64,000 nt of DNA from contig NZ_CP061169.1 in the NCBI RefSeq assembly GCF_011751765.2, forward strand, positions 3,348,001 to 3,412,000. Direction: 5' to 3'. The stretch comes from Paramicrobacterium chengjingii (GTDB lineage Bacteria > Actinomycetota > Actinomycetes > Actinomycetales > Microbacteriaceae). Every line of letters begins with the position of its first letter. Positions within the stretch are counted from its first letter, which is position 1. A model generated the notes under the pieces. The model saw only the letters and a program-made list of their open reading frames with translations, ran no database searches and was not told where the DNA came from. The translations under genes and the position numbers were made by a program. Shown here one piece after another: positions 1-64,000 of this stretch.

Positions 1-34
1 AGTGAGCACTCGTGTTGCTGATGGCATCCGTCAT
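1..34 (-). CDS. Start of a CDS running off the left edge
   Basis: The ATG at 34-32 overlaps the TGA stop of the upstream permease gene (33-31) as ATGA, and a GGAGG-type ribosome site lies about nine bases before it. Only the first eleven residues (MTDAISNTSAH) are inside the window, so the product cannot be named. Translational coupling makes it the next gene of the ABC transporter operon. If the cluster is sulfoglycolytic, a glycosidase or an isomerase is expected here or just beyond. Confidence 0.55.
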   Translation of the reverse strand, partial: MTDAISNTSAH

Positions 35-867
35 TTGACCGCGCCTCCTGTCAGACCGCGCACAAGCCAGCGCTGCGCGACGATGGTGAGAATGATTGCG
101 GGAAGGGAGATGAGCGTGCTCGCAGCCATGAGACCGCCGTAGTCGCTCGAGCCTTGCCCGATGAAGTTGAACGCGATCACGGGCAGCGGCATGGTGTTCG
201 AGCTGGCCAGCGCGAGGGCGAACAGAAAGTAGTTCCACGAGAAGATGAAGCTCAGCGTGATGGCGACCGAGATGCCGGGCGTCACGAGCGGAAGCACCAC
301 CTGCATGAACCGTTGCCCCGGGCTGCACCCGTCGATCAGCGCTGCCTCCTCAAGGCTGCGCGGAATCTCTTCGTAGAAGGGAATGAGCAGCCAGATGCAC
401 AGCGGCAGCGTGATGATGAGGTGGGCAGCGATCAGCACAGCGAAGTTGAGCACATCGTTCGACGTTGCACCGATCTTCATCGACATGATGAAGAAGGGAA
501 CGACGAACAGCACACCGGGGGCCATGCGCGCCAGAAGCGTGCTGAAGCCGATGCCCGGGATGGTGCGCCGGGCGATGACGTAGGCCGCCGGAATGCCGAA
601 CAGCAGTCCGAGAATGGTGGAGCCGCCCGCGATGATGAAGCTGTTGCGAATGTAGTAAATGAAGTCGAACCGCTCGAACAGGTTCGTAAAGTTGTCGAGC
701 GTCAGCGGCGTGCCAATGTTGAAGATGCTGCCGGTGATGTCGACGTTGCTGCGGAACGCCGACCACAGCATAAACAGCACGGGCACAAAGAAGATTAGCG
801 CCGCCACGATGTATGCGACGTAGGTCAGCGCGTAGGTGCGCCGACGATTTCTCGTACTAGTCGACAT
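31..867 (-). CDS. Carbohydrate ABC transporter permease, MalG/LacG-like
   Basis: Inner-membrane permease of 278 residues with about six hydrophobic segments. The permease loop includes EEAALIDGCSPGQRF, the EAA motif that contacts the ATPase. The start at 867 is chosen because AGGAG sits six bases upstream and a typical short polar N-terminus follows; the open frame extends seven codons further without a ribosome site. It overlaps the preceding permease gene by 11 bases, so the two permeases are translationally coupled. With the second permease and the lipoprotein it forms a CUT1-type sugar importer. No ATPase is visible, so it may lie to the left or be a shared MsiK-type ATPase as in many actinomycetes (inference). 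Confidence 0.9.
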   Translation of the reverse strand: MSTSTRNRRRTYALTYVAYIVAALIFFVPVLFMLWSAFRSNVDITGSIFNIGTPLTLDNFTNLFERFDFIYYIRNSFIIAGGSTILGLLFGIPAAYVIARRTIPGIGFSTLLARMAPGVLFVVPFFIMSMKIGATSNDVLNFAVLIAAHLIITLPLCIWLLIPFYEEIPRSLEEAALIDGCSPGQRFMQVVLPLVTPGISVAITLSFIFSWNYFLFALALASSNTMPLPVIAFNFIGQGSSDYGGLMAASTLISLPAIILTIVAQRWLVRGLTGGAVK

Positions 868-1795
868 CGGTACTCCTCTTTCGCACAACGGTGAAGATGG
901 CGGCGATCAGAATGACCAGCACAAACAGGCTGAGCTGCAGAGCGGCAGCGTAGCTGGGCTCTTGATCGATGAACGCCGCGCGATACCCATACACGTTGAG
1001 GGTGTTCGTCGCATTGACCGGGCCACCCTGGGTCATGATGTAGATGGTGTCGAAGAAGCGGATCAGGTCGACGGTGCGCAGCAGCATGGCGACGAGCAGC
1101 ACCGAGCGCAGCAGCGGCAGCCCCACAAAGAACGCCTTCTTGATCGGCCCGGCACCATCGATGGATGCTGCCTCGAACGGTTCGCTCGGCAATGACCGGA
1201 TGCCGGCAGAGATAATGAGCGCCATAAACGGCGTCCACTGCCAGATGTCGACGATCGCAATGGACCACGGAGCCATCTCCCGACTGCCCAGCCACACCAC
1301 GGGGTCGAGGCCGATCGCCTGCAGAATCTGGTTTGCCGCCCCGAGTGTCGGGTCGTAGATGAGCATCCACACGAGGGCGACCGCCACCGAGGCGGTGATC
1401 GCTGGAATGAGCAGAAGCCCCTGAAAAATGGCGCGCCCGGGAACGTCACGGCTCAGCAGGTAACCGAGGCCGAGCCCGAGAATCGTCTCGACAACAAGGC
1501 ACACGATAAACAGCTGCAGTGTGACGAAGAGCGAGTACCAGAATTCGGAGTTCTGGAACATCAGAACGAAGTTGTCGAACCCCACGAACCCGCTGTTGTT
1601 CCCCGCGATGTCCTGATCAGTCAGCGAGAGCCAGACGGTGTAGAGCACTGGTATGAGAACCAGCCCCACCGTCGCCACGAGCGCTGGGATGATGAACGGA
1701 AGCGTGCCCCGGGCCACGGGGTCGACATGTCGTCGGCCCCGTGCCGCCGGGCGGCGCTGGTCCCCTTTTGTGACAATGGTCCGCGTCGTTGACAT
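857..1795 (-). CDS. Carbohydrate ABC transporter permease, MalF/UgpA-like
   Basis: Second membrane subunit of the sugar importer, 312 residues. A polar N-terminus of about 30 residues leads into the first membrane helix (PFIIPALVATVGLVLIPVLY). The EAA loop reads EPFEAASIDGAGPIKKAFF. The gene starts five bases after the stop of the substrate-binding lipoprotein and overlaps the MalG-like gene, an arrangement typical of CUT1 operons. The substrate is inferred only from the neighbours, which point to a sulfonated hexose or its glycoside. Confidence 0.9.
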   Translation of the reverse strand: MSTTRTIVTKGDQRRPAARGRRHVDPVARGTLPFIIPALVATVGLVLIPVLYTVWLSLTDQDIAGNNSGFVGFDNFVLMFQNSEFWYSLFVTLQLFIVCLVVETILGLGLGYLLSRDVPGRAIFQGLLLIPAITASVAVALVWMLIYDPTLGAANQILQAIGLDPVVWLGSREMAPWSIAIVDIWQWTPFMALIISAGIRSLPSEPFEAASIDGAGPIKKAFFVGLPLLRSVLLVAMLLRTVDLIRFFDTIYIMTQGGPVNATNTLNVYGYRAAFIDQEPSYAAALQLSLFVLVILIAAIFTVVRKRSTDVD

Positions 1796-1800
1796 ATGCG

Positions 1801-3102
1801 TTATTTCTTATCCAACTGTTTGGTGAGTTCGGTTTGGATTTCCTTCGCCGCTTCTTCTGCCGTTGCGTCGCCGAGAATCACCTTTCCGATGGCATTGCCC
1901 AGGGTCTCGCGCATGCTCGGCGCCTTGGTGCCGACCGGCCCGACCTCGGTGTTGCCGTTCTTCTGAATGTCGGCAACGGCCTCGAGCCACTGCTTCTCTG
2001 TCTCGCTCGAGAAGTTCTCAACGTAGCTCGGGTCGGTGGCGACCGAGTCACGCGGCGGAGCGATCTCCGCCTTCGTCAGCTCAAGCTGAGTCTCGGGAGA
2101 CGTCGCCCACTGCAAGAACTGCCACGCGGCATCCTTCTTCTCAGAGAATGGCGACATCGTCACGCCCCACGACAGAGCCGTCGGGGCTGCCTCGACCGAC
2201 CCTGCCGGCATCTTCGCAACGCCGACGGAATCGCTCACCGTGCTCTTCTCTTCATCGAACACCGAATTCAGCTCGTTACTCGACTCCAGTGACATCGCTA
2301 CCTTGCCCTGTGCGAACAGGTTGGACGACTCCGTGAAGCTGTAGTTAATGACGCCCTTCGGGCCAAAGTCGCGGGCAAGCGTCGCATACTCGTCGATGGC
2401 CTTGATGGCGCCGGGCTGATCGAAGTTGGCCGTGCCGTCTTCCTTCGTCCACTCGAGGCCTTCGCCGTGGAAGAACGGACCGAAGTCGAAGGCAATCGCC
2501 GCAGCAGCACCACGCAGGGTGATGGGCGTGATGTCGCCCTTCTCCTTAATCACCTTCGAGGCGGCCAGAACGTCTTCAATGGTCTCGGGAACCTCGAGCC
2601 CGAGCTCCTCGAACACGTCTGTGCGGTAGTACAGCACCGGTCCCTCAATGTTGATGGGCACGGCGATGACCTGGCCATCGGCATCCTTCATTCCATCGAT
2701 CGCCGAGGGAGAGAAATCGTCGACCTTGTACGAGTCAGGAGCCTCGGCCAGGTAGTCGTCGAGCGGCTGGTAGTACCCGGCGTCCGAAAACTGCGGGCCT
2801 TCGCGCGAGGGCAACGTCATGAAGACATCCATCGACGAGCTCTTCGACTGCAGGTTGAGCAGAATGCGGTCGCGCGCCTGCTGCTCGGCGAACGTCTGAA
2901 CATTGACCTTGATGCCGCTCTCTTCTTCGAACTGGCTGATGAGCGGCTCGAGGCCTCGCTGCCAGGGGTGGTTCGACAAGACGACGTTGATGGCGCCGCC
3001 GCTGTCTGAGGAGCCCTCTCCCGGGGATCCACATGCTGTCGCCGTGGCGGCGATGACGGTAGCCGCCGCTATGGCGCCTACCCTCCGAACAATCTTGGAC
3101 AT
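1801..3102 (-). CDS. Extracellular sugar-binding lipoprotein of the ABC importer
   Basis: Solute-binding protein of 433 residues. The N-terminus MSKIVRR, a hydrophobic stretch and a lipobox ending at Cys24 (TATAC-GSP) mark a lipoprotein anchored outside the membrane. The mature part matches the SBP_bac_1 (MalE-like) family: NVVLSNHPWQRGLEPLI near the start and WQFLQWATSPETQ late in the chain. A GGAGG site precedes the ATG. It is the first transporter gene, 48 bases after the kinase gene. A sulfoquinovosyl-glycerol or sulfoquinovose ligand is an inference from context; ligand residues cannot be judged by eye. Confidence 0.9.
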   Translation of the reverse strand: MSKIVRRVGAIAAATVIAATATACGSPGEGSSDSGGAINVVLSNHPWQRGLEPLISQFEEESGIKVNVQTFAEQQARDRILLNLQSKSSSMDVFMTLPSREGPQFSDAGYYQPLDDYLAEAPDSYKVDDFSPSAIDGMKDADGQVIAVPINIEGPVLYYRTDVFEELGLEVPETIEDVLAASKVIKEKGDITPITLRGAAAAIAFDFGPFFHGEGLEWTKEDGTANFDQPGAIKAIDEYATLARDFGPKGVINYSFTESSNLFAQGKVAMSLESSNELNSVFDEEKSTVSDSVGVAKMPAGSVEAAPTALSWGVTMSPFSEKKDAAWQFLQWATSPETQLELTKAEIAPPRDSVATDPSYVENFSSETEKQWLEAVADIQKNGNTEVGPVGTKAPSMRETLGNAIGKVILGDATAEEAAKEIQTELTKQLDKK

Positions 3103-3151
3103 CGTTCCTCCTTGATCGATTTCTCTTGGTGTTTGTGTGTGTTGCGACGCG

Positions 3152-4243
3152 CTAGGGGAGCGCGACGAGGGGGGAAAGCCAGTCGTGAAACGAGCGCAGG
3201 TCGCCCGGTTCTGAAGAACGCCATTTCTCGGGGACGGAGCGCACGCGGCCGCCGACGTCGACGAGCGGAATGGCTGCGGTCTCGCCGCTGCGTGCGAGCC
3301 CGACCATCACGTCTGTCGGCCCCTGGGCGTCGACAAGCCAGCCGCCAGCGAGTTCGCCGAGCTGCTGAGCTTCGCGTGCATCGACGGGGCTGATCAGTGC
3401 CGAGTTGCAGCGCTGCGCGGTGCCCAGCACTTCGCCGCGTGCCGTGACGTCGAGGGTGTCGGATGCCGCCTGCGCGAGCACCCGCGCGATGCCGCCCTGG
3501 ATGAGCCGCGTGTGGTTTTGCGCCTTCACAGGCTGCCGTGTCAGCTCGGGAGCGACGCCCTCGCTCACGATCACGAACGCCCGCCCGTTCGCCGTGAGCA
3601 CCCGATCGATCTCGGCAAGCGTGGCGTCGAGGTCAAACGGAATCTCCGGTGTGAGAACGAGGTCTGCCGCGTGCTCCGGGTCGTGGTCGTGAAAGCTTGC
3701 TGCGAGCGCGAGCCATCCGGTGTCACGCCCCATCACCTCGACGATGCGCACCTTCTCGACACTGACCATGGCCTCGTGGTCGCGTGCCATATCGGTAGCG
3801 GTGGCAGCAAGATACCGTGCAGCAGAGGGGAACCCGGGGCTGTGGTCGATGCGCTCGATGTCGTTGTCGATGGTTTTCGGGATGCCGACAACGCGCAGAT
3901 TCGTGTTGCGCTGCCGTCCCCGCGTGGAAATCGCATCGAGAAAGGCCATCGTGCCGTTGCCACCGATGAGCGCGAGCGCCGTGACGCCGGCACTGTCGAG
4001 GTTCTCGACGATCGCGTCGAGGTCGTCGCTGGTCACGGCCCGGCGGCCTCCCCTCAGCCACGACCCGGTGCGCTGCAGGTCAGCATCCGCGGGTCGCTCG
4101 GTCGTGAGTCTTCCGTCGACGAGGGCGTCAGGGCCTCCGCGTGCGAACAGCACGGGTGTCTCCCCAACGGCACGCATGAACCCCGCAAGACTGCGGTTCA
4201 CGACAGCCGTTGGGGCGCCCGTCTGAGCAATGGCAATGGTCAC
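3152..4243 (-). CDS. Phosphofructokinase-family (PfkA-type) sugar kinase, possible sulfofructose kinase
   Basis: 363-residue member of the PFK-A fold. Visible motifs are GGNGT at 94-98 (GGDGS in ATP-PFK, GGDDT in PPi-PFK), PKTIDND at 122-128 and MGRDTGW at 171-177. The Asn in GGNGT replaces the usual metal-binding Asp, while the following Gly fits an ATP rather than PPi enzyme. The start overlaps the aldehyde dehydrogenase stop as ATGA. Sitting with a YihT-like aldolase, it is the natural candidate to phosphorylate 6-deoxy-6-sulfofructose at C1. From memory, a sulfo-EMP variant using a PFK-type kinase rather than PfkB-type YihV has been reported in Arthrobacter. An ordinary 6-phosphofructokinase is the alternative. 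Confidence 0.82.
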   Translation of the reverse strand: MTIAIAQTGAPTAVVNRSLAGFMRAVGETPVLFARGGPDALVDGRLTTERPADADLQRTGSWLRGGRRAVTSDDLDAIVENLDSAGVTALALIGGNGTMAFLDAISTRGRQRNTNLRVVGIPKTIDNDIERIDHSPGFPSAARYLAATATDMARDHEAMVSVEKVRIVEVMGRDTGWLALAASFHDHDPEHAADLVLTPEIPFDLDATLAEIDRVLTANGRAFVIVSEGVAPELTRQPVKAQNHTRLIQGGIARVLAQAASDTLDVTARGEVLGTAQRCNSALISPVDAREAQQLGELAGGWLVDAQGPTDVMVGLARSGETAAIPLVDVGGRVRSVPEKWRSSEPGDLRSFHDWLSPLVALP

Positions 4244-5691
4244 GGTGTCGCCGTTCGAGTCGCGATCGTGCGGAAGTGCTGGTGTGCTTCAAGACCCTGA
4301 CGGCCGCCCTCGTAGCCGACGCCCGAGAGGCCAACGCCGCCGAAGGGTGCGCCGGGATAGTTGGGAGTTGCCGTGTTGATGCCCATGATTCCGGCGCGCA
4401 ACTCGGCGACGACGGCATCCGCTCTGCCCGGGTCTTCGGTGCAGACGTAGCTGGCGAGGCCGTAGCCCGATGAGCGCTGCAGAGCCAGGGCCTCGTCGAG
4501 ATTGTCGTAGACGATGACGCCGGCCGCGGGGCCGAACACCTCGTCGGCGACGAGCGTCGACGTCGCCGGCGCGTTCATGACGAACTGCGGGGCGGCGTAG
4601 TGCCCGGCTGCCGGAAGCTCGGCCTGCGCGAGCAATGCCTGGCCGCCCGCCGCGGTGGCGTCGCTGACGAGCGCTGCGACGCGCGCCGGGTCGTTCGCCG
4701 GGGCGAGAGGCCCGAGGTCGGTCGCAGCCTCGCGGGGGTCGCCGACGACGAGCTTCGAGGCGGCAGCCGTGAGCGCGTCGCGAAAGTCACCCTCGAGCGA
4801 CCGCGGAATGAGCACGTTGTTCGCCCCGATGCACGACTGGCCGTTGTTGCGAAACTTGGCGATCATCAGAGTGTCGACGGCCTGCTGCACGTTTGCGTCG
4901 TCGAGAACGACGAATGAGGCGTTGCCACCCAGCTCCATCACCGCGGGGGTGAAGCGAGCAGCGATCTGCTCGTTGATGATGCGGCCCACGCGTGTGGATC
5001 CCGTGAACGAGACGGCGTCGACCCGGTCGAGCCAGGGGGTGACGACGTCGCTGGGGGAGCCAAGAACCGTGTTGACGACGCCGGCCGGAACAAACCGGTC
5101 GAGCAGGTCGGAGAGCCGCAGTGACGAGAGCGCGGCAAGCTCGGCGGCACGAAAGACAACGGTGCAGCCGGCGGCGAGCGCTGCGGCGATCTTGCGCGCG
5201 GGGATCGAGATGGGAAAGTTCCACGGAGTGACGACAGCAACGATGCCCATGGGCTGCGGCTGCACACGGTGCTCGATGCCGGGGATCACGGCGAAGTGCT
5301 CGTCGCGCTGGGCAAGCAGCAGGTCGGCGAAGGCTTCGAAGTACACCGCAGAGAAGGTGATCTCGCCCTGAGCCTCGGCGAGCCGCTTGCCCGTTTCGGT
5401 GCTGAGCAGCCAGGCCCAACTCGACTCGTCTGTCGCCGCAGCCTCGTCGCGCAGCGCTGCCGCGATCGCACGCAGAACGGCTGCTCGTTCGTCGACGCTC
5501 GTGGCGGCCCAGGGGCGGAACGAGCTCTGCGCTACGTCAACGGCGCGGAGTGCGTCGTCTGCAGTGCCCTGCAGCACATCGCCGAAAGCGTTCCCGTCGA
5601 TCGGGCTGATCGCGTCAATGCGACGACGTCCGGTGGAATCGGTGACGACCTCGCCGCCGATTCTGATGCCGCTTGCGGACAACTGATTCAC
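4240..5691 (-). CDS. NAD(P)-dependent aldehyde dehydrogenase, GabD-like; candidate sulfolactaldehyde dehydrogenase
   Basis: Full-length ALDH of 483 residues. It has the cofactor motif TPWNFP, FTGST, the general base in MELGGNASFVVLDDA and the catalytic Cys in NNGQSCIGANN. The GTG start at 5691 overlaps the stop of the enolase-superfamily gene as GTGA and has GGAGG upstream. Overall it resembles succinate-semialdehyde dehydrogenase. In sulfoglycolytic operons such enzymes oxidise 3-sulfolactaldehyde to sulfolactate, and here it is co-transcribed with the kinase and importer. That substrate is inferred from context; the family is secure. Confidence 0.88.
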   Translation of the reverse strand: MNQLSASGIRIGGEVVTDSTGRRRIDAISPIDGNAFGDVLQGTADDALRAVDVAQSSFRPWAATSVDERAAVLRAIAAALRDEAAATDESSWAWLLSTETGKRLAEAQGEITFSAVYFEAFADLLLAQRDEHFAVIPGIEHRVQPQPMGIVAVVTPWNFPISIPARKIAAALAAGCTVVFRAAELAALSSLRLSDLLDRFVPAGVVNTVLGSPSDVVTPWLDRVDAVSFTGSTRVGRIINEQIAARFTPAVMELGGNASFVVLDDANVQQAVDTLMIAKFRNNGQSCIGANNVLIPRSLEGDFRDALTAAASKLVVGDPREAATDLGPLAPANDPARVAALVSDATAAGGQALLAQAELPAAGHYAAPQFVMNAPATSTLVADEVFGPAAGVIVYDNLDEALALQRSSGYGLASYVCTEDPGRADAVVAELRAGIMGINTATPNYPGAPFGGVGLSGVGYEGGRQGLEAHQHFRTIATRTATP

Positions 5692-6824
5692 TGTGCCTCC
5701 TCCGAGAGATGTACAAGATGTGCAGAAAGGTGACTGAGATCGATGTCGACGCCGATGCCGGCGGCGCGCGGAACCCTGACGGTTCCGGTGGATGTCAGCA
5801 GATGGTCAACCGGCTCACGCACGGGGTTCTGCCTGATGTCCCACTCGAGCCACGGGGTTGTGGGGTTCGCTGCGGCGAGCTGAACCGAAATTGCTGTCGA
5901 GTACGCACCGTTGTAGAGGTGCGGCGCGACGAGGGTTCCGGATGCTTCGGCAGCAGCGACGACCCGCTGATACTCCGTGACTCCGCCGACTTTGCCCACG
6001 TCGGGCTGCACGATCGTGACGCCAGGCAGTGCGAGATAGGGCTCGAACGCGTCGGCACCGTAGAGGTTCTCTCCCGTGGCGACCGGGATGCCGGTTTCGC
6101 CGAACACGTGGCCGAGCTGCTCGGGGCGGTCGCCCGTCACCGGCTCTTCGATCCACTCGACGCCGAAGTCGCGAAGCAGGGGCGCCATCGCGATGGCTTC
6201 GTCGGGGGTCCACCCCTGGTTGGCGTCGCCGAAGAGGCGAAACTCCTCACCGAGCATCCGCCGTGCGCTGGAGAGATTCTCTTCATCGCGTTCGCGCCCG
6301 AAGCCCAGCTTCACCTTGGCCGCCGTGAGGCCGAGCTCGAGGCAGCGTTCGGCCGATTCGTCAACGCCGCTGGGGCCAAGGCTCGAGCCATAGACGGGAA
6401 TCTCCGTCAGCGGGTTGTCGCTCAGAAGCGCGGAAAGCGAGACGCCGCGCTCGGTGGCGGCGCGCAGCCAGAACGCCTGGTCGATGGCACTGATCGCCTG
6501 GTACACCGGCCCGATCGCACCCCATTGGCGCGCCACACGCGTCAATGACGAGAGCAGCAGCTCGTGAACCTCGGCGGTGTCGGTGAAGCTGCGCCCGACC
6601 AGAAGCGGGGCCACGCCTTCTGTCACTGTCGCGACGCGTTCGCGCCACCCCCATGACGGGTAGTTCACCCAGGTCTCCCCCGTCGAGACCGTGCCGTCGT
6701 CGAATGAGACGTCGACGAGAAACATCACTCTGTAGCCGAGGGCGCCAAACGACATGGCGACGCCCGTCGTCACCGGCGCGCGGAAGACACGGCATGTGAC
6801 GGCCGTCACGACGCTGCCCGACAT
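5688..6824 (-). CDS. Enolase-superfamily enzyme, mandelate racemase subgroup
   Basis: 378 residues from the ATG at 6824, where homology-like sequence begins; a start at 6869 would add 15 residues, and neither has a clear ribosome site. The active site is complete: K170-V-K172, metal ligands D200, E226 and E252, the D275/H302 dyad, and E327. This set defines the mandelate racemase subgroup, mostly acid-sugar dehydratases, racemases or epimerases. It is the first gene of the minus-strand operon, directly after the DeoR operator. No enolase-superfamily step belongs to the known sulfo-EMP route, so its role is open. Possibilities are dehydration of a sulfo-sugar acid or interconversion of a related sugar. 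Confidence 0.85.
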   Translation of the reverse strand: MSGSVVTAVTCRVFRAPVTTGVAMSFGALGYRVMFLVDVSFDDGTVSTGETWVNYPSWGWRERVATVTEGVAPLLVGRSFTDTAEVHELLLSSLTRVARQWGAIGPVYQAISAIDQAFWLRAATERGVSLSALLSDNPLTEIPVYGSSLGPSGVDESAERCLELGLTAAKVKLGFGRERDEENLSSARRMLGEEFRLFGDANQGWTPDEAIAMAPLLRDFGVEWIEEPVTGDRPEQLGHVFGETGIPVATGENLYGADAFEPYLALPGVTIVQPDVGKVGGVTEYQRVVAAAEASGTLVAPHLYNGAYSTAISVQLAAANPTTPWLEWDIRQNPVREPVDHLLTSTGTVRVPRAAGIGVDIDLSHLSAHLVHLSEEAQ

Positions 6825-6855
6825 GGTCACATGTGGGGTCGAGACGCAGAGTTGA

Positions 6856-6870
6856 TCGTTTTCTAACATT
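6856..6870. promoter_or_regulatory. Putative DeoR operator, copy 1
   Basis: TCGTTTTCTAACATT lies in the 98-base gap between the DeoR gene and the enolase-superfamily gene. It matches TCGATTTCTCACATT at 7756-7770 in 13 of 15 positions, same strand. Two near-identical words in the two promoter regions of one cluster suggest one repressor controls both arms. Confidence 0.55.
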
Positions 6871-6922
6871 GCATGCAGTGTTGCACGGAGTTGCACCGCC
6901 GTCAACCTTGCCGACTGAAAAG

Positions 6923-7720
6923 TTACGGAAGCACGAAAGTCACGCCGACCGCCGTGATCGTGTCGGCGATCTCGGCATCCCACGCGTTGTCCGTCGCAAT
7001 GCGCGACACCCGGTCGAGCCCGCAGACGCGCACGGCGCCGCTGGCGTTCGCCTTTGTCGAATCCACGGCGAGAATCACTTCGCCCGCCGCGTCGATCATT
7101 GCGCGCTTCGTCGCCAGCTCCACCGAACTGTGCACGTACAGGCCATCGGCATTCACGGCACTGGCGCCGAGCAGCAGCACGTCGATTCGCAGGTCCCGCA
7201 GCGCTGCGACAGCTCCGGGGCCCACCATGGCCTGGTTCTCATGCAGCAGGTCGCCGCCAACGCCGATCACGCGCAGTTCCGGCCATTCCAGCATGCTGGC
7301 TAGCACGGGCACGGAGTGCGAGATGACGCATCCGGTGAACTCCGGCGCGAGCTCAAGGGCGCAAACGTGGGTTGTCGTACCAGCGTCGACGCCCAGCACT
7401 CCTTCACGCGGAACGACGGACTTCACTGCCTCGGCGACACGCAGCTTCGCACGGGAGTTGCTCTGGGTTCTGCTCGAGAATCCGGCCGGCGATTGACGCC
7501 CCGCGGGGAGGCGCGCTCCCCCGTGCACAAGCTCAAGCTCACCCTCGTCTGCCAGCTGCTTGAGGTCGCGCCGCACCGTCATCTCGGCGACGGCGAACTC
7601 TTCACTCAGGGCATGAACGGCCACGTGTCCGTCACGAAAAAGCGACTCGAGAATGAGAATTCTGCGCCGCTCCGCACCGCCATGACGCAATGATTCTCCC
7701 AGTGTGCTCACACTCTGCAT
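6923..7720 (-). CDS. DeoR-family transcriptional repressor
   Basis: 265 residues from the ATG at 7720; a GTG at 7711 is also possible. The N-terminal winged helix-turn-helix contains the DeoR signature (VAVHALSEEFAVAEMTVRRDLKQL). The rest is the sugar-phosphate sensor fold with GVDAGTTT and a late VDSTK. It is divergent from the aldolase gene, and both flanks carry the same operator word. In enterobacteria the sulfoquinovose regulon is controlled by a DeoR-family protein (CsqR/YihW), which fits. The effector is inferred to be a sulfo-sugar or its phosphate. Confidence 0.9.
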   Translation of the reverse strand: MQSVSTLGESLRHGGAERRRILILESLFRDGHVAVHALSEEFAVAEMTVRRDLKQLADEGELELVHGGARLPAGRQSPAGFSSRTQSNSRAKLRVAEAVKSVVPREGVLGVDAGTTTHVCALELAPEFTGCVISHSVPVLASMLEWPELRVIGVGGDLLHENQAMVGPGAVAALRDLRIDVLLLGASAVNADGLYVHSSVELATKRAMIDAAGEVILAVDSTKANASGAVRVCGLDRVSRIATDNAWDAEIADTITAVGVTFVLP

Positions 7721-7750
7721 GCTAGCAAGGCTCTGATAGAGTGCGAACAC

Positions 7751-7770
7751 AATGTTCGATTTCTCACATT
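7751..7770. promoter_or_regulatory. Putative DeoR operator, copy 2
   Basis: The 20-base stretch has perfect inverted ends AATGT (7751-7755) and ACATT (7766-7770). It contains the same 15-base word found at 6856-6870. It lies between the divergent deoR and aldolase starts, 18 bases before the aldolase ATG, so binding would block that gene and probably deoR itself. Confidence 0.6.
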
Positions 7771-7788
7771 CTGAGCCAAAGGATTCTC

Positions 7789-8652
7789 ATGTCTGACCTG
7801 ACAACCCTCGCCCGGCCGTCCGGCGGATTCGCCATGCTCGCTGTCGACCAGCGTGAGGCCCTGCGCGACATGATGCTCCGCGCCCGCGGGGTGCAGATCA
7901 GCGACGCCGACATGACGCAGTTCAAGGTGTCCGCCACGCGCGCGCTCACCCCCTATGCGTCAGCCGTGCTGATCGACCCCGAGTTCGCGTGGGACGCCAT
8001 CGTCGATCAGGATGCTGTCGCCCCGACGTGCGCTCGCATTGCCGCCGCCGACCATTTCGTCGCCGGCGCGGGCGAGTTCGTGCGCGAAGCATCCTTCGAC
8101 ACGACCCTCGACTACGAGGCGATCACGAAGCAGGGCGCGAAGGCGCTGAAGCTTCTCGTGCTCTGGCGCGAAGATCAAGACGCGCAGAAGCGCATTGATG
8201 AGGTCACAGCGTTCGTCGACGCGTGCCGCGAGCTCGACCTAGTCTCGATCATCGAGCCCGTGGCGCGGGCACGCTGGGACGGTGCCCCGAGCGACGTCGA
8301 GGCCGGGGTGCTCGCAGCAGCCCGTGAGCTCGGTGATCTCGGTGCCGACATTTACAAGGCAGAAGTTCCGTTCAAGGCGGCCGAGAGCGATGAGCGCGTC
8401 TTTGACGCCTGCCGCGAGCTGACCGACACCATCAGTGGACCGTGGGTCGTACTCTCGTCCGGGGTCGACGCCGACAGGTTCCCGGATGCCGTGGGAATCG
8501 CGTGCCGAGCGGGAGCATCCGGCTTCCTCGCCGGCCGTGCCGTCTGGGCCTCGGTGCTCGGAGCGGACTCGGTCGAAGACGAGCTTCGCGCAACATCCAT
8601 TCCGCGGCTTGAGCGTCTCGGCACGATCGTCGACGACAACATCCGCAACTGA
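7789..8652 (+). CDS. yihT: YihT-like 6-deoxy-6-sulfofructose-1-phosphate aldolase (class I)
   Basis: 287 residues from the ATG at 7789, with AAAGGA upstream. The chain follows E. coli YihT closely as I remember it: SGGFAMLAVDQREA, ALKLLVLWR, LVSIIEPV, LGDLGADIYKAE and AGASGFLAGRAVWASV occur in order. Lys190 in the IYK motif matches the Schiff-base Lys193 of YihT, and Arg250 in LAGRAVW aligns with Arg253, which I recall as sulfonate-binding. The reaction would give DHAP plus 3-sulfolactaldehyde. LacD tagatose-bisphosphate aldolase is the nearest alternative but lacks these blocks. This gene is the main reason to call the cluster sulfoglycolytic. Confidence 0.85.
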   Translation: MSDLTTLARPSGGFAMLAVDQREALRDMMLRARGVQISDADMTQFKVSATRALTPYASAVLIDPEFAWDAIVDQDAVAPTCARIAAADHFVAGAGEFVREASFDTTLDYEAITKQGAKALKLLVLWREDQDAQKRIDEVTAFVDACRELDLVSIIEPVARARWDGAPSDVEAGVLAAARELGDLGADIYKAEVPFKAAESDERVFDACRELTDTISGPWVVLSSGVDADRFPDAVGIACRAGASGFLAGRAVWASVLGADSVEDELRATSIPRLERLGTIVDDNIRN

Positions 8653-8667
8653 CGCGAGCCCCCGACC

Positions 8668-9390
8668 GTGACCTGGCTCCTTGCGCTGTGTGCTGTCACG
8701 CTTGGGGCCGCGCTGCAGCGCGTGACCGGGCTGGGCTTCACGCTCATCTCGGGTCCGCTTCTCGTGTTGGTGCTGAACCCGTTTGACGGCATTGTTCTCG
8801 CCAACATCCTCTCGGGAATCATCGCCGCGATCGTTCTCATTCGAACCCTTCGGCATGTGCAGTGGCGAACGGCAGCAAAATTGTCGATCGGCACTGTCGT
8901 CGGTGTTCCGATCGGAGCAGCCGTCGTCTATGCGTTGGATGCTGACATGCTTCTGATCCTCGTGGGCGCGCTGACGACAATCGCTGTCGTGATTGCGCTG
9001 ACGAGACGCCCCATGCCGGTGTTCCGGGGCACGCCCGGTGCGATCTTCGCGGGGTCGCTCTCCGGGTTCAGCAATGTCACGGCCGGCGTTGGAGGCCCGG
9101 CGCTGGCCATGTTCGGGGCGGCGACGAAGATGCCGATGTCAACGTTCGTGCCGACGATTCAGGTGGTGGCGCTGCTCACGAATGCTCTGTCGGTGGCGGC
9201 GAAGCCGCACATGTCGCTGCCCTGGCCGCTCGTGATCGGCGCCGTCTGCTGTGTGCTGGTCGGCCTCGTGGCCGGCTCATTTCTGCAGCGCGTCATCACC
9301 CCGACCCGCGCCCAGACGCTCGCGCTCACCCTCGCCCTGCTTGGCTCGCTCGCGGCAACGGCCCGCGGCATCTTCGCCCTCTTCGTCTGA
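8668..9390 (+). CDS. TauE/SafE-family permease, candidate sulfonate or sulfite exporter
   Basis: 240 residues from a GTG at 8668, 15 bases after the aldolase stop. It has about seven or eight hydrophobic segments and two internal repeats: GAALQRVTGLGFTLISGPLLVL near the start and GSLSGFSNVTAGVGGPALAMF in the second half. These are the paired signature of the TauE/SafE (DUF81) family. Members export sulfite, sulfoacetate or other C2-C3 sulfonates, and they commonly accompany sulfoglycolysis genes to remove sulfolactate. Co-direction with the aldolase supports that role. Confidence 0.87.
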   Translation: MTWLLALCAVTLGAALQRVTGLGFTLISGPLLVLVLNPFDGIVLANILSGIIAAIVLIRTLRHVQWRTAAKLSIGTVVGVPIGAAVVYALDADMLLILVGALTTIAVVIALTRRPMPVFRGTPGAIFAGSLSGFSNVTAGVGGPALAMFGAATKMPMSTFVPTIQVVALLTNALSVAAKPHMSLPWPLVIGAVCCVLVGLVAGSFLQRVITPTRAQTLALTLALLGSLAATARGIFALFV

Positions 9391-9468
9391 GAACCTCGCG
9401 AAGAATGTTTGGCTAAACGCAGTAACCGCAAGGCGATTGCGAATAATGCATTAAACGGAGCGTCTGTA

Positions 9469-9930
9469 ATGTCCGCAACAGATGCGCTCGCATCTTCGAC
9501 CCACAGTGCGAGCAATACACAGCAGCTCAGCCGTATCTACGACCTGCTCACCGCTGACGAAGCACTCAACCCGTCACCACGGTATTACCTCGTTGGGTCG
9601 GTCGAAAACCATCCCGTCGAGCTGCCCGAAGAGATCTATCAGGTGCTTCGCCGCGTCGTGGCGGCGATACGTACGGGCCTATCAGTAACGATCTCGCCGA
9701 CTTCGCAGACTCTGACCACGCAGCAGGCGGCCGACCTGCTGGGCATCAGCCGACCAACACTCATTAAGATCCTCGACGAAGACAAGCTGCCGTACACCCG
9801 CTCAGGCTCGCATCGGCGGATCGCACTCATCGACGTGTTCGATTACCGCGAGAGGCGACGCCAGGAGCAATACGCTGCGATCGAGGCTCTCTCGGTTGAG
9901 ATCGACGAAGCGGCATCGACCACACTCTGA
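9469..9930 (+). CDS. Excisionase-type HTH antitoxin of a PIN-domain toxin-antitoxin pair
   Basis: 153 residues from the ATG at 9469 (GGAG upstream); an in-frame TTG at 9409 is less likely. The C-terminal half holds an excisionase/MerR-like helix-turn-helix (TTQQAADLLGISRPTLIKIL, then SHRRIALIDVFDYRER). The first half is polar. A PIN-domain reading frame follows 76 bases downstream, the usual order for this actinobacterial pair. The antitoxin frame is intact although the toxin is broken. Confidence 0.8.
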   Translation: MSATDALASSTHSASNTQQLSRIYDLLTADEALNPSPRYYLVGSVENHPVELPEEIYQVLRRVVAAIRTGLSVTISPTSQTLTTQQAADLLGISRPTLIKILDEDKLPYTRSGSHRRIALIDVFDYRERRRQEQYAAIEALSVEIDEAASTTL

Positions 9931-10006
9931 CCGAACTCCGAGAAGCACGGAAGGCAACGGCCGCGAAGCGCCGATCTCACCGGACGCACTGACATAAGAT
10001 GAGTCC

Positions 10007-10438
10007 ATGTTTGCCGCTGTCCTCAACACCAGCGTGCTTTGGCCGAGTCTTCAACGGGACTTCCTACTGTCCTTGGCTGCCGAGGGCAGCTATTGTCCAA
10101 TGTAGAGCACAGCGATTCTCGATGAGCTGGTGTACCACGAGGCAAAGAAGTTGGTTGCGCGAGGGACGCCTGAGTATGAAGCGGAGAGTGCCGCTCAGCG
10201 GCTGATCGATCATATGTCGCGAGCGTTCGATGACTCGCTCGTTACCGGCTGGGAGCCACCAGAGGGTGCCTTCGGTCTCCCAGATCCCGATGACGAGCAC
10301 GTTGTCGCAACCGCGGTGATGGGTAGTGCTGAAGTCATCGTCACAGAGAACCTGAGGCACTTCCCAGCGACAACGCTCCGGACAGCAACCGCCAAGCTTC
10401 TTTCCATTGCGCCAGGTCTGCGCGACGCACTCCAGTGA
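10007..10438 (+). pseudogene. PIN-domain toxin, inactivated by an internal stop
   Basis: Reading from the ATG at 10007 gives a PIN-domain N-terminus ([15 protein letters not shown]) that stops at TAG 10103-10105. It then continues in the same frame as STAILDELVYHEAKKL and, at the end, LPDPDDEHVVATAV and VTENLRHFP. Two lesions are visible: the stop falls where family members usually have Trp before STAILDEL, and the first catalytic Asp (LDTSVLW in relatives) is Asn. The later acidic residues remain. The toxin is therefore probably dead, unless the stop is read through. Confidence 0.8.
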
Positions 10439-10517
10439 CAGGAGAGAGTTCGGCAGCTGCCTGACACTGCTTTCTCCTCAGCATGTGAATCAGCATCGAG
10501 CTCATCACTCAGACCGC

Positions 10518-10550
10518 GGTGGGTCCCCGCACGGTGTGCGGGGACCCACC
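10518..10550. terminator. Strong hairpin between convergent genes
   Basis: A perfect 15-bp stem (10518-10532 pairing with 10536-10550, arms GGTGGGTCCCCGCAC and its complement) closes on a 3-base loop. It lies between the plus-strand PIN relic and the minus-strand MmpS-like gene, so it can end transcription from both sides. There is no long T tract, as is common in high-GC actinomycetes. Confidence 0.7.
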
Positions 10551-10595
10551 CTCGACTCATTTCATACGCCAGATTTCTACTGGCGAGACGCCTAA

Positions 10596-11285
10596 CTATT
10601 TGTCGTCGTCATCGTCCCCAAATGACGAGGTAGAGCACGTAGCAGAAGCGAGTTCACCCGACGACGTTTGCTCGGAGACCACCTCTCCGTCGACAGTGAT
10701 TGAACACGAAATCTCGCCAGTGTCTCCCAGACCGTTCATTGCGATGAGTGAATAGCTAGACCAGTCAAAATCGCCGCCCGCCTTGACTGTGATCTCCTTC
10801 GTGAACGGCAGGGTCGTGCCTGTAGCCTGCTCTGTTCCTGCTGACCCGTCGTTGTAGGTGGAGTACGTCACAGACGCATCCTTAGCGTCTCCCGTGACCT
10901 CATACACAACGACAATCTCCTGGCTTGCCTTCGCCTCATCCTCCGCGATCGTTTTGTCGATGGACTCGCTCACCGCAGTCGCGAACACCGCGGTGTAGAC
11001 CATCGCCATGACGATCGAGAGGATCAACGCGACTGCCGAGATGATCGTGCCGGCGATGGCTGAGCCCTTTCGCTTTCCCTTCAAGCAAAGCGCAATAATT
11101 CCGAGGACTAATCCCACAAACGCAATAAAGCCTGACGCGTAATTGACAAATGGAATGAAGGCGCCGACGATCGCGACAATTCCGACTACAAGCGCAGCTA
11201 CCCCGAGTCCGTTGCCAGTCTTCTGCTCGGGTGGTTGCGGCTGTGCGGGTGCGAACTGTGGGTCTACAGAAGGGGGAATAGTCAT
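10596..11285 (-). CDS. Membrane protein with DUF4190-like N-terminus and MmpS-like C-terminus
   Basis: 229 residues. A Pro/Gln-rich cytoplasmic lead (PQFAPAQPQPPEQK) is followed by three hydrophobic segments between about 27 and 105, the third after CLKGKRKGSAIAG, as in DUF4190 proteins. The exported C-terminal part (VVVYEVTGDAKDASVTYST to CSITVDGEVVSEQ) looks like the MmpS beta-sandwich, and the chain ends in an Asp run. The neighbouring gene ends in the same domain. Function is unknown; a surface or envelope-sensing role is a guess. No clear ribosome site precedes the ATG at 11285. Confidence 0.75.
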   Translation of the reverse strand: MTIPPSVDPQFAPAQPQPPEQKTGNGLGVAALVVGIVAIVGAFIPFVNYASGFIAFVGLVLGIIALCLKGKRKGSAIAGTIISAVALILSIVMAMVYTAVFATAVSESIDKTIAEDEAKASQEIVVVYEVTGDAKDASVTYSTYNDGSAGTEQATGTTLPFTKEITVKAGGDFDWSSYSLIAMNGLGDTGEISCSITVDGEVVSEQTSSGELASATCSTSSFGDDDDDK

Positions 11286-11480
11286 AATCTAAATCTGGCA
11301 GACAACTGTTAGCCAAACTGGCGTTTTACCCCCGGTCTGGGGACGATTCGTGCGCAATAATTCTTTCCAGACGCATCTCGTTGCTCGGTCCTGTCTGCCA
11401 CGAGCACCCTGCCGACAATTTAACTGTGACAGCGTGATGCTCCTTGAGAAGTTCGAGGTGAGAGAAGCGATTCGTTGTGA

Positions 11481-12740
11481 TTAACCCGCGCACGAAACGA
11501 CCGCATAAAGCCCAGTAGACGTATGCTCCATGACGACTTTTCCGTCGCGGATGACGGTACACGTAATCGACGAGCCGTTATTCATTTGCGCGCTGAAATT
11601 AGCGAATCCACCGCTCGACTTAAAATACTTCTCCCACGGCAATGAAGCGTTCGCGTCTTGCTCGATACTGTAGCTATTAGGACCAGACCACGTGATCATC
11701 GCCGTGCTGCCGTTCCCCGTAACTCGATACGTCGTCCCTGAAAGGGGAACGGAGAGAACAATCTTGGTGCTCCCCGATGTAAGCGTCCCCGGCGCCACGC
11801 TCTGTTTCGAGACTTCCAGGTCGGAGTCATGAGTAAGTGACACCTCTGTGAATCCGGCGTCCTCAAGTGCGGTAAGCGCCTCAGGTGCGGTCATTCCGAC
11901 AACATTAGGAACCTTGTATGCGAGCGTTATCGTGACTTCGCTAAATGGCTCGAGTTCGGTCCCCGGTTTCGGGTCGACCGATCGCACATGGTCCCCTTCG
12001 CCGGAATCGACGGAACTGAGATGAGCAGCGCCGATCGCACTTTCGGCACCAATCTCGCTCATGCCTGCAACCTCCGGAACCGCCACGAGTGGGGAATCAA
12101 CAGTGATCGCTATAGTCGAACCGGCGGCGACCTTGTCTCCGGCCTCGCTCTTCTGGCCTAAGACCTTCCACTCATTGTCCGGAGTGTTCATGCCGAAGTT
12201 GTGCTCGACACTAAACGACGACTCCTCCAAGCTATTTACTGCATCGATATACGTCTCTCCGACGACGTCAGGGACGGAAACCTGAGCCGGCGCGATTTTG
12301 ATCGAGACTATGTCACCCTCGTAAATCGTTACTCCAGCCGCGGGTACCTGTTTTACGACACTCCTGAACTCGTCCTCGAGCCCGTCCACGTCGGAATCGA
12401 GGTGTGTCTCGGTACGCAGATCCAGATCAGAGATCACCTTCAACGCTGACTCTTGCGTTTGCCCAATGAGATCCGGCACAGTTCGGCGATTTCCCAAGTC
12501 ATTCACAAGCCAGACGCTTCCGGCAGCAATTAGCGCAACAACCGCGAGTATGCCACCGCCTGTCATCACCTGTTTCTTGCTAAAGCCTCTCTTCGCGTCA
12601 GACGCCCTTCGTGGTTTGTCGTCCACATATCGTCGGGTCGAAAGCCCGAAATCGGAATCTGATGGCTCCCCGAACACAACTCTGCCTTCCACCGGCAACG
12701 TGACCCGGTGTCTTCCGAGATCGCGCCACAAAACATGCAC
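11481..12740 (-). CDS. Membrane-anchored protein with four PASTA repeats and an MmpS-like C-terminus
   Basis: 419 residues from a GTG at 12740; the start is uncertain. One membrane helix (GGGILAVVALIAAGSVWLV, about 61-79) is followed outside by four PASTA-like repeats beginning VPDLIG, VPDVVG, VPEVAG and VPNVVG. The chain ends in an MmpS-like domain (TTYRVTGNGSTAMITWS to CTVIRDGKV). PASTA modules bind muropeptides in Ser/Thr kinases and penicillin-binding proteins, but no kinase or transpeptidase domain is present. A second frame over the N-terminus reads CMFCGAISEDTGSRC, so the true start might be a zinc ribbon joined by a frameshift. Function unknown. Confidence 0.78.
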   Translation of the reverse strand: MHVLWRDLGRHRVTLPVEGRVVFGEPSDSDFGLSTRRYVDDKPRRASDAKRGFSKKQVMTGGGILAVVALIAAGSVWLVNDLGNRRTVPDLIGQTQESALKVISDLDLRTETHLDSDVDGLEDEFRSVVKQVPAAGVTIYEGDIVSIKIAPAQVSVPDVVGETYIDAVNSLEESSFSVEHNFGMNTPDNEWKVLGQKSEAGDKVAAGSTIAITVDSPLVAVPEVAGMSEIGAESAIGAAHLSSVDSGEGDHVRSVDPKPGTELEPFSEVTITLAYKVPNVVGMTAPEALTALEDAGFTEVSLTHDSDLEVSKQSVAPGTLTSGSTKIVLSVPLSGTTYRVTGNGSTAMITWSGPNSYSIEQDANASLPWEKYFKSSGGFANFSAQMNNGSSITCTVIRDGKVVMEHTSTGLYAVVSCAG

Positions 12741-12959
12741 TGATACCGCAGAAGGCTCGATCTGGTTATTCGATGAGCCTGTGCGTCTACAGGTTTCAAG
12801 CTAACCAGCCGATTACGTCGTGTCGTTCCCCAGTTCTGGGCGCCCCCAAGCAGGGCACACACGCATGACCGTGAACGTCACGATGACTCGATCGTTCCGG
12901 AGCAGCCTGGACCATTGCGATATCCAGAGTCCGCGGGAAAGCTCAGCACGTGTTCAAGC

Positions 12960-13240
12960 CCGTAGCAAACAGCCAATCTCGTCAGCGCACGGGGATGTGG
13001 AGGGGCCGACCTTCGTGACCACCAGGGCTGCTGCGACGTTCGCGCGGCGCACCGCGTCGGGTAACGCGACCCCACGCAACAGCGCCGCCGTAAGCACGCC
13101 GCCATGCGCGTCGCCCGCACCGTTTGAATCGACAGCGGTGACCTCGATCGCCGGGACTGTCTCAGCGACAGCTCTCCGTCACGGACGATGACCCAACACT
13201 CGGATCATGCTGCTCAGGCGTTCAGTCTGAAGCTATTGGC
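12960..13240 (-). pseudogene. Relic of a PfkB-family kinase gene (C-terminal part)
   Basis: The 519-base gap between 12741 and 13259 holds no intact gene. About 280 bases of it align base-for-base with the 3' part of the intact pfkB gene at 36740-37708, including the region coding for the AVDSNGAGDAHGG active-site loop. A gap near 13180 breaks the frame, and the N-terminal two-thirds is missing. It is a decayed paralogue, probably from an older copy of a cluster like the one at 36-41 kb. Confidence 0.75.
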
Positions 13241-13259
13241 GCGACAGCACACGCGCGCA

Positions 13260-13532
13260 TTACTCGTCGTGATTCTTCTCAAGAATCTCGACGAGTCGTC
13301 GGATCACATGCTCGGATTCCTCACCCACAGCAGACAGCGTCACACTCTCGCCCTGGCCGATGCCCAATGAGATCACCGACAACAGACTCGCAGCATCTAC
13401 TGGAGTTCCACCCGACTTCGACACACGTATCGGAATGCCGCTAGCCTGGGCAGCCTGCACAAAAAGTTTGGCAGGCCGCGCGTGCAACCCTTCGCTGGAC
13501 CCCACGGCAACTGTTCGTTCTGTCATGTTCAT
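13260..13532 (-). CDS. ptsH: HPr phosphocarrier protein
   Basis: 90 residues from the ATG at 13532, which has AAGGAG seven bases upstream; the longer frame has no ribosome site. The active His18 is in SSEGLHARPAKLF, and the segment AASLLSVISLGIGQGE matches the regulatory-Ser region of HPr. HPr carries phosphate from enzyme I to the EIIA of the sugar PTS. No ptsI is in the window, so enzyme I must be supplied elsewhere. It is the last gene of the PTS cluster, and a dedicated copy suggests the island brings its own carrier. Confidence 0.93.
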   Translation of the reverse strand: MNMTERTVAVGSSEGLHARPAKLFVQAAQASGIPIRVSKSGGTPVDAASLLSVISLGIGQGESVTLSAVGEESEHVIRRLVEILEKNHDE

Positions 13533-13610
13533 CACGTTCTCCTTGAATGTCATTCGGCGGAACACTCGCCGCCCCGTTGCCGGACCGTAGTTGTGAGCCT
13601 CACTACCGAG

Positions 13611-15068
13611 CTAGGCTGCAGAGCCTTCCCATGCGACGTACGCTGTTTTGCGCCTGCAGTAGAGGTCGTAGCCGTGGATGCCGTCGTCTCCGCCAATCCC
13701 GCTCAAACCCCACCCCGCGTGGAACCCGGTGTTCTCTTCCGGTCCACCTCTGTTGATGAAGACCTCGCCACTTTCGATTCCATCGATCATTCTCATAGCG
13801 GTGCCGAAATCACGCGTGTACACATAGGAGCTGAGCCCGTAATCGGTTGAATTCGCCATCCTTACGGCATCAGTCTCTGAGTCGAAGGGAACGATGGGAG
13901 TGACGGGGCCGAACGTCTCCTGCGTCATGATGTCCGCTGATGAAGAAACACCAGTAAGCACGGTCGGTGCGTACCAGTACCCGCTGTCATAAATCCCACC
14001 CGTGAGCCGCTTGCCGCCCGTGAGAACCTCCGCCCCGCGGTCGACAGCATCGCCGACAAGACGTTCAACATTCTCCAGTTCCTGAAGCGAGACTTTGGGT
14101 CCGACCTCTGTTTCGTCATCAAACGGATCGCCGACGATCATCGCTTGCGATAGCTCGACATATCGCGCCACAAACCTGTCAAACACTCCGCTTTGCACAT
14201 ACGTGCGTTCATTGCAGACGCAGGCTTGGCCGTTGTTCATCATGCGAGTCTGCACGGCAGCCACAGCCGCCGCCTCTACATCAGCATCATCGAAGACGAT
14301 GAACGGGGCTTTTCCACCGAGTTCCAATGAAACCGGGATCACTCGTTCTGCGGCGGCCGCCATGATTGATTTGCCGGCGTTCACGCTTCCCGTCATCGTG
14401 ACAAATGCAATATCAGGATGACGCACAAGGGCATCCCCGATGACGCTTCCGGGCCCCGGAAGAACTGACACCAGACCGTTCGGAACGCCAGCTTCCTCCG
14501 CTAAGTCGGCCACAGCGAGCGCCGAAAGCGGTGAGAGTTCGGCTGGTTTGAGCACGATTCCATTGCCGCTAGCGAGAGCCGGTGCCAACTTCCGCAACGT
14601 GAGCGCGAGAGGAAAATTCCACGGAATGATGCCTCCAACCACGCCGCGAGGCTCTCGCTTGATCCACAGTTCTTGGTTTGGTGCGCTGCTCGGGAGGATG
14701 TCTCCGCCTTGCGTGGTGGCAATCCCCGCGAAGAGCTCGGCAAACCCGATTGCTCCCCCCACCTCACCACGAGCCTCGCTAATTGGCTTTCCGATTTCGA
14801 GGCAGACTGTTCTCGCGAGGCGCTCCCGGTTATCTTCCAGAAGGGACGCGAGTCGACGAAGGGTCTCCGCACGTGCGGCTGTCGGCACCGTCTTCCATTC
14901 GCGTTGAGCCTCTACAGCCGAATTCACTGCCTCATCCAGTTGGGCAACTGATGCTGAATCGACGCGTCCGACGATTTGTCCCGTTGCGGGATTCTCGACG
15001 TCAATCGTTCGCCCTTCGCCGCCAACATGTGCGCCGGCGAGATATAGAGGTGAAGTTTCCATAGTCAT
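13611..15068 (-). CDS. Aldehyde dehydrogenase, lactaldehyde/glycolaldehyde (AldA) type
   Basis: 485 residues from the ATG at 15068, with AGGAG upstream. It contains IPWNFPLAL, MTGSVNAG, LELGGKAPFIVFDDAD and the catalytic Cys in NNGQACVCNERTYV, which resembles the NCAERVYV block of E. coli AldA. The gene follows SorC directly. With an aldolase and a PTS in the same cluster, the likely role is to oxidise the aldehyde released by the aldolase (lactaldehyde, glycolaldehyde or glyceraldehyde). The substrate is inferred. Confidence 0.87.
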   Translation of the reverse strand: MTMETSPLYLAGAHVGGEGRTIDVENPATGQIVGRVDSASVAQLDEAVNSAVEAQREWKTVPTAARAETLRRLASLLEDNRERLARTVCLEIGKPISEARGEVGGAIGFAELFAGIATTQGGDILPSSAPNQELWIKREPRGVVGGIIPWNFPLALTLRKLAPALASGNGIVLKPAELSPLSALAVADLAEEAGVPNGLVSVLPGPGSVIGDALVRHPDIAFVTMTGSVNAGKSIMAAAAERVIPVSLELGGKAPFIVFDDADVEAAAVAAVQTRMMNNGQACVCNERTYVQSGVFDRFVARYVELSQAMIVGDPFDDETEVGPKVSLQELENVERLVGDAVDRGAEVLTGGKRLTGGIYDSGYWYAPTVLTGVSSSADIMTQETFGPVTPIVPFDSETDAVRMANSTDYGLSSYVYTRDFGTAMRMIDGIESGEVFINRGGPEENTGFHAGWGLSGIGGDDGIHGYDLYCRRKTAYVAWEGSAA

Positions 15069-15069
15069 G

Positions 15070-16038
15070 TCAAGTCTCCTGTCTCGATGTCTTCGCAAGT
15101 TCGGTCGCTGTCTCGACATCGGTAATCAATGTGGTCAGGATGCCGCCGAGAGCAGCTCCCGTGATCGCGCGGTGTTTCTCGGACCCTCCCGCAATTCCGA
15201 TTCGCCGAGGAATATCGCTGAGTTGTTTCGGCGACACCCCAATCACCCGCCTGTCGTATTCAGACTGAATAAACGTTCCGTCTTGGTCGAAATGACGGAG
15301 ACAGATGTCCCCAATTGCGCCGAGTTCCTGAAAGCTTCGTCCCTGGTCGTCTCCGACGTTGCCGCTTCGCTGCAGCGTCGGGGAGGCCTCTAGACCACCA
15401 ATGCCGAGCAACGCCGTTTCTACCTGGTCCCAATAGCCGATCGCCGAGGCTACAACGGGGTCACTAGTCATCACTCGCTGACTTTCTTCATTTGAGGCAA
15501 CGCCGGGAGTCGGTATGAGAATTGGCGAGGCGTCCAAGGCGTTTGAGAATCGTGCGAGCATCTGAACTGATGCCATGTGTGCGTCTGCGCGCCCCGCACC
15601 TCCCACAAGCTGAACCACCGCTTGCGCCTTGGCACCCATTTCCGAACGCAAATTCATGCTGAGTGCTGCCAAGGTCTCGCTCCATGCCGAGACGCCCAAG
15701 ATCGTCGGTACCGTGAATGAGCGATGTACATACTCTGCACCAGCTGATGCGAGCGCCGGGAGTACGTCGCGTGTAGTTCCCTCGGCGTCGACCACCACGA
15801 CCTCTTCAAGCCCATACTTTTTCTCGATCGCTTCTTCGAGATCTGTGTGGAGTCCATCGGGCGCGATCACCACCGTGCGAATGATTCCCTCTCTCTCGGC
15901 ACGTTTGAGTAACCGGGAAACCTTCGTCTGTGAGATCTCAAGCTTGGCTGCCACTTGGCTCTGTCGAAGCCCCTGCTCATAGTGCATACGTCCGACTCTC
16001 ACCATGAGTCTGTGGTCTCGATACTCTTCGTTGTTCAT
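15070..16038 (-). CDS. SorC/DeoR-type sugar-binding transcriptional regulator
   Basis: 322 residues. The N-terminal helix-turn-helix is QGLRQSQVAAKLEISQTKVSRLLKRA. The C-terminal sugar-binding part has the SorC-family pattern around GVSAWSETLAAL, VVQLVGGAGR and GIAGGSEKHRAI. It lies inside the PTS operon between EIIC and the aldehyde dehydrogenase, so it probably senses the sugar phosphate formed by that PTS. GGAAAG precedes the ATG. It may act as activator or repressor. Confidence 0.9.
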   Translation of the reverse strand: MNNEEYRDHRLMVRVGRMHYEQGLRQSQVAAKLEISQTKVSRLLKRAEREGIIRTVVIAPDGLHTDLEEAIEKKYGLEEVVVVDAEGTTRDVLPALASAGAEYVHRSFTVPTILGVSAWSETLAALSMNLRSEMGAKAQAVVQLVGGAGRADAHMASVQMLARFSNALDASPILIPTPGVASNEESQRVMTSDPVVASAIGYWDQVETALLGIGGLEASPTLQRSGNVGDDQGRSFQELGAIGDICLRHFDQDGTFIQSEYDRRVIGVSPKQLSDIPRRIGIAGGSEKHRAITGAALGGILTTLITDVETATELAKTSRQET

Positions 16039-16132
16039 GATCGCTTTCCGTCACCGGTGCTTCGGGTCGGGCGCTCAACCGCCCTAGAATTTGACTCTGC
16101 GGTACCGCGCTGCCATGCCCGCCCCGCATACT

Positions 16133-16149
16133 GAATGGTTGTTCCATTC
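16133..16149. promoter_or_regulatory. Inverted repeat before the sorC gene
   Basis: GAATGG and CCATTC form perfect 6-bp arms around a 5-base spacer in the 126-base gap between EIIC and sorC. It could be an operator for an internal sorC promoter or a small hairpin affecting mRNA between the PTS and sorC genes. No T tract follows. Confidence 0.35.
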
Positions 16150-16164
16150 TTGATCATCCTCGTG

Positions 16165-17193
16165 CTACGCCACTGCCACGTCTTCTTTCGGCAGCTTCCC
16201 TCGAAACAGAATGAGAGCACCAGCGGTAATAAGTGACGCGACCACCAGTGATACGAGGAAGAGCGGAATGTTGTTCACAAGGAAGACAACGAACAGACCA
16301 CCGTGTGGTGCTTGTATCGTCAGCCCGAAGATGTAGCTCAGAGCGCCCCCAACAGCGCTACCGATCATGAGAGCAGGAATGGTGCGCAGGGGCCGCGCCG
16401 CTGCGAAGGGAATGGCAAACTCGGTAATCATTCCGAGCCCGCCGACGAAAAGACCACCGACCGATCCCTTTTCGCTTTGAGTAAAGCGCTTTCGCGCCAG
16501 TAAGATGGCAAAACCGATCCCTAAAGGTGGGGCCATCGATCCAATGAAATTCGCAGCCATTGGTGCCCAATTGCCTGCTTCAGTTGCAGCAAGTGCAAAC
16601 GCGTAAGCGGCCTTGTTGATTGGCCCTCCCATATCGGACGCCAACATCGCCCCCTGTACGATACCGAGCACGATGAGACTCGTCCCTGTCATCCCGGAGA
16701 GTGCGTCCTGCAGAGTGACATTCAGCCAGGTAACTGGAACACCGATGATGAACGTCATGATCGCACCAATTGCAAGGACAGATACAACAGGGATGATCAG
16801 CACGGGCAGCAGCGATCGCAGAGCAATCGGTAACTTGATCTTCTTGAGAGCCATCACGATGTAGCCGGCGATGACACCGCCGATTATCGCTCCGATGAAC
16901 CCGGAACCTTGAGTCGCTGCTATTGCGCCTGCGACAAAACCTGGGGCCAGCGCTGGTTTGTCCGCGTAAGAATACGCAATGTACCCTGCGAGCACCGTTG
17001 TCATGAGGCCCATCGCAGCATCGCCCCACGCGAAGACCTCATGCCATGGGCCGGAGCCCTCGCTGATCTGAATTCCGCCGAAACCGAACGCGAGCGCGAT
17101 AAGAATGCCGCCAGCAACCACGAACGGGATCATGTACGAAACGCCGCTCAGTAGGCCTTCCTTCAGGCGCGTGCCCTCGTCTTTGAGTGCCAT
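16165..17193 (-). CDS. PTS fructose-type EIIC membrane component
   Basis: 342 residues, about nine hydrophobic segments. The start MALKDEGTRLKEGLLSGVSYMIPFVVAGGILIAL-type N-terminus and the family motif GGPINKAAYAFA are typical of fructose-family EIIC. It forms the transport channel; the phosphate comes from the separate EIIB just upstream (4-base gap). Single-domain A, B and C genes, rather than one fused FruA, suggest a substrate other than plain fructose. Confidence 0.93.
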   Translation of the reverse strand: MALKDEGTRLKEGLLSGVSYMIPFVVAGGILIALAFGFGGIQISEGSGPWHEVFAWGDAAMGLMTTVLAGYIAYSYADKPALAPGFVAGAIAATQGSGFIGAIIGGVIAGYIVMALKKIKLPIALRSLLPVLIIPVVSVLAIGAIMTFIIGVPVTWLNVTLQDALSGMTGTSLIVLGIVQGAMLASDMGGPINKAAYAFALAATEAGNWAPMAANFIGSMAPPLGIGFAILLARKRFTQSEKGSVGGLFVGGLGMITEFAIPFAAARPLRTIPALMIGSAVGGALSYIFGLTIQAPHGGLFVVFLVNNIPLFLVSLVVASLITAGALILFRGKLPKEDVAVA

Positions 17194-17197
17194 CTCG

Positions 17198-17524
17198 TCA
17201 CGCCCCTTGCTCGACGAGCGCTTGGACCTTGCTTGCGAGATTGTCAGGGCTTTGAATAACCGAATGCGGCGTCATTGAGATCGTGCGCGCCTTGAGAGAA
17301 TCAAACCTCTCGCCGTCCGTCAGACCGACATCGTTGGCGAGAACAAGCACATCGGCTCCCTCAATCTCGCCGCTCTTGAGGCGATCCTCGACGCCCATCG
17401 CTCCTTGTATCTCGATTCGAACCTTCCACCCGTTTTTCTTGCCGAGTTTTTTGATTGCTTCGGCCGCCATGTACGAGTGAGCAATGCCCGTCGCACAGGA
17501 CGTGACTGCGATGACGTTGATCAT
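17198..17524 (-). CDS. PTS fructose-type EIIB component
   Basis: 108 residues; the phosphorylated Cys10 lies in VTSCATGIAHSYMAAEAI, a near-perfect EIIB-Fru signature. The ATG overlaps the EIIA stop by one base (TAATG) and has GAGGAG upstream. It receives phosphate from EIIA His76 and passes it to sugar bound by EIIC. It acts in the cytoplasm on the inner membrane face. Confidence 0.95.
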   Translation of the reverse strand: MINVIAVTSCATGIAHSYMAAEAIKKLGKKNGWKVRIEIQGAMGVEDRLKSGEIEGADVLVLANDVGLTDGERFDSLKARTISMTPHSVIQSPDNLASKVQALVEQGA

Positions 17525-18045
17525 TATTTCTCCTCTTGAATCTGCGTTGATTCACTGTCATTTGCCAAGTACTCCGACAAGAGAGTGGCGACCGTTGCAC
17601 CGCTGTGCGCCGCGTCGAAGTCCGCAAGGACCTCGTCATGACTCAGCATCCGCGCGATCTCTGCCAGTACCTTTAGGTGCTCCCGATCGGCTCCGTCAGG
17701 CATCGTGAGCATAAACACACGGCTGACGTCGCCCTCCTCGTTAAACGAGCGGTAGCGCATCGGCTCCTTGAACCGCCATGCCGATACCGACGGTGTGGCG
17801 AATGTCGGTGATTTTGCGTGCGGTATCGCAATGCCGTTGCCCATATACGTTGACCCCATCGCCTCACGCGCTTGTAGAGCGGTGACTGCTTCAGCTTGAT
17901 CGTCAATGCGCCCCGCTTCTGCGAGCTGTCGGACCATCTGCGCAAAGAGCTCCTCCTTTGAAGCTGGGGGCGAATGATCAAGACTGATTAGATCGACACT
18001 AATGACCGATGGGGCACTCACCTCAACCACACTTCCTCTACTCAT
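17524..18045 (-). CDS. PTS EIIA component, fructose/mannitol type
   Basis: 173 residues from the ATG at 18045, inside ATGAGTAG where it overlaps the aldolase stop by eight bases; the open frame upstream is only a shadow of the aldolase gene. The active-site His76 is in GNGIAIPHAKSP. It accepts phosphate from HPr and gives it to EIIB. The order aldolase-EIIA-EIIB-EIIC ties uptake directly to the aldolase step. Confidence 0.92.
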   Translation of the reverse strand: MSRGSVVEVSAPSVISVDLISLDHSPPASKEELFAQMVRQLAEAGRIDDQAEAVTALQAREAMGSTYMGNGIAIPHAKSPTFATPSVSAWRFKEPMRYRSFNEEGDVSRVFMLTMPDGADREHLKVLAEIARMLSHDEVLADFDAAHSGATVATLLSEYLANDSESTQIQEEK

Positions 18046-18901
18046 GGCCGTTTTTGAAGTCGCGCAGCAAGTCAATGGCCTGGTTCTTCGTGTGGGCGTA
18101 TACCTCTTCGACAAGCTCGTGATAGAAGGTCGGCACTCCCTCGCTGTCGTTTTCAGCCATCCGCTCAGCGGCAAACTTTGATGAGTCCACGGCGAGGTAT
18201 GAGTAGTAGTTCACCTTGGACACCCCGAGATTGATTGCCTTCTGGATATCAGGGATGGGGACTCCTGAACTGCCATGCATCACAAGGGGCACGTTTCCTG
18301 TCGCCTCGTCGAGCGTACGGAGATGGTCAAGGTCGACTTTCGGTTCTTCAACGTAGACTCCGTGCGACGTTCCAAACGTCACTGCGAGAGCATCAACTCC
18401 AGTTTCTTCGACGAACCGTGCAGCAGCCTCAGGGTCCGTATACGGAGCAACACCTCCGCTGCCACCGTGAGTGTCGTCCAACGTAGAAGGCATCACACCG
18501 AGTTCACCTTCGACTGAGACCCCTGCTGGATGCACCATTTCGACAAAGTCGCGTACCCGACGAATATTCTCCTCGAGCGGAAGAGCTGAGCAGTCGTACA
18601 TAACTGAGCTGTACCCGGCACGCAGACCCCGCACAATAAAGTTCATGCTTTCGCCGTGGTCCACGTGGACAGCAACTGGTACGGAAGCCTTCTTCGCAAA
18701 CTCAATCATGTAAGGGGCCATGGATTCGAGCGGGATCAGGCTGTCGTGCACTTCCGCATGGTCGATAATCAGCGGAACATTAACCTCTTCGGCAGCCTCA
18801 ATCAGTGCACGCAGATACTCCAGGTTCGGGGTGTTGATGCACCCGATTCCATACTTGTTCTTTCGTGCGTCTTCGAGCATGTCGGTGAAGTTCTCGAGCA
18901 T
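18038..18901 (-). CDS. Class II (zinc) ketose-phosphate aldolase, FbaA/KbaY-like
   Basis: 287 residues from the ATG at 18901, preceded by AAAGGGA. The class II features are HVDHGES (Asp81 and zinc His82), VEGELG (130-135), FGTSHGVY and MHGSSGVP, which supply the remaining zinc and phosphate ligands. Such enzymes cleave ketose-1-phosphates or 1,6-bisphosphates to DHAP plus an aldehyde. As first gene of a fructose-type PTS operon that lacks a second kinase, it may cut the 1-phosphate made by the PTS directly. The exact sugar is not evident. Confidence 0.9.
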   Translation of the reverse strand: MLENFTDMLEDARKNKYGIGCINTPNLEYLRALIEAAEEVNVPLIIDHAEVHDSLIPLESMAPYMIEFAKKASVPVAVHVDHGESMNFIVRGLRAGYSSVMYDCSALPLEENIRRVRDFVEMVHPAGVSVEGELGVMPSTLDDTHGGSGGVAPYTDPEAAARFVEETGVDALAVTFGTSHGVYVEEPKVDLDHLRTLDEATGNVPLVMHGSSGVPIPDIQKAINLGVSKVNYYSYLAVDSSKFAAERMAENDSEGVPTFYHELVEEVYAHTKNQAIDLLRDFKNGHE

Positions 18902-19211
18902 CAAGTTCCCTTTCACTAAGGGGCCGCGCATTCCATGCTGCAATTTCATGCGACCCTGCAATTTATTGCGTTCCTTGAGTATAGGAAGCTGCACTCAGGA
19001 ATACAAGGGCCTCAACTATCGGTTTTTGGAGCCCCTCGCGCAACGTCGAACCGAAATATTGCCAGCGGCTATATCGCTTTGCAGTGGACGCGCGCAGGTG
19101 TCCACATGGCTCGACCGTTTTCTTCCACGCCAAGCGTGCTCCGAGGCTTGTGGATCAAGCCGCAATGTCCGATAGGTCTATCGCTCGTCATGTCAGGAGC
19201 GACCAATTTGG
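18902..19211. promoter_or_regulatory. 310-base intergenic region with promoter and inverted repeat of the PTS operon
   Basis: I see no gene here. A broken palindrome spans 18971-19001, with arms TTCCTTGAGT and ACTCAGGAA pairing apart from one bulged base. It sits 70-100 bases upstream of the aldolase start and is the best SorC operator candidate. The remainder separates the PTS operon from the end of the DUF1537 kinase gene on the same strand. Confidence 0.4.
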
Positions 19212-20456
19212 CTAAGGAAGCGACAACGCTGCGAGCACGTCGGTGAGCGTTCGCTCGTCACCCACGTTGCCGGGGACAACGATGTAAAGAACCTCACGCC
19301 CCGTATGATCAGTCATGCACCAGACCGAGATTCCGGGCAGCACCTGTCCCAGAACAAGTGCGGAGCGAGCACCGATCCCCGTTCGAGCAACCTCAGCCGA
19401 AGTGATACCCCCCTTCGCGATGATGACGTCGACCTGAGATAGCACCGCGCGCACCGCATGCGTCAGCCCCGACATGACGCGTTCGCCGTGCTCCAGCGTG
19501 CCGTGAGACTCCTGGCGCTGGCGTTCAGTCGTCAGGTACGCGAATGGGCGTTCGTCGAGCTGGCTGCGGATGCCGTCAGCAGCATCGGTGCCAGCAGTAG
19601 CCGGGTCGTCAAGCGCAGCATCTGTCAACACCGTTATGGGCTCTCCCCACATATCGCGAACGAGAGCCAGTTGCGCCGTCGCCCCCTCTGTGTGCGATCC
19701 ACACACGAGAAGCGTGCGCCGCGAAGCAGCGACAAGCGGCACAGGCAGAAGGCCATCGCTGGCCACCCCGGCCAGCGCGGCAGCGAGGGGGGATGCCGAA
19801 CGGACGACGATCCGCTTACCTTCACCTCGTGCCGCAACCACAGCCTCGGCGATCAGATTGATATCATTGTCGTTCTCTGCATCCGGGATCACGACACTGC
19901 CCGGTTCCGCCGCCTCAAGAACCTGCGCTAGCCGATCGCTTCGCACGATCTCACGTGACAGCGGAAGAGCCGAGCGCCCAGATTTCTCGAGAACATATTC
20001 GGCGAGAACGCCCGTGGCAAATGGAAAGACTGGGTCTCGCGCATACTCAGTCTCGTGAGCCGGTACCTCCTTACCGCCAACACGCACGAAATGAACGCCA
20101 TCGACCGTTGTACGCCCACCCGCAGGGAAGGCGGGCACGAACAGCATCACGGCGTCCTTGTCGAGGAACACCTCTGTCTCGGCAAAGACATGCCCGCGCA
20201 GCGTCGAGTCACCTCTGAGCACGAACTGCAACTGCTCCCCTAGCCGTCCGGCTGCCTCCTCGGCATCCGCCTTTACCTTCGCGACGAGGTCGACTGCTGA
20301 TTGCTCGTCGATTGCGCGGGTATTTGTCTGTACGTACACGCTGTCCGCGTCACGGAGCGCCTCCATAATCAGATCAGCGTCGCTGTGCAGCAGAACTTTT
20401 ACTCCGCTGGCCGACTGAGTACCGGTCGGGTCATCGTCGAGAACTACAGTCTTCAC
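19212..20456 (-). CDS. DUF1537-family acid-sugar kinase (OtnK/DtnK-like)
   Basis: 414 residues from a GTG at 20456 with AAAGGA upstream. The N-terminus VVLDDDPTGTQSASGV is the DDxTG block of the DUF1537 family, followed by QTNTRAID and VLRGDSTLRGH. The C-terminal nucleotide domain has IIAKGGITSAEVA. Characterised members phosphorylate four-carbon acid sugars such as D-threonate, L-threonate or D-erythronate. It ends an operon with an MHS importer and a SAF-domain oxidoreductase, consistent with sugar-acid breakdown. The substrate is unknown. Confidence 0.88.
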   Translation of the reverse strand: MKTVVLDDDPTGTQSASGVKVLLHSDADLIMEALRDADSVYVQTNTRAIDEQSAVDLVAKVKADAEEAAGRLGEQLQFVLRGDSTLRGHVFAETEVFLDKDAVMLFVPAFPAGGRTTVDGVHFVRVGGKEVPAHETEYARDPVFPFATGVLAEYVLEKSGRSALPLSREIVRSDRLAQVLEAAEPGSVVIPDAENDNDINLIAEAVVAARGEGKRIVVRSASPLAAALAGVASDGLLPVPLVAASRRTLLVCGSHTEGATAQLALVRDMWGEPITVLTDAALDDPATAGTDAADGIRSQLDERPFAYLTTERQRQESHGTLEHGERVMSGLTHAVRAVLSQVDVIIAKGGITSAEVARTGIGARSALVLGQVLPGISVWCMTDHTGREVLYIVVPGNVGDERTLTDVLAALSLP

Positions 20457-20489
20457 TCGACTATCCTTTCGAGGGGATCGAGCGGGGAT

Positions 20490-21815
20490 TCACTGATTCT
20501 CTAACGCGATGATGCGGTCGACCTCGGCACGCTCTTTTGGTCCCCAAGTCTCTCGGGTGGTGACGACGCCGATCAGTCCGATAACCCCAACGGCGACGTA
20601 AATCCACGCCACACCGCCCCAGCCGAGACCTACCGCCGCAGCCGTAGCAAGGAAGGGGATGAATCCCGAAATTGCAGCCGAGAACTGATATCCCAGTGAA
20701 GCTCCCGATGTACGCGTGTTCGTATCAAAAAGCTCACTGAAGTATGCTCCCTGCGTTCCCGCGAGCATGTCGTGAATGAGTGGCAGTGCAATGATGTAGA
20801 CCAGCATGATGAGAGCTGGTACTCCAGTGTTAACAAGCAAGAACATGGGAAAAGCGAACGCAATAGTCAAGAGACACCCGATCAGGTAGACCTTCTTCCG
20901 GCCAATGCGATCGCTGAGGGCTCCGAACATGATTGTCGTGAAACAACCGATCCCCGTTGCTGCTATCAGACCTGTCAACGCCACCTCGCGCCCCGTGATC
21001 TCGTTCGCCTCGATGTAAGCAAGCATGTATGTCACGATGACGTAGAAGCCGCCTGTCTCGGCCAGTCGAAGAGCAATCGCACGAAGTACAGTGCGCCAAT
21101 CTTTCTTCACGACCTCCCAGACAGGGTTCTTGACGAGGATCCCGGCTGTCTTAGCGTCCTCAAACTCTGGGCTTTCCGAGACTTTGAGCCGCAAGATCAA
21201 TCCTGCGATGATGAGCACCGCGCTCAGCATGAACGGAAGCCGCCAGGCAAGTTCATTGCCGAGACCGGCCGAGAGAAGGAAGGCAATGTTTGCCAAGAAC
21301 ACTCCGAGCGGCACGCCGATCTGGGGAATGGCAGCGTACTTTCCGCGTTTCTTCCATGGCGCGTGTTCGAAGGTCATGAGAATAGCGCCGCCCCATTCGG
21401 CACCGAAGGCCAGACCCTGCACAATTCGTATTGCCGTCAGGAGCAGTGGGGCAGCGAGCCCGATCTGCGCATAGGTCGGGAGTAACCCGATGAGTACCGT
21501 CGAGATTCCCATAACGAACAGTGCCCCAATGAGCACGGGCTTGCGGCCATATTTGTCACCCAGATGCCCACCAATGATGCCCCCGAGGGGACGCATCGCG
21601 AAGCCGATTCCAAACGTGAGAAAGCCGAGCAAGACCCCGACGACCTTATCCTCGCTTGGGAAGAAGTCGGTGCCAAAGTAGAGCGCGGCAGCAGTGCCGT
21701 ACGCGAGGAAGTCGTAGTTCTCGACTGTCGTGCCGACGGCACTTCCGATTGCGACTTTGAGTTTGTCAGGCGACCCAGACGCGGCGTGCCGCGATCGGGA
21801 CTCAGCTGTAGTCAT
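20490..21815 (-). CDS. MHS-family major facilitator symporter
   Basis: 441 residues, twelve predicted membrane segments. It has the metabolite:H+ symporter pattern: GTTVENYDFLAYG in helix 1, the MFS loop GHLGDKYGRKPVL, and GLAFGAEWGGA in helix 4. These carriers import organic acids with a proton. It is closely related to the symporter at 26174-27508 (shared blocks VENYDF-AYGTA and GLAFGAEWGGAI), so one probably arose by duplication. GGGAG precedes the ATG. It most likely imports the acid used by the adjacent kinase. Confidence 0.9.
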   Translation of the reverse strand: MTTAESRSRHAASGSPDKLKVAIGSAVGTTVENYDFLAYGTAAALYFGTDFFPSEDKVVGVLLGFLTFGIGFAMRPLGGIIGGHLGDKYGRKPVLIGALFVMGISTVLIGLLPTYAQIGLAAPLLLTAIRIVQGLAFGAEWGGAILMTFEHAPWKKRGKYAAIPQIGVPLGVFLANIAFLLSAGLGNELAWRLPFMLSAVLIIAGLILRLKVSESPEFEDAKTAGILVKNPVWEVVKKDWRTVLRAIALRLAETGGFYVIVTYMLAYIEANEITGREVALTGLIAATGIGCFTTIMFGALSDRIGRKKVYLIGCLLTIAFAFPMFLLVNTGVPALIMLVYIIALPLIHDMLAGTQGAYFSELFDTNTRTSGASLGYQFSAAISGFIPFLATAAAVGLGWGGVAWIYVAVGVIGLIGVVTTRETWGPKERAEVDRIIALENQ

Positions 21816-21915
21816 TGCGATATCTCCCTTGATAAGTGGCGGAGGGCAGGAGAGATCCCTGCTCCGCGGTCGTGACGCGGAACAGGGCGCCGGCGTGTCG
21901 CCGATAGCGCGACGA

Positions 21916-22656
21916 TCAACCGGCGGTGTTGCTGACTCCGCCTACGTTTCCGAGTTGGTAGAAGCTTGTGATGTGCTCGCTCATGAGCTGCACAACGTCC
22001 GCTGTTCTGTGCTGTTCGATTGCCTCGAGGATTGCGCGATGTTCAGCCCGCACCGTTATTGCCGTTTCGTGCCAATTCTCTAGCCGTTCGTACGCCTCGA
22101 TCATCTGGCGATTGATTGCGGTTCGGAGTGAGCCCATAAAGTGTGCGGTAAGCGCGTTGCCCGTGGATTCAGCGATAGCGACATGGAATGCTGCATCGAG
22201 ACGGTTGAATTCTCTGACGTCGATCTCGGTGTCGTCCATCGCGTCCAGGATGCCTCCCAAGGCATGGTGGTCTGCCTCGCTAGCCCTTTGCGCTGCTTCG
22301 GCCGACGACCATTCCTCGAGCGCGAGACGCGTTTCAAGTACGTCCGTGTGGCTGAAATGCCCGAGGGCCAGCTGCAACTTGAGGAGGTTGACGAATCCGG
22401 GCCCAGGCGTACCGACTAAGACGGCCCCGCCTTCGCCTCCCCGGCGCACATCGACAATTCCCAGGGCCTCGAGCACGCGCAGACTCTCTCGGAGCGAGGG
22501 CCGACTCACACCAAGAGACACGGCGAGTTCTCGTTCGCTCGGCAGATGATCCCCGGCCTTGAGCCGACCATCGAGAATGCGCTCCTCGATCTGAGCCATA
22601 ACCTGTTCGTACGTCCGCACCCGCTGCACAGGCTGCCAGGAATCGGCGTCTGTCAT
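21916..22656 (-). CDS. FadR-type GntR transcriptional regulator
   Basis: 246 residues. The winged HTH includes LPSERELAVSLGVSRPSLRESLRVLEALGIV. The C-terminal FCD domain shows metal-binding FNRLDAAFHVAIAESTGN and later EHRAIL and SEHI. It lies between the oxidoreductase and the symporter on the same strand. Matching GGTCNGACC operators occur upstream of it and of the oxidoreductase, so it likely represses both. GGGGAG precedes the ATG. Confidence 0.93.
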   Translation of the reverse strand: MTDADSWQPVQRVRTYEQVMAQIEERILDGRLKAGDHLPSERELAVSLGVSRPSLRESLRVLEALGIVDVRRGGEGGAVLVGTPGPGFVNLLKLQLALGHFSHTDVLETRLALEEWSSAEAAQRASEADHHALGGILDAMDDTEIDVREFNRLDAAFHVAIAESTGNALTAHFMGSLRTAINRQMIEAYERLENWHETAITVRAEHRAILEAIEQHRTADVVQLMSEHITSFYQLGNVGGVSNTAG

Positions 22657-22726
22657 TGCTCCCCGCTCTCAGAACTCCATCGAGGTTCCGTCCACTGGTG
22701 AGCAGTCTAGTTTTCATTTCACCGGC

Positions 22727-22742
22727 GGTCAGACCGTCAGAC
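22727..22742. promoter_or_regulatory. Putative FadR-type operator, copy 1
   Basis: GGTCAGACCGTCAGAC matches 24139-24154 in 14 of 16 positions and contains the palindrome GGTC-A-GACC. It lies 71 bases before the regulator ATG and overlaps the 3' end of the upstream oxidoreductase gene by six bases. Confidence 0.6.
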
Positions 22743-24098
22743 CCTCTCGAGTGACTCACGACGAAACTCTCGCTCAAGCTCTCGCCGAACCTTCACGGCA
22801 AGCAGCGATTCATCGGGTTCGACATCGTTCCACGAGACCATGCGGTCTTTTGGCACGTCGCGAACGAGCTTCATCCCGTGCGCAAGACCAAGTGGGAGCG
22901 CACTGTGCTCGAAAGAGACATGGGCCGGAGCCAGCTTGCCGAAGACTGTGTAGCCACCCTCACCATCGAGGACTTCGCCTGCTCTGAGATCCCTCTTGGC
23001 AGTTGTCGTGACATCACCACGAAAGCCTGTCGGGGCACCCGTCGCTTCGCCGCGCAGCACAGCGTTTGCGATGCTTACGCCGAGCTCAAGTCCGATCATG
23101 TGGTACGGGCGGTAGAGAGACCCGTATCGTCCAGTCTCGTCTGTGTGAACTCCGTACTCAGCGAAGCACTGAACCGCGTAGTCGGTCTTGGCTTCGAATG
23201 TCACGTACACGCCCCACCGCAGGTTGTCGGGAACCTCGGTTCCGTCTCGATACATGCTTGACGCAATCTCGACAGTGCCGCGGCGCGTGAGACTCCCGCC
23301 GTCCAAAGAGTTCTCACGGAATACCGTTGGGAGGTCGTCTTTGCTCGCGGCAGGAAAGAGCAGACCCTCGTCTTGCGGCAGAAGCCCCGTTCCGTTCGCA
23401 ACCGCAGCCATTTCAATAGCCGACTTAGTTCCATCGAGGAAGGAGTTGAACATTTTTGGGTTGTAATCGCCCGACGCGAGCTGTTCATCCGTGAAACCGT
23501 AATAGTTCCACACGGTGTCAGGTGTCGAGTAGTTGTATTCGGGAAGGTACTTTGTACCTTTACCTGCCGACACAATGTCGAATCCGACTGTTCGACACCA
23601 GTCGACCAGTTCACAGATCAGCGCAGGCTGGTCCCCGTAGGCCATCGAGTAGACAACTCCAGCTTGCTGGGCACGACGCTGAAGAATGGGACCGACCATG
23701 CAGTCTGCCTCGACGTTTACCATGATCACGTGTTTGCCATTGTCGATGGCTTTAATCGCGTGGTAGGTGCCAAAGAGAGGGTTACCGGTGATCTCAAGCA
23801 CCACCTCGATCTCCGGGCGTTCGAGAAGGTCGTCCGCGCTCTCAAGAACGTACGTTGACCCATTGCGCAGAGCTTCATCGAAGCTCACGGCGGCGTAACG
23901 CTCCGCTGGCCATCCGGTCCGGGCGAGGGCTCCCTTAGCTTTCTGCACATCGATGTCTGCAACGGCAACAACATGGAAGCCGTCGCTGTGGACCGCTTGC
24001 GTCAAGAACATCGACGAAAACTTGCCAGCACCGATGACACCGACACGAATCGGCCCTGCCGCTGACTTTCGATCTTGCAGCATCGAATACAGATTCAT
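22737..24098 (-). CDS. Homoserine-dehydrogenase-like NAD(P) oxidoreductase with SAF domain (COG4091 type)
   Basis: 453 residues from the ATG at 24098, after GAGGAAG. The N-terminal Rossmann fold begins RVGVIGAGKFSSMFLTQ, with VAVADID closing the second strand. The C-terminal part has the SAF-like segment TTAKRDLRAGEVLDGEGG (about 380-400). Members of this family sit in many sugar-acid and polyol clusters, but I do not know a proven reaction. As first gene of the operon with a DUF1537 kinase, it may oxidise or isomerise the substrate before phosphorylation (inference). Confidence 0.85.
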   Translation of the reverse strand: MNLYSMLQDRKSAAGPIRVGVIGAGKFSSMFLTQAVHSDGFHVVAVADIDVQKAKGALARTGWPAERYAAVSFDEALRNGSTYVLESADDLLERPEIEVVLEITGNPLFGTYHAIKAIDNGKHVIMVNVEADCMVGPILQRRAQQAGVVYSMAYGDQPALICELVDWCRTVGFDIVSAGKGTKYLPEYNYSTPDTVWNYYGFTDEQLASGDYNPKMFNSFLDGTKSAIEMAAVANGTGLLPQDEGLLFPAASKDDLPTVFRENSLDGGSLTRRGTVEIASSMYRDGTEVPDNLRWGVYVTFEAKTDYAVQCFAEYGVHTDETGRYGSLYRPYHMIGLELGVSIANAVLRGEATGAPTGFRGDVTTTAKRDLRAGEVLDGEGGYTVFGKLAPAHVSFEHSALPLGLAHGMKLVRDVPKDRMVSWNDVEPDESLLAVKVRRELEREFRRESLERV

Positions 24099-24138
24099 AT
24101 GTGCCCACTTCCTCGTCAACGCTTTGCTTGTAAACGTT

Positions 24139-24154
24139 GGTCTGACCATCAGAC
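24139..24154. promoter_or_regulatory. Putative FadR-type operator, copy 2
   Basis: GGTCTGACCATCAGAC holds two overlapping symmetries: GGTC-T-GACC and the perfect inverted repeat GTCTGA-CCA-TCAGAC. It lies about 40 bases upstream of the oxidoreductase start, where a repressor would block the operon promoter. Confidence 0.65.
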
Positions 24155-24159
24155 GTTCT

Positions 24160-24528
24160 TAATAATGCATAAGACCAAACGGCTTGTCAAGATTCCGACT
24201 GACAGGAAACTCGACAACGGCGACGACCCCGTCCGTAGGGGGCGAATCAAAGGCCCGCAAGATCGCGACCGTGCCAGCGTCTCGGGGCTGGCCGCGTTCG
24301 GCACGTCCATGAAGATCTCAATGTCGGCGATTGTCCAAACAGTTCAGATGGTCGCCCCCACAAGCACGCTGTCGGCCACGGCGAGTCCGAACATCTCCCT
24401 ACCGTTCGCCCCTGCCCCCTACGACATCGCGCCCAACAGAAAACCTTCGAGCTGGCTGACATCATGCGGGCGATGGACCGATGCTCCGTCCGCTGGGCCA
24501 GTCGATAGAGTAGGTGAAACGCGAAGAT
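24160..24528. other. Region without an intact gene, possible minus-strand gene remnant
   Basis: No gene can be supported. A minus-strand frame across about 24250-24450 has protein-like composition (GREMFGLAVADSVLVGATI, then a stop, then TVWTIADIEIFMDV), which suggests a decayed gene I cannot identify. The plus-strand frame running into the LacI gene has Arg/Ser-rich shadow composition and no ribosome site. Confidence 0.3.
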
Positions 24529-24538
24529 ACGCTTCCAC
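24529..24538. promoter_or_regulatory. LacI half-operator before the lacI-type gene
   Basis: ACGCTTCCAC is identical to the right arm of the long palindrome at 25589-25618. It lies 14 bases upstream of the regulator ATG and may mediate autoregulation. Confidence 0.4.
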
Positions 24539-24551
24539 AGGGGTGCAGTTC

Positions 24552-25538
24552 ATGGCAACGATCAAGGACGTCGCAGAGCGCGCCGGGGTCTCTTTGGGAA
24601 CAGCTTCCCGTGTGCTCAGCGGCAGCAGCCAAACGTCGCCCGATTCGCGAGCACGAGTTTTCGCAGCTGCGGGCGAACTGAACTACGTCGCGCACGGTCC
24701 CGCCCGAGCACTGCGAAGAGCACGGACTGAAGTTCTCGGGCTGCTCGTCTCAGACATCCGCAATCCATTCTTCTCGCAGCTTGCACACGCTGCCGAACGT
24801 GAAGCCATGAAACGCGGGTACACGGTTATTCTCGCCAATGCCAATGAGGACGCGTCTCAAGCAGACGAATACTTGAGAATCTTTGCGTCGCAGCGGATCG
24901 CCGGACTCCTGCTGGCACCACAGGGCCCTGTCTCTCCACAGTTGACATCTCTGCTCGCGTCGGGTTTGCCGGTCGTTCTGCTCAACAGGAGCATCGAAGG
25001 AGTGGACGCACCGCTCTATGCCACAGACAATGCCCAAGGAGTAGGGCTGGTGCTTGATTGGCTTCAGTCACGCGGTCATAGAGATGTGGCTTTCATCGGA
25101 GGTCCGCCAACGATCTCCACAGGAGCCGAACGCCAAGAGGCGTACCTTGCCGGAAGGGAATCGCACGGCATCAGCACCGACGACTCGCTGATCGAGACCG
25201 GGGACTTTCTCGAAGAGGGCGCAGCGGCCGCAATGATTCGCCTCCTCGACCGTGGCACGCGCCCCAGCGCCGTGTTCGGCGCAAACGGTCCAACAACGCT
25301 TGGGGCGGTACGCGGTATGCGACGGAGACTGGGCGCTGCGGAAGCCTCGCGAATCGAAGTCGTGTCGTTCGACGATCTCGATTGGTTTGAATTTGCCACA
25401 CCAGCGATTAGCGCTGTGAAGCATGATGGCGCTGAGATCGGGCGCCTCGGAGCACATGGACTCCTTGACTTGATCGCCGGCAAAGACGCGTTCTCTCAGC
25501 GAATCACGACGACGTTCGTGGACCGCGCCAACATCTAA
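24552..25538 (+). CDS. LacI-family transcriptional regulator
   Basis: 328 residues from the ATG at 24552, where the canonical LacI headpiece begins (MATIKDVAERAGVSLGTASRVLSG). The hinge helix is present as ARALRRART. The periplasmic-binding-like core has LGLLVSDIRNPFF and later VVSFDDLDWF. The gene is followed by a 30-base near-perfect palindrome, then rpiB and a symporter, which are its likely targets. A longer upstream frame is rejected because it lacks LacI-like sequence. Confidence 0.95.
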   Translation: MATIKDVAERAGVSLGTASRVLSGSSQTSPDSRARVFAAAGELNYVAHGPARALRRARTEVLGLLVSDIRNPFFSQLAHAAEREAMKRGYTVILANANEDASQADEYLRIFASQRIAGLLLAPQGPVSPQLTSLLASGLPVVLLNRSIEGVDAPLYATDNAQGVGLVLDWLQSRGHRDVAFIGGPPTISTGAERQEAYLAGRESHGISTDDSLIETGDFLEEGAAAAMIRLLDRGTRPSAVFGANGPTTLGAVRGMRRRLGAAEASRIEVVSFDDLDWFEFATPAISAVKHDGAEIGRLGAHGLLDLIAGKDAFSQRITTTFVDRANI

Positions 25539-25588
25539 GAGCGAGCTTGCGATTCTGCATGTCTTATTGCAAACTAGTTCAATCAAAC

Positions 25589-25618
25589 GTGGAATCGTTT
25601 CCATGGAAACGCTTCCAC
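25589..25618. promoter_or_regulatory. LacI-type operator, 30-base palindrome
   Basis: The core CGTTTCCATGGAAACG (25596-25611) is a perfect 16-base palindrome. It is flanked by GTGGAA on the left and TTCCAC on the right, giving arms that match in 14 of 15 positions. It lies 46 bases before rpiB and is placed to repress the rpiB-symporter operon. Confidence 0.85.
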
Positions 25619-25663
25619 GATACCTGAGCTCGTGCTCTCTGACGACACCGAAAGGAAATCCTC

Positions 25664-26131
25664 GTGAAAGTTGCAGTGGGCGCGGATCATGCCGGTTTTC
25701 ATCTCAAACAGTCCGTGATCGACGTTCTTGTCGAGCTCGGCCACACCGCGCTCGACTGCGGAACATATTCCGACAAGCCCATCGATTTTCCGGACATCAC
25801 GGAATCGACGTGCGCACGCGTCCTGGATAACAGCGCCGACCGGGCCATTCTTGTCTGCGGCACAGGCGCTGGCGCCATCATGGCCGCCAACAAAATCCCC
25901 GGCATCCGCTGTGCACTGGCAAACGAACCGTATTCCGCACACCAAGCTGTCGAACACGACGATGCAAACGTCATTGCGCTCGGTGCGTGGCTCGTTCCAC
26001 CCGCGTTTATCGAAACGATCGTGTCTGAGTTTCTCTCGGCAACCTTCGACGACGACGAAGACACCCGACGTCGAGTAGAGAAACTCAATGCTCTCGATCT
26101 TCTCGAAGCAAAACCGGCATCCGGTCGCTAG
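25664..26131 (+). CDS. rpiB: RpiB/LacAB-family sugar-phosphate isomerase
   Basis: 155 residues from a GTG at 25664 with AAAGGA upstream. The RpiB signature is clear: GADHAGFHLK, the catalytic Cys65 in CGTGAGA (CGTGIG in classic RpiB) and EHDDANVIALG with His98. It interconverts aldose and ketose phosphates (ribose-5-P/ribulose-5-P, allose-6-P, or tetrose phosphates in erythritol pathways). With LacI control, an MHS importer and a ribokinase relic it belonged to a small pentose-type cassette. The exact sugar is uncertain. Confidence 0.92.
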   Translation: MKVAVGADHAGFHLKQSVIDVLVELGHTALDCGTYSDKPIDFPDITESTCARVLDNSADRAILVCGTGAGAIMAANKIPGIRCALANEPYSAHQAVEHDDANVIALGAWLVPPAFIETIVSEFLSATFDDDEDTRRRVEKLNALDLLEAKPASGR

Positions 26132-26173
26132 AGCTTTTCTTCCTCCTCCCCGTTGATCAAAGGAGATCCACCT

Positions 26174-27508
26174 ATGACACAGCCCACCGCAGCAAGAATT
26201 CAGTCGCCCCTTGGCTCAAAAGATCGGTACAAGACCGCCGTCGCCGCAGCGCTCGGCACGAGCGTCGAGAACTACGACTTCATTGCATACGGCACCGCCT
26301 CAGCGCTCTACTTCAGCGCGGTGTTCTTCCCAGAAAGCGATCGATTCATCGGCACCCTGCTTTCCTTTGCAACGCTCGCAGTCGGGTTTCTGATGCGCCC
26401 TCTCGGCGGAGCCATTGGCGGGTACCTTGCCGATAAATTTGGCCGAAAACCGGTTCTCGTCGGTGCGATGCTGGTGATGGGCGGAGCCACTTTCATTATC
26501 GGGATCTTGCCGACCTACGCGACAGTTGGGGCCGTGGCACCCGTACTCCTCGTCGTCATCAGAATGATCCAAGGTCTGGCATTCGGAGCGGAGTGGGGCG
26601 GCGCCATTACGATGGCGTACGAACACGCGCCGTGGAATCGGCGAGGTATGTTCGCTGCGATTCCACAATCGGGAAACCCGCTCGGCATCGCCCTCGCGAG
26701 TGCGATGTTTCTCATCTCAGCAAATCTCGACGGCGACTGGCGCTGGCGTGTTCCGTTCCTGCTCAGCGCAGTACTCGTGGTCGTGGCGCTCATTGTGCGT
26801 TCCCGTTTGTCGGAGTCACCGGAGTTTCAAGAGGCTAAGGCCGAGGGCAAGATCGAGAAGAACCCGTTCCTCACCACACTCCGACGCGATTGGAGAAGCA
26901 TCCTCCGCGTTATCTCGCTGCGCATCGTGGAGTCCTTTGCCTACTACTCCACGGCCACCTACTTTCTCAATTATCTCGTCGAACGATTCCCCGACCTGCG
27001 CCCCACTGCATTGGGAGCGCTGACCGCGGCGAGCATTGTGGCCATCTTCGTGACGTTTCTTGCAGGGTCGTTGACAGACAAGATCGGACGTCGTCCGATT
27101 TACATCGTTGGCTGCGCCGTCGCGATATTGTTCGCGTTCCCGATGTACCTGCTCACAAATGACGGAGCCCCCGCCCTTGTCATCGCGGTGTTCATCTTTG
27201 GAATTGGAGTCATCCACGCCTCACTTACCGGCACCCAGGGGTCACTTCTGACGGAGCTTTTCGGTACCTCCACGCGCACATCGGGTGCGTCGCTCGGTTA
27301 CCAGATCGCAGCAGCGCTCGGCGGATTCGCACCCTTTCTCGCGGCAGTCCTGGTGGGTTGGCTCGGCTGGTCCGGCGCCTCGCTGCTGTACATGCTTGCT
27401 GCCGTCATCGGGCTCATCGGAATCTTGTCCACAAGGGAAACCTTTGGAAAGTCGGAGCGCGCACGCGTCGCAAAGCTCGTAGCTGAAGCGCGGAGCCAAC
27501 TCTCCTAA
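26174..27508 (+). CDS. MHS-family major facilitator symporter
   Basis: 444 residues from the ATG at 26174 with AAAGGAGAT upstream. Twelve membrane segments; SVENYDFIAYGTASALYF in helix 1, GYLADKFGRKPVLVG after helix 2 and GLAFGAEWGGAITMAYEHAP in helix 4. It is a close paralogue of the symporter at 20490-21815. It follows rpiB by 42 bases under the LacI-type operator. The substrate is unknown. Confidence 0.9.
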   Translation: MTQPTAARIQSPLGSKDRYKTAVAAALGTSVENYDFIAYGTASALYFSAVFFPESDRFIGTLLSFATLAVGFLMRPLGGAIGGYLADKFGRKPVLVGAMLVMGGATFIIGILPTYATVGAVAPVLLVVIRMIQGLAFGAEWGGAITMAYEHAPWNRRGMFAAIPQSGNPLGIALASAMFLISANLDGDWRWRVPFLLSAVLVVVALIVRSRLSESPEFQEAKAEGKIEKNPFLTTLRRDWRSILRVISLRIVESFAYYSTATYFLNYLVERFPDLRPTALGALTAASIVAIFVTFLAGSLTDKIGRRPIYIVGCAVAILFAFPMYLLTNDGAPALVIAVFIFGIGVIHASLTGTQGSLLTELFGTSTRTSGASLGYQIAAALGGFAPFLAAVLVGWLGWSGASLLYMLAAVIGLIGILSTRETFGKSERARVAKLVAEARSQLS

Positions 27509-27599
27509 TCGAAGCCATGGCAAGTTTGTGCCATGTTCATTGGTGTTTCGTGCGTCGTCACGCCGATGAACACGGCATCGGCACGCGCTCCAGACCGCA

Positions 27600-28260
27600 G
27601 GAGTTGACCTTACTCATGTGAGGACTCTCCAGGCAGAGACAGGCACGGCGCTGATCATGGTGGATGCCGACGGAGAAAACCAGATCGCGGTATGTGAGAG
27701 CGCTAACGCGCACGTCCATACTGTCGACGTCGAGTTCCCTGACGGCGCCACGGTTCTTGCCCAACTGGAGATCTCCCCCGAGACCGTAACCGAGGCCGCC
27801 CGCCGATGCCACGGCTATTTCGCGCTCAACGCAGCACCCGCTGTGGCGCTTCCCGCCGAACTCATCACTCGGGCAGACCTAATTATCGTGAACGAGACGG
27901 AGTATGCGCTGATCCCCGAACTGACAGGCGCTGCCGTCGTCGCCGTGACGTATGGGGCCAAGGGCTCCGCTGTTCTGGAGCGGGGCGAGCAGGTCGCGTT
28001 CGCTCCCGCTGTAGAACCAGTTCCGGTCAACACGGTCGGCGGTCGACGCGTTTTGCGCCGCGCTCACGATTGCGCTGCGCGGCGGACTGTCCTATGAGAC
28101 AGCACTTCACACGGCAAATGCTGTTGGAGCGGCGGCCGTGGGCGATCTTGAACTGACGAACCGCATTCTTTACATCATCGTTAAGCGTGGCAAGCGGGCC
28201 ACGACGAAGCGGCCCGCCTTCGTGAAGAAGACGGGCCATTCTGCGTGGGCTCCGGATTAG
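27600..28260 (+). pseudogene. Ribokinase/PfkB-family kinase, truncated and frameshifted
   Basis: The frame contains ribokinase-like sequence from about residue 80 onward (RTLQAETGTALIMVDADGEN, FALNAAPA, IIVNETEY, VTYGAKGSAVLERG). At 28035-28045 the expected NTVGAGDAFCAAL motif is damaged: bases are lost and one is inserted, so the catalytic Asp loop is destroyed. Translation in the shifted frame resumes as DAFCAALTIALRGGLSYETAL. The first third of the gene is missing. It was probably the sugar kinase of the RpiB cassette. Confidence 0.8.
28194..28217. terminator. Hairpin between the ribokinase relic and the aldolase gene
   Basis: GCGGGCC (28194-28200) and GGCCCGC (28211-28217) pair around a 10-base loop, just before the convergent aldolase gene ends at 28257. 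Plausible bidirectional terminator; no T tract. Confidence 0.4.
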
Positions 28261-29024
28261 TAGCTTCCGACTTGTTCGGACGCCAGACTTCCGGTCAATG
28301 CCTGGGATGAAGCAGCGAGCATTCCCTCGTCAGTGCCTGCTGCAAGAGCGGAGAATCCAAGCTCCGCCAGTCGTTCACTGCGCTCAACCGTGCCTGCAAA
28401 CGCGCCAGCAATGACATTGTGGCGCTCGCAGGCTGCGACGATCGTTCCCAGCTCACCGTTGCGACCCTGAGCGAGAAGGTCGTGAACCGTGGTGCCGAGC
28501 GCGATCGAGAGGTCAAAGGGCCCGACGAAGATCATGTCGATCCCCGGTGTAGCCGCGATAGCGTCGACGTTATCAAGACCTGTCCGCGACTCCACCATGA
28601 CGGCGCAGACAACCTCGGCATTCGATGTTGCCACATCGATCTCCGGCCGCCCCCAGCGACTGCCCACCTGACCCCAACTACGAGTGCCCTGGCTCGGATA
28701 GCGGCACGCCTGCGCTGCACGACGAGCATCCTCTTCGGTTTCGACCATCGGCACGATCACGCCACGCGCACCCGCATCGAGCACACGTCCAATGCGACCT
28801 TCGTCGTTGCGAGGAACACGCACCAGCACGTCCATCCGCTCACGTGGAATCGCATGGAGCGCCTCGAGCGCCGACCGGTCATCGAAGCTGCCGTGCTGCG
28901 CATCGAGCGCCACCCAGTCGAGTGCAGACAGGCTCATGACCTCTGCCGAGGCTGGGCCCAAAAGGCCCCACCCTCCGACGATGACGCCGTCGTGGTTCTG
29001 CTTCCAGTTGGAGATCCTGGTCAT
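28257..29024 (-). CDS. HpcH/HpaI-family class II 2-keto-acid aldolase
   Basis: 255 residues. Family hallmarks are DWVALDAQHG, VIVPMVETEEDARRAA, CAVMVESRTGLDNVDAI with the metal Glu, and MIFVGPFDLSIALG. These cytoplasmic aldolases split 2-keto-3-deoxy sugar acids into pyruvate and an aldehyde, and can act on oxaloacetate-like substrates. It follows the TRAP transporter genes by 29 bases on the same strand and is probably their partner: an imported acid sugar would be dehydrated elsewhere and cleaved here. Confidence 0.88.
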   Translation of the reverse strand: MTRISNWKQNHDGVIVGGWGLLGPASAEVMSLSALDWVALDAQHGSFDDRSALEALHAIPRERMDVLVRVPRNDEGRIGRVLDAGARGVIVPMVETEEDARRAAQACRYPSQGTRSWGQVGSRWGRPEIDVATSNAEVVCAVMVESRTGLDNVDAIAATPGIDMIFVGPFDLSIALGTTVHDLLAQGRNGELGTIVAACERHNVIAGAFAGTVERSERLAELGFSALAAGTDEGMLAASSQALTGSLASEQVGSY

Positions 29025-29053
29025 TCTTACTCTTTTCTTTGCTTCGTTTCAGG

Positions 29054-30334
29054 TCAGTTGTTCATAAATGACGGCAGCCACGTTGTGAGCGCCGGCACGA
29101 GCATGATGAGAAGTGCGATGCCGATGTAGATCAGCACGTACGGGATCGTTCCGCGCAGAATCGCCGGCATCCTGAGTTCCGTCACGGACTCCAGCACGTA
29201 GAGAACGAGCCCAACAGGCGGGGTCATGAGGCCGATCAAGAGCGTGAAGATCAACAGGATGCCGAAATGCACCGGATCGATATCGAGCGACGTGGCGATC
29301 GGCAGCAACACGGGCGTGAGAATCAGGATGGCCGCAGTCGTGTCCATAAAGCATCCGATAATGAGCAACAGCACAATCGTCGCCAGCATGAACACGATCG
29401 GATTGTCCGTCAGCCCGAGAATCAGCCCGCCCAGCGCTTGCGGGACCCGCTCAACCGTGAGTACCCAGCCATAGAGCGTGGCGCCAGCCACCAGAAGCAT
29501 GACGCTACCTGTGGTCTTCGCCGTGGCGAGCAGAGCGCCGCGCACTGCCGACAGCGTCAACGATCGGTAAAACACTGCGCTGATGACCACAAGATATGCG
29601 ACAGTCACTGCCGCTGCTTCCGTCGGAGTGAATATGCCTCCGAGGATGCCGCCGAGGACGATCACCGGCGCGAAGGCAACGGGCAGAGCCTTAACAGCCG
29701 ACATCAGAATCGTCTTTGCCGGTGGCGCCTCCTGCCGAAGATCATCGCGTTTGCGCGCGTAGACCCAGACGGACAGACAGAGCGCCAGCACCACGATCAG
29801 TGCGGGAATGACACCCGCGATGAAGAGTGCACCGATAGAAACGCCAGACGTCACACCGAAGATGATCGCGGGAACGCTTGGTGGCATCACCGGCGCGATG
29901 AGGGAGCCCGCGCTCGTGATGCCGGCGATGAACTCGTCCTTGTACCCACGCTTCTTCATCTGCGGAGCCATCATCGAGCCCATGACGGCAACATCAGACA
30001 CTACCGTCCCGCTCATCCACGAGAAGCCAAGGCTGGAGAACACATTCACATACCCGAGCCCACCGCGAAATCGGCCGACGAACGAATGTGCAACATCGAA
30101 GATTTTCGACGCGAGCCCGGTGTTGTTCGCGACGTTGCCGACGAGAATGAACAAGGGAACGGCGAGCAGCGCGAATCCATTCAGGCTCGACACCATGCGC
30201 TCGATCGCAACAGATGTCGGCACACTGGACGCGAATGTCAGGTAGCCAAGGCTCGGAAGGAGCAGGGCAAACGCAATCGGAACTCGGATGCAGATGAGCA
30301 GAAGTACCGCGATCGTCACAATCAGCGCGGTCAT
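29054..30334 (-). CDS. dctM: TRAP transporter large membrane subunit DctM
   Basis: 426 residues from the ATG at 30334, with GGAGG upstream and an ATGA overlap with dctQ; the longer open frame is a dctQ shadow. About twelve membrane segments. Motifs are IRVPIAFALLLPSLGYL at the start, NVFSSLGFSWMSGTVVSDVAVMGS, and GCFMDTTAAILILTPVLLPIA. It forms the sodium-driven channel that takes substrate from the DctP binding protein. Confidence 0.93.
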   Translation of the reverse strand: MTALIVTIAVLLLICIRVPIAFALLLPSLGYLTFASSVPTSVAIERMVSSLNGFALLAVPLFILVGNVANNTGLASKIFDVAHSFVGRFRGGLGYVNVFSSLGFSWMSGTVVSDVAVMGSMMAPQMKKRGYKDEFIAGITSAGSLIAPVMPPSVPAIIFGVTSGVSIGALFIAGVIPALIVVLALCLSVWVYARKRDDLRQEAPPAKTILMSAVKALPVAFAPVIVLGGILGGIFTPTEAAAVTVAYLVVISAVFYRSLTLSAVRGALLATAKTTGSVMLLVAGATLYGWVLTVERVPQALGGLILGLTDNPIVFMLATIVLLLIIGCFMDTTAAILILTPVLLPIATSLDIDPVHFGILLIFTLLIGLMTPPVGLVLYVLESVTELRMPAILRGTIPYVLIYIGIALLIMLVPALTTWLPSFMNN

Positions 30335-30858
30335 AGCGCTACCTCCCCGGGTGCCTCGTGCGGCTTCTTCCACAAGATGTTGATGAACGAGTGAAGCGCC
30401 ATCAGGCCGAATCCAATGAGCGGAGCAAGAAACAGCGCGCTTCTCGGGAGGAGCCCGGTCGACGATGAGACACCCCCAAGCGTTGACACGAGGTGCCATG
30501 CTGCGGGAACTAATGCAACGGAGGTGACGAGAATCGTCAGCTCACCGAAATACGTGAAGACGATGCTTGCCCGCTGACCGAGTCGATCCGTGATCATCGT
30601 CATCACAAGGTGAAGAACTTTGCTCGTCACCATCGCGGCTGCGATGAACGTGAGCCAGACCATGCCGGTTCGCGCAATCTCTTCGATCCAGAACGGAGGC
30701 GAGTCTAAGACGTATCGAAAGATCACCTGGCCGAAGACTAAGCCGAAGATTCCGACGATCAGCACACCCGAGGCGAGCTCCTCAATACGTTCGAGTACGT
30801 CAGCGACGAGCCTCCCCGCGCGATGTCCGGGGAGTGTGCGCGAATTATCGGATCTCAT
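30331..30858 (-). CDS. dctQ: TRAP transporter small membrane subunit DctQ
   Basis: 175 residues with four hydrophobic segments and the DctQ-type pattern FGQVIFRYVLDSPPFWIEEIARTGMVWLTFIAA. The ATG directly follows the dctP stop and the TGA overlaps the dctM start. It pairs with DctM in the membrane. Confidence 0.9.
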   Translation of the reverse strand: MRSDNSRTLPGHRAGRLVADVLERIEELASGVLIVGIFGLVFGQVIFRYVLDSPPFWIEEIARTGMVWLTFIAAAMVTSKVLHLVMTMITDRLGQRASIVFTYFGELTILVTSVALVPAAWHLVSTLGGVSSSTGLLPRSALFLAPLIGFGLMALHSFINILWKKPHEAPGEVAL

Positions 30859-31866
30859 CTAGGAATTCCTGATCCGGTCATAGAGGTCGCCCCACTGGTC
30901 GCCGTACTTCGGCAGGAGATAGTCTTCTGCCGCCTGCGAGAAGGCGTCCAGATCAACATCCGTGACAACCTCGATCGGGCTGTCTTCCGCCGACCATTCC
31001 TTTAGTAGGTCGTCCTCTTCGTCTTGTATGCACTTTGTGGCTGCTTCTGCACCTGCAATCGCGGCTTCGTTGAGGGCTTCAACTTGGGAATCAGAGAGCT
31101 TGTCGAGGGCCGTCTGTGACGCCACGATCGACTCAGCGCCGATGTTGTGCGCGGTGAGGCTGACGTAGTCCTGCACCTCGAAGAATTTCTCAGACGAGAT
31201 AGTGGGGAGAGGGTTTTCCTCAGCATCCACAACACCCTGCTGCAGCGCGAGATACAGCTCGGCGAATGCAACCGGCGTGGGCTCGGCTCCGATTGCCTTC
31301 GCGTTGTCGATCCAGAGCGGCGAGTCGATGACACGCAGCTTCATGCCGTCGAGATCGCTCGGCTCGGTTACAGGCTTATTTGCCGTGACGTGACGAGTGC
31401 CGTAATACCCGGTGCTCAACACATTGAGCCCCGATTCATCAGCAAGGTCACCAAAGACCTCGTCGCCAATTTCTCCATTCATGACCTCGAGAAGGTGATC
31501 AGCATCGCGGAACATGTACGCGGCATCGAAGATGTTCAGGACCTCTGAGCGAGTTGCGAGCTGAGCAGGGCCAGCGAACGTCAGGTCAAGCGTTCCCGAC
31601 TGCAAGGCATCGAGCTGCTCCAGTGTGTCTGCCTGCGTCTGGCCGGCCGGGTACACCTCGAGCGAGACCCCGGCGCCCGACTCCTCAAGCGACGTCACCA
31701 TGGCATCCGCACCACAGACATTCCACGGATGCGTCTCCGAGAGCACATTCCCCAACCCGAGCGACACTTCACCGCCATCATCGGAGCCTCCACTCGAGCA
31801 ACCCACCATCGCCAGCGAAAGGCCCGCAACGAGAACGACCGCAACGGGTCGTATTGATTTATTCAT
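30859..31866 (-). CDS. dctP: TRAP transporter substrate-binding lipoprotein DctP
   Basis: 335 residues from the ATG at 31866 after AAAGGAG. A lipoprotein signal with a lipobox ending at Cys23 (LAMVGC-SSGG) anchors it outside the membrane. The DctP fold is shown by LGNVLSETHPWNVCGADAM, KPVTEPSDLDGMKLRV with the carboxylate-binding Arg, and FAELYLALQQGVVDAEENPL. Ligands of such proteins are usually carboxylates such as sugar acids, fitting the nearby keto-acid aldolase. First gene of the minus-strand operon opposite a GntR regulator. Confidence 0.92.
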   Translation of the reverse strand: MNKSIRPVAVVLVAGLSLAMVGCSSGGSDDGGEVSLGLGNVLSETHPWNVCGADAMVTSLEESGAGVSLEVYPAGQTQADTLEQLDALQSGTLDLTFAGPAQLATRSEVLNIFDAAYMFRDADHLLEVMNGEIGDEVFGDLADESGLNVLSTGYYGTRHVTANKPVTEPSDLDGMKLRVIDSPLWIDNAKAIGAEPTPVAFAELYLALQQGVVDAEENPLPTISSEKFFEVQDYVSLTAHNIGAESIVASQTALDKLSDSQVEALNEAAIAGAEAATKCIQDEEDDLLKEWSAEDSPIEVVTDVDLDAFSQAAEDYLLPKYGDQWGDLYDRIRNS

Positions 31867-31953
31867 CCGAATCACTCCTTTGAGATCACGCACAGCAACA
31901 CCTCCGGGTGCGAAAAAGCAACCCGCCCAATTTTGATAGCAAACCAGAGAGAA

Positions 31954-31984
31954 GTCATGCTGTCAAGCTGTCTGACAGCATGAC
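31954..31984. promoter_or_regulatory. Operator of the TRAP cluster: perfect 12-bp inverted repeat
   Basis: GTCATGCTGTCA (31954-31965) and TGACAGCATGAC (31973-31984) are perfect complements across a 7-base spacer. The site is midway between the divergent dctP and GntR genes and abuts a TATAAACT-like -10 element for the GntR gene. It is the likely binding site of that FadR-type regulator. Confidence 0.85.
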
Positions 31985-32032
31985 TATAAACTAGTATCGT
32001 TGCGAGTAATCCTCAGCGTGAAGGGAACGAAG

Positions 32033-32785
32033 ATGTCGAAGCCGCTCGAGCGCACTACCCTCCTGGACGCTCTTGTCATCCAACTGGAGCAGGCAATCGC
32101 CACCGGCGAGTATGCGCCAGACACCAAACTCCCTACGGAAGGACAACTCGCCGCAGAGTACGAAGTCAGTCGCCCCGTCGTGCGAGAGGCTCTTGCACAT
32201 CTCCGCGAACGCGGCTACATCGAGACCGTAAACGGTCGCGGCACCTTCGTCCGGCAGCCGAACATCGAGACCGTTTCTCGTTCATTGCTCCGGCACCTGC
32301 AGAGTCAGTCGCGAGTCGAGTACTCCGTTGATGACCTCTACGAGGCTCGGCGGACCGTCGAGTTGGAGTCCACCGGGCTGGCGGCGGCGCGTGCCACCGC
32401 CAGCGATCTGACGCTCCTCGAAAAGCACATCGAGACGATGACGGCCACGGCAAACGTCGATCTCTCGGCTTACACAGCGGCCGACGTCAGCTTTCACCTT
32501 CAGATCGCCGAGGCAACGAAGAATCCACTCTTCAGTCTCCTCGTCACTCCACTCGTGGACATCATCGTGCACGGGATGTTCGAGAGCGTGCAAAGCGAGC
32601 ATGAGGGGATGCTGAGTGGCGTCGCGGAGCACAGGCGAATTCTCGAGAAGCTCCGTGATGGCGACGCGGAGGGTGCGCAAGCGGAGATGGCGGCCCACCT
32701 CGCTCGTTCGCGCGCCGTGCACCCTCAAACGGTCATCAGCACGCAGCGGCCCGAAACTCCGGCGCTCGATAACCCTCGGGCATAG
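32033..32785 (+). CDS. FadR-type GntR regulator of the TRAP/sulfatase region
   Basis: 250 residues from the ATG at 32033, preceded by AAGGGAACGAAG. The DNA-binding part has LPTEGQLAAEYEVSRPVVREALAHLRERGYIETVNGRGTFV. The FCD effector domain follows (YEARRTVELESTGLAAARAT, SFHLQIAEATKNPLF, EHRRIL). Divergent from the TRAP operon over a 31-base operator, it most likely controls uptake of the TRAP substrate and itself. Confidence 0.93.
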   Translation: MSKPLERTTLLDALVIQLEQAIATGEYAPDTKLPTEGQLAAEYEVSRPVVREALAHLRERGYIETVNGRGTFVRQPNIETVSRSLLRHLQSQSRVEYSVDDLYEARRTVELESTGLAAARATASDLTLLEKHIETMTATANVDLSAYTAADVSFHLQIAEATKNPLFSLLVTPLVDIIVHGMFESVQSEHEGMLSGVAEHRRILEKLRDGDAEGAQAEMAAHLARSRAVHPQTVISTQRPETPALDNPRA

Positions 32786-32806
32786 AGCCGGGGCCGCCGT
32801 GGCGCA

Positions 32807-34429
32807 TTACTCGGAGGGCAGGCCCTTTCCACGCGACGCGTAGAGCTCAAGCACTCTCTCACGCGCAATGACGCCGCAACGCTCGGCCCACTCGTCATAC
32901 GCCCGCGAGAACTCAGCGACAACATCCGGATGCTGCGACGAAATGTCTCTCAGCTCCGTGCGGTCTTCAACCACGTCATACAACTCCCAGTCACCGGGGT
33001 ATTTGCGAACCAGTTTGAAGCGACCACGCCTCACTCCGGCATTTCCCTCGTGCTCCCAGAACAGAAATCGCTCGGGGTCACTCACATCACTCACCAAGGT
33101 TGGCATCAGTGATACCCCCTCGGGAGCCGGCACCGGCCTCCCGTTTCGCTCCGTCGGGTACGAGGCCCCCGATACGTCAAGAACCGTCGCCATCAGATCA
33201 GTGAGCTGATGCGGCTGACTACGCAGTGCGGAGGCATCAGAGAGCCCGTTCGGCCAGTGGGCGATGAACGGAGTTGAGATTCCGCCCTCATGAATCCAGT
33301 GCTTGTACTCACGAAACGGCGTGTTCGACAGGTTCGCCCAGGGGCGCCCATAGGTCGCATACGTCGCCTCGTCACCGGGAAGGATGCTCGGGTCATTGCC
33401 CGGCACCACGTCACGGCCATCCCGCGTCGTGGCATCGAAGGTGACATAGGTGGTGACGAAGTCCTTCGCCGTTTCGATCGGCATCTCTTCGGCGCATCCG
33501 CCGTTGTCCGAGAGGAAGATGAAGAGCGTATCGTCCATCATTCCCTCAGATTCCAAGGAGGACACAATGCGGCCGATGCCCTGATCCATGCGGTCGACCT
33601 GCGCTGCATATACCGCCATTCGCGCGGCCTCCCATTCCTGGTCGGTCACGTCTTCCCAACCGGGAACCCGCGGGTCCCTGTCTGTGAGATCCCACGCCTT
33701 GTCGATGATGCCCATCGCGACGAGCCGTTCAAGACGTTCGCGGCGCAACTGATCCCACCCTGCGCTGAAACGACCGGCATATTTCGCGACGTCTTCCTCA
33801 ATCGCGTGCAGCGGCCAATGCGGCGCCGTGTATGACACGAACATGAACAGAGGGTCTGAAGCTCGCAGGGCGCTGTGTTCTGTCACATATGCGACCGCGG
33901 CGTCACTGATGGCATCTGTGTAATAGAAAGCGGGGTCGAGCGCTTCATCTTCGATGTTCTGCTCGTCGCGCGTCAGCGTTCTCGGCTGAAAGTAGCTGCC
34001 CGCGCCCTCCAGCGTTCCGTAGAAGTGTGAGAAGCCACGGCGCGTCGGCCAGCTGTCGGCGACGTCGTGGATAGAACTCGAGAGATGCCATTTGCCGGAC
34101 AGGTACGTTTCATACCCGGACTCCCGCAGCACCTCGGCTATGGTCACGCTTGATTCGCTGAGCGTGCCCGGGTACCCGTCAGGGGCATCGTCGTAGTTGA
34201 GGATGCCGATGCCCGTCTGGTGCGGATGCAATCCCGTGATGAGTGACGCCCGCGACGGACTGCAGCGTGCCGTGTTGTAGAACTGGCTCAATCGAGTTCC
34301 CGATGCCGCGAGACCATCGAGGTTGGGGGTATCGATCTCACCACCGAAGCATCCGATGTCTGAATACCCCATGTCGTCAGCCAGCACGAGAACGATGTTC
34401 GGTCGGCGGGGGTGCGTTTTCTGCGCCAT
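32807..34429 (-). CDS. Type I sulfatase (arylsulfatase family), cytoplasmic
   Basis: 540 residues from the ATG at 34429 after AAGGAG. Metal-binding ADDMGYSDIGC is near the start. The active-site motif CSPSRASLITG places the formylglycine-precursor Cys at 56; it needs a formylglycine-generating enzyme, not seen here. No signal peptide is present, so it acts inside the cell. It is two bases downstream of an MHS symporter gene, so the sulfate ester is presumably imported whole, then desulfated. The natural ester is unknown. Confidence 0.92.
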   Translation of the reverse strand: MAQKTHPRRPNIVLVLADDMGYSDIGCFGGEIDTPNLDGLAASGTRLSQFYNTARCSPSRASLITGLHPHQTGIGILNYDDAPDGYPGTLSESSVTIAEVLRESGYETYLSGKWHLSSSIHDVADSWPTRRGFSHFYGTLEGAGSYFQPRTLTRDEQNIEDEALDPAFYYTDAISDAAVAYVTEHSALRASDPLFMFVSYTAPHWPLHAIEEDVAKYAGRFSAGWDQLRRERLERLVAMGIIDKAWDLTDRDPRVPGWEDVTDQEWEAARMAVYAAQVDRMDQGIGRIVSSLESEGMMDDTLFIFLSDNGGCAEEMPIETAKDFVTTYVTFDATTRDGRDVVPGNDPSILPGDEATYATYGRPWANLSNTPFREYKHWIHEGGISTPFIAHWPNGLSDASALRSQPHQLTDLMATVLDVSGASYPTERNGRPVPAPEGVSLMPTLVSDVSDPERFLFWEHEGNAGVRRGRFKLVRKYPGDWELYDVVEDRTELRDISSQHPDVVAEFSRAYDEWAERCGVIARERVLELYASRGKGLPSE

Positions 34430-34431
34430 TG

Positions 34432-35784
34432 TTAGCTCCTTGGTGAATCGGCGATGATGTCGTTGTGGGCGGGCGCTCCGGTCAGCTCCGCGTCGATGTC
34501 GTCGGCCGCCCGCTCGCGAGTGAACTTGAGCGAGACGAGAGCGATGACGCCGACAATGATGATGTAGACCGCGACTGGCCACGACCCGCCGAATTGCGAG
34601 ACGAGCCAGATCGACAAAGCCGGGGCAATGGCACCAGACGGCAGTACGCCGAACTGATAGACGATGGACATTCCCGTGTAGCGGATGCGTGCGGGAAAGA
34701 GCTCCGCGAAGAAGGCGGCCTGCGGACCGAACATTGAACAGGCGCCGATGCCCCAGCCGGCAACAAGCGCCACCCAGATGAGTTGCGTCACCCCGGAGTC
34801 GACGAGCCAGAACACCGGAAACGCGGTGACCGCCGCAAAGGCCGCCCCAAATGCGTAAACCGAGCGTCTGCCGATGCGGTCAGAGAGCCCACCGGCGAGA
34901 GGAATGACGATGAAGCCGACGACCGCTGCGATGAGCAGACCGTTCAGAACGACAGAGTCGTCCAGTCCCAGCACGACTGTCGTGTAGGTCAGCAGGAAGG
35001 CGTTGTACACGTTGAACGTCACGCTCTCGGCAAATCGCGCCCCGATACCGAGGATGACCTGCTTGGGGTAATAGCGGAGCACCTCAAGTGCGGGAACCTT
35101 CGAGCGTTCGTTCTTCTTGACAAGGGCCGTGAACGCCGGCGGCTCAGTTACGCGCAGCCGCACAAAGAGGCCGACAAAGACGAGTATCGCGCTGAAGAGA
35201 AAGGGGACGCGCCAGGCCCATGCAGCCAGAACGTCGCTTCCGCCGATGCTCGCCAAGTTGACGGCAAGTGTGGACAAGAGCAGGCCGATGGGCACGCCAG
35301 TCTGCGGCCAGCTGCTGAAGAGCCCGCGCTTTCCCTGCGGCGCATGCTCGAACGTCAAGATCGCAGCGCCGCCCCACTCGCCGCCAAGGCCAATGCCTTG
35401 GAACATCCGGAGCAGAAGCAGCAGAATCGGCGCGGTTACGCCGATCGCGGCATAGGTGGGAAGAATGCCCATCGCAAATGTAGAACCACCCATGATCAGC
35501 ATGGTGATGACCAGAATCTTCTTGCGGCCGAGGCGGTCGCCGAAGTGCCCGAAGATGAGCCCGCCAAGCGGGCGGGTGATAAACCCGGCGGCGAACGTGG
35601 CGAACGCCATCATGCTGCCAATCAGCGGATCGAATTCTGGGAAGAACTGGGTATTGAAAACGAGTGCCGCCATCGTTCCGTACAGAAAGAAGTCATACCA
35701 CTCGACCACAGAACCGAGAACGCTGGCCAATACGACGTCACGTGGGCGCGACACCTTTCCAGCCTTCAGGTTTGAGCGCATCAT
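34432..35784 (-). CDS. MHS-family symporter paired with the sulfatase
   Basis: 450 residues from the ATG at 35784 (35781 also possible), with GGGAG upstream; the longer frame crosses the operator region. Twelve membrane segments with SVVEWYDFFLYGTMAALVF, GHFGDRLGRKKILV and GIGLGGEWGGAAILTFEHAP. It ends two bases before the sulfatase ATG, so the two are one unit. Expected to import an anionic sulfate ester with protons. Confidence 0.9.
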   Translation of the reverse strand: MMRSNLKAGKVSRPRDVVLASVLGSVVEWYDFFLYGTMAALVFNTQFFPEFDPLIGSMMAFATFAAGFITRPLGGLIFGHFGDRLGRKKILVITMLIMGGSTFAMGILPTYAAIGVTAPILLLLLRMFQGIGLGGEWGGAAILTFEHAPQGKRGLFSSWPQTGVPIGLLLSTLAVNLASIGGSDVLAAWAWRVPFLFSAILVFVGLFVRLRVTEPPAFTALVKKNERSKVPALEVLRYYPKQVILGIGARFAESVTFNVYNAFLLTYTTVVLGLDDSVVLNGLLIAAVVGFIVIPLAGGLSDRIGRRSVYAFGAAFAAVTAFPVFWLVDSGVTQLIWVALVAGWGIGACSMFGPQAAFFAELFPARIRYTGMSIVYQFGVLPSGAIAPALSIWLVSQFGGSWPVAVYIIIVGVIALVSLKFTRERAADDIDAELTGAPAHNDIIADSPRS

Positions 35785-35803
35785 TGGACTCCCGTCATCT
35801 GAT

Positions 35804-35837
35804 GTCCCGCTAATTGGGACAGTGTCCCATTTGGGAC
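35804..35837. promoter_or_regulatory. IclR-type operator with repeated GTCCC/GGGAC boxes
   Basis: Four alternating boxes lie here: GTCCC 35804, GGGAC 35816, GTCCC 35824 and GGGAC 35833. The centre, TGGGAC-AGT-GTCCCA (35815-35829), is a perfect 15-base palindrome of the size bound by IclR proteins. It lies about 20 bases upstream of the symporter ATG. Confidence 0.75.
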
Positions 35838-35887
35838 GGAGAGAGCATGCCACCCAGCCTCATGGGTGTCAAGCGGCATCCGCTCAG

Positions 35888-36640
35888 TCAGGAATTCGCA
35901 CCGAGACCGTTGGCCAGCTGCTCCGCTGCGTCGTTCAGCAGCGGAAGCACTTCGTCCATACGCGCATCGGTCAGTCGCTCACTCGGCCCGGACAGGGAGA
36001 GGGATGCGGCAACCGCGCCACGATTGTCACGGACAGGAACCGCAATGGAGCTGATGTTGTCGAGCGTCTCGTTGAACGCGCGCGCATTTTTCGTCAGCCG
36101 CACGTGCCGCATGAGGCGCAGAAGCTCGTCTCTGCCGATCGGAGCGTGCACGATGGCGGCTGCGTCAGGGGTCGATCCGAGAACAGCATCGATCTCCACC
36201 TCGCTGAGCTCTGTCATCAGCACCCGCCCCGCGGCACCTGACCAGAGCGGGTACAGAGCACCAAGCTCGGAGGCGAAGCGCAAGTGCGCAAGACTCTGCA
36301 CCTCTTCGATGAACATGCGTACATTTCCGATGCGGATCGACAAACCCACTGTCTCGTTTGTCGAAGCCCTCAGCTGCAGCATCAGCGGGCGCGCTAACGA
36401 TGACAAGTCGATTCCGCGCCGATAGGCCATGCCGAGCATGAGCGTCTTGGGCCCAATCGAGTACTTCAGAGTGCGCGAGTCTTGCACAACCATCTGGCTC
36501 TCGTCGAGCACGGTCAACAATCGCTGCACGGTGCTGCGCGGAATGCCCGTGGCCTCCGCCAGGGTTCGCGCGCTTCCGCCGTCGGCCATCACACGCAGTG
36601 CTTCGAGGAGCGTGATGGACTTTCGCAGCGAATCGCTCAC
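35888..36640 (-). CDS. IclR-family transcriptional regulator
   Basis: 250 residues from a GTG at 36640. Winged HTH: SITLLEALRVMADGGSARTLAEATGIPRSTVQRLLTVLDES. The effector domain runs through ETVGLSIRIGN, ALYPLWSGAAGRVLMTEL and the late SIAVPVRDNRGAVAASLSLSGPS. It is upstream of the symporter-sulfatase pair on the same strand, with a tandem GTCCC/GGGAC operator between, and is the obvious regulator of sulfate-ester use. Confidence 0.93.
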   Translation of the reverse strand: MSDSLRKSITLLEALRVMADGGSARTLAEATGIPRSTVQRLLTVLDESQMVVQDSRTLKYSIGPKTLMLGMAYRRGIDLSSLARPLMLQLRASTNETVGLSIRIGNVRMFIEEVQSLAHLRFASELGALYPLWSGAAGRVLMTELSEVEIDAVLGSTPDAAAIVHAPIGRDELLRLMRHVRLTKNARAFNETLDNISSIAVPVRDNRGAVAASLSLSGPSERLTDARMDEVLPLLNDAAEQLANGLGANS

Positions 36641-36739
36641 AGCTCACCTCTCTACGATCTCGGCCAGACAGATTGCGAACACCGCTGACGCTGCGCCGGA
36701 ACCTACGCACATCAGAGTACCTGGGGTACGCGCCTCCAA

Positions 36740-37708
36740 TCAGAGCCGCCCCTGCGATCGGGGCGCGTCAGCGAGGGCCGCATCGATCTGCGTGGCCGTC
36801 GGAGACGTGGAGGGGCCGACCTGCGTGACCGCCAGAGCCGCCGCAAAGTTGGCTCGGCGCACCGCGTCAGGCAAGGCTGCCCCACGCAACAGCGCTGCCG
36901 TAAGCACACCGCCATGGGCGTCGCCCGCTCCATTCGAATCGACCGCAGTCACCTCGATCGCGGGGATCGTTACGGCGGCCGTTCCCGCCCGTGCGAGGAG
37001 AGCGCCACGCTCGCCGTCACGGACGATGACCGAACCGCCGACCCGAATCATGCTACTCAGGCGTTCCGTGGCGGCGGATTTCTCTCGACCACCGCTGAGA
37101 ATCTGCGCCTCTCGCGCGTTCAGCGTCAAGATATCGGTGCGCCGCAGCACGCGCTCGCGCACATCGGCATCGAGCTCGCCGATGAGCGGACTTGGGTCGA
37201 GCACGACCCGCACGTTGCCCGGGATGCTCTCGAGCCACCCGGGGATGGCCGCGGCATTGCTCGGGTGCGCGAGGCTGTACCCGGAGACGAAGACGATGTC
37301 GTTCGCGCGCATCGTGACCCGCGCAAGATCGTCGGCCGTCAGCATCCCCTCGGCACCGACGGATGTGACGAACGTGCGCTCGGTTGAGGCGTCGACAAGT
37401 GCCACACAGTATCCGCTGTCGACATCCGCAATGCCCGCCTGCACGACGTCGAAACCGCTGTCGGCCAGGGCAGCGCGCACCGTCGACCCGAACGGGCCCG
37501 TGCCATACTGCCCAGTGAAGACGACATCGGCGCCATCGCGTGCGGCGGCAATCATCGTATTGAAGCCGCCGCCCGCCGTGTGCATCGATGCATGCGCGAG
37601 CGTGTCCCCTCCCGGCTCGGGAATCGCGTCAATCTGCATGACGAGATCGACGATCACGTTGCCGACGTAGACGAGCCTGCCGCGATCAGGCATGCTCAGT
37701 TCAGACAC
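36740..37708 (-). CDS. PfkB-family sugar/nucleoside kinase
   Basis: 322 residues. A GTG at 37708 overlaps the NCS1 permease stop by eight bases; ATG at 37693 is an alternative. The chain begins GRLVYVGNVIVDLVMQID, has GGGFNTMIAAARDGADV, and ends with the PfkB active loop VDSNGAGDAHGG with the catalytic Asp. With a nucleobase-type permease and an ADP-ribosylglycohydrolase-like enzyme it probably phosphorylates a pentose released from a nucleoside-like compound. A decayed homologue of its 3' part is at 12960-13240. Confidence 0.9.
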   Translation of the reverse strand: MSELSMPDRGRLVYVGNVIVDLVMQIDAIPEPGGDTLAHASMHTAGGGFNTMIAAARDGADVVFTGQYGTGPFGSTVRAALADSGFDVVQAGIADVDSGYCVALVDASTERTFVTSVGAEGMLTADDLARVTMRANDIVFVSGYSLAHPSNAAAIPGWLESIPGNVRVVLDPSPLIGELDADVRERVLRRTDILTLNAREAQILSGGREKSAATERLSSMIRVGGSVIVRDGERGALLARAGTAAVTIPAIEVTAVDSNGAGDAHGGVLTAALLRGAALPDAVRRANFAAALAVTQVGPSTSPTATQIDAALADAPRSQGRL

Positions 37709-39173
37709 GATCTGAGACCTCCGCTTCCGCGCCTGCCGAGGTGAGGGGAATCACACCCGCGCGCGCCCCGCCCAACACGAAGTAGAGTCCGCCGGCGATG
37801 ACGAACGTGGCGACCCAGGCCAGGCCGTTCGTTGCGACCCAGGTGTGCGAGAACAGACCCGTGAACCACGGAGCATCCGCCGGGCCCACCTTCGAGAACA
37901 AGAGCCCCACGACGATCGCGATGGCCCACGAACCGAAAGCACGCCACTCGATGCCGCCGCGGTACCAGTACCCGCTGTCGGAACGCAGATTGAGCAGAGC
38001 ATCCGGGTCATAGTTGTGACGCTTGATCATGTCGACGAGGAACACGGCGAGCCAGGCGGTGATGGGGATGGCGAGCACCGAGATAATCGTGATGAACGGA
38101 GTGTAGAAGCTGTCGGCGACGAGCATGAAGTAGAGCGCTCCGATGAACGTCACGAGCACGTCGAGGGTCACGGCGTAGACGCGCTTCACCTTGATGCCGA
38201 GCGTCAGCGTCGTGAGCCCCGCCGAATACACGGACAGGTGGTTCGAGAGCAGCAGGCCCCCAAATGCAGCAATGAGGTAGGGAACGGCCATCCACGAGGG
38301 CAGCAGTTCGCGGATCGCCGCGACCGGATCGGATGCTTCGGCCAGTGAGGGGTCGCCGATGGTCACAAGCGAACCGATGCCGATCAGCACGATGAGCGGG
38401 ATGCCGGCGCCCGCCGCCGCGGATGCCACAAGGTGCCCTGCGCGCACCGATTTGCGCTGGTAGCGCGACATGTCGGCCCCGGCGTTCGCCCAGCCGATTC
38501 CCGTTCCCGCCGCAATGACGCTGATGCCGACGAGCATTGCGCTGACGGGCCCGGGCGCAGCGGCGAAGACGGCCTCCCAGTTGACCGTTGCGACGATGAA
38601 TGCCGCAACGACGAGGTTGAGCGCACCGAAGATCCACGTCGACCACTTCTGGATGACGAGAATCGCCGCGTGCCCGAGGCCGGAGACAAGAAGCGTGCAC
38701 ACCTCGAAGATCACGATGGCCACGATGGCGAGCAGGGGAACGGCCTTGGCATCGCCCGACACCCCGAACAGGATCGTGAACAGAGACAACAGCACGAATG
38801 CGCCGGTCGTCGTGTTCACCGTCTCCCAGCCCAACCGCGACAGCAACGAGACGAGTGTGGGGCCGATGTTGCCGCGTACGCCGAAGATGGCGCGCGAGAG
38901 TGTCATGCTCGGTGCTCCTCCGCGTCGCCCGGCGATCGAGACAACGCCGACGAGGGCGAAGGCACCCGCCGCACCGATGACGGCGACGATCACTGACTGC
39001 CAGAAGTTGAGCAGCTGGAACGCCACGAGCGATGCCCCAAGCGGCAGACCGAGAATGGAAATGTTCGCGGCGAACCACACCCAGAAGAGCTGCAGCGGGT
39101 TTCCGTTGCGCTCGGAGTCGGGAACCGGCTCGATGCCGCGCTGTTCAATTCGTGAGGGAATGTTGTCGCTCAT
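37701..39173 (-). CDS. NCS1-family nucleobase/nucleoside permease
   Basis: 490 residues, about twelve membrane segments. Family signatures are NPLQLFWVWFAANISILGLPLGA at the start, RAIFGVRGNIGPTLVSLLSRLGWETVN, and later GWANAGADMSRY. NCS1 carriers import cytosine, purines, allantoin, hydantoins or nucleosides with Na+ or H+. It lies between the glycohydrolase-like and kinase genes. Confidence 0.92.
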   Translation of the reverse strand: MSDNIPSRIEQRGIEPVPDSERNGNPLQLFWVWFAANISILGLPLGASLVAFQLLNFWQSVIVAVIGAAGAFALVGVVSIAGRRGGAPSMTLSRAIFGVRGNIGPTLVSLLSRLGWETVNTTTGAFVLLSLFTILFGVSGDAKAVPLLAIVAIVIFEVCTLLVSGLGHAAILVIQKWSTWIFGALNLVVAAFIVATVNWEAVFAAAPGPVSAMLVGISVIAAGTGIGWANAGADMSRYQRKSVRAGHLVASAAAGAGIPLIVLIGIGSLVTIGDPSLAEASDPVAAIRELLPSWMAVPYLIAAFGGLLLSNHLSVYSAGLTTLTLGIKVKRVYAVTLDVLVTFIGALYFMLVADSFYTPFITIISVLAIPITAWLAVFLVDMIKRHNYDPDALLNLRSDSGYWYRGGIEWRAFGSWAIAIVVGLLFSKVGPADAPWFTGLFSHTWVATNGLAWVATFVIAGGLYFVLGGARAGVIPLTSAGAEAEVSDRV

Positions 39174-39219
39174 GGACGTCCTTGTCGGTCGTTGTGAAAA
39201 AGAGTGAGTGGGATGCTGC

Positions 39220-40251
39220 TCAGCGCACGCGCAGCTCGAGAAGCTGGCGTGCGATGGGTTCGAGCTCGAGAGAGTTAATGGAGATCACGCTGTCGACGGC
39301 GTCGGACGGCCACGGCTCGGTGCCGCCACACGCACCGAGGACGGCGCCGGCCATCGCGGCAATCGTGTCGGTGTCCCCGCCAAGTTCCGCCGCAGTGCAC
39401 AGCGTCTGCCAGGGGTCGGTCGACACAGAGACGAGTGCGAGTGTCGCGACGACGGACTCCTGCGAGGCCACAGACGTGCCGATGATCTCGCGCAGCACGG
39501 TGGGATGCTCGCGAACCGGAGTGCCGCCGAGAAGTTCGCGCGCCCACGCGCCGCGTGCTGCGATCGAGCCGCCGGCCACCCAGTGGCCTCGCTGCTCGCC
39601 GATGCGGGCTGCGGCAAACGCTGTGTCGACAGCATCCTGAATGTTCCCGCCGTGAACGCCGACGCTCACGGCCGCGCCGATGGCAGATGCGCTTGCGATG
39701 CCGAGCGACGTGTTGTGCGTGACCGCGCTTGCTTCGACGACCGCGTCGACAAAGGCGTCGAGGTTGTCGGGAGGCACCGCGATGCCGATGGGTGCCACGC
39801 GCATGGCCGCTCCGTTCGTCGAGCCGAAACGGCCCGACTCGCTCGCGGGCACACCCTCGAGAATGCGCTGCACCGCCTGCTTGGTCGACGGGCCGAGCAG
39901 GTCGAGGGAGCCCTTCGCCTGCATGGACCGCTCCCAGTCGATGAGCGCCGACGCGAATGCCCGTTCGTCAACGTGCCCGTCGCCGTCAATGAGTAGCTGG
40001 GCGAGAAGCAGGGCTTGCTCGGTGTCGTCGGTGATGCTTCCGGCCTGCATTCCGTGCGCAATGCGCTGGCGCGGGCCGGCGTCGATGAGCCGAGTGATCG
40101 TGCCGTAGTCGTCGGCGATCTCTTTCGGCGACATGGACTGTGTCGGCATACCGAGAGCATCGCCGAGTGCCAGACCCAGCAGTGCACCGTGGGCTCTGTC
40201 GAGTCGGGATGCCGCAGCCTGCTGCTCGTCGGCACGGGTCATGGGGCTCAT
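39220..40251 (-). CDS. ADP-ribosylglycohydrolase (DraG/ARH)-family protein
   Basis: 343 residues from the ATG at 40251, which overlaps the GntR stop as ATGA; the longer frame is a shadow. It has the di-magnesium motifs ALLGLALGDALGMPTQ, SITDDTEQALLLAQLL and GGDTDTIAAMAGAVLGACGG. Classical members remove ADP-ribose from Arg or Ser, but many bacterial relatives sit in nucleoside clusters and may cleave other N-ribosides. Here NCS1 uptake and a PfkB kinase flank it, so hydrolysis of an imported N-glycoside is a better guess than protein de-ADP-ribosylation. Confidence 0.88.
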   Translation of the reverse strand: MSPMTRADEQQAAASRLDRAHGALLGLALGDALGMPTQSMSPKEIADDYGTITRLIDAGPRQRIAHGMQAGSITDDTEQALLLAQLLIDGDGHVDERAFASALIDWERSMQAKGSLDLLGPSTKQAVQRILEGVPASESGRFGSTNGAAMRVAPIGIAVPPDNLDAFVDAVVEASAVTHNTSLGIASASAIGAAVSVGVHGGNIQDAVDTAFAAARIGEQRGHWVAGGSIAARGAWARELLGGTPVREHPTVLREIIGTSVASQESVVATLALVSVSTDPWQTLCTAAELGGDTDTIAAMAGAVLGACGGTEPWPSDAVDSVISINSLELEPIARQLLELRVR

Positions 40252-40970
40252 TTCAGGTCTCCAGATACAACATGAACGCGGAATCGCGTGGGGTCGAGCA
40301 AGCTGACAACACGCTCGACGAATGCGCCGTCGGCCGCGCGTGCAATGCGTACGAGGTGCAGAAAGTGGTCGCCGGGCTCGCGGCTCAGAATTGCCGCGTC
40401 GGCGGCGCTCAACGGAGCAATGCCGATCCATTGCTCAATGCGCGCGGGAACGAGGCCGGCTGCCGCCATCGTGGATGCGAGCGAACCGTCGACGAGTCCG
40501 TCTTCGGGTGTGCGAGCCAGTGCGCCGACGGCGGGAACCTTGCTCCGCTCGAGCGAGACTGCCTTGCCGTCGACAACGTGGCGTGTGCGATCGAGAGCCA
40601 GAAAGTCGACGCTTGCGAGGCCGACTGTCGCTGCAAGCTCGTGATCGACGATGCGCTCCATGCGGAGCACCTTCGACTCGATGGTCACGTCGCTGCCGAC
40701 CAGAGGCTGGCCCCAGCTCGTCGAATCGCTGAACTCGTGATCATCGAACATGACGAATGAGCCGACGCCGCTGCGCGTCTCGATGAGGTTCTGATTCGAC
40801 AGCTCCTGCAGGGCCTTCCGCACGGTGCCGCGGCTCACGTCGAACTGCTGGGCAAGCTCGACTTCGCCGGGCAGCATCGATCCCCGCCCATAGCGACCGT
40901 CATGGATCGCCTGCCGAATCCTCGTCGACACCAGATCTTGCTTGAGGCTCCGGGGTTCATGCACCGTCAT
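40248..40970 (-). CDS. GntR/HutC-type regulator (UTRA domain)
   Basis: 240 residues. The HTH region is LPGEVELAQQFDVSRGTVRKALQELSNQNLIETRSGVGSFV. The UTRA ligand domain has FLALDRTRHVVDGKAVSLERSKVP. It is first gene of the operon with the glycohydrolase, permease and kinase. The near-palindrome at 40972-40988 is only one base from the ATG, so the mRNA may be leaderless and tightly autoregulated. Confidence 0.92.
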   Translation of the reverse strand: MTVHEPRSLKQDLVSTRIRQAIHDGRYGRGSMLPGEVELAQQFDVSRGTVRKALQELSNQNLIETRSGVGSFVMFDDHEFSDSTSWGQPLVGSDVTIESKVLRMERIVDHELAATVGLASVDFLALDRTRHVVDGKAVSLERSKVPAVGALARTPEDGLVDGSLASTMAAAGLVPARIEQWIGIAPLSAADAAILSREPGDHFLHLVRIARAADGAFVERVVSLLDPTRFRVHVVSGDLK

Positions 40971-40971
40971 G

Positions 40972-40988
40972 ACATGTACTGTACCTGT
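40972..40988. promoter_or_regulatory. Operator at the start of the GntR-glycohydrolase operon
   Basis: ACATGTAC-T-GTACCTGT forms 8-bp arms with one mismatch, immediately upstream of the GntR ATG (40970). The core GTACTGTAC is perfectly symmetric. Confidence 0.6.
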
Positions 40989-41046
40989 CTATCTCCTGTC
41001 CACACAAGTGCACAAGGTTTATCGAGTTCCCAATCTCGGCACCTGT

Positions 41047-41073
41047 GACGGCTCAGTCTGGTCCTGAACCGTC
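41047..41073 (-). terminator. Terminator hairpin after the epimerase gene
   Basis: GACGGCTCAG (41047-41056) pairs with CTGAACCGTC (41064-41073); in the minus-strand RNA the single mismatch becomes a G-U pair. The loop is seven bases. It starts directly after the stop codon at 41075 and ends the long minus-strand operon. No T run follows. Confidence 0.6.
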
Positions 41074-41074
41074 G

Positions 41075-41929
41075 CTACGGAAAAGTCACACTCTCAAACC
41101 AACGCAGCGCGTCTGCCACCATCGCCGGGTCTTCGTCGTCGTTCCACATCTCGATCGAGACAGCCCCACGAAGCTCGGATGCTTCAAGAACGGCCAGCAC
41201 CTCGGGCCACGGCACCACGCCGTCGCCAAACGGAACCCGCCGAAAGACACCGGGCCGAGCATCCTTGAACTGCACCGCGTAGGCGTACGGCAATGCTGTC
41301 GTCAGCTCTTCGACAACGTCGAGTCTGTTTCCCGCGTAATTGCCAACGTCGATGTAGAGCTTCACGTCGGGCACATCGATGTCGGCCAGAAGAGCAATGC
41401 CATCAGACGCCGACAGAACATCCTGCCCGTCGACGTTCTCGATCGCGAGCGTGATCCCCTGCTCATCAGCGATCGCCGCCGCCACACGCATCCCCTCAAT
41501 GAATTTGTCGCGCACGTTCTCGTCTCGCTGCCCATCAAAAACGAAATAACCGGCGATCTGCACGCAATGGGCGCCGAGGTCACGAGCGAGCCCGATAGCA
41601 TCGCGCGCCAGCTCGTCTGCTCGATGGCGAATGGATGCCTCGGGGCTTCCCCACGGAAAATCACGATGCGCACTCAGCACGATCGTGCCGATGCGACTGC
41701 CGGCGTCCGCCGCGTATTGACGCAACGTGGAGCGCTCCCTCTCAGACCACGAGAGTCGCTCCAGCTTCTGCGGGCTGCTGTCGATGGAGAGCTCGACGAA
41801 GTCATAACCAGCAGTCGTCGCCTGGCGAAACCGATCGGCCCACGTTCTGCCAGAAAGTGCCTTCTCGTACAGGCCGATTGCCGACGATACGCGACGTATC
41901 GCCGGCAATCGGCCTTTCCTACAGGTCAT
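41075..41929 (-). CDS. Sugar-phosphate 3-epimerase/isomerase, UlaE/SgbU-like
   Basis: 284 residues from the ATG at 41929, overlapping the epimerase stop as ATGA. TIM-barrel family AP_endonuc_2: IGLYEKALSG at the start, AGYDFVELSIDSSPQKL, metal Glu in GITLAIENVDG, KLYIDVGNYAG, and QFKDARPGVFRRVPFGDG. The opening resembles L-xylulose-5-phosphate 3-epimerase of ascorbate breakdown, which gives L-ribulose-5-phosphate. It is last in an operon with an AraD-type 4-epimerase and a UlaD-like protein, in line with that role. Confidence 0.88.
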   Translation of the reverse strand: MTCRKGRLPAIRRVSSAIGLYEKALSGRTWADRFRQATTAGYDFVELSIDSSPQKLERLSWSERERSTLRQYAADAGSRIGTIVLSAHRDFPWGSPEASIRHRADELARDAIGLARDLGAHCVQIAGYFVFDGQRDENVRDKFIEGMRVAAAIADEQGITLAIENVDGQDVLSASDGIALLADIDVPDVKLYIDVGNYAGNRLDVVEELTTALPYAYAVQFKDARPGVFRRVPFGDGVVPWPEVLAVLEASELRGAVSIEMWNDDEDPAMVADALRWFESVTFP

Positions 41930-42588
41930 GACCCGGAGCCTATGGGCACCTGCCCGTAGTCCTTGAGATACCACGAACGCGAGGCCGCGATCGTCTCGTC
42001 GTCGAGCGGTTTGATCTCACCGCGAAGCATGGCAAGGTGCGCGACCTCCGCACACTCTTCGGTGTACTGTGCGGAGCGCAGCGCCCGCTGTGCGTCGGTT
42101 CCGATCGTGAACACGCCGTGCGATTTGATGAGCACGGCGGTACCGTCACCCACGTGCGTGACGATCTCCTTTCCGATCTCCTCCTCGCCGATCACAGCAT
42201 ATTCCGAGACTGGAATGGGAGCGCCGAAGAGCGCGGCATGCGTTGTCGTGAAGACCGGAACTTCCTCGCCCCGCATGGCGAACGATGTGGCGTACGGTGA
42301 GTGCGTGTGCACGACACCGTGAATGTCACTGCGGTGGCGATAGACGTACACATGCGACGCCGTGTCGACCGAGGGCTTGTACGGCCCTTCAACCACGGCG
42401 CCGTGCAGATCGACGACGCTCATGTCCTCTGCCGTGAGCTCGTTGAAACTCACGCCGCTCGGTTTGATGACGACGAGCCCCGATTCCACGTCGCGTGCGC
42501 TGACGTTGCCGGATGTTCCGACAACCAGGCCGTGTGCCTGCAGGTCGAGATTGGCCTTCCAGACGTAGTGCTTGAGTTCTTCGAGCAT
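41926..42588 (-). CDS. L-ribulose-5-phosphate 4-epimerase (AraD/UlaF-like)
   Basis: 220 residues after an AGGAGG site. Class II aldolase/adducin fold with TSGNVSARDVESGLVVIKPSGV, the zinc pair in VVHTHSPYATSFA, a third His in LIKSHGVFTIG, and the C-terminal WYLKDYGQVPIG typical of AraD. Converts L-ribulose-5-phosphate to D-xylulose-5-phosphate, the entry to the split transketolase encoded next door. Fuculose-1-phosphate aldolase is the alternative, but the YGQ tail favours AraD. Confidence 0.9.
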   Translation of the reverse strand: MLEELKHYVWKANLDLQAHGLVVGTSGNVSARDVESGLVVIKPSGVSFNELTAEDMSVVDLHGAVVEGPYKPSVDTASHVYVYRHRSDIHGVVHTHSPYATSFAMRGEEVPVFTTTHAALFGAPIPVSEYAVIGEEEIGKEIVTHVGDGTAVLIKSHGVFTIGTDAQRALRSAQYTEECAEVAHLAMLRGEIKPLDDETIAASRSWYLKDYGQVPIGSGS

Positions 42589-42596
42589 GATTCCTC

Positions 42597-43592
42597 CTAC
42601 AGAGCCTCAAGTTGTTCTTCGCCCACGTCAACAGTCACGTCGATGTCGTCGATCTCGTCGGGAATCTGCACATGGATGCCGAGGTAGTCAGCGACCTTCT
42701 CGACGATGCGGCGCGCGGTGAGACCGTGCTCGTCCATGAGATAGCGCGCGGATGCTCCATGGGCGAACGTGTCGTCAATGCCGATGCGCACGAGCGGAAC
42801 TCCCGCACCGATTTCGGCCATCGTCTCGGCGACTTCAGATCCGAGCCCCCCGATGATCGTGTGATTCTCAACGGTGAAGACCGCCTTCTTCGCGGCACGG
42901 ATTGAATCAGCGATGGCTGGGTCTTTGAACGGCTTGTGGGTGGTTACGTGTCTGTGGGTGATCGACACCCCGTACTCTTCGAGCACGCGGCGAGCACGAA
43001 TCACCTCTTCTGTGCAGATGCCGCTCGAGAAGATCGTGATGTCTTCACCCTCTGAGACATGGCGGATGCGGTCGAGCTGCATCGGCTCGTCGAACAGACG
43101 GGGAATGGCCCCGCGCAGCATCCGAATGTAAACCGGCCCGTTCACGGCGTGGGCGACATCGAGAACGGACTCGATATCTGCTGCATCTCCCACCTCGAGC
43201 ACAGTCATGTTGGGGAGACCGCGCATGAGACTGATGTCTTCAATAGCCTGATGCGAAACCCCGCCCGGAGTCATGATGCCGGGAAGGAAGCCAACGAGTT
43301 TGACAGGCAGGTTGGGATAGCAGATTGACATGGCCAGCTGGTCGTATGGCCTGCGAACGAGGAACACAGCAAAGGTGTGAAGATATGGCACGAGTCCTTC
43401 ACGCGCCATTCCGCCGGCCCAACTGAGCATGTTCTGCTCAGCCATTCCCAGACTGTAGAACTGCTCGGGGAGCTCGGACTTGAACGCTGCGATCTCGGTT
43501 GACCCCGTGAGGTCGCCAGAGAGCACGAACACCTCCGGCTTGTCTTTCGCCCACGTCACGATGTTGCGGGAGTGAACCTGTGTCTCGATCAT
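42597..43592 (-). CDS. Transketolase C-terminal subunit
   Basis: 331 residues carrying the pyrimidine-binding and C-terminal transketolase domains: ALSG-like FVLSGDLTGSTEIAAFKSELPEQFYSLGMAEQNMLSWAGGMA, with the cofactor-activating Glu in MAEQN, then THKPFKDPAI and VENHTIIGGLGSEVAETMAE. The ATG overlaps the N-terminal subunit stop as ATGA. Together they make one thiamine-diphosphate enzyme split over two genes, common in Actinobacteria and archaea. It takes D-xylulose-5-phosphate from the epimerase route into the pentose phosphate pathway. Confidence 0.92.
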   Translation of the reverse strand: MIETQVHSRNIVTWAKDKPEVFVLSGDLTGSTEIAAFKSELPEQFYSLGMAEQNMLSWAGGMAREGLVPYLHTFAVFLVRRPYDQLAMSICYPNLPVKLVGFLPGIMTPGGVSHQAIEDISLMRGLPNMTVLEVGDAADIESVLDVAHAVNGPVYIRMLRGAIPRLFDEPMQLDRIRHVSEGEDITIFSSGICTEEVIRARRVLEEYGVSITHRHVTTHKPFKDPAIADSIRAAKKAVFTVENHTIIGGLGSEVAETMAEIGAGVPLVRIGIDDTFAHGASARYLMDEHGLTARRIVEKVADYLGIHVQIPDEIDDIDVTVDVGEEQLEAL

Positions 43593-44554
43593 GAGTCTTC
43601 CTCCTGAAGCTCTGCGAGTGCCGCCGCGAACGCCGTCTTATCTTCTTCTGTCTTCGCGCGCACATAGTGAAGGTTGGGCTTACGGTCGTTGAGGTACGGC
43701 ATGTCCTTTGCTGTGTCGGTGTACGCGAGCACAACGAGCGGCTTACCGTTCTGCTCTTTCGCTTCGACCGCCTCGTTGATGGCCGCGACGTCGTGACCGT
43801 CGACGACCGCGACGTCCCAGCCAAACGCGTCGAAGCGCGAGTTGATCGGCTCAACATTCATGATGTCTTTCGTCAGTCCGTCAACCTGCTGGCCATTGAC
43901 GTCGACGAAAAGCACGAGTTTGTCGAGCTTGAAGAACGCCGCTGCTTGCACGCCCTCCCAGGTCTGGCCCTCTTCGAGCTCTCCGTCAGACATGAAGACA
44001 ATGGTGCGGCCGGTGTCTCCACGCAGACGACGGGCGAATGCGATGCCGCCGGATTGGCTGAGCGCCTGACCGAATGAGCCCGTTGTGAGTTCGAAGCCGG
44101 GCGAGTGCTCGGCACCGATCATCTCGAGTGTGCTGCCGTCTGTGTTAAAACTCTCGAGTTCGCCCTCGGCCAGACGGCCGACGGATTCGAGTGCAGCATA
44201 GATGGCAACGGCATAGTGGGCCGGTGAGATCAGAAAACGATCGCGATTCTCAGCCTGCTCACCATGAAAGCGACCGCCCGACGGAGACCGGCGTTCACTG
44301 CCCGGAACGCCGGTGAACGGCGGCGACGGCAACGGCTCGGTGAGGTCCTCGAGCTTGAGAATCTTCGTGTAGAGCGTTGCAAGGACCTCGGCGGACGACA
44401 GCGCTTGGCTCAGATAGCATCCGTTCTGCAGAATGGTGAGCTCGAGCACACGGGCGCGGATGCGCCGGGCAACGCGCCTGGCTTCGTTCTGCCAAGCACC
44501 GCCGCTGGCGACGGCCGACGAACCGCCTGTTGAAGAATGAGTGACTGTAGACAT
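43589..44554 (-). CDS. Transketolase N-terminal subunit
   Basis: 321 residues with the diphosphate-binding domain: AEVLATLYTKIL, EHSPGFELTTGSFGQALSQSGGIAFA, the motif GDGELEEGQTWEGVQAAAF as SDGELEEGQTWEG, and VDVNGQQVDG in place of the usual D-N motif. AAGGAG precedes the ATG. It must assemble with the downstream C-terminal subunit. Placement inside a sugar-acid operon suggests a dedicated copy rather than the housekeeping enzyme. Confidence 0.92.
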   Translation of the reverse strand: MSTVTHSSTGGSSAVASGGAWQNEARRVARRIRARVLELTILQNGCYLSQALSSAEVLATLYTKILKLEDLTEPLPSPPFTGVPGSERRSPSGGRFHGEQAENRDRFLISPAHYAVAIYAALESVGRLAEGELESFNTDGSTLEMIGAEHSPGFELTTGSFGQALSQSGGIAFARRLRGDTGRTIVFMSDGELEEGQTWEGVQAAAFFKLDKLVLFVDVNGQQVDGLTKDIMNVEPINSRFDAFGWDVAVVDGHDVAAINEAVEAKEQNGKPLVVLAYTDTAKDMPYLNDRKPNLHYVRAKTEEDKTAFAAALAELQEEDS

Positions 44555-44584
44555 GTCTCTCCTTGTAATGGTGGTGTGCGGTCG

Positions 44585-45544
44585 TCAGCGAGACAGGCTG
44601 CGACCAGGGTCTGTGATGAGGCCGCGAAGCTCGTCGCGAGTTGTAACGACTTGCTCTCCGTACTGCGCGAGCGCGAGCGCGGCCATGGCGCATCCCGATG
44701 CGACGGCGTTGTCATGATCGCCATCGAGCCATGCGTGCAGGTAACCGGCTGCGAACCCATCACCGGCACCCAGCCTGTCGACAATGTCGACGGGAAGCGC
44801 CGGAGTGTGCCCCACGACCCCGTCGACAGCCGCCCACGCGCCCGTGCCTGATCTGCTCATGAGCACGGTGCCAGCGTTCGACATTTCGCTGAGCTGTGCG
44901 ACGACCGAGTCGGAATCTCCGTGCAGACCATAGAGATCCCGGGCATCGTCATAGCGGCAGAAGAGTATGTCGGCGTCTTCGATGAACGGATGAAGCACCC
45001 GCGCCGCGGTTTCGCATGACCAGAGATTCTTGCGATAGTTGACGTCGAACGACACGGTAACGCCAGCGTCTTTCGCTCGGTTGAAGGCCTCGGCGGTGAT
45101 CTCCATGGCGGAGTCCGAGAGTGCAGCGGTCAGACCCGTGAGGTGCAGAACGCGTGTGTCGAGCATGCGTTCCCAGTCGACATCTGCGCTCTGCATCCGC
45201 GTGAATGCGGTATCGGCACGGTCGAACGTGACCTGCGTCGGGCGCGGAGCACCAGAGTACTCGACGTAGTAGGTTCCGAGTCTGGCGGCCGGCACACGTC
45301 GCACCCCACCGAGGTCGATTCCGTACGACCTTAATTGCGTCTCGACACGACGGCCGAGCGCCGAATCCGGCAGTGCGCTGATCCAGCTTGTCGACCAGCC
45401 GAGCGACGACAGACCCGCGAGGACGTTTGCCTCCGTACCGGCAATGCCGACCTCGAAGCTCGATACCCTGTCGATTCGGTCGCCAACGGGAACGCTCAGG
45501 CGAATGCCGCCCTCGCCGAATGCAGTCACATCGTAGGTTGCCAT
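44585..45544 (-). CDS. PfkB-family kinase, 2-keto-3-deoxygluconate-kinase-like
   Basis: 319 residues, with GAGGAG before the ATG. N-terminus DVTAFGEGGIRLSVP and GIAGTEANVLAGLSSLG, middle SFDVNYRKNLW, and the catalytic loop VDRLGAGDGFAAGYLHA with the active Asp. The sequence resembles KdgK. In this operon it would phosphorylate an imported keto-sugar acid, replacing the PTS used by the enteric ascorbate pathway. Overlaps the UlaD-like gene end by 19 bases. Confidence 0.9.
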   Translation of the reverse strand: MATYDVTAFGEGGIRLSVPVGDRIDRVSSFEVGIAGTEANVLAGLSSLGWSTSWISALPDSALGRRVETQLRSYGIDLGGVRRVPAARLGTYYVEYSGAPRPTQVTFDRADTAFTRMQSADVDWERMLDTRVLHLTGLTAALSDSAMEITAEAFNRAKDAGVTVSFDVNYRKNLWSCETAARVLHPFIEDADILFCRYDDARDLYGLHGDSDSVVAQLSEMSNAGTVLMSRSGTGAWAAVDGVVGHTPALPVDIVDRLGAGDGFAAGYLHAWLDGDHDNAVASGCAMAALALAQYGEQVVTTRDELRGLITDPGRSLSR

Positions 45545-46200
45545 TGTGAGCTCCTCTCAGCCTGCTGAAGCTCGGTGCGGAGCGATTGCGCCGCCGCTCG
45601 CGGATCGTCCGCTTTCACAATCGTGGAGCCGATGGCGACAACGTCGAAGTTGCCTCGCGGAAAGTACGCAAGGTCGCCGAGCCCGAGCCCACCAGCGAGG
45701 GTGACTCGCGCGGTTCCCCGATCCACGCTCTCGAGGCGCTCCAGCGTTGTGCGAATCTCGTCGTCGTCCTCAGCTCGAAAACTGCCCGAGCGGTGCGCGA
45801 TAATGTGGCTGACTCCAGAGTCAACCCATTTTCGCACCTCGTCTTCGGTCCAGTTCTCTCCCAGCTCAACCTCGACCTCGCCGCCATGCGACTGGGCCGA
45901 TGCCAGTGCACCGGAGATGACGGTCATGCCGGATTCGCCGACCACAGTTACCCGGCTAGCACCCGCAGAAAACGCAAGGTCCGCAAACTTTCTGCCAGCA
46001 CGCGCTATGCGGATGTCGGCAACAATCGGGGCATCCGGAAACTCGGCACGCAGTGCCCGCACGGCGTGGAAGCCTTCGCTGAGGCAAAGCACCGTGCCCG
46101 CTTCGATCACATCGATGGCGTCCGCAGCAGCCGTGGCTGCGGCGAGCGCCTCCGCCGTCGTGCGCGTGTCAAGCGCGAGCTGAACTTGAACGGCAGACAT
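45526..46200 (-). CDS. UlaD-like OMPDC-superfamily protein with altered catalytic motif
   Basis: 224 residues. It aligns without gaps with E. coli UlaD (3-keto-L-gulonate-6-phosphate decarboxylase) over the first 140 residues: Asp11, Glu33, Asp62, Glu112 and His136 are kept. The shared catalytic motif DxKxxD is DIRIAR here, so Lys64 and Asp67 are both Arg. These two residues are central to proton transfer in the family, so it may catalyse a different reaction, or be impaired. Hexulose-6-phosphate synthase is the other family choice. The ATG overlaps the lactonase stop (TAATG). Confidence 0.85.
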   Translation of the reverse strand: MSAVQVQLALDTRTTAEALAAATAAADAIDVIEAGTVLCLSEGFHAVRALRAEFPDAPIVADIRIARAGRKFADLAFSAGASRVTVVGESGMTVISGALASAQSHGGEVEVELGENWTEDEVRKWVDSGVSHIIAHRSGSFRAEDDDEIRTTLERLESVDRGTARVTLAGGLGLGDLAYFPRGNFDVVAIGSTIVKADDPRAAAQSLRTELQQAERSSQWQPTM

Positions 46201-47135
46201 TATTCAGGCTTTGCCAGGCTGAATTGACGACGGGGGTTGTCGTACATGAACTTGTGAATCTGCTCTTCTGAGAATCCCTCCTCGAGAAGCCGCGGGATGA
46301 AGCGCTGCTTGATCCACTGCCATCCGGGCCCGAAGCCGTACACAGTGTGGTGCGAGCGGCGGCCCATGTCGTTGCAGAGCATCAGCTGATCACCGAAGCC
46401 GTCCTTCACGAGCTGACGAAGCAGGTCGATACGCACGCTGTCCGGGTAGTACTTGGCCTTGCCCGGGCCGTCGTAAATGAGTGAGGCGCCGGTTTCAAGC
46501 ATCTTGCGGTGATACCAGAGATCGGGATTGCGGTCGACGTGCGCAACGGTCATGCGGCTGAGATCGAATCCTTCAGACGCGGCGATCTCCAGTTGCTCAA
46601 TGCCCATTGTGCCGCCCGTCGTATGCGTGCTGATGGGCGCACCCGTGCGCTTCGCCGCCTGCACGGCTGCGCGAATGACCATGTCTTCGCCGGGGGTCAC
46701 GTACATGTACGCGGTGCCGACCTTGATCCAGCCAGCCTTACCCGTCGTCCCTCCCATGCCGGATTCGATATCATCGACCATCTCCTGAGCGATGTCGTCG
46801 ACGCCGCGCTCGGTGATATTAGGCTCCATGCCGTGCTCTTGGCAGATATATCCGGTGCACGCGATAACGTGAACCCCGGCTTCCTTCGACGCATCGATCA
46901 TTCCCTGCGGATCGCGGCCCCAGGTCTTCGGCGTGGCCTCAATGATCGTGCCGCCGCCGATCTCCTTGTACTCGGCAAGCATCTGAACACCCTTGGCGTA
47001 GTCGTCGAGCATGTGATCCTGCTCGTTCTTGCTCCCGTGTCCCTGAGGGTGAGTGAAAATGTGTTCGTGGGGCATTGTGTAGCCCATCTCCGACGAATCG
47101 ACGTCGCCGAGGACTGTACGAAAAGTGTCAGTCAT
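46200..47135 (-). CDS. Phosphotriesterase-family hydrolase, probable sugar lactonase
   Basis: 311 residues, AAAGGA before the ATG. All binuclear-metal ligands of the PTE group are visible: His23 and His25 in MPHEHIF, the carbamylated Lys138 in GWIKVGTAY, His171 in STHTTGG, His199 in VAHVDRN and Asp256 in LCNDMGRRS. Bacterial relatives are mostly lactonases of sugar or phospho-sugar lactones. As first catabolic gene after the importer it may open a lactone such as ascorbate or a gulono/galactono-lactone before the kinase step (inference). Confidence 0.9.
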   Translation of the reverse strand: MTDTFRTVLGDVDSSEMGYTMPHEHIFTHPQGHGSKNEQDHMLDDYAKGVQMLAEYKEIGGGTIIEATPKTWGRDPQGMIDASKEAGVHVIACTGYICQEHGMEPNITERGVDDIAQEMVDDIESGMGGTTGKAGWIKVGTAYMYVTPGEDMVIRAAVQAAKRTGAPISTHTTGGTMGIEQLEIAASEGFDLSRMTVAHVDRNPDLWYHRKMLETGASLIYDGPGKAKYYPDSVRIDLLRQLVKDGFGDQLMLCNDMGRRSHHTVYGFGPGWQWIKQRFIPRLLEEGFSEEQIHKFMYDNPRRQFSLAKPE

Positions 47136-47172
47136 GATCTGTTTCCTTTGCTCGATGGGTATGGACAGGTGG

Positions 47173-48579
47173 TTACTTCAATGCAATGCGCTTCAGGCTC
47201 GCCGTATCGATGTCTTCAAAGCTTCGCCCCTTCGTCTCCGTTGCGAAGAGATAAAGGATGCCTCCGATGGCGAGGAGTCCCGCCATGATGAGGAACGCTG
47301 GCACAACGGCATCCTGTGTCGCCTCCGGAGAGATGAGGTTTCCGCTGCCCGACACGATTGCGAGCAGGGCGGGGCCGAACACCTTGCCCAGTGCGCCGAT
47401 ACCGTAGGCCATGCCGAGCCCCGTGGCTCTAACGTTTGACGGGAACATTTCAGATGTGAACGTATTAATGATTCCGAACGAGCCGTCGCCGAAGAGGAAG
47501 GCTCCGAGCACACCAATGTAGAAAACGGATACTCCGAACCAGACGGCGTCGCCCGAAAGTGCCGACATTGCCACGAAGCCGGCACCGACGACGCCGCTGA
47601 CGAACATGGTCGAACGGCGGCCGATCACGTCGGCAATGCGAGAGGAGAAGAGCCGACCGATAAGCGACGCGAGGCTCACCAACACAAACATCTCTGCGGC
47701 TTGCGCCGGCTCGATGCTCATGAGTTGCGTGAGAAGCGTCGGTCCCCACGCCTGAACGGATGCCGAGGCGGTGATGAAGCAGAATGAACCGATCGTCGCG
47801 ATGAGCAATGGCTTGCGGTGATTGCGCCACACCTCGCCGAAGCCGACTGCAGTTTGCGTGAATGCGTCGGCCGGAGGCAGCACAACGTCGGCGGGGTCCA
47901 TGTGGCGGTACCAGGCTACGTTCGTGCGCGCCTCTTCGAGTCGCCCCTGCTGAATCAGCCACCGCGGCGACTCTCGCACGATCACGCGAATGGGGAAAAC
48001 GAGAACGACTGGAATCAAACCGAGAAGTAGCAAACCACGCCAGCCCAGAGCGTCGCCCCAGAGAGCGGATGCCTGGGCACCGAGGAACAGTCCAACGGGA
48101 ATGAAGACGACAGCGAGGCCGGCAATGCGGCCGCGATGCCTTGACGGAACGAATTCCGAGATCAGCGGAATGTCGACAACGGGAAGGCCGCCCACGCCGA
48201 ATCCGACGACGACGCGTAGAAGCGCGAAGAGGATCCATGCACCATCGGGAATTGCTGCGCAGACCCCGGTTCCGACGGAGAACACGATGACGGTCCACAA
48301 GAAAGTGGGGCGGCGTCCGATCTTGTCGGCAATGCGACCCCAGAACAACGCACCCAACGTCGTGCCGACGCCCCCCGCGAGAAGAATTGTGGCGCTCTCA
48401 CCAAACGTGAGCTGCCACGGCCCGGCGATGATCGACAGAATGAACCCGATAATGAAGAAGTCGAAGAATTCGACCGTGTTGCTCACGACGGCCGCGCCGA
48501 CGAGAAGTCGCTGACGTCGAGTGAGTGGACTCTGCTCGATCGCCGCGATCTCGGTTGGCGCTGTTCCCGGTTGTGACAT
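47173..48579 (-). CDS. MFS transporter for the sugar-acid operon
   Basis: 468 residues, twelve membrane segments. SNTVEFFDFFIIGFILSII in helix 1, GRIADKIGRRPTFLW in the loop, and EFVPSRHRGRIAGLAVVF near helix 5. It belongs to the sugar/acid MFS porters. GGGAG precedes the ATG. It opens the operon opposite the SorC regulator, so it is the uptake step for the lactone or sugar acid. Confidence 0.9.
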   Translation of the reverse strand: MSQPGTAPTEIAAIEQSPLTRRQRLLVGAAVVSNTVEFFDFFIIGFILSIIAGPWQLTFGESATILLAGGVGTTLGALFWGRIADKIGRRPTFLWTVIVFSVGTGVCAAIPDGAWILFALLRVVVGFGVGGLPVVDIPLISEFVPSRHRGRIAGLAVVFIPVGLFLGAQASALWGDALGWRGLLLLGLIPVVLVFPIRVIVRESPRWLIQQGRLEEARTNVAWYRHMDPADVVLPPADAFTQTAVGFGEVWRNHRKPLLIATIGSFCFITASASVQAWGPTLLTQLMSIEPAQAAEMFVLVSLASLIGRLFSSRIADVIGRRSTMFVSGVVGAGFVAMSALSGDAVWFGVSVFYIGVLGAFLFGDGSFGIINTFTSEMFPSNVRATGLGMAYGIGALGKVFGPALLAIVSGSGNLISPEATQDAVVPAFLIMAGLLAIGGILYLFATETKGRSFEDIDTASLKRIALK

Positions 48580-48659
48580 GCTCGCTCTCCCTTGAGTGAG
48601 GTGAGAAAAGGACTGTAGCTGGACGGTGTCGCCCGAACGATTCAGTCACTGTAGGCATG

Positions 48660-48691
48660 TGCTCACCGAATCAATAATCATCACGTGAGCA
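48660..48691. promoter_or_regulatory. Inverted repeat between divergent mfs and sorC genes
   Basis: TGCTCAC (48660-48666) and GTGAGCA (48685-48691) are perfect 7-bp arms with an 18-base AT-rich spacer, in the 154-base divergent promoter. It is the likely SorC-type operator; a further GAGCATCCGCTC-like repeat follows on the regulator side. Confidence 0.6.
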
Positions 48692-48733
48692 TCCGCTCTT
48701 GAACTGTCACAGATCCGTCGCTAGATTGACGCA

Positions 48734-49780
48734 ATGGTGGCGAACAAGGCAACAAGAGCGAAACGCAAGTTGAGCATCCGCTCACAGCTCGTGCAGAGCC
48801 TGTGGGCAGAGGAACCGGAGCGCCGACGCGCGATGCTGCTTCTGGATGTTGCTCGCCAGTACTACGAGTATGGAATGGGGCAGGCAGAAATCGCTCAGGC
48901 AACCGGCTACTCTCGCCCGACCATCGGACGGATGCTTGCCGAAGCGCGAGAGGCCGGCATCGTCAATATTCAAATCACACACCCTCTTGAGCGCAGCGTC
49001 TCGCTTGAACAAACGATTCAGCTGCGCTATGGCATTCAGCACGTGCGCGTGGCTCCGCGTTCGCCCGTGAGCGACGGCATTGTCGAAGTTGGCAGATCGT
49101 GCGCTGCGCTTTTGGAATCGGTTCTGCAGCCCGGAATGTCTCTCGGGCTGTCGAATGGGCGCATTCACAATGCGATGGTGCCTGAACTGCACCACATAAA
49201 GACCCGCGGCGTGACCGTGGTTCAAATGGTAGGAGGGCTGTCGCGGAGCACTCGGCTTCTCGACGGAGACGAGCTTTGCCGGCGTGTAGCCGAAGCGCTC
49301 GGAGGTGTTTCACACAGTCTTCCCGCTCCCCTCCTTGCGAGAGATGCGAACGCCGCGCGGGCTCTTGCCGTCTCTCCAGAAGTGGCACGAACTCTCGAGT
49401 TGGCTGAGGGCGTCGACGTTGCTGTGATCGGGATCGGCGCAGGCTTTCGCCACCCGGCCAGCGTCTTCAGCGGCACCCTCACAGGCGATACGGTGCGAAC
49501 GCTGCACAAGCATGGCGCGGTCGGCCACATTCTGGGGCGGTTCGTAGATTCAAACGGGAGCGCCGTTGCGACAAACCTCGACAGGAGGGTCATCGGAACG
49601 ACGCTCGAGTCCCTGCGAAACATTCCCTTCGTGGTCGCGGTCGCCGCGGGAACCGAGAAGGCTCCAGCGATTGCGGCGGCTTTGCGCGCGGGTCTCATCG
49701 ATGTGCTTCTTGTGGACGTGACGGCGGCGCAGGAACTCGCGCACCTGCCAGAATCTCCGACCCGAACCCCGCAGCGGTAA
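48734..49780 (+). CDS. SorC/DeoR-type sugar-sensing regulator
   Basis: 348 residues. A basic N-terminus (ATRAKRKL) precedes the helix-turn-helix YYEYGMGQAEIAQATGYSRPTIGRMLAEAREAGIV. The sugar-binding domain shows the SorC pattern VVQMVGGLSRSTRLLDG and VVAVAAGTEKAPAIAAALRAG. Divergent from the 41-48.6 kb operon and presumably its sensor for a phosphorylated intermediate. Confidence 0.92.
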   Translation: MVANKATRAKRKLSIRSQLVQSLWAEEPERRRAMLLLDVARQYYEYGMGQAEIAQATGYSRPTIGRMLAEAREAGIVNIQITHPLERSVSLEQTIQLRYGIQHVRVAPRSPVSDGIVEVGRSCAALLESVLQPGMSLGLSNGRIHNAMVPELHHIKTRGVTVVQMVGGLSRSTRLLDGDELCRRVAEALGGVSHSLPAPLLARDANAARALAVSPEVARTLELAEGVDVAVIGIGAGFRHPASVFSGTLTGDTVRTLHKHGAVGHILGRFVDSNGSAVATNLDRRVIGTTLESLRNIPFVVAVAAGTEKAPAIAAALRAGLIDVLLVDVTAAQELAHLPESPTRTPQR

Positions 49781-50191
49781 CGAGCGAGTATGAACGTCAC
49801 ACGCACCATCACTGCGAACGAGTTGTGAATCGACGTGTCAATTCACGACAAGACAGGTGCGGTTTTCACCAGCTTCATTCGGTCACATCGACGATCTCGC
49901 TTGGTCGATGGATGTTTGACTCGCAAACAAGTCCTCTCTTGTTGGCTCGACAAAACCGGAGTGGAATCGTCAGCGCCCAGAAGACGCGGAACGTTCTCAG
50001 ATATCTCAAGAGCCTCGGCTGGATCTATCGGTAAGACGGACGAGGCAGTCAGAAGTTTTGGGGGCTACCTGACGGACCGGTGAGAGCCACGATTCCAGCC
50101 GGACTCCGGAAAGTCTCCGCGGGGTGCTCCGACAAATCGAAAACGCAAGAGTGAGGTAGCCGCGGGAGTGGCGCTGAAAAGGGTAAGCACA
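49781..50191. other. 411-base region without recognised genes
   Basis: Several short plus-strand frames exist, but none shows a ribosome site or recognisable domain. The region joins the SorC gene to a frameshifted HicB-like gene and may hold further toxin-antitoxin debris; I found no HicA-like sequence. Confidence 0.4.
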
Positions 50192-50586
50192 ATGAGCGGG
50201 TGCACGTTCGACGTCATCGCGGAGCGCGACGGCAAATGGTGGGTCTTCGAGATTCCCAAGCTCGGCATTGGGGGCAGGCGCACAGCCTTTCGGAGGTTGA
50301 TTTCGAAGCGCAGGACGTCGCTGTCATGTGGCTCAACGTTGAACCCGACACAGTCACCGAAGCGGTGACGGTGAGAGGCTCAGAGAACGAGTTGGCCGAG
50401 TGGAGAGCTGCCGAGCACGACGAGCAGGAAGCCCGTGCCCCTCAAGCGCGAGCTGCAGTCCGTCGACGCGCCGCCGAGATCGGAAAGTCGAGGGCTCGGC
50501 CGCGCGCGGCGCGCAGCTCGGGGGCAATGCGCTCGGCATCCATCAGCGGCCGCCACGGCCACGGAATGCCGCCATCGTGCGGTTGA
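50192..50586 (+). pseudogene. HicB-like antitoxin gene with a frameshift
   Basis: From the ATG at 50192 the frame starts like a HicB-type partial RNase H fold (MSGCTFDVIAERDGKWWVFEIPKLGIGG). At a G-run near 50270 one base appears lost: the next frame continues the family sequence as QAHSLSEVDFEAQDVAVMWL and ENELAEWRAAEHDEQEA. The first frame becomes Arg/Ser-rich and stops at 50368. The 3' end runs into the convergent SDR gene. No HicA toxin is seen, so it is an orphan relic. Confidence 0.7.
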
Positions 50587-51361
50587 TTCCGAAGAAGTCC
50601 ATGAGGCGATCGAACGCGCACGACGGGAGAATTCGCGCGGCTGGGACGACGCGCGCCAGCGGTGGCGTGACATACAGTTCCGTGCCGGCCTCGAGCCTGT
50701 CGATCACCCCGCGCGCGACGTCGTCGTTGTCGAGAATCGGCAGGAGCCGTGGAAACTTCGTGGTCACGCCGTCAAACATTCCCGTGTTGATGTAGTACGG
50801 GCAGACAAGCATGGTGCTGACACCGCTGCGACGCATGCCACGAAGCTCGGAGCGCAGCGACTCGGTGAAGCCGACAACGGCGAACTTGCTCGCCGAATAG
50901 TCGGTCTGCTTCGCCACCCCGACAAGGCCCGCCGCGCTCGCGATATTCACGATTACGCCGCGGCGCCGCCCGAGCATGCCGGGCAGCACGGCGCGGGTCG
51001 TCCAGTACAGGGCCAGAACGTTCACGTCGAAGGTGCGTCGGATGCTGCCACTCGGCGTTTCGAGCAGCGGCGACCCGGTCACGATGCCGGCGTTATTGAT
51101 GAGAACGTCCACAACTCCAGCGTGCTCGGCAGCGGCAACGACAGCATCCTCGTTCGAGACATCAACGACCGCATACTCGCTCGTGCCGCCGGCGCCGTCG
51201 AGCTGCGCGCACGTCGCCGCCGCGGCATCCGCACTCAGATCCCACACCACAACATGGGCGCCTCGGGCCGACACTTCGTGCGCCAGGCGCCGCCCGAGCC
51301 CGCTGCCCGCGCCCGTGATGAGCACGCGCTTTCCGCGGAGAGGCCGCCGCTTTCTGCTCAT
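50543..51361 (-). CDS. Short-chain dehydrogenase/reductase
   Basis: 272 residues. NAD(P)-binding TGAGSGLGRRLA, structural NNAG, and the catalytic Ser/Tyr/Lys set (IASAAGLVGVAKQTDYSASKFAV). The classical SDR family, subgroup SDR1/RDH-like, with the VCPYYINTGMFDG segment of retinol-dehydrogenase-like members. The ATG overlaps the GH3 stop as ATGA, so it is co-expressed with a glycosidase. The substrate is unknown; oxidation of an alcohol or aglycone released by the glycosidase is possible. Confidence 0.9.
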   Translation of the reverse strand: MSRKRRPLRGKRVLITGAGSGLGRRLAHEVSARGAHVVVWDLSADAAAATCAQLDGAGGTSEYAVVDVSNEDAVVAAAEHAGVVDVLINNAGIVTGSPLLETPSGSIRRTFDVNVLALYWTTRAVLPGMLGRRRGVIVNIASAAGLVGVAKQTDYSASKFAVVGFTESLRSELRGMRRSGVSTMLVCPYYINTGMFDGVTTKFPRLLPILDNDDVARGVIDRLEAGTELYVTPPLARVVPAARILPSCAFDRLMDFFGINRTMAAFRGRGGR

Positions 51362-53688
51362 GACCCGTCGCCCCCGAGCGCCGCTGGGCCGGCATTGGCG
51401 AGGGCGATGAGCTCGTCGATGTTCTCTACCGTGAGGGGCAGCCCACCGTAGCCGGGTAGGCGGCCGATCGGATACGACGACATGAGCGACATCATCTCGT
51501 CATCGTCAAGCACGTTCGCCACGTCGGGCATCTGTTCAGCGACCGCGGCGAGGGTCTCCCGAACGAGCTGTGCCGCAAACGGGTCTGCCAGCACCTCGCC
51601 GATGGACGATTCACGACTCAGCGGTGCCGCACCGGGGTCCGCATCGATCGAGAGCGAAAGCGTCGACCGAATGTCGCGACTCGACGAGGCCACGTGAAAG
51701 TCGTACTGCCCGCCCTCAACCTGCCAGCGGCCGGAGCGGGTGTCCCAGACGGCAAGATCTTCGCGTCGCACGACGATTTCAACCTCGACAGTCTCACCTG
51801 CCGAAATCTCAGCACTCTGAAATCCCGTCAATTCGCGCGGAGCACGCTGCACGCGTGAGTCGGCGAGGGAGGTGTAGACCTGCACGATCTCCCGGCCGTC
51901 GTGCGCGCCGGTGTTCGTGACGGGCACGCGAACCACAATGTCGCCATTCTGGATGCTCGCGCGGGCTTCCCCGTAGCCGAAGCTCGTGTACGACAGGCCG
52001 TGCCCGAACGGGAACGTCGGTTCAATTCGCCGCGCGTCGAACCAGCGGTACCCCACGAGGAGGCCTTCGCCATAAGCCACGTGACCGTCTTCGCCCGGGA
52101 AATTGCCAAAAGAAGCGATGTCTTCAATGCGTCGCGGCACTGTCTCGGTGAGCTTGCCCGAGGGGTTGACGTCGCCAAAAAGCACGTCGGCCAACGCACC
52201 GCCACCCGCCTGTCCGAGAAGCGATCCGTCAACGATCGCCGGCACGTCGTCGGCAAACGGAAGCGCAACGACTCCGCCGTGCGAGAGAACGACGACCGTG
52301 CGCGGGTTGGCCCGCCGTACGGCGTCGAGAAGCTGCAGCTGCTCGGCAGGAAGGTCGATGTGCTCCCGATCGAAGCCCTCAGATTCGACTCTCTCGGGGA
52401 GCCCGAGAAACACCACTGCGACATCTGAGTCGGCCGCGAGCCTTGATGCTTCGGCGCGCAATGCAGCAGGGTCGCTCGAGACTGTGGTGCCCGTGTTCGC
52501 GGAGGCCTCTGGCGCAGCGTTGCCGTGCGCGAAGCCGGGCGCGTACGACACCTCCCCACCGGCGAGCGCACGCATCTCGCCAAGCGCGCTGTCGAGTCGG
52601 GTGGGACGAATCTGCGACGATCCCGCACCCTGATACCGCGGATGCTCCGCGAACGCGCCGATCACGGCGATGCGGGAGTCTCGGGCCAGCGGCAGCACGT
52701 TGCCTTCGTTCTTCAGCAGCACAACGCAGCGAGCCGCCACCTCGCGCGCCAGTCGGTGATGGGCGTCGAGATCGAGGGCAGCCGTGGGAGCGGGGCGTCT
52801 CGCCGCCTTGCGCACGAGATCGAGCACTCGCACAGCGGCCGTGTCGAGGGCTGATTCGTCGAGCGTGCCAGCATCCAACGCCCTTGCAATCTGCTCGTCG
52901 GTGTGTCCGCCGTTGCCGGGCATCTCTAGATCGAGACCCGCAGCAAGGGCTGCCACGCGATCGTTGACCGCGCCCCAGTCCGAAACCACAAGACCACCGA
53001 AGCCCCACTCGCCGCGCAGAACATCGGTCAGCAGCCACCGGTTTTCAGACGCATACACCCCATTGAGCCGGTTGTACGAGCACATGACCGTCCACGGATT
53101 CGCAGCCTTCACCACGCGCTCAAACCCGCGCAAGTAGATCTCCCGCAGGGGCCGCGGCGCGATGTCGGCCGAGACCCGCATGCGGTCGGTCTCTTGGTTG
53201 TTTGCGGCAAAGTGCTTGAGCGATGACCCGACACCGGTTGATTGGATGCCATCGACCATCGCCGCTCCCAGCACGCCCGACACCAGAGGGTCCTCTGAGA
53301 GGTACTCGAAGTTGCGCCCGCACAGCGGCGAGCGTTTGATGTTGATGCCGGGGCCGAGCACGACAGCAACCTCCTCCTCGACCGCCTCGGCGCCAATCGC
53401 AGCGCCGACTCGCTGAATCAGTTTCGGGTCGAAGCTTGCCCCGAGTGCCACAGCGGGCGGAAAACACGTGGCCGGGTTGCTTCCTCCGAGCCCGAGATGG
53501 TCACCGCCGGTCTCCTGCTTTCGCAGCCCATGCGGGCCATCGGTCATCATGATCGCGTCGACGCCGACGCGCGGCAGCGGTTGTGTGCGCCACATGTCGG
53601 CACCGCTCGTCAGGGAGGCCTTCTCGGCGCGGGTCAGGTCAGAAACCGACGGATGCTGGGTCATGTCCTGCTTTTCTGAATCAATCAT
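51358..53688 (-). CDS. Glycoside hydrolase family 3 (beta-glucosidase-like)
   Basis: 776 residues from the ATG at 53688 after AAAGGAG. GH3 N-domain with MMTDGPHGLRKQ, the KHFAANNQETDR block, and nucleophile Asp237 in GGLVVSDWGA. The second domain carries VVVLSHGGVVALPF, and a fibronectin-III-like C-terminal domain has GHGLSYTSFGYGEA and ITVPVTNTGAHDGREIVQVYTS-type sequence. No signal peptide, so the substrate is imported first. It is last before a collapsed MFS gene that may once have been the importer. Confidence 0.93.
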   Translation of the reverse strand: MIDSEKQDMTQHPSVSDLTRAEKASLTSGADMWRTQPLPRVGVDAIMMTDGPHGLRKQETGGDHLGLGGSNPATCFPPAVALGASFDPKLIQRVGAAIGAEAVEEEVAVVLGPGINIKRSPLCGRNFEYLSEDPLVSGVLGAAMVDGIQSTGVGSSLKHFAANNQETDRMRVSADIAPRPLREIYLRGFERVVKAANPWTVMCSYNRLNGVYASENRWLLTDVLRGEWGFGGLVVSDWGAVNDRVAALAAGLDLEMPGNGGHTDEQIARALDAGTLDESALDTAAVRVLDLVRKAARRPAPTAALDLDAHHRLAREVAARCVVLLKNEGNVLPLARDSRIAVIGAFAEHPRYQGAGSSQIRPTRLDSALGEMRALAGGEVSYAPGFAHGNAAPEASANTGTTVSSDPAALRAEASRLAADSDVAVVFLGLPERVESEGFDREHIDLPAEQLQLLDAVRRANPRTVVVLSHGGVVALPFADDVPAIVDGSLLGQAGGGALADVLFGDVNPSGKLTETVPRRIEDIASFGNFPGEDGHVAYGEGLLVGYRWFDARRIEPTFPFGHGLSYTSFGYGEARASIQNGDIVVRVPVTNTGAHDGREIVQVYTSLADSRVQRAPRELTGFQSAEISAGETVEVEIVVRREDLAVWDTRSGRWQVEGGQYDFHVASSSRDIRSTLSLSIDADPGAAPLSRESSIGEVLADPFAAQLVRETLAAVAEQMPDVANVLDDDEMMSLMSSYPIGRLPGYGGLPLTVENIDELIALANAGPAALGGDGS

Positions 53689-53715
53689 GGGTTCTCCTTT
53701 GTGAGCGGGGACGGT

Positions 53716-54015
53716 TTATCGCACGGATCGGATCGGGAGCACGGCGAGCGCGCCGAGAACGCACAGCACCACGGCGGAGGCGAAGAGCCAAACATCGCCG
53801 ACAGCGAGATTCGCGATTTTGCTCGCGGGGTCGAGGTGCTCAACCTTCACGGCGAGAAGGATGCCGGGGACCGCACCCCCGGTGAAAATCATCGCGGCGT
53901 CGGTCGGCGCAATCCAGACCAGCGGGCGCAGCAGCCGACCCCGCACGGCCACCGGCCCGGTGTATGACCCGTCGAGAATTTCCTCGGGCCTCTCGGGGGA
54001 TGTCGTCGTCGACAT
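53716..54015 (-). pseudogene. MFS transporter gene collapsed by internal deletion
   Basis: 99 residues from the ATG at 54015. The first 70 read like the N-terminus of an MFS carrier (RGRLLRPLVWIAPTDAAMIFTGGAVPGILLAVKVEHLDPASKIANLAV). They are fused directly to what looks like the last helix of such a protein (DVWLFASAVVLCVLGALAVLPIRSVR). Ten or so membrane segments are missing while the frame is kept. It sits where a transporter would be expected, between a GH3 gene and a divergent TetR gene. Confidence 0.7.
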
Positions 54016-54047
54016 GTGCACTCGCTTCTCGATGTCCACTGCAATTG

Positions 54048-54070
54048 AAAACAGTCTGCCAGTCTGTTTT
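54048..54070. promoter_or_regulatory. TetR-type operator
   Basis: AAAACAG (54048-54054) and CTGTTTT (54064-54070) are perfect arms around nine bases; extending inward gives 11-base arms with one mismatch. It lies in the divergent promoter between the MFS relic and the TetR gene. Confidence 0.75.
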
Positions 54071-54101
54071 GATTTTCGCAATTGTCAGGTTTACTGGAGA
54101 C

Positions 54102-54719
54102 ATGGCAAAACGCGGCTCCTACGCAAAGAGTGCCGCCCGCCGCGACGAGATTCTTCGGCAGGCGCTCGCGGTGATCGACGCAGAGGGCTATGGCGCAGCA
54201 TCCGTTGCCCGCATCGCCGAGGTGGCCGGCATCAGCAAGACCGGCCTTCTGCACCATTTCGGCACGAAGGAGAATCTCTTCACCGAGGTGCTGCGCCTGC
54301 GCGATGAACTCGACGGCTCCATGTTTGAACACCCGAACGCAGAACTCGCCGACGTCGAGAGCGCGTACCTGCGCGTGGTCGAGCGCAACACGCGAATTCC
54401 GGGACTCGTCGAACTCTTCACCCGCCTCTCGATCGAAGCCACCGACCCTGAGCATCCGGCACATGAGTTCTTTCTGCGTCGCGAGAAGGTGATCGGCGAT
54501 CGCATTGCCGCCACGGTGGATGCCGCGCTAGCTGATGACGTGCGCGGCAACGTCGACCCGTCGCTCGTCGCTCTGATCGTCATGGCGGCCACCGACGGCC
54601 TGCAGCAGCGTTGGCTGCTTGACCCGAACGTCGACATGGCGGGGGCCCTCGAGGCCCTCTTTAGAGTCTTCGACACTGCGCTCGGCACCGGCTCCGCCCA
54701 GCGCGAGGACCACGAGTAG
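54102..54719 (+). CDS. TetR-family transcriptional repressor
   Basis: 205 residues from the ATG at 54102 with GGAG upstream; the longer frame lies in the promoter. The N-terminal HTH is EILRQALAVIDAEGYGAASVARIAEVAGISKTGLLHHFGTKENLF. The remaining helices form the ligand domain (RTDxV-like VIGDRIAATVDAAL). It is divergent from the MFS relic and the GH3-SDR genes, so it probably controls that glycoside cassette through the operator at 54048-54070. Confidence 0.93.
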   Translation: MAKRGSYAKSAARRDEILRQALAVIDAEGYGAASVARIAEVAGISKTGLLHHFGTKENLFTEVLRLRDELDGSMFEHPNAELADVESAYLRVVERNTRIPGLVELFTRLSIEATDPEHPAHEFFLRREKVIGDRIAATVDAALADDVRGNVDPSLVALIVMAATDGLQQRWLLDPNVDMAGALEALFRVFDTALGTGSAQREDHE

Positions 54720-54733
54720 ACCCCGAACTCACC

Positions 54734-55159
54734 TCATGCTGCATCCCATTCGGCCTGCACGTCGAGCACCCATGTGACGCCGAAGGTATCGGTGAGCATG
54801 CCGTAGAGCGGTGCCCATTGCGACGCGGCGAGCGGCGCAATGACCGTTGCGCCCGTGGCGAGGGCATTCCAGTAGCGCGTGATCTCGACAGCATCCGTGC
54901 CACGCACCGACACGAAGACGGGGATCGTGCCCGGCTCATACTGGGTGTGACCGGGAACGTCGTATGCCATGACACGGAAGCCGGCGTCGGACTCGACCTG
55001 GCCCCACATGACCTGATCCGCTTCGTCGACTGCGGTGACGCTCTGCGCATCGGTATAGGTGATGACGGCGAGGCTGCCGCCGAAAACGGACTGGTAGAAC
55101 TCCAGTGCGGCGCGGGCCTGGCCGCGGAAATTCAGGTGAGGGGTGACATTGACAGTCAT
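54734..55159 (-). CDS. PhnB-like VOC-superfamily protein
   Basis: 141 residues from the ATG at 55159 after AAAAGGAG. Two beta-alpha-beta modules; LNFRGQARAALEFYQSVFGG and the closing YGMLTDTFGVTWVLDV are typical of the PhnB/3-dmu-9-3-mt branch. Usual biochemical role in this branch is unknown. It is convergent with tetR and divergent from a WYL regulator, so it may be that regulator's target. Confidence 0.88.
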   Translation of the reverse strand: MTVNVTPHLNFRGQARAALEFYQSVFGGSLAVITYTDAQSVTAVDEADQVMWGQVESDAGFRVMAYDVPGHTQYEPGTIPVFVSVRGTDAVEITRYWNALATGATVIAPLAASQWAPLYGMLTDTFGVTWVLDVQAEWDAA

Positions 55160-55270
55160 AATGCTCCTTTTAATTGTGAAGTGACGTGCGACCCGGTGGT
55201 CGCGAGTACCCAGAGAGCATGACACCGGTAGCGGTCAGATCACGGCCGCTACTACGCGTAGATTGTCGTC

Positions 55271-56248
55271 ATGCCCTCACCGACACCACGACTTCTGACA
55301 CTGCTGTCGATCATGCAGACCGGCGGAACGTGGCCTGGCGCAACCCTGGTCGAACGGCTCAGCATCAGCCATCGCACACTGCGTCGAGACGTCGACCATC
55401 TGCGGCAGCTGGGGTATTGCGTCAACACAGTCATGGGGCCCGACGGCGGGTACCGCCTGGACGCTGGGTCAGAGTTGCCGCCTCTGCTGTTCGACGACGA
55501 GCAAATCGTGGCCCTGGCCGCGGCGCTTCAGGTCGGTGCCGGGTCGGCCTCGGGACTGATTGACGCGTCTGCTCGCGCACGTGCGACGATCCGTCAGGTT
55601 CTGCCGTCGCGGCTGCGACACCGCATCGATGCGGCGACGGCGTCCGCGATTCCCCGCTCTGGCGATGCGCCCTCGCCTGCTGTTGACCCGCACGTGCTCG
55701 CCGCTGTCGGCTCCGCGACTCATAACACCGAGGTGCTGCGCTTTGACTACTCGAATACTCCGGATGCTCCAGCCCGACGCGTGGAGCCGCACGGCATCGT
55801 CACGCAAGCCGGCCGCTGGTATCTCGTGGCCTGGGATCTCGACAGGCACGCGTGGCGACTGTTCCGCATCGATCGAATGCGGCCACGGCTAGCCACACGT
55901 CTCGCGTTCACCCCACGAGCGATTCCGGGTGGAGATGCTGCGACATTCGTCGGTGCCCGGCTGAAGGGTTCTGAGCGTGCAGACGTGTGGCCGTGCATCG
56001 GTACGGTCGAACTCGCGGTGCCCGCACGCGACATCGCGCCGTTTCTCGGGGACGGCACCGTCGAAGATCTCGCCGCTGGCCGCTGCCGCCTCACCGCCGG
56101 GTCGTGGTCATGGATTGCTCTGGCAGCATCCATCGGCCGCTTCGATGCCGACATCACGTCAGCGCAGCCGCCGGAACTTGCCCAGGCGTTCGCCACGCTT
56201 GCTAACCGTTTCGCGGGTTCGGGCGAACAGCCACCGTCCACATGCTGA
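55271..56248 (+). CDS. YafY-type regulator with HTH and WYL domains
   Basis: 325 residues. The N-terminal HTH_11 region reads TPRLLTLLSIMQTGGTWPGATLVERLSISHRTLRRDVDHLRQLGYCV and is followed by MGPDGGYRL. The WYL domain includes LRFDYSNTPDAPARRVEPHGIVTQAGRWYLVAWDL. Such proteins bind DNA and sense small ligands or nucleic acid. Divergent from the VOC gene with a 111-base gap; no operator is obvious. Confidence 0.92.
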   Translation: MPSPTPRLLTLLSIMQTGGTWPGATLVERLSISHRTLRRDVDHLRQLGYCVNTVMGPDGGYRLDAGSELPPLLFDDEQIVALAAALQVGAGSASGLIDASARARATIRQVLPSRLRHRIDAATASAIPRSGDAPSPAVDPHVLAAVGSATHNTEVLRFDYSNTPDAPARRVEPHGIVTQAGRWYLVAWDLDRHAWRLFRIDRMRPRLATRLAFTPRAIPGGDAATFVGARLKGSERADVWPCIGTVELAVPARDIAPFLGDGTVEDLAAGRCRLTAGSWSWIALAASIGRFDADITSAQPPELAQAFATLANRFAGSGEQPPSTC

Positions 56249-56349
56249 CGGTTGCCCAAGTTCTCCACATGGGCGCCACGAGCGGGTTTCGCACGGTTCA
56301 CGATCACGTTCAATGGTATGCACGCGTTCTACGTGACATCACTTATTTA

Positions 56350-56359
56350 CTTATATAAG
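56350..56359. promoter_or_regulatory. AT-rich palindrome at the vapBC promoter
   Basis: CTTATATAAG is a perfect 10-base palindrome that also resembles a -10 box, 30 bases before the antitoxin start. This position fits autoregulation by the VapBC complex. Base composition here is far lower in GC than the surroundings. Confidence 0.45.
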
Positions 56360-56388
56360 CTTGAGAGGATCTATATATGGGAGCCATT

Positions 56389-56607
56389 ATGTCAATCACG
56401 AGCATCGACATTGACGATGAGCTCCTCAATGAAGTCAAACGCATCACCGGATCGCGAACGAAAAAGGAAGCGGTCACCGCAGCATTGCAACGCACTGTCA
56501 TGATGCAGCGGCAACGTGACGCACTGGAAGCCATTGCTGATCCTGAGTTTCAAGAGATCCTCTCTCACATGCACGAATCCGCCGACGGGTCACCTCCGGA
56601 ATCATGA
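56389..56607 (+). CDS. vapB: VapB-type antitoxin
   Basis: 72 residues from the ATG at 56389 (GGGAG upstream); an ATG at 56377 would add four residues. The ribbon-helix-helix start MSITSIDIDDELLNEVKRITGSRTKKEAVTAAL matches VapB/DUF2191 antitoxins. The C-terminal half is acidic and flexible, as expected for toxin binding. Stop overlaps the toxin start (ATGA). Confidence 0.9.
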   Translation: MSITSIDIDDELLNEVKRITGSRTKKEAVTAALQRTVMMQRQRDALEAIADPEFQEILSHMHESADGSPPES

Positions 56608-57083
56608 TGCGGTCGCAGGGCATCGCCCAGGGCACCACACCAACACTCACGGGATCGGTGCCACCTCGAGCAATCGTTGACAATAGCGTCTGGCAGCGTG
56701 CTCATGTGGAGGACGTGCGGGGCGCTCTCACAAAACTGTTTCGCGCGGGCTATGAGGTTGTAACCTGCGCCCCTCAGCTTCTCGAGGCCCTCTGGAGCGC
56801 ACACAGCGGAGCCGACCATGCGCGGATCGCGGCCACCTTCGGTCGCTTTCAGACCGTCGATCCCCAGCCAGGATTTGCTCGCGGCTGCTCCCGCTTACAG
56901 GGGAACCTCTGGTCACACGGCATGGTGCGCACCGTCGGCAGTTCCGGCATCCAGATCGCAATGACTGCGCTGCAGCACGACTGCACAGTGGTTCACTACG
57001 ATAACGACTTTGAGCTCATTCAACGTGTCGAGCCTACGTTCTCACAGCGCTGGATTGCCGCAAGGGGTTCGTTGCCGACCTGA
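56604..57083 (+). CDS. vapC: VapC-type PIN-domain toxin, possibly weakened
   Basis: 159 residues from the ATG at 56604, translationally coupled to vapB. The first catalytic Asp26 is in AIVDNSVWQ, Glu is present in LLEALW, and the last acidic pair is in VVHYDNDFELI. The position usually occupied by the third Asp before IAA-type sequence reads SSGIQIAM, with Gly instead. It may be inactive or may use the other acidic residues. VapC toxins are RNases. Confidence 0.82.
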   Translation: MMRSQGIAQGTTPTLTGSVPPRAIVDNSVWQRAHVEDVRGALTKLFRAGYEVVTCAPQLLEALWSAHSGADHARIAATFGRFQTVDPQPGFARGCSRLQGNLWSHGMVRTVGSSGIQIAMTALQHDCTVVHYDNDFELIQRVEPTFSQRWIAARGSLPT

Positions 57084-57141
57084 CAATCAGGCGACGTTCG
57101 CCTCAGCATCCGGTGCTCTCAGTGCGAGCAGTCGATCAGCT
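57082..57141 (-). repeat. Relic of the nucleoside hydrolase 3' end
   Basis: About 60 bases align with 62325-62384, the 3' end of the nucleoside hydrolase gene, including the identical block CTGACAATCAGGCG. It lies just after vapC in a 189-base gap with no gene. A duplicate hydrolase gene probably stood here and was largely lost. Confidence 0.55.
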
Positions 57142-57272
57142 CGACTGATGCTGTGCAGGCATTCGGAGGGGCCAGACGATACAGCACTAACCATTGCCGC
57201 TGAGTGACGTGTCGCGCGAATGCTCCGAACCCTTGCAACAAAAACGCCGGTCCTTGTCGGCAAGCGCCCCAG

Positions 57273-58046
57273 TTAGTCGTTGATCGTGCGCACCAGCACC
57301 GTTTGAAAGACCTCGTCGTTGTAGAAAAACTCTCCGCAGCCGACGGTTGCCCCGGAGTCAGAAATCGCCTGCTGGCGGGCTCGCAACAGTGAGGTCTGCG
57401 TCGGAAGCTCCAACAACCCCGTCACTGCATCGTCGCCCGTCACCGCGCTCAGTGCCGACTCGTGCTTCACAATGCGTAGTCCGTATCGCCGTAAAAAGCT
57501 CATCAGGTCTACATCAACGTCAGCGAGCGCCGTCGGCTGGATCATCCCGTCATCTCCGCCATCGCGCAGATAGTCAAACATCACGACTCCCGGCCGACCG
57601 TCGATAGTCAGGCACCGTCGCACACGCCACATGGGATCGTCGTTTCGCATCGCCGCGCGCACCCATTCGGGTGCCTCCTCGCGGTCGATCTGAAACCCGA
57701 TGATCGCCACTTCGTGCCCAGCGCGCATGATCTCGCGAGGCAGTGACGTGATGCCGTGAATTGCAGAGTAGATTGACCGAAACGCCGACTCCTCCGGCAC
57801 TCCTTTCGCAGTGTCGGCAATGAACGTTCCAACTCCCCACCGCCGAACGATCACACCCTCAAGCCACAGCCGAGTAAGCCCCTCTCGCACGGTGACACGG
57901 CTCACGCCAGCCAATGTCGCAATATCGGATTCCCGCGGCAGCTGGTCGCCTGCCTCACCCCGATATATAAGGTCACGAATGACGCCTTCAGCGTGATCGA
58001 TTTTCGTGTGAGCAGGCACACCTCTATTATGCGAGATTCCTACCAT
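57273..58046 (-). CDS. GntR/HutC-type regulator (UTRA) of the second sulfatase operon
   Basis: 257 residues from the ATG at 58046, overlapping the sulfatase stop by seven bases. HTH: LPRESDIATLAGVSRVTVREGLTRLWLEGVIVRRWGVGTFI. The UTRA part has WRVRRCLTIDGRPGVVMFDYL and late RARQQAISDSGATVGCGEFFYNDEVF. It is third gene of the symporter-sulfatase-regulator operon. A dre-like AGGTCTAGACCT palindrome upstream of that operon fits a HutC-type protein. Confidence 0.92.
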   Translation of the reverse strand: MVGISHNRGVPAHTKIDHAEGVIRDLIYRGEAGDQLPRESDIATLAGVSRVTVREGLTRLWLEGVIVRRWGVGTFIADTAKGVPEESAFRSIYSAIHGITSLPREIMRAGHEVAIIGFQIDREEAPEWVRAAMRNDDPMWRVRRCLTIDGRPGVVMFDYLRDGGDDGMIQPTALADVDVDLMSFLRRYGLRIVKHESALSAVTGDDAVTGLLELPTQTSLLRARQQAISDSGATVGCGEFFYNDEVFQTVLVRTIND

Positions 58047-59569
58047 GTTCCAATGCTGAAGAGTCCCCGAGGTGAGTTTGGGTAGCCGTCGTTCACCGTT
58101 AGCTCCATGAGCTCGTCTGCCAGCTTGGCCTTTACGCCCGAGAATTCGGGATCGAACGCGAGATTCCACTGTTCATCAGGGTCTCTGAGCACGTCGAACA
58201 ACTGCTCTCCACCTCCGGCGAGATAACGGGTGTAGCGATAGCGCTCGGTTCTGATCGTGCGAGCCCAACTCGACGGAGACGCATCGAAGTGACTATTGTT
58301 CGATTGAATCAGAATGCAGTCGCGCCACGATTCGCCATCATCGGTTGTGCGCGGAAGAAGCGACCTGCCGTGCAGCATCCGGATGGGGTCGATGCGCGGC
58401 TCGAACGTCGCCAGCATGGGTTCGGGAATCCGAGCCCAGTCGTAAATCGTGGCGGCGATATCCGTGTGCTCGACAAGCTCGTGGCGCTCGCTCTGCTCGC
58501 CCGCGCCGCTCGCCGTGTCAGACACGATGAGCGGAATACGAATGCACGGGTCGTAATGTCGCTCCCACTTTCCCAGTAGCCCTTGATCATGCAGCATCTC
58601 GCCGTGATCTGAAGTGAATATGAACAGGGCGTCATCAGCTCGCCCCGCCTCGCTGAGCGCGTTGCGCACTCGCCCGAGTTCGTGGTCGAGGTGGGAGAGG
58701 TCGGCGAAGTACAGCTGCCGCTGCCTGCGCCAGTCGTCGACGTCGTAGCTCGGCGTCTCGTATCGCTCCTGCTGAAAGTACGGAATCGGATGCGTCTTCC
58801 ACTCCGCGCCGGTCGGCTCCGGAATCGCGTCGACGTTGACGCGGTCGACGAACTCGGCTGGCGGGGCGAAGGGGTTGTGTGGCTGCACATAGCTGATGTG
58901 CGCGAACAGATCGCCGTCTGTGCGCTCAATGAAGCCGAGGGCCCGGTCGGTGATCCACGCTGTTTGCGAAACGTCCGCCGGGAACGGCAGCTCGTATGCG
59001 TCACTCACCGAATCGGGGTACTCCCGCTGGGCCTCGTGAATCAGCGACCGAAGGTCTTCTCCCTCCGCACCGTACTTTTCAAGCTCGGGTACCATCGTCA
59101 TCCACACCGTCGAGAGCGCTGCCTTGTAGTACTCGGGATGATACTGCTTCACCCAGTCGAGCCATTCCCCGGCGCGAGCATCCTCTGTGTTATTCACAAC
59201 GTCGAAGCCGTACGCGTGGTAATCAGGTGTCAACGTCTCGATCTGCGTGACCAGGTGCAGTTTTCCGAAGGCTCCCGTCGACCAGCCGTTGTCTTGCAAT
59301 GCCTGTGCGATGTTCGGCACGTCCGGGCTGAGGTCGTAACCGCACTCGGTGACACCGTGTGCGCTGTTCGACATGCCCGTGATGATGCTGGCCCGGGATG
59401 GGCTGCAGACGGGATTGGTACTGAATGCGCTTGAGAACGTCACCCCGTCTTTTTGGAGTGCGTCGAAATTGGGCAAGTCGACAATCCCGTGGCGCGCAGC
59501 TTCGAGCCAGCGAGCTGCCAGCTGGTCCACCATGAACAAAATGACCGTACGCTGATTACCCGTCGTCAT
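58040..59569 (-). CDS. Type I sulfatase, cytoplasmic
   Basis: 509 residues from the ATG at 59569, one base after the symporter stop. Metal Asp15 lies in ILFMVDQLAARW; the formylglycine-precursor Cys55 in NPVCSPSRASIITG; later FTSDHGEMLHDQGLLGKW carries the second Asp-His pair. No signal peptide. Distinct from the sulfatase at 32807 in the metal motif (MVDQ against ADDMG), so it belongs to another sulfatase subfamily with different ester preference. Probably desulfates a compound imported by the adjacent symporter. Confidence 0.92.
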   Translation of the reverse strand: MTTGNQRTVILFMVDQLAARWLEAARHGIVDLPNFDALQKDGVTFSSAFSTNPVCSPSRASIITGMSNSAHGVTECGYDLSPDVPNIAQALQDNGWSTGAFGKLHLVTQIETLTPDYHAYGFDVVNNTEDARAGEWLDWVKQYHPEYYKAALSTVWMTMVPELEKYGAEGEDLRSLIHEAQREYPDSVSDAYELPFPADVSQTAWITDRALGFIERTDGDLFAHISYVQPHNPFAPPAEFVDRVNVDAIPEPTGAEWKTHPIPYFQQERYETPSYDVDDWRRQRQLYFADLSHLDHELGRVRNALSEAGRADDALFIFTSDHGEMLHDQGLLGKWERHYDPCIRIPLIVSDTASGAGEQSERHELVEHTDIAATIYDWARIPEPMLATFEPRIDPIRMLHGRSLLPRTTDDGESWRDCILIQSNNSHFDASPSSWARTIRTERYRYTRYLAGGGEQLFDVLRDPDEQWNLAFDPEFSGVKAKLADELMELTVNDGYPNSPRGLFSIGTW

Positions 59570-59570
59570 C

Positions 59571-60914
59571 TCAGGCCTTCCCCTCGTTTGTTCGCTCACG
59601 ATCCAACTCGCCAGACCGTTTCTTCTCTGCCTCGAGCACACGAGGTGCGACGAGCGTGCACACCACGAGCAGCAAACTGAGAGCGCTGATGTAGATTGCC
59701 ACCGACATCACGCTGCCCGTTGCCTCGACCAGCGAGCTGGCGATGAGCGGAGAGAGGCCACCACCGAGAACAGCCGCGATCTGGAACCCGAGCGACACCC
59801 CTGTGTACCGGACACGTGCAGGAAAGAGCTCGAAGAAGAGCGAAGCCTGAGCACCGTATGCGATTCCCGAGAAGAGACCGACGATGGCCATAGCGATCAT
59901 CACGATCGGGACCGACCCGGTCATTCCAGAGCCGAACATGATGAAGGATGCCGGGATGAGAAGCACTCCGCCGACCAGGTACACCACTGGACGGCCGAAG
60001 CGGTCAGACAACAAGCCGCCGATGAGCGTCGCGACCAAGTAGGTCACTGCTGCGACGAGGTTGGCGATGGTCGCCAAGTACTGCGGAAAGTCTGCGCCGT
60101 TGATGAGGTAGTTGATGAAGAAGACACCTTGCGTGAAGCCGAAGGCGGCGACGGCGATGTACATGCCGATCGCAACGAGCACCATCTTCCAGTGCCGCGC
60201 AAGGGCTTCGAGCAAGGGCGTCTTCGCGATGGTTGCTGACGCCTCGCGCCGCGCGAAGTCCGGTGACTCCTCGATATGGCTGCGAACGATTAGACCGATG
60301 ACCACGAGCACGATGCTGAAGAGCAGGGGAATTCGCCACCCCCACGCATTGATCTGCTCGGGCGTAAGCACAACGAACAAGAGCGTGACCAGGCCCGTGG
60401 CAAGAATGATCCCCATCCCGCTTCCGGTCTGCACCGCGGCACCGAAGAAGCCGCGCCGCTTCGCCGGGGTGCTCTCCATCATGAGCGTGGTCGCGCCGCC
60501 CCATTCGCCGCCGATGCCGAAGCCCTGAATGAATCGAAGCACGACCAGAAGAATGGGGGCGACGATGCCTGCCTGCGCGAGCGTCGGGAGCGCACCCATC
60601 AGGGTCGTGGCGATCCCCATAGTGAGCAGGCTGGCGACAAGTACGGGCTTACGGCCGTACTTGTCGCCGAGGTGGCCGAAGATCATGCCGCCAATCGGTC
60701 GCGAGAGGAACCCCACGGCGAATGTGCCGAAAGCGAGAAATGACGTGAGGAATGGGTCGTCGGTCGCGAAGAAGAGTCGTCCGAAAACCACTGCCGTCAG
60801 CGTTCCGTACACGGAGAAGTCGTAGAACTCGATCGTGTTTCCGATCACGGTGGCTGCAACGAGCCTCCGTGTTTGCGCTCGAGATCTACTGCGTTCACCC
60901 GTTGTCGTGATCAC
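59571..60914 (-). CDS. MHS-family symporter paired with the second sulfatase
   Basis: 447 residues from a GTG at 60914 with AAAGGAGATACATC upstream. GNTIEFYDFSVYGTLTAVVF, GHLGDKYGRKPVLV and GIGGEWGGATTLMMESTP identify the MHS family. Twelve membrane segments. First gene of the operon under a GGTCTAGACC palindrome. Likely imports a sulfate ester. Confidence 0.9.
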   Translation of the reverse strand: MITTTGERSRSRAQTRRLVAATVIGNTIEFYDFSVYGTLTAVVFGRLFFATDDPFLTSFLAFGTFAVGFLSRPIGGMIFGHLGDKYGRKPVLVASLLTMGIATTLMGALPTLAQAGIVAPILLVVLRFIQGFGIGGEWGGATTLMMESTPAKRRGFFGAAVQTGSGMGIILATGLVTLLFVVLTPEQINAWGWRIPLLFSIVLVVIGLIVRSHIEESPDFARREASATIAKTPLLEALARHWKMVLVAIGMYIAVAAFGFTQGVFFINYLINGADFPQYLATIANLVAAVTYLVATLIGGLLSDRFGRPVVYLVGGVLLIPASFIMFGSGMTGSVPIVMIAMAIVGLFSGIAYGAQASLFFELFPARVRYTGVSLGFQIAAVLGGGLSPLIASSLVEATGSVMSVAIYISALSLLLVVCTLVAPRVLEAEKKRSGELDRERTNEGKA

Positions 60915-60940
60915 GATGTATCTCCTTTGATTCCTGTTTG

Positions 60941-60952
60941 AGGTCTAGACCT
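60941..60952. promoter_or_regulatory. dre-like GntR operator
   Basis: AGGTCTAGACCT is a perfect 12-base palindrome 27 bases before the symporter GTG. It matches the core of the GntR/HutC (DasR) consensus GGTCTAGACC. A half-site AAGGTCTATA follows near 61019. Confidence 0.75.
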
Positions 60953-61373
60953 TAGATGACACTATGGGAAGATCGTGGATTATACAAGCGCCGTATACCT
61001 ATTTGCTCCAACGCGTACAAGGTCTATAACTCACTCCGCTGATTGCGCCGATCACGATGACACATCGCCGCCGGCGACGCCGTATTCACGGCAAAAGCTT
61101 TGGAACGTCATTCGCCCGCGCACAACAGCACACCGCACGAATGCCTTTTACTCGGGATCAGCAGACACCGCGTTCATCAACTCGGGATGTCCTGATCAAG
61201 AGAATCGGTCTCGCTCTTCAGTTCTGCCGGCACACGAGTTCGAACTCACATTTCGCCAACGCCGTGGACCTGCTAGCCCAACGGTTCGTCCAACGGCGTT
61301 CTCGCCTGCGCCAACTGCGCAGCACGAGCGACTCGTCCGAGCTGCTCAGGACACGTTCCCATAGAACGGACCG
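60953..61373. other. 421-base region with promoter but no supported gene
   Basis: It holds the promoter of the minus-strand sulfatase operon and a GntR half-site near 61019. Two overlapping plus-strand frames of about 110-130 residues have Arg/Thr-rich, His-rich composition without any domain or ribosome site, so I do not call them. Confidence 0.4.
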
Positions 61374-61771
61374 ATGTCGAAGTACGATCTAGGGCGTCCG
61401 GCGGAGCGCTTCATCGATACGGTAGTCGAGTTAACTGTAGAAGAGTGGTCGAGCGTCGTCACTTGCACCCGAAAGGCGGGCCCCACCGGAAGCATAATGA
61501 TGCGAGTTATCGGAAACGAGGTTTCTGCAGTGGAGCGTTCCACGTTCGAGAGTCGGATCCACGACCGATCCGAGAAACAGTTGAATGCCTCTTTCGATAC
61601 CCTGCCCTTTCGCGAAGTCTCACTCGCAAGGAGCACATATGAAACCGCCGTCTTCGCACTGCAGAAGAGAGACAAACTCCCTATCGAGGTAGTTCGCTCC
61701 TGGTTTTGCCATTCGAGCACCCAAGAATCAAGGTCGGCGAGCTACTCGCTGAAGACGAGGCATCGGTCTAG
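61374..61771 (+). pseudogene. Small hypothetical gene, possibly frameshifted
   Basis: From the ATG at 61374 about 108 residues look protein-like (MSKYDLGRPAERFIDTVVEL, VTCTRKAGPTGSIMMRVIG, ALQKRDKLPIEVVRS). After 61700 the composition turns into Arg/Ser runs. The next frame reads VLPFEHPRIKVGELLAEDE and stops at 61771, so one base may have been lost or gained near 61700. I do not recognise the family. It ends close to the hipA remnant. Confidence 0.4.
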
Positions 61772-61825
61772 ATCAGCGCTCTCGCAGTGGGTTCCCTGGC
61801 GACGTGTCGTTCTTTTCCGTTTACG

Positions 61826-61960
61826 TCATTGACAGCGGCGTTGCATGCGTGAAGTGCGATAAGCATCGTCATACGCAAACGTGACATTGCCCGACGTGGA
61901 CTGCGTGAGCATTCCGCAGAAACGGCCGTCAAGATACACGTCGAGGTTTCGATCGCTCAC
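61826..61960 (-). pseudogene. hipA remnant: N-terminal 44 residues only
   Basis: A GTG at 61960 overlaps the hipB stop as GTGA and begins SDRNLDVYLDGRFCGMLTQ, then NVTFAYDDAY, the usual start of HipA. The frame stops at 61826-61828 after 44 residues, whereas HipA is normally about 400. The whole kinase core is missing, so no active toxin can be made. Confidence 0.75.
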
Positions 61961-62181
61961 CAGCGCACCTCGCCGTCATCAAGCGACCGCAACGCGATCT
62001 CGTGCCCCAGCGCCTGAAAGAGGTCAAAAAGTTTGGACGCTTCAGATGTCGGCTTTCCCGCTTCAACATCTGCCACGAACGACCGAGAGACGTGCGCCTT
62101 GCGCGCAAGCTCGGTTTGAGTCCATCCGCGTCGTTCGCGGAGATCACGAACCACCGAAGCCGCTTCTCGCATTGTAAGCAT
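61957..62181 (-). CDS. hipB: HipB-type XRE antitoxin/repressor
   Basis: 74 residues. The Cro/C1-type helix-turn-helix is complete: IVRDLR-like VVRDLRERRGWTQTELARKAHVSRSFVADVEAGKPTSEASKLFDLFQALGHEIAL. The N-terminus and length fit HipB. Three palindromic operators lie upstream. Intact although its partner hipA is truncated, so it may persist as a stand-alone DNA-binding protein. Confidence 0.9.
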   Translation of the reverse strand: MLTMREAASVVRDLRERRGWTQTELARKAHVSRSFVADVEAGKPTSEASKLFDLFQALGHEIALRSLDDGEVRW

Positions 62182-62204
62182 CGACGCTCCACCACCCCGT
62201 CTTG

Positions 62205-62274
62205 TCTCCGTACGGAGATAATCTCGTTTGTCGCCGTACGACTACATTCTATCGTTGTCGTCGTACGGCGACAA
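62205..62274. promoter_or_regulatory. Three HipB operators around CGTACG
   Basis: Site 1, TCTCCGTACGGAGA (62205-62218), is a perfect palindrome. Site 2 is at 62228-62246 and site 3 at 62255-62274, with ends TTGTCG and CGACAA. All share the central CGTACG (62209, 62234, 62262), spaced 25 and 28 bases. This fits cooperative HipB binding at its own promoter. Confidence 0.8.
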
Positions 62275-62328
62275 GCATGGGGCTCGCAACGTTGGATAGC
62301 TGAAAGAGGTTCGCAACCAAACTGACAA

Positions 62329-63309
62329 TCAGGCGCCGTTCGCCTCGAGTGACGGCGCCGTCAGGCTGAGCAGTCGCTCGACCATGTGCGGAGCAAGCGT
62401 GCCCTCCGTCTCGAGAACGACGCGCACGTTGGCGCCGTCACGGTCGACGGGCCCCAGCCGCTGGCCCCGCAGGTCGCAGACGGTCTGCCCGCGGCCCGGT
62501 CCATCAGTGACATCCACCTCGACGGGCACCGCCGGTGCGACGCGCGGCAGCATCCCGCCCACGGCGATGGCCGCGGCCAGGGGGTCATGCAGGGCACTGC
62601 AGCGACGGCCGTACTCCGCGACATAGAAGTCAAAGTAGTAGTCGAGGGCGGCGCCCACCGCGCGCACGATTGGAGCCTCAGCCGCGCATAGGCGCTCGCG
62701 CTCGGTTTCGTCGATCACGTTGGCGAGCGTCGTGTCGAGCGGCACGAGAGTGACAGGCCAGGATGCTGTGACCACAGCCTGCGCGGCCTCGGGATCGTGG
62801 GCGATGTTCGCCTCGGCAAGCGGCGTGATGTTGCCGGGCACGAGTGCGGCACCGCCCATTACCGTCACCTGTGTCACGCGACTGGCCAACTCGGCGTCGC
62901 GCTCGAGGGCGAGAGCCAGGTTCGTCAGCGGTCCGACAGCGATGATCTCGAGTGTGCCATCGTGCTCGTGCGAAAGACGGAGCAGCAGGTCGGCAGCATC
63001 CTCGTCAATCGCTGTCGCCGTTGTCTCGGGAAGCTCGATGTCGCCGATGCCGTTCGCGCCGTGCACGTGGGGCGCACCACCCGCGAACTGGCCCACAAGC
63101 GGATCATTCTCGCCCACGGCGACGGGCACGTCAGTGCGCTCGGCGAGCGCGAGCAGGCGCAGCGTGTTCTGCACTCCCTGCGCCGCGCTGACGTTGCCGT
63201 GCACACCGCCGATGCCGACGAGCTCGATCTCAGGCGACGCCAAAAGATAGGCGAGGGCCATCGAATCGTCGACGCCGGTGTCGCAGTCGAAGTAGACAGG
63301 ACGGGTCAT
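62329..63309 (-). CDS. Inosine-uridine-type nucleoside hydrolase
   Basis: 326 residues from the ATG at 63309. The calcium-binding signature VYFDCDTGVDDSMAL with Asp8, Asp10, Asp14 and Asp15 is complete. Also GVHGNVSAAQGVQNTLRLL, AVGPLTNLALAL, VTVMGGA, and the active His in ALHDPLAAAI. It splits nucleosides into base and ribose inside the cell. A fragment resembling its 3' end lies at 57082-57141. It follows a transporter gene on the same strand (63353-64000), the probable nucleoside or unrelated importer. Confidence 0.93.
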   Translation of the reverse strand: MTRPVYFDCDTGVDDSMALAYLLASPEIELVGIGGVHGNVSAAQGVQNTLRLLALAERTDVPVAVGENDPLVGQFAGGAPHVHGANGIGDIELPETTATAIDEDAADLLLRLSHEHDGTLEIIAVGPLTNLALALERDAELASRVTQVTVMGGAALVPGNITPLAEANIAHDPEAAQAVVTASWPVTLVPLDTTLANVIDETERERLCAAEAPIVRAVGAALDYYFDFYVAEYGRRCSALHDPLAAAIAVGGMLPRVAPAVPVEVDVTDGPGRGQTVCDLRGQRLGPVDRDGANVRVVLETEGTLAPHMVERLLSLTAPSLEANGA

Positions 63310-63352
63310 GGTGGTTCCTTCCACGTTGCGTGAGTGAGGGTGAGCGGTGCGC

Positions 63353-64000
63353 TCAGTCGCGATTCGGTGCTTCTTTGAGAATGAAGCTCGCCACGAGCGC
63401 CAGCACAGTGATGACGACAGAGATCCAGAGCGCGAGAGTGTACCCGCCGATGCCTCCTGACCCGACGTACGGGGCGACGATTGCGATGCCGAGACTTGCT
63501 CCAATGCCAAACCCGGCACTGTTCATGCTGGGCAATGCCGAGGGTGCCTCGACGGGCGACTGAATGACGCCGAGACCGTTCGACGTCGTGAGGACCAAGC
63601 CATTGTAGGCGACGCCGAGCACGGCGATCATGGCGAACACGATCCACTGACTCTGCGGGAACAGGGTGATGACGACGAGTGCGGCGAGACAGATCACAAG
63701 ACCGAAGCGAAGGATGCTGACCCAGCCGATCCTCGCGGCGAGCCACCCGGCGAAGGGCGCCGCCGCCAGCCCGATCAGCGCGGGTGGAGCGAGGAACATC
63801 AGGGCGCTCGTCGCCGCGTTCATGCCGAACCCAATCTCGGAGTCTTGACTGAGCATCACCACAGTGAAGTTGATGACGGCGAACACGCTCGAGAGCGTGA
63901 GAACCGTGGTGGCGATCACCGGCCATACCTGGCGCGACCGTAGGTGTTCGACGGCGATGAGGGGTGTCGTGCGGCGCTTCTCAATGAACACGAATACGGC
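63353..64000 (-). CDS. MFS transporter, C-terminal part, cut by the right edge
   Basis: At least 212 residues with six hydrophobic segments, reading LFPQSQWIVFAMIAVLGVAYNGLVLTTSNGLGVIQSPVEAPSALPSMNSAGFGIGASLGIAIV in the second half, as in drug/nucleoside MFS porters of the DHA families. The frame is open to the window end, so the N-terminal half lies outside. Same strand as, and 43 bases before, the nucleoside hydrolase. Confidence 0.8.
   Translation of the reverse strand, partial: AVFVFIEKRRTTPLIAVEHLRSRQVWPVIATTVLTLSSVFAVINFTVVMLSQDSEIGFGMNAATSALMFLAPPALIGLAAAPFAGWLAARIGWVSILRFGLVICLAALVVITLFPQSQWIVFAMIAVLGVAYNGLVLTTSNGLGVIQSPVEAPSALPSMNSAGFGIGASLGIAIVAPYVGSGGIGGYTLALWISVVITVLALVASFILKEAPNRD

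What the first reader, a model, noticed from the sequence alone, without database searches (positions are those of the whole stretch)
1..9390. Probable sulfoglycolysis (sulfoquinovose-type) cluster built on a PFK-family kinase
A YihT-like aldolase keeping the Schiff-base Lys190 and the Arg250 equivalent, a TauE/SafE exporter, a GabD-type dehydrogenase, a sugar ABC importer and a DeoR repressor sit together. This is the gene set for SQ to DHAP plus 3-sulfolactaldehyde, oxidation to sulfolactate, and export. The kinase is PfkA-type, unlike PfkB-type YihV of E. coli; I recall a PFK-type variant from Arthrobacter. The glycosidase and isomerase are absent from the window but the operon continues off its left edge. 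Sulfo-EMP known steps are established; assignment here is by reading.
Basis: partly seen in the sequence, partly recalled or inferred. Interest (0 to 1): 0.85.

Follow-up and report, generated by a model that had tools for sequence, protein, structure and literature searches.

The report
Isomerase-free sulfosugar operon with phosphofructokinase-type kinase
A soil bacterium carries a gene cluster that looks like a sulfosugar-eating pathway but has zinc dehydrogenases where the usual sugar isomerase should be, plus an unexplained enolase-family enzyme that might free the sulfur; if right, it eats a sulfonated sugar other than the well-known plant one.

Summary
The genes are as described; Lys190 and Arg250 of the aldolase are right. 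The genome (Paramicrobacterium, one contig) gave the left flank: zinc dehydrogenase MDR1, a LacD-like DUF2090 aldolase, a GntR regulator and zinc dehydrogenase MDR2, but no glycosidase and no known SQ isomerase. Family searches of the genome found no YihS-type or SqvD-type isomerase, no convincing sulfoquinovosidase and no SuyB. All PFK-linked aldolases but one form a clade beside actinobacterial sulfo-EMP YihT aldolases, next to E. coli YihT. Nine carrier genomes share MDR1, PFK, YihT-type aldolase, importer and DeoR. So the core (sulfoketose to 1-phosphate to DHAP plus sulfolactaldehyde) is supported by descent. Sulfoquinovose as substrate is not; a dehydrogenase-fed sulfosugar, perhaps a sulfohexitol, fits better. 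PFK-type sulfofructose kinases are known (SqiK), from Firmicutes, not Arthrobacter. MR/MLE homologues recur with a similar GntR and sulfonate- or tricarboxylate-type importers, and in Rhizobiaceae analogues directly before a TauE gene: possibly a new sulfolactate sulfo-lyase (untested). New variant of a known kind.

The parts
1..34 (-). 5' end of MDR1, zinc-dependent medium-chain dehydrogenase; the rest (L002 17033-18034), then DUF2090 aldolase, GntR-FCD regulator and MDR2, lie left of the window
   Evidence: ADH_N, ADH_zinc_N; found in all eight other carrier clusters read; zinc motifs present
31..888 (-). carbohydrate ABC permease 2
   Evidence: BPD_transp_1; 94-98% in three congeners, 75-76% in L061-L064, 53% in L065
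857..1795 (-). carbohydrate ABC permease 1
   Evidence: BPD_transp_1; conserved
1801..3102 (-). solute-binding protein, CUT1 type; best-scoring solved relatives are a sorbitol-type SBP (4rya), 5iai, then SmoF (7nbz)
   Evidence: SBP_bac_1
3152..4243 (-). PfkA-family (PF00365) kinase, proposed sulfoketose 1-kinase; GGNG + PKTIDND, ATP-type at the PPi/ATP-deciding glycine (role recalled)
4240..5691 (-). GabD-like aldehyde dehydrogenase, proposed sulfolactaldehyde dehydrogenase; R166, R281, C287
   Evidence: Aldedh 396 bits; 3jz4 265 bits; motifs
5688..6869 (-).
   Evidence: start by 393-aa homologue P0001
6923..7750 (-). DeoR-family regulator
   Evidence: HTH_DeoR and DeoRC
7789..8652 (+). YihT-clade class I aldolase (ORF from 7741), K190 and R250; proposed sulfoketose-1-phosphate aldolase
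8668..9390 (+). TauE/SafE (TSUP) exporter, for sulfolactate or sulfite
   Evidence: PF01925, 74 bits

Best explanation
A sulfoglycolytic operon of the sulfo-EMP type that needs no aldose-ketose isomerase. The ABC importer brings in a sulfonated sugar that is probably not sulfoquinovose. A zinc dehydrogenase (MDR1, with MDR2 as a second) oxidises it to a sulfoketose; the simplest substrate is a sulfohexitol. The PfkA-type kinase phosphorylates the 1-hydroxyl. The YihT-type aldolase splits the product to DHAP and sulfolactaldehyde. The GabD-like dehydrogenase makes sulfolactate, and TauE exports sulfolactate or sulfite. SHOWN by sequence: gene content, conservation, clade of the aldolase, no match in the genome to the known SQ isomerase families. 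INFERRED: every reaction, the sulfonate itself, the role of MDR1 as feeder (about 0.4 alone), and the role of the MR/MLE enzyme and the DUF2090 aldolase (open). The stated confidence is for the sulfoketose-1-phosphate core with an entry other than the known SQ isomerases.
For: Aldolase: 273-274 bits to YihT versus 63 or less to LacD structures. Its sister of 17 rows (91/88; the join itself only 84/70) holds the aldolases of two clusters with a PF07221 isomerase and a PfkB kinase (L037, L038) and 15 rows of unknown context; L065 and E. coli YihT come next, 7 LacD-like rows outside (100/97). Of 35 columns invariant in three sulfo-EMP aldolases but shared by fewer than half of 16 outgroup rows, 21 are kept in at least 7 of 8 PFK-cluster rows. 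Core across genera: L065 holds PFK, MDR1, two permeases, SBP, YihT-type aldolase and DeoR only; L064 adds GntR and MDR2. No PF07221 match in 5 of 9 carrier genomes, while both sulfo-EMP genomes match, and their proteins are 59-66% identical to E. coli YihS; no PF02952 in the window's genome. TauE in four Paramicrobacterium clusters and L062 and in five Rhizobiaceae analogues. A PF00365 kinase sits beside an L-fucose/arabinose-isomerase-family protein in Chlorohelix, as expected for SqiK (PMC9594981, passages).
Against: No sulfonate-binding residue of the aldolase could be tested: the YihT structure paper is not held. R250 of the aldolase has counterparts in DUF2090 proteins and R166/R281 of the dehydrogenase are shared with SSADH. 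The best NCBIfam model of the aldolase is the tagatose-bisphosphate-aldolase subfamily PRK12858 (160 bits, under its cut-off of 184). The kinase of L065 is only 38-40% identical and groups outside the window's kinase clade, as does the Chlorohelix one. ALDH and TauE are not in every cluster. The PF07221 genome search did not ring in its E. coli control although E. coli K-12 YihS scores 467 bits to that model; I cannot explain this, and it weakens the absence claim. Two carriers (G556, G589) have strong PF07221 proteins elsewhere, in stretches without this pathway's kinase or aldolase. A PF01261 gene near the operon is not excluded as an isomerase. Cereibacter pairs a YihT-type aldolase with a tartrate-dehydrogenase-family enzyme, which a carboxylate reading explains better. 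No sulfohexitol is known to me as a natural product (recall).
Confidence: 0.53

Rival explanations
1. It is an ordinary sulfoquinovose pathway: a hybrid of sulfo-EMP (YihT) and sulfo-EMP2 (PFK-type SqiK), with isomerisation by an unrecognised or housekeeping enzyme and uptake of free SQ; the MDRs do side work such as reducing sulfolactaldehyde.
For: Hybrid sulfo-EMP/EMP2 clusters are in print for Actinobacteria (PMC10599462, section 12 read; PMC12890257, passages). Aldolase clade. GabD and TauE as in Arthrobacter. The PF07221 search missed its E. coli control, and a PF01261 barrel gene lies near the operon.
Against: No PF07221 or PF02952 match, no convincing SQase in the genome; no isomerase of these families seen in the clusters read. 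The SBP gave no tblastn match to L037 or L038 at 1e-8. MDR1 is kept even in the smallest cluster. A Paracoccus MDR in a sulfosugar cluster did not act on sulfolactaldehyde (PMC12421959, passages); orthology to MDR1 not tested.
Confidence: 0.22
2. Carboxylate reading: the substrate is a seven-carbon sugar acid; MDR gives a keto acid, PFK its 1-phosphate, the aldolase DHAP plus tartrate semialdehyde, the dehydrogenase tartrate, and the MR/MLE enzyme (or a tartrate dehydrogenase) consumes it.
For: Cereibacter cluster has a TIGR02089 tartrate dehydrogenase (551 bits, cut-off 470) beside its YihT-type aldolase. MR/MLE enzymes need a carboxylate (family knowledge). A stand-alone MR/MLE homologue sits with a tripartite tricarboxylate transporter. 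A carboxylate carbon at C7 takes the place of the sulfur at C6 (inference).
Against: Aldolase clade sits beside sulfofructose-phosphate aldolases. TauE/TSUP has no role here. An SsuA-subfamily-like importer accompanies one stand-alone MR/MLE plus ALDH pair (below the model's cut-off).
Confidence: 0.12
3. A non-anionic hexitol (or a sugar 6-O-sulfate) pathway: hexitol to ketose to ketose-1-phosphate to DHAP plus glyceraldehyde (or glyceraldehyde sulfate).
For: SBP scores best with a sorbitol-type SBP. Sulfatases lie beside clusters in Neorhizobium (arylsulfatase) and L064 (choline-sulfatase model, 481 bits), and an FGE in Rhizobium.
Against: PFK keeps the arginines equivalent to R243 and R252 and has a conserved arginine beside the lost R162 site (roles recalled from E. 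coli PfkA), which fits an anionic group on the far end of the sugar. A plain hexitol gives TauE no work. Sulfate esters are usually cut before uptake (general knowledge).
Confidence: 0.1

Closest known systems
Sulfo-EMP of Arthrobacter spp. AK01/AK04 (YihS, YihV, YihT, GabD, TauE, ABC)
   Same: YihT-clade aldolase, GabD-like dehydrogenase, TauE (AK04), ABC importer; a DeoR-type regulator in the L037/L038 relatives
   Different: Window has a PfkA-family kinase in place of YihV and no YihS-type isomerase found; it adds two zinc dehydrogenases, an MR/MLE enzyme and a DUF2090 aldolase
Sulfo-EMP2 of Bacillus urumqiensis / Megamonas (SqvD, SqiK, SqiA) and hybrid sulfo-EMP clusters
   Same: PF00365 kinase in the place of the sulfofructose kinase
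   Different: No SqvD-family (PF02952) match in the genome and a class I rather than class II aldolase; orthology to SqiK could not be tested, since SqiK itself was not at hand
Sulfofucose pathway of Paracoccus wurundjeri (SfcH, SfcD, SfcF, SfcE)
   Same: An MR/MLE-superfamily enzyme and an ABC importer in a sulfosugar cluster; that cluster also holds a threonine-dehydrogenase-like MDR, a PF00294 kinase and a PF01791 aldolase of unknown role
   Different: Window MR/MLE is 26% identical to an SfcF-like protein of Sinorhizobium mexicanum and has KxK rather than KxN; no PF08450 lactonase or PF03328 aldolase among the operon proteins scanned
Rhizobiaceae plasmid clusters (two Shinella, Rhizobium, Neorhizobium, Sinorhizobium medicae), function unknown
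   Same: Shinella HZN7: homologous SBP and permeases (37-44%), MDR1 homologue (40%), MR/MLE (32%); in all five loci a kinase, a LacD-type aldolase and an MR/MLE gene with TSUP directly after it (in the Rhizobium locus the MR/MLE match comes in two pieces)
   Different: PfkB-family kinase and PRK12858-type aldolase instead of PFK and YihT; LacI instead of DeoR where annotated

Membership tests
Sulfo-EMP (YihS-YihV-YihT) | SQ isomerase YihS (PF07221) | tested here: not met
   0 matches in the whole genome; the two sulfo-EMP genomes G066 and G345 match in the same search. Caveat: the tool's E. coli control did not ring although K-12 YihS scores 467 bits
Sulfo-EMP (YihS-YihV-YihT) | YihV-type SF kinase (PF00294) in the cluster | tested here: not met
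   The cluster kinase is PF00365; no PfkB-family protein among the operon genes scanned
Sulfo-EMP (YihS-YihV-YihT) | YihT-clade class I SFP aldolase | tested here: met
   activity itself not tested
Sulfo-EMP (YihS-YihV-YihT) | Sulfoquinovosidase (GH31 YihQ or GH188) | tested here: not met
   One GH31 match, 29% to YihQ, without R301/W304/Y508 equivalents; best-scoring hit 26% to the Gfo/Idh/MocA protein of L037, which I took as a GH188 proxy without proof
Sulfo-EMP2 / hybrid | SqvD-type isomerase (PF02952) | tested here: not met
   0 matches in the genome; 3 of 14 control genomes ring, E. coli among them
Sulfo-EMP2 / hybrid | PF00365 kinase acting on sulfofructose | tested here: inconclusive
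   Family met and ATP-type motif met; substrate and orthology to SqiK not tested; the SqiK-like Chlorohelix kinase groups elsewhere in the tree
LacD tagatose-1,6-bisphosphate aldolase | Goes with LacD rather than YihT | tested here: not met
   63 bits or less to LacD versus 273-274 to YihT; TIGR01232 56 bits, cut-off 432, but PRK12858 subfamily 160 of 184 bits
GabD/SlaB sulfolactaldehyde dehydrogenase | Arg171/Arg289 pair of RlGabD | tested here: met
   R166 and R281 (pair from PMC10599462 passages); shared with SSADH, so not diagnostic
MR subgroup of the enolase superfamily | KxK, three acidic metal ligands, His-Asp dyad | tested here: met
   K185/K187, D215, E241, E267, D290, H317 conserved in 8 of 8 rows of this type aligned (residue roles recalled)
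SfcF sulfogalactonate dehydratase | Orthology to SfcF | tested here: not met
   26% to an SfcF-like protein of S. mexicanum, which is a proxy: the Paracoccus SfcF sequence was not at hand
SuyAB sulfolactate sulfo-lyase | SuyB (PF04295) in the genome | tested here: not met
   0 matches; 5 of 14 control genomes ring. That PF04295 covers SuyB is recalled

The most novel reading that the evidence does not exclude
The operon degrades a sulfonated hexitol (or another dehydrogenase-fed sulfosugar) completely: MDR, PFK and YihT-type aldolase give DHAP and sulfolactaldehyde, the dehydrogenase gives sulfolactate, and the MR/MLE enzyme is a new kind of sulfolactate sulfo-lyase that abstracts the alpha proton and expels sulfite, giving pyruvate; TauE exports the sulfite. 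Support: MR/MLE homologues occur in 5 of 5 other carrier genomes searched (no genomes without the cluster were searched for comparison). Where the sugar cluster lacks the gene (G416, G589) it lies elsewhere with a divergent GntR-FCD 47% identical to the window's and either TctC, TctA and TctB (SlcHFG of this family takes up sulfolactate in other bacteria, PMC5812351, passages) or an ABC importer with an SsuA-subfamily-like binding protein (116 bits, cut-off 164) plus an aldehyde dehydrogenase. In 5 of 5 Rhizobiaceae analogues read, TSUP directly follows the MR/MLE gene. The window's genome has no SuyB match.
Probability: 0.22. Interest if true: 0.85.

Novelty: new variant of a known kind. Interest (0 to 1): 0.6.

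Why it matters
The sulfoglycolytic EMP pathways that I read of start with isomerisation of sulfoquinovose. A conserved, isomerase-free version in several actinobacterial families would mean that soil holds sulfonated sugars other than sulfoquinovose and sulfofucose in amounts worth a dedicated operon, and that surveys that use YihQ, GH188 or YihS as markers miss these bacteria. If the MR/MLE enzyme releases sulfite, the enolase superfamily would gain a carbon-sulfur lyase reaction and the sulfur cycle a second route from sulfolactate to sulfite. Each step can be tested with single purified enzymes; sulfolactaldehyde and sulfogalactonate have been synthesised before (PMC12421959), other candidates would have to be made.

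Tried and rejected
LacD identity of the aldolase: rejected by score and tree; no true LacD sequence was in the tree. About 42% identical aldolases of other Microbacteriaceae (16 rows): outgroup only; those printed with such a neighbour (L039, L041, L044, L046) follow an FGGY-type kinase by eye, but L040 and L051-L054 do not show this or were not checked, so the label 'fggy42' in my scripts is loose. SQ entry genes on the left flank or elsewhere: searched and not found, with the E. coli control caveat for PF07221. MR/MLE as SfcF orthologue: rejected by 26% identity and the KxN/KxK difference, with S. mexicanum as proxy. SuyB-based sulfolactate breakdown: not found. SqiK by plasmid neighbours: Pusillibacter and Butyrivibrio kinases have a GGND motif and glycolytic or unrelated neighbours; the Chlorohelix one fits an SqvD-like context but groups outside the window's clade. 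Wider sampling for the PFK by class and phylum: 6 of 394 genomes at 1e-50 and 1 of 396 (the window's own) at 1e-70; Micromonospora and Pseudonocardia carriers are known here only from protein lists and shared contig lengths (each list shows the best 120 hits). Structure prediction was not used. Paper searches for a match in print: sulfoglycolysis with enolase superfamily (2 papers, listing only, neither on this by title), sulfofructose kinase with phosphofructokinase and sulfoglycolysis (0), sulfolactate with mandelate racemase (0), two of sulfofructose, sorbitol, polyol dehydrogenase (81 papers; none of the 12 shown holds sulfofructose), DUF2090 with aldolase (2; one read in passages, on inositol).

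In the PFK tree 36 of 120 listed hits were used. GC-bias ORF calling in my scripts is rough; gene ends in fetched loci are approximate, and the L061 and L062 MR/MLE stretches as cut each held one stop, cause not looked into.

Full report
What is there. The window lies in a one-contig genome of 3.62 Mb (C1:3348001-3412000). The MR/MLE protein is 99% identical to one named Paramicrobacterium chengjingii, so the organism is Paramicrobacterium (Microbacteriaceae). The left flank (L002) continues the operon with a zinc dehydrogenase (MDR1), a DUF2090/LacD-like aldolase, a GntR-FCD regulator and a second zinc dehydrogenase (MDR2). Gaps between the eleven minus-strand genes run from -32 to 53 bp; five of the ten are the 4-base overlap. 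No ATP-binding subunit is in the operon. Beyond it, on the other strand, lie an SDR, a GntR-UTRA, a PF01261 xylose-isomerase-like barrel and a CoA-transferase gene; none of them is found in the 3.2 kb that L033 holds past its MDR2.

The aldolase. It matches three YihT structures at 273-274 bits, a DUF2090 protein at 71 and LacD structures at 63 bits or less. Its best NCBIfam model is the LacD-type subfamily PRK12858, 160 bits, under the cut-off of 184. Identity to E. coli YihT is 49%, to the aldolases of two Microbacteriaceae sulfo-EMP clusters 53% and 52%; those three differ from each other as much (48-53%). It is sister, with weak support (84/70), to 17 rows (91/88) that include the two sulfo-EMP aldolases and 15 of unknown context. 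L065 and E. coli YihT lie just outside; seven LacD-like rows are the outgroup (100/97). The tool warned of long branches, E. coli YihT among them, and no true LacD was in the tree. The placement makes sulfofructose-1-phosphate, or an epimer, the first guess for the substrate. It is a guess by descent, not a test of the pocket; the paper on the YihT complex is not held.

The kinase. It is a PfkA-family protein near the short PPi-PFK subfamily model but under its cut-off (242 bits, cut-off 273). It has GGNG where Pusillibacter and Butyrivibrio kinases have GGND (that this place decides ATP or PPi is recalled). Of the 6-phosphate pocket of E. coli PfkA (recalled: R162, R243, H249, R252), R243 and R252 have arginine equivalents, R162 is lysine here and not conserved in the clade, H249 is threonine, and a conserved arginine two places on from the R162 site marks this group. 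The L065 kinase (38-40%) has these features but groups outside the window's clade. PfkA-family sulfofructose kinases are known: SqiK in Firmicutes (PMC9594981, passages). Hybrid clusters that mix sulfo-EMP and sulfo-EMP2 parts are in print (PMC10599462, section 12; PMC12890257, passages). So PFK beside YihT is not new in itself.

What is missing. Sulfo-EMP pathways as described need an isomerase, YihS (PF07221) or SqvD (PF02952). Neither family is matched in the window's genome. Of nine carrier genomes, five have no PF07221 match (the four Paramicrobacterium and G416), two have weak or partial ones (G613, G597), and two have strong ones (G556, G589) at other places; both sulfo-EMP genomes match, with proteins 59-66% identical to E. 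coli YihS. One control result goes against this: the search did not ring in its E. coli control, though K-12 YihS scores 467 bits to the model. Whether that control strain lacks yihS or the first look missed it I cannot say. E. coli YihS has no tblastn match in the window or L002. The two strong PF07221 genes of G556 and G589 sit among SDR, MR/MLE-like and other genes with no kinase or aldolase of this pathway in the stretch read. The one GH31 match to YihQ lacks the equivalents of R301, W304 and Y508 (roles recalled). The best-scoring hit to the Gfo/Idh/MocA protein of the L037 cluster is 26%; that this protein is a GH188 sulfoquinovosidase is my assumption. SuyB is not found.

What is conserved. 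The same cluster occurs in four Paramicrobacterium genomes (4 of the 34 genomes with an aldolase match among 398 of the family; a fifth genome of the genus, G001, has only the 40% type) and in five genomes of one other family of the class (Jiangellaceae by recalled placement of Phytoactinopolyspora). L061 and L062 have nearly all parts; L063 lacks ALDH, TauE and MDR2; L064 lacks MR/MLE, ALDH, DUF2090 and TauE; L065 keeps PFK, MDR1, the importer, the aldolase and DeoR only (tblastn at 1e-8). The shared minimum, importer plus MDR plus kinase plus aldolase, reads as: import, oxidise to a ketose, phosphorylate, cleave. That is why I put a dehydrogenase in the place of the isomerase and a sulfohexitol as the simplest substrate. 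The SBP scores best with polyol-type SBPs (4rya, 5iai; their ligands recalled) and then SmoF, which fits but does not prove it.

Analogues. On plasmids of Shinella (two), Rhizobium, Neorhizobium, Sinorhizobium medicae and Variovorax an MDR1 homologue (38-40%) sits with a mutually homologous SBP, two permeases, kinase and LacD-type aldolase; Shinella SBP and permeases are 37-44% identical to the window's, its kinase is PfkB family and its aldolase PRK12858 type. In the five Rhizobiaceae loci an MR/MLE gene is followed at once by TSUP; in the Rhizobium locus the MR/MLE match comes in two pieces; Variovorax has no MR/MLE match there and a TSUP on the other strand. Cereibacter has a homologous importer (39-44%) with an MDR2 homologue (40%), a YihT-type aldolase (54%), a PfkB kinase, an ALDH and a tartrate-dehydrogenase-family enzyme. 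The Paracoccus wurundjeri sulfofucose cluster also holds an induced threonine-dehydrogenase-like MDR without activity on sulfolactaldehyde, a PF00294 kinase and a PF01791 aldolase of unknown role and not induced (PMC12421959, parts 1-3 of 9 and passages). None of the annotated loci names an isomerase of the SQ kind in the stretch shown.

The MR/MLE enzyme. It has the full MR-type set and is not SfcF-like. Homologues at 41-45% stand apart in three places: G416 with TctC, TctA and TctB and a divergent GntR-FCD 47% identical to the window's; G589 and G597 with an ABC importer, an ALDH (40% to a sulfo-EMP cluster's ALDH) and a divergent GntR-FCD at 46-47%. The binding protein of the G589 importer scores best with the SsuA subfamily (116 of 164 bits); the G597 one was not scanned. 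G597 has an MR/MLE gene in its sugar cluster too, and this separate ALDH may make up for the one missing there. So the enzyme may act on a small acid made by the ALDH or taken up from outside, rather than on the six-carbon sugar. Sulfolactate fits: SlcHFG importers of the tricarboxylate type take it up in other bacteria (PMC5812351, passages), alpha-proton abstraction with loss of sulfite would give pyruvate, and TauE is a sulfite or sulfonate exporter family. Tartrate fits nearly as well. Against it: Variovorax has an IlvD/EDD-like protein nearby instead (by eye); the steady company of DUF2090 in the actinobacterial clusters (present with MR/MLE, absent without it, in those read) is not explained; and I searched no genomes without the cluster to see how common such MR/MLE genes are.

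Verdict. Observation confirmed; interpretation right about a sulfo-EMP-like core, not borne out on sulfoquinovose as far as the genome can tell, and incomplete. PFK as such is known; the isomerase-free entry and the MR/MLE module are what is new. Interest 0.6.

Noticed in passing
L069 (NZ_CP110115.1, Arthrobacter sp. YA7-1 plasmid) 4081-12149: SDR, DgoD-like MR/MLE (58% to a protein of S. mexicanum ITTG R7, a strain listed in print as a candidate sulfofucose degrader), DHDPS-family aldolase and SMP-30 lactonase in one run with PfkB kinase, YihT-type aldolase, SSADH and TauE: a possible sulfofucose ED branch joined to a sulfo-EMP branch, on a plasmid typed as conjugative.
   Followed up: partly
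L037 (G066:C70) 15-13702: Apparent sulfo-EMP cluster (PF07221, PfkB, YihT-type aldolase, ALDH, importer) next to galactarate-dehydratase-like (perhaps SuyB-like), sulfolactate-dehydrogenase-like and 2-hydroxyacid-dehydrogenase-like genes, all three under the NCBIfam cut-offs: perhaps SQ breakdown to sulfite in one Microbacteriaceae genome.
   Followed up: partly
L084 (Candidatus Chlorohelix allophototropha plasmid) 631-13149: PF00365-type kinase, L-fucose/arabinose-isomerase family protein, Gfo/Idh/MocA protein, SSADH, ABC importer and a nitrite/sulfite reductase in one run: a possible sulfo-EMP2-like cluster in Chloroflexota.
   Followed up: no
L076 15810-18951, L075 15800-16738 and L064 16678-18255: Arylsulfatase with sulfatase-modifying factor (Neorhizobium), FGE (Rhizobium) and a choline-sulfatase-model protein (P. 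halotolerans) lie beside three of the clusters; reason unknown.
   Followed up: no
window 9409-10438, +: HTH_17/excisionase-type protein followed by an ORF that by eye resembles a PIN-domain toxin: a possible toxin-antitoxin pair next to the cluster.
   Followed up: no
L002 11842-12615, + (left of the window): A PF01261 xylose-isomerase-like barrel gene 1.8 kb beyond the operon, among an SDR, a GntR-UTRA and a CoA-transferase gene; not found in the L033 flank. Not excluded as a sugar isomerase or epimerase.
   Followed up: partly
L034/L063 aldolase (Phytoactinopolyspora endophytica): The aldolase and the start of DeoR are interrupted by runs of N in the held record, so the cluster's aldolase could not be read whole.
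   Followed up: no
The PF07221 genome search does not ring in its E. coli control genome, although K-12 YihS scores 467 bits to the model; unexplained.
   Followed up: partly
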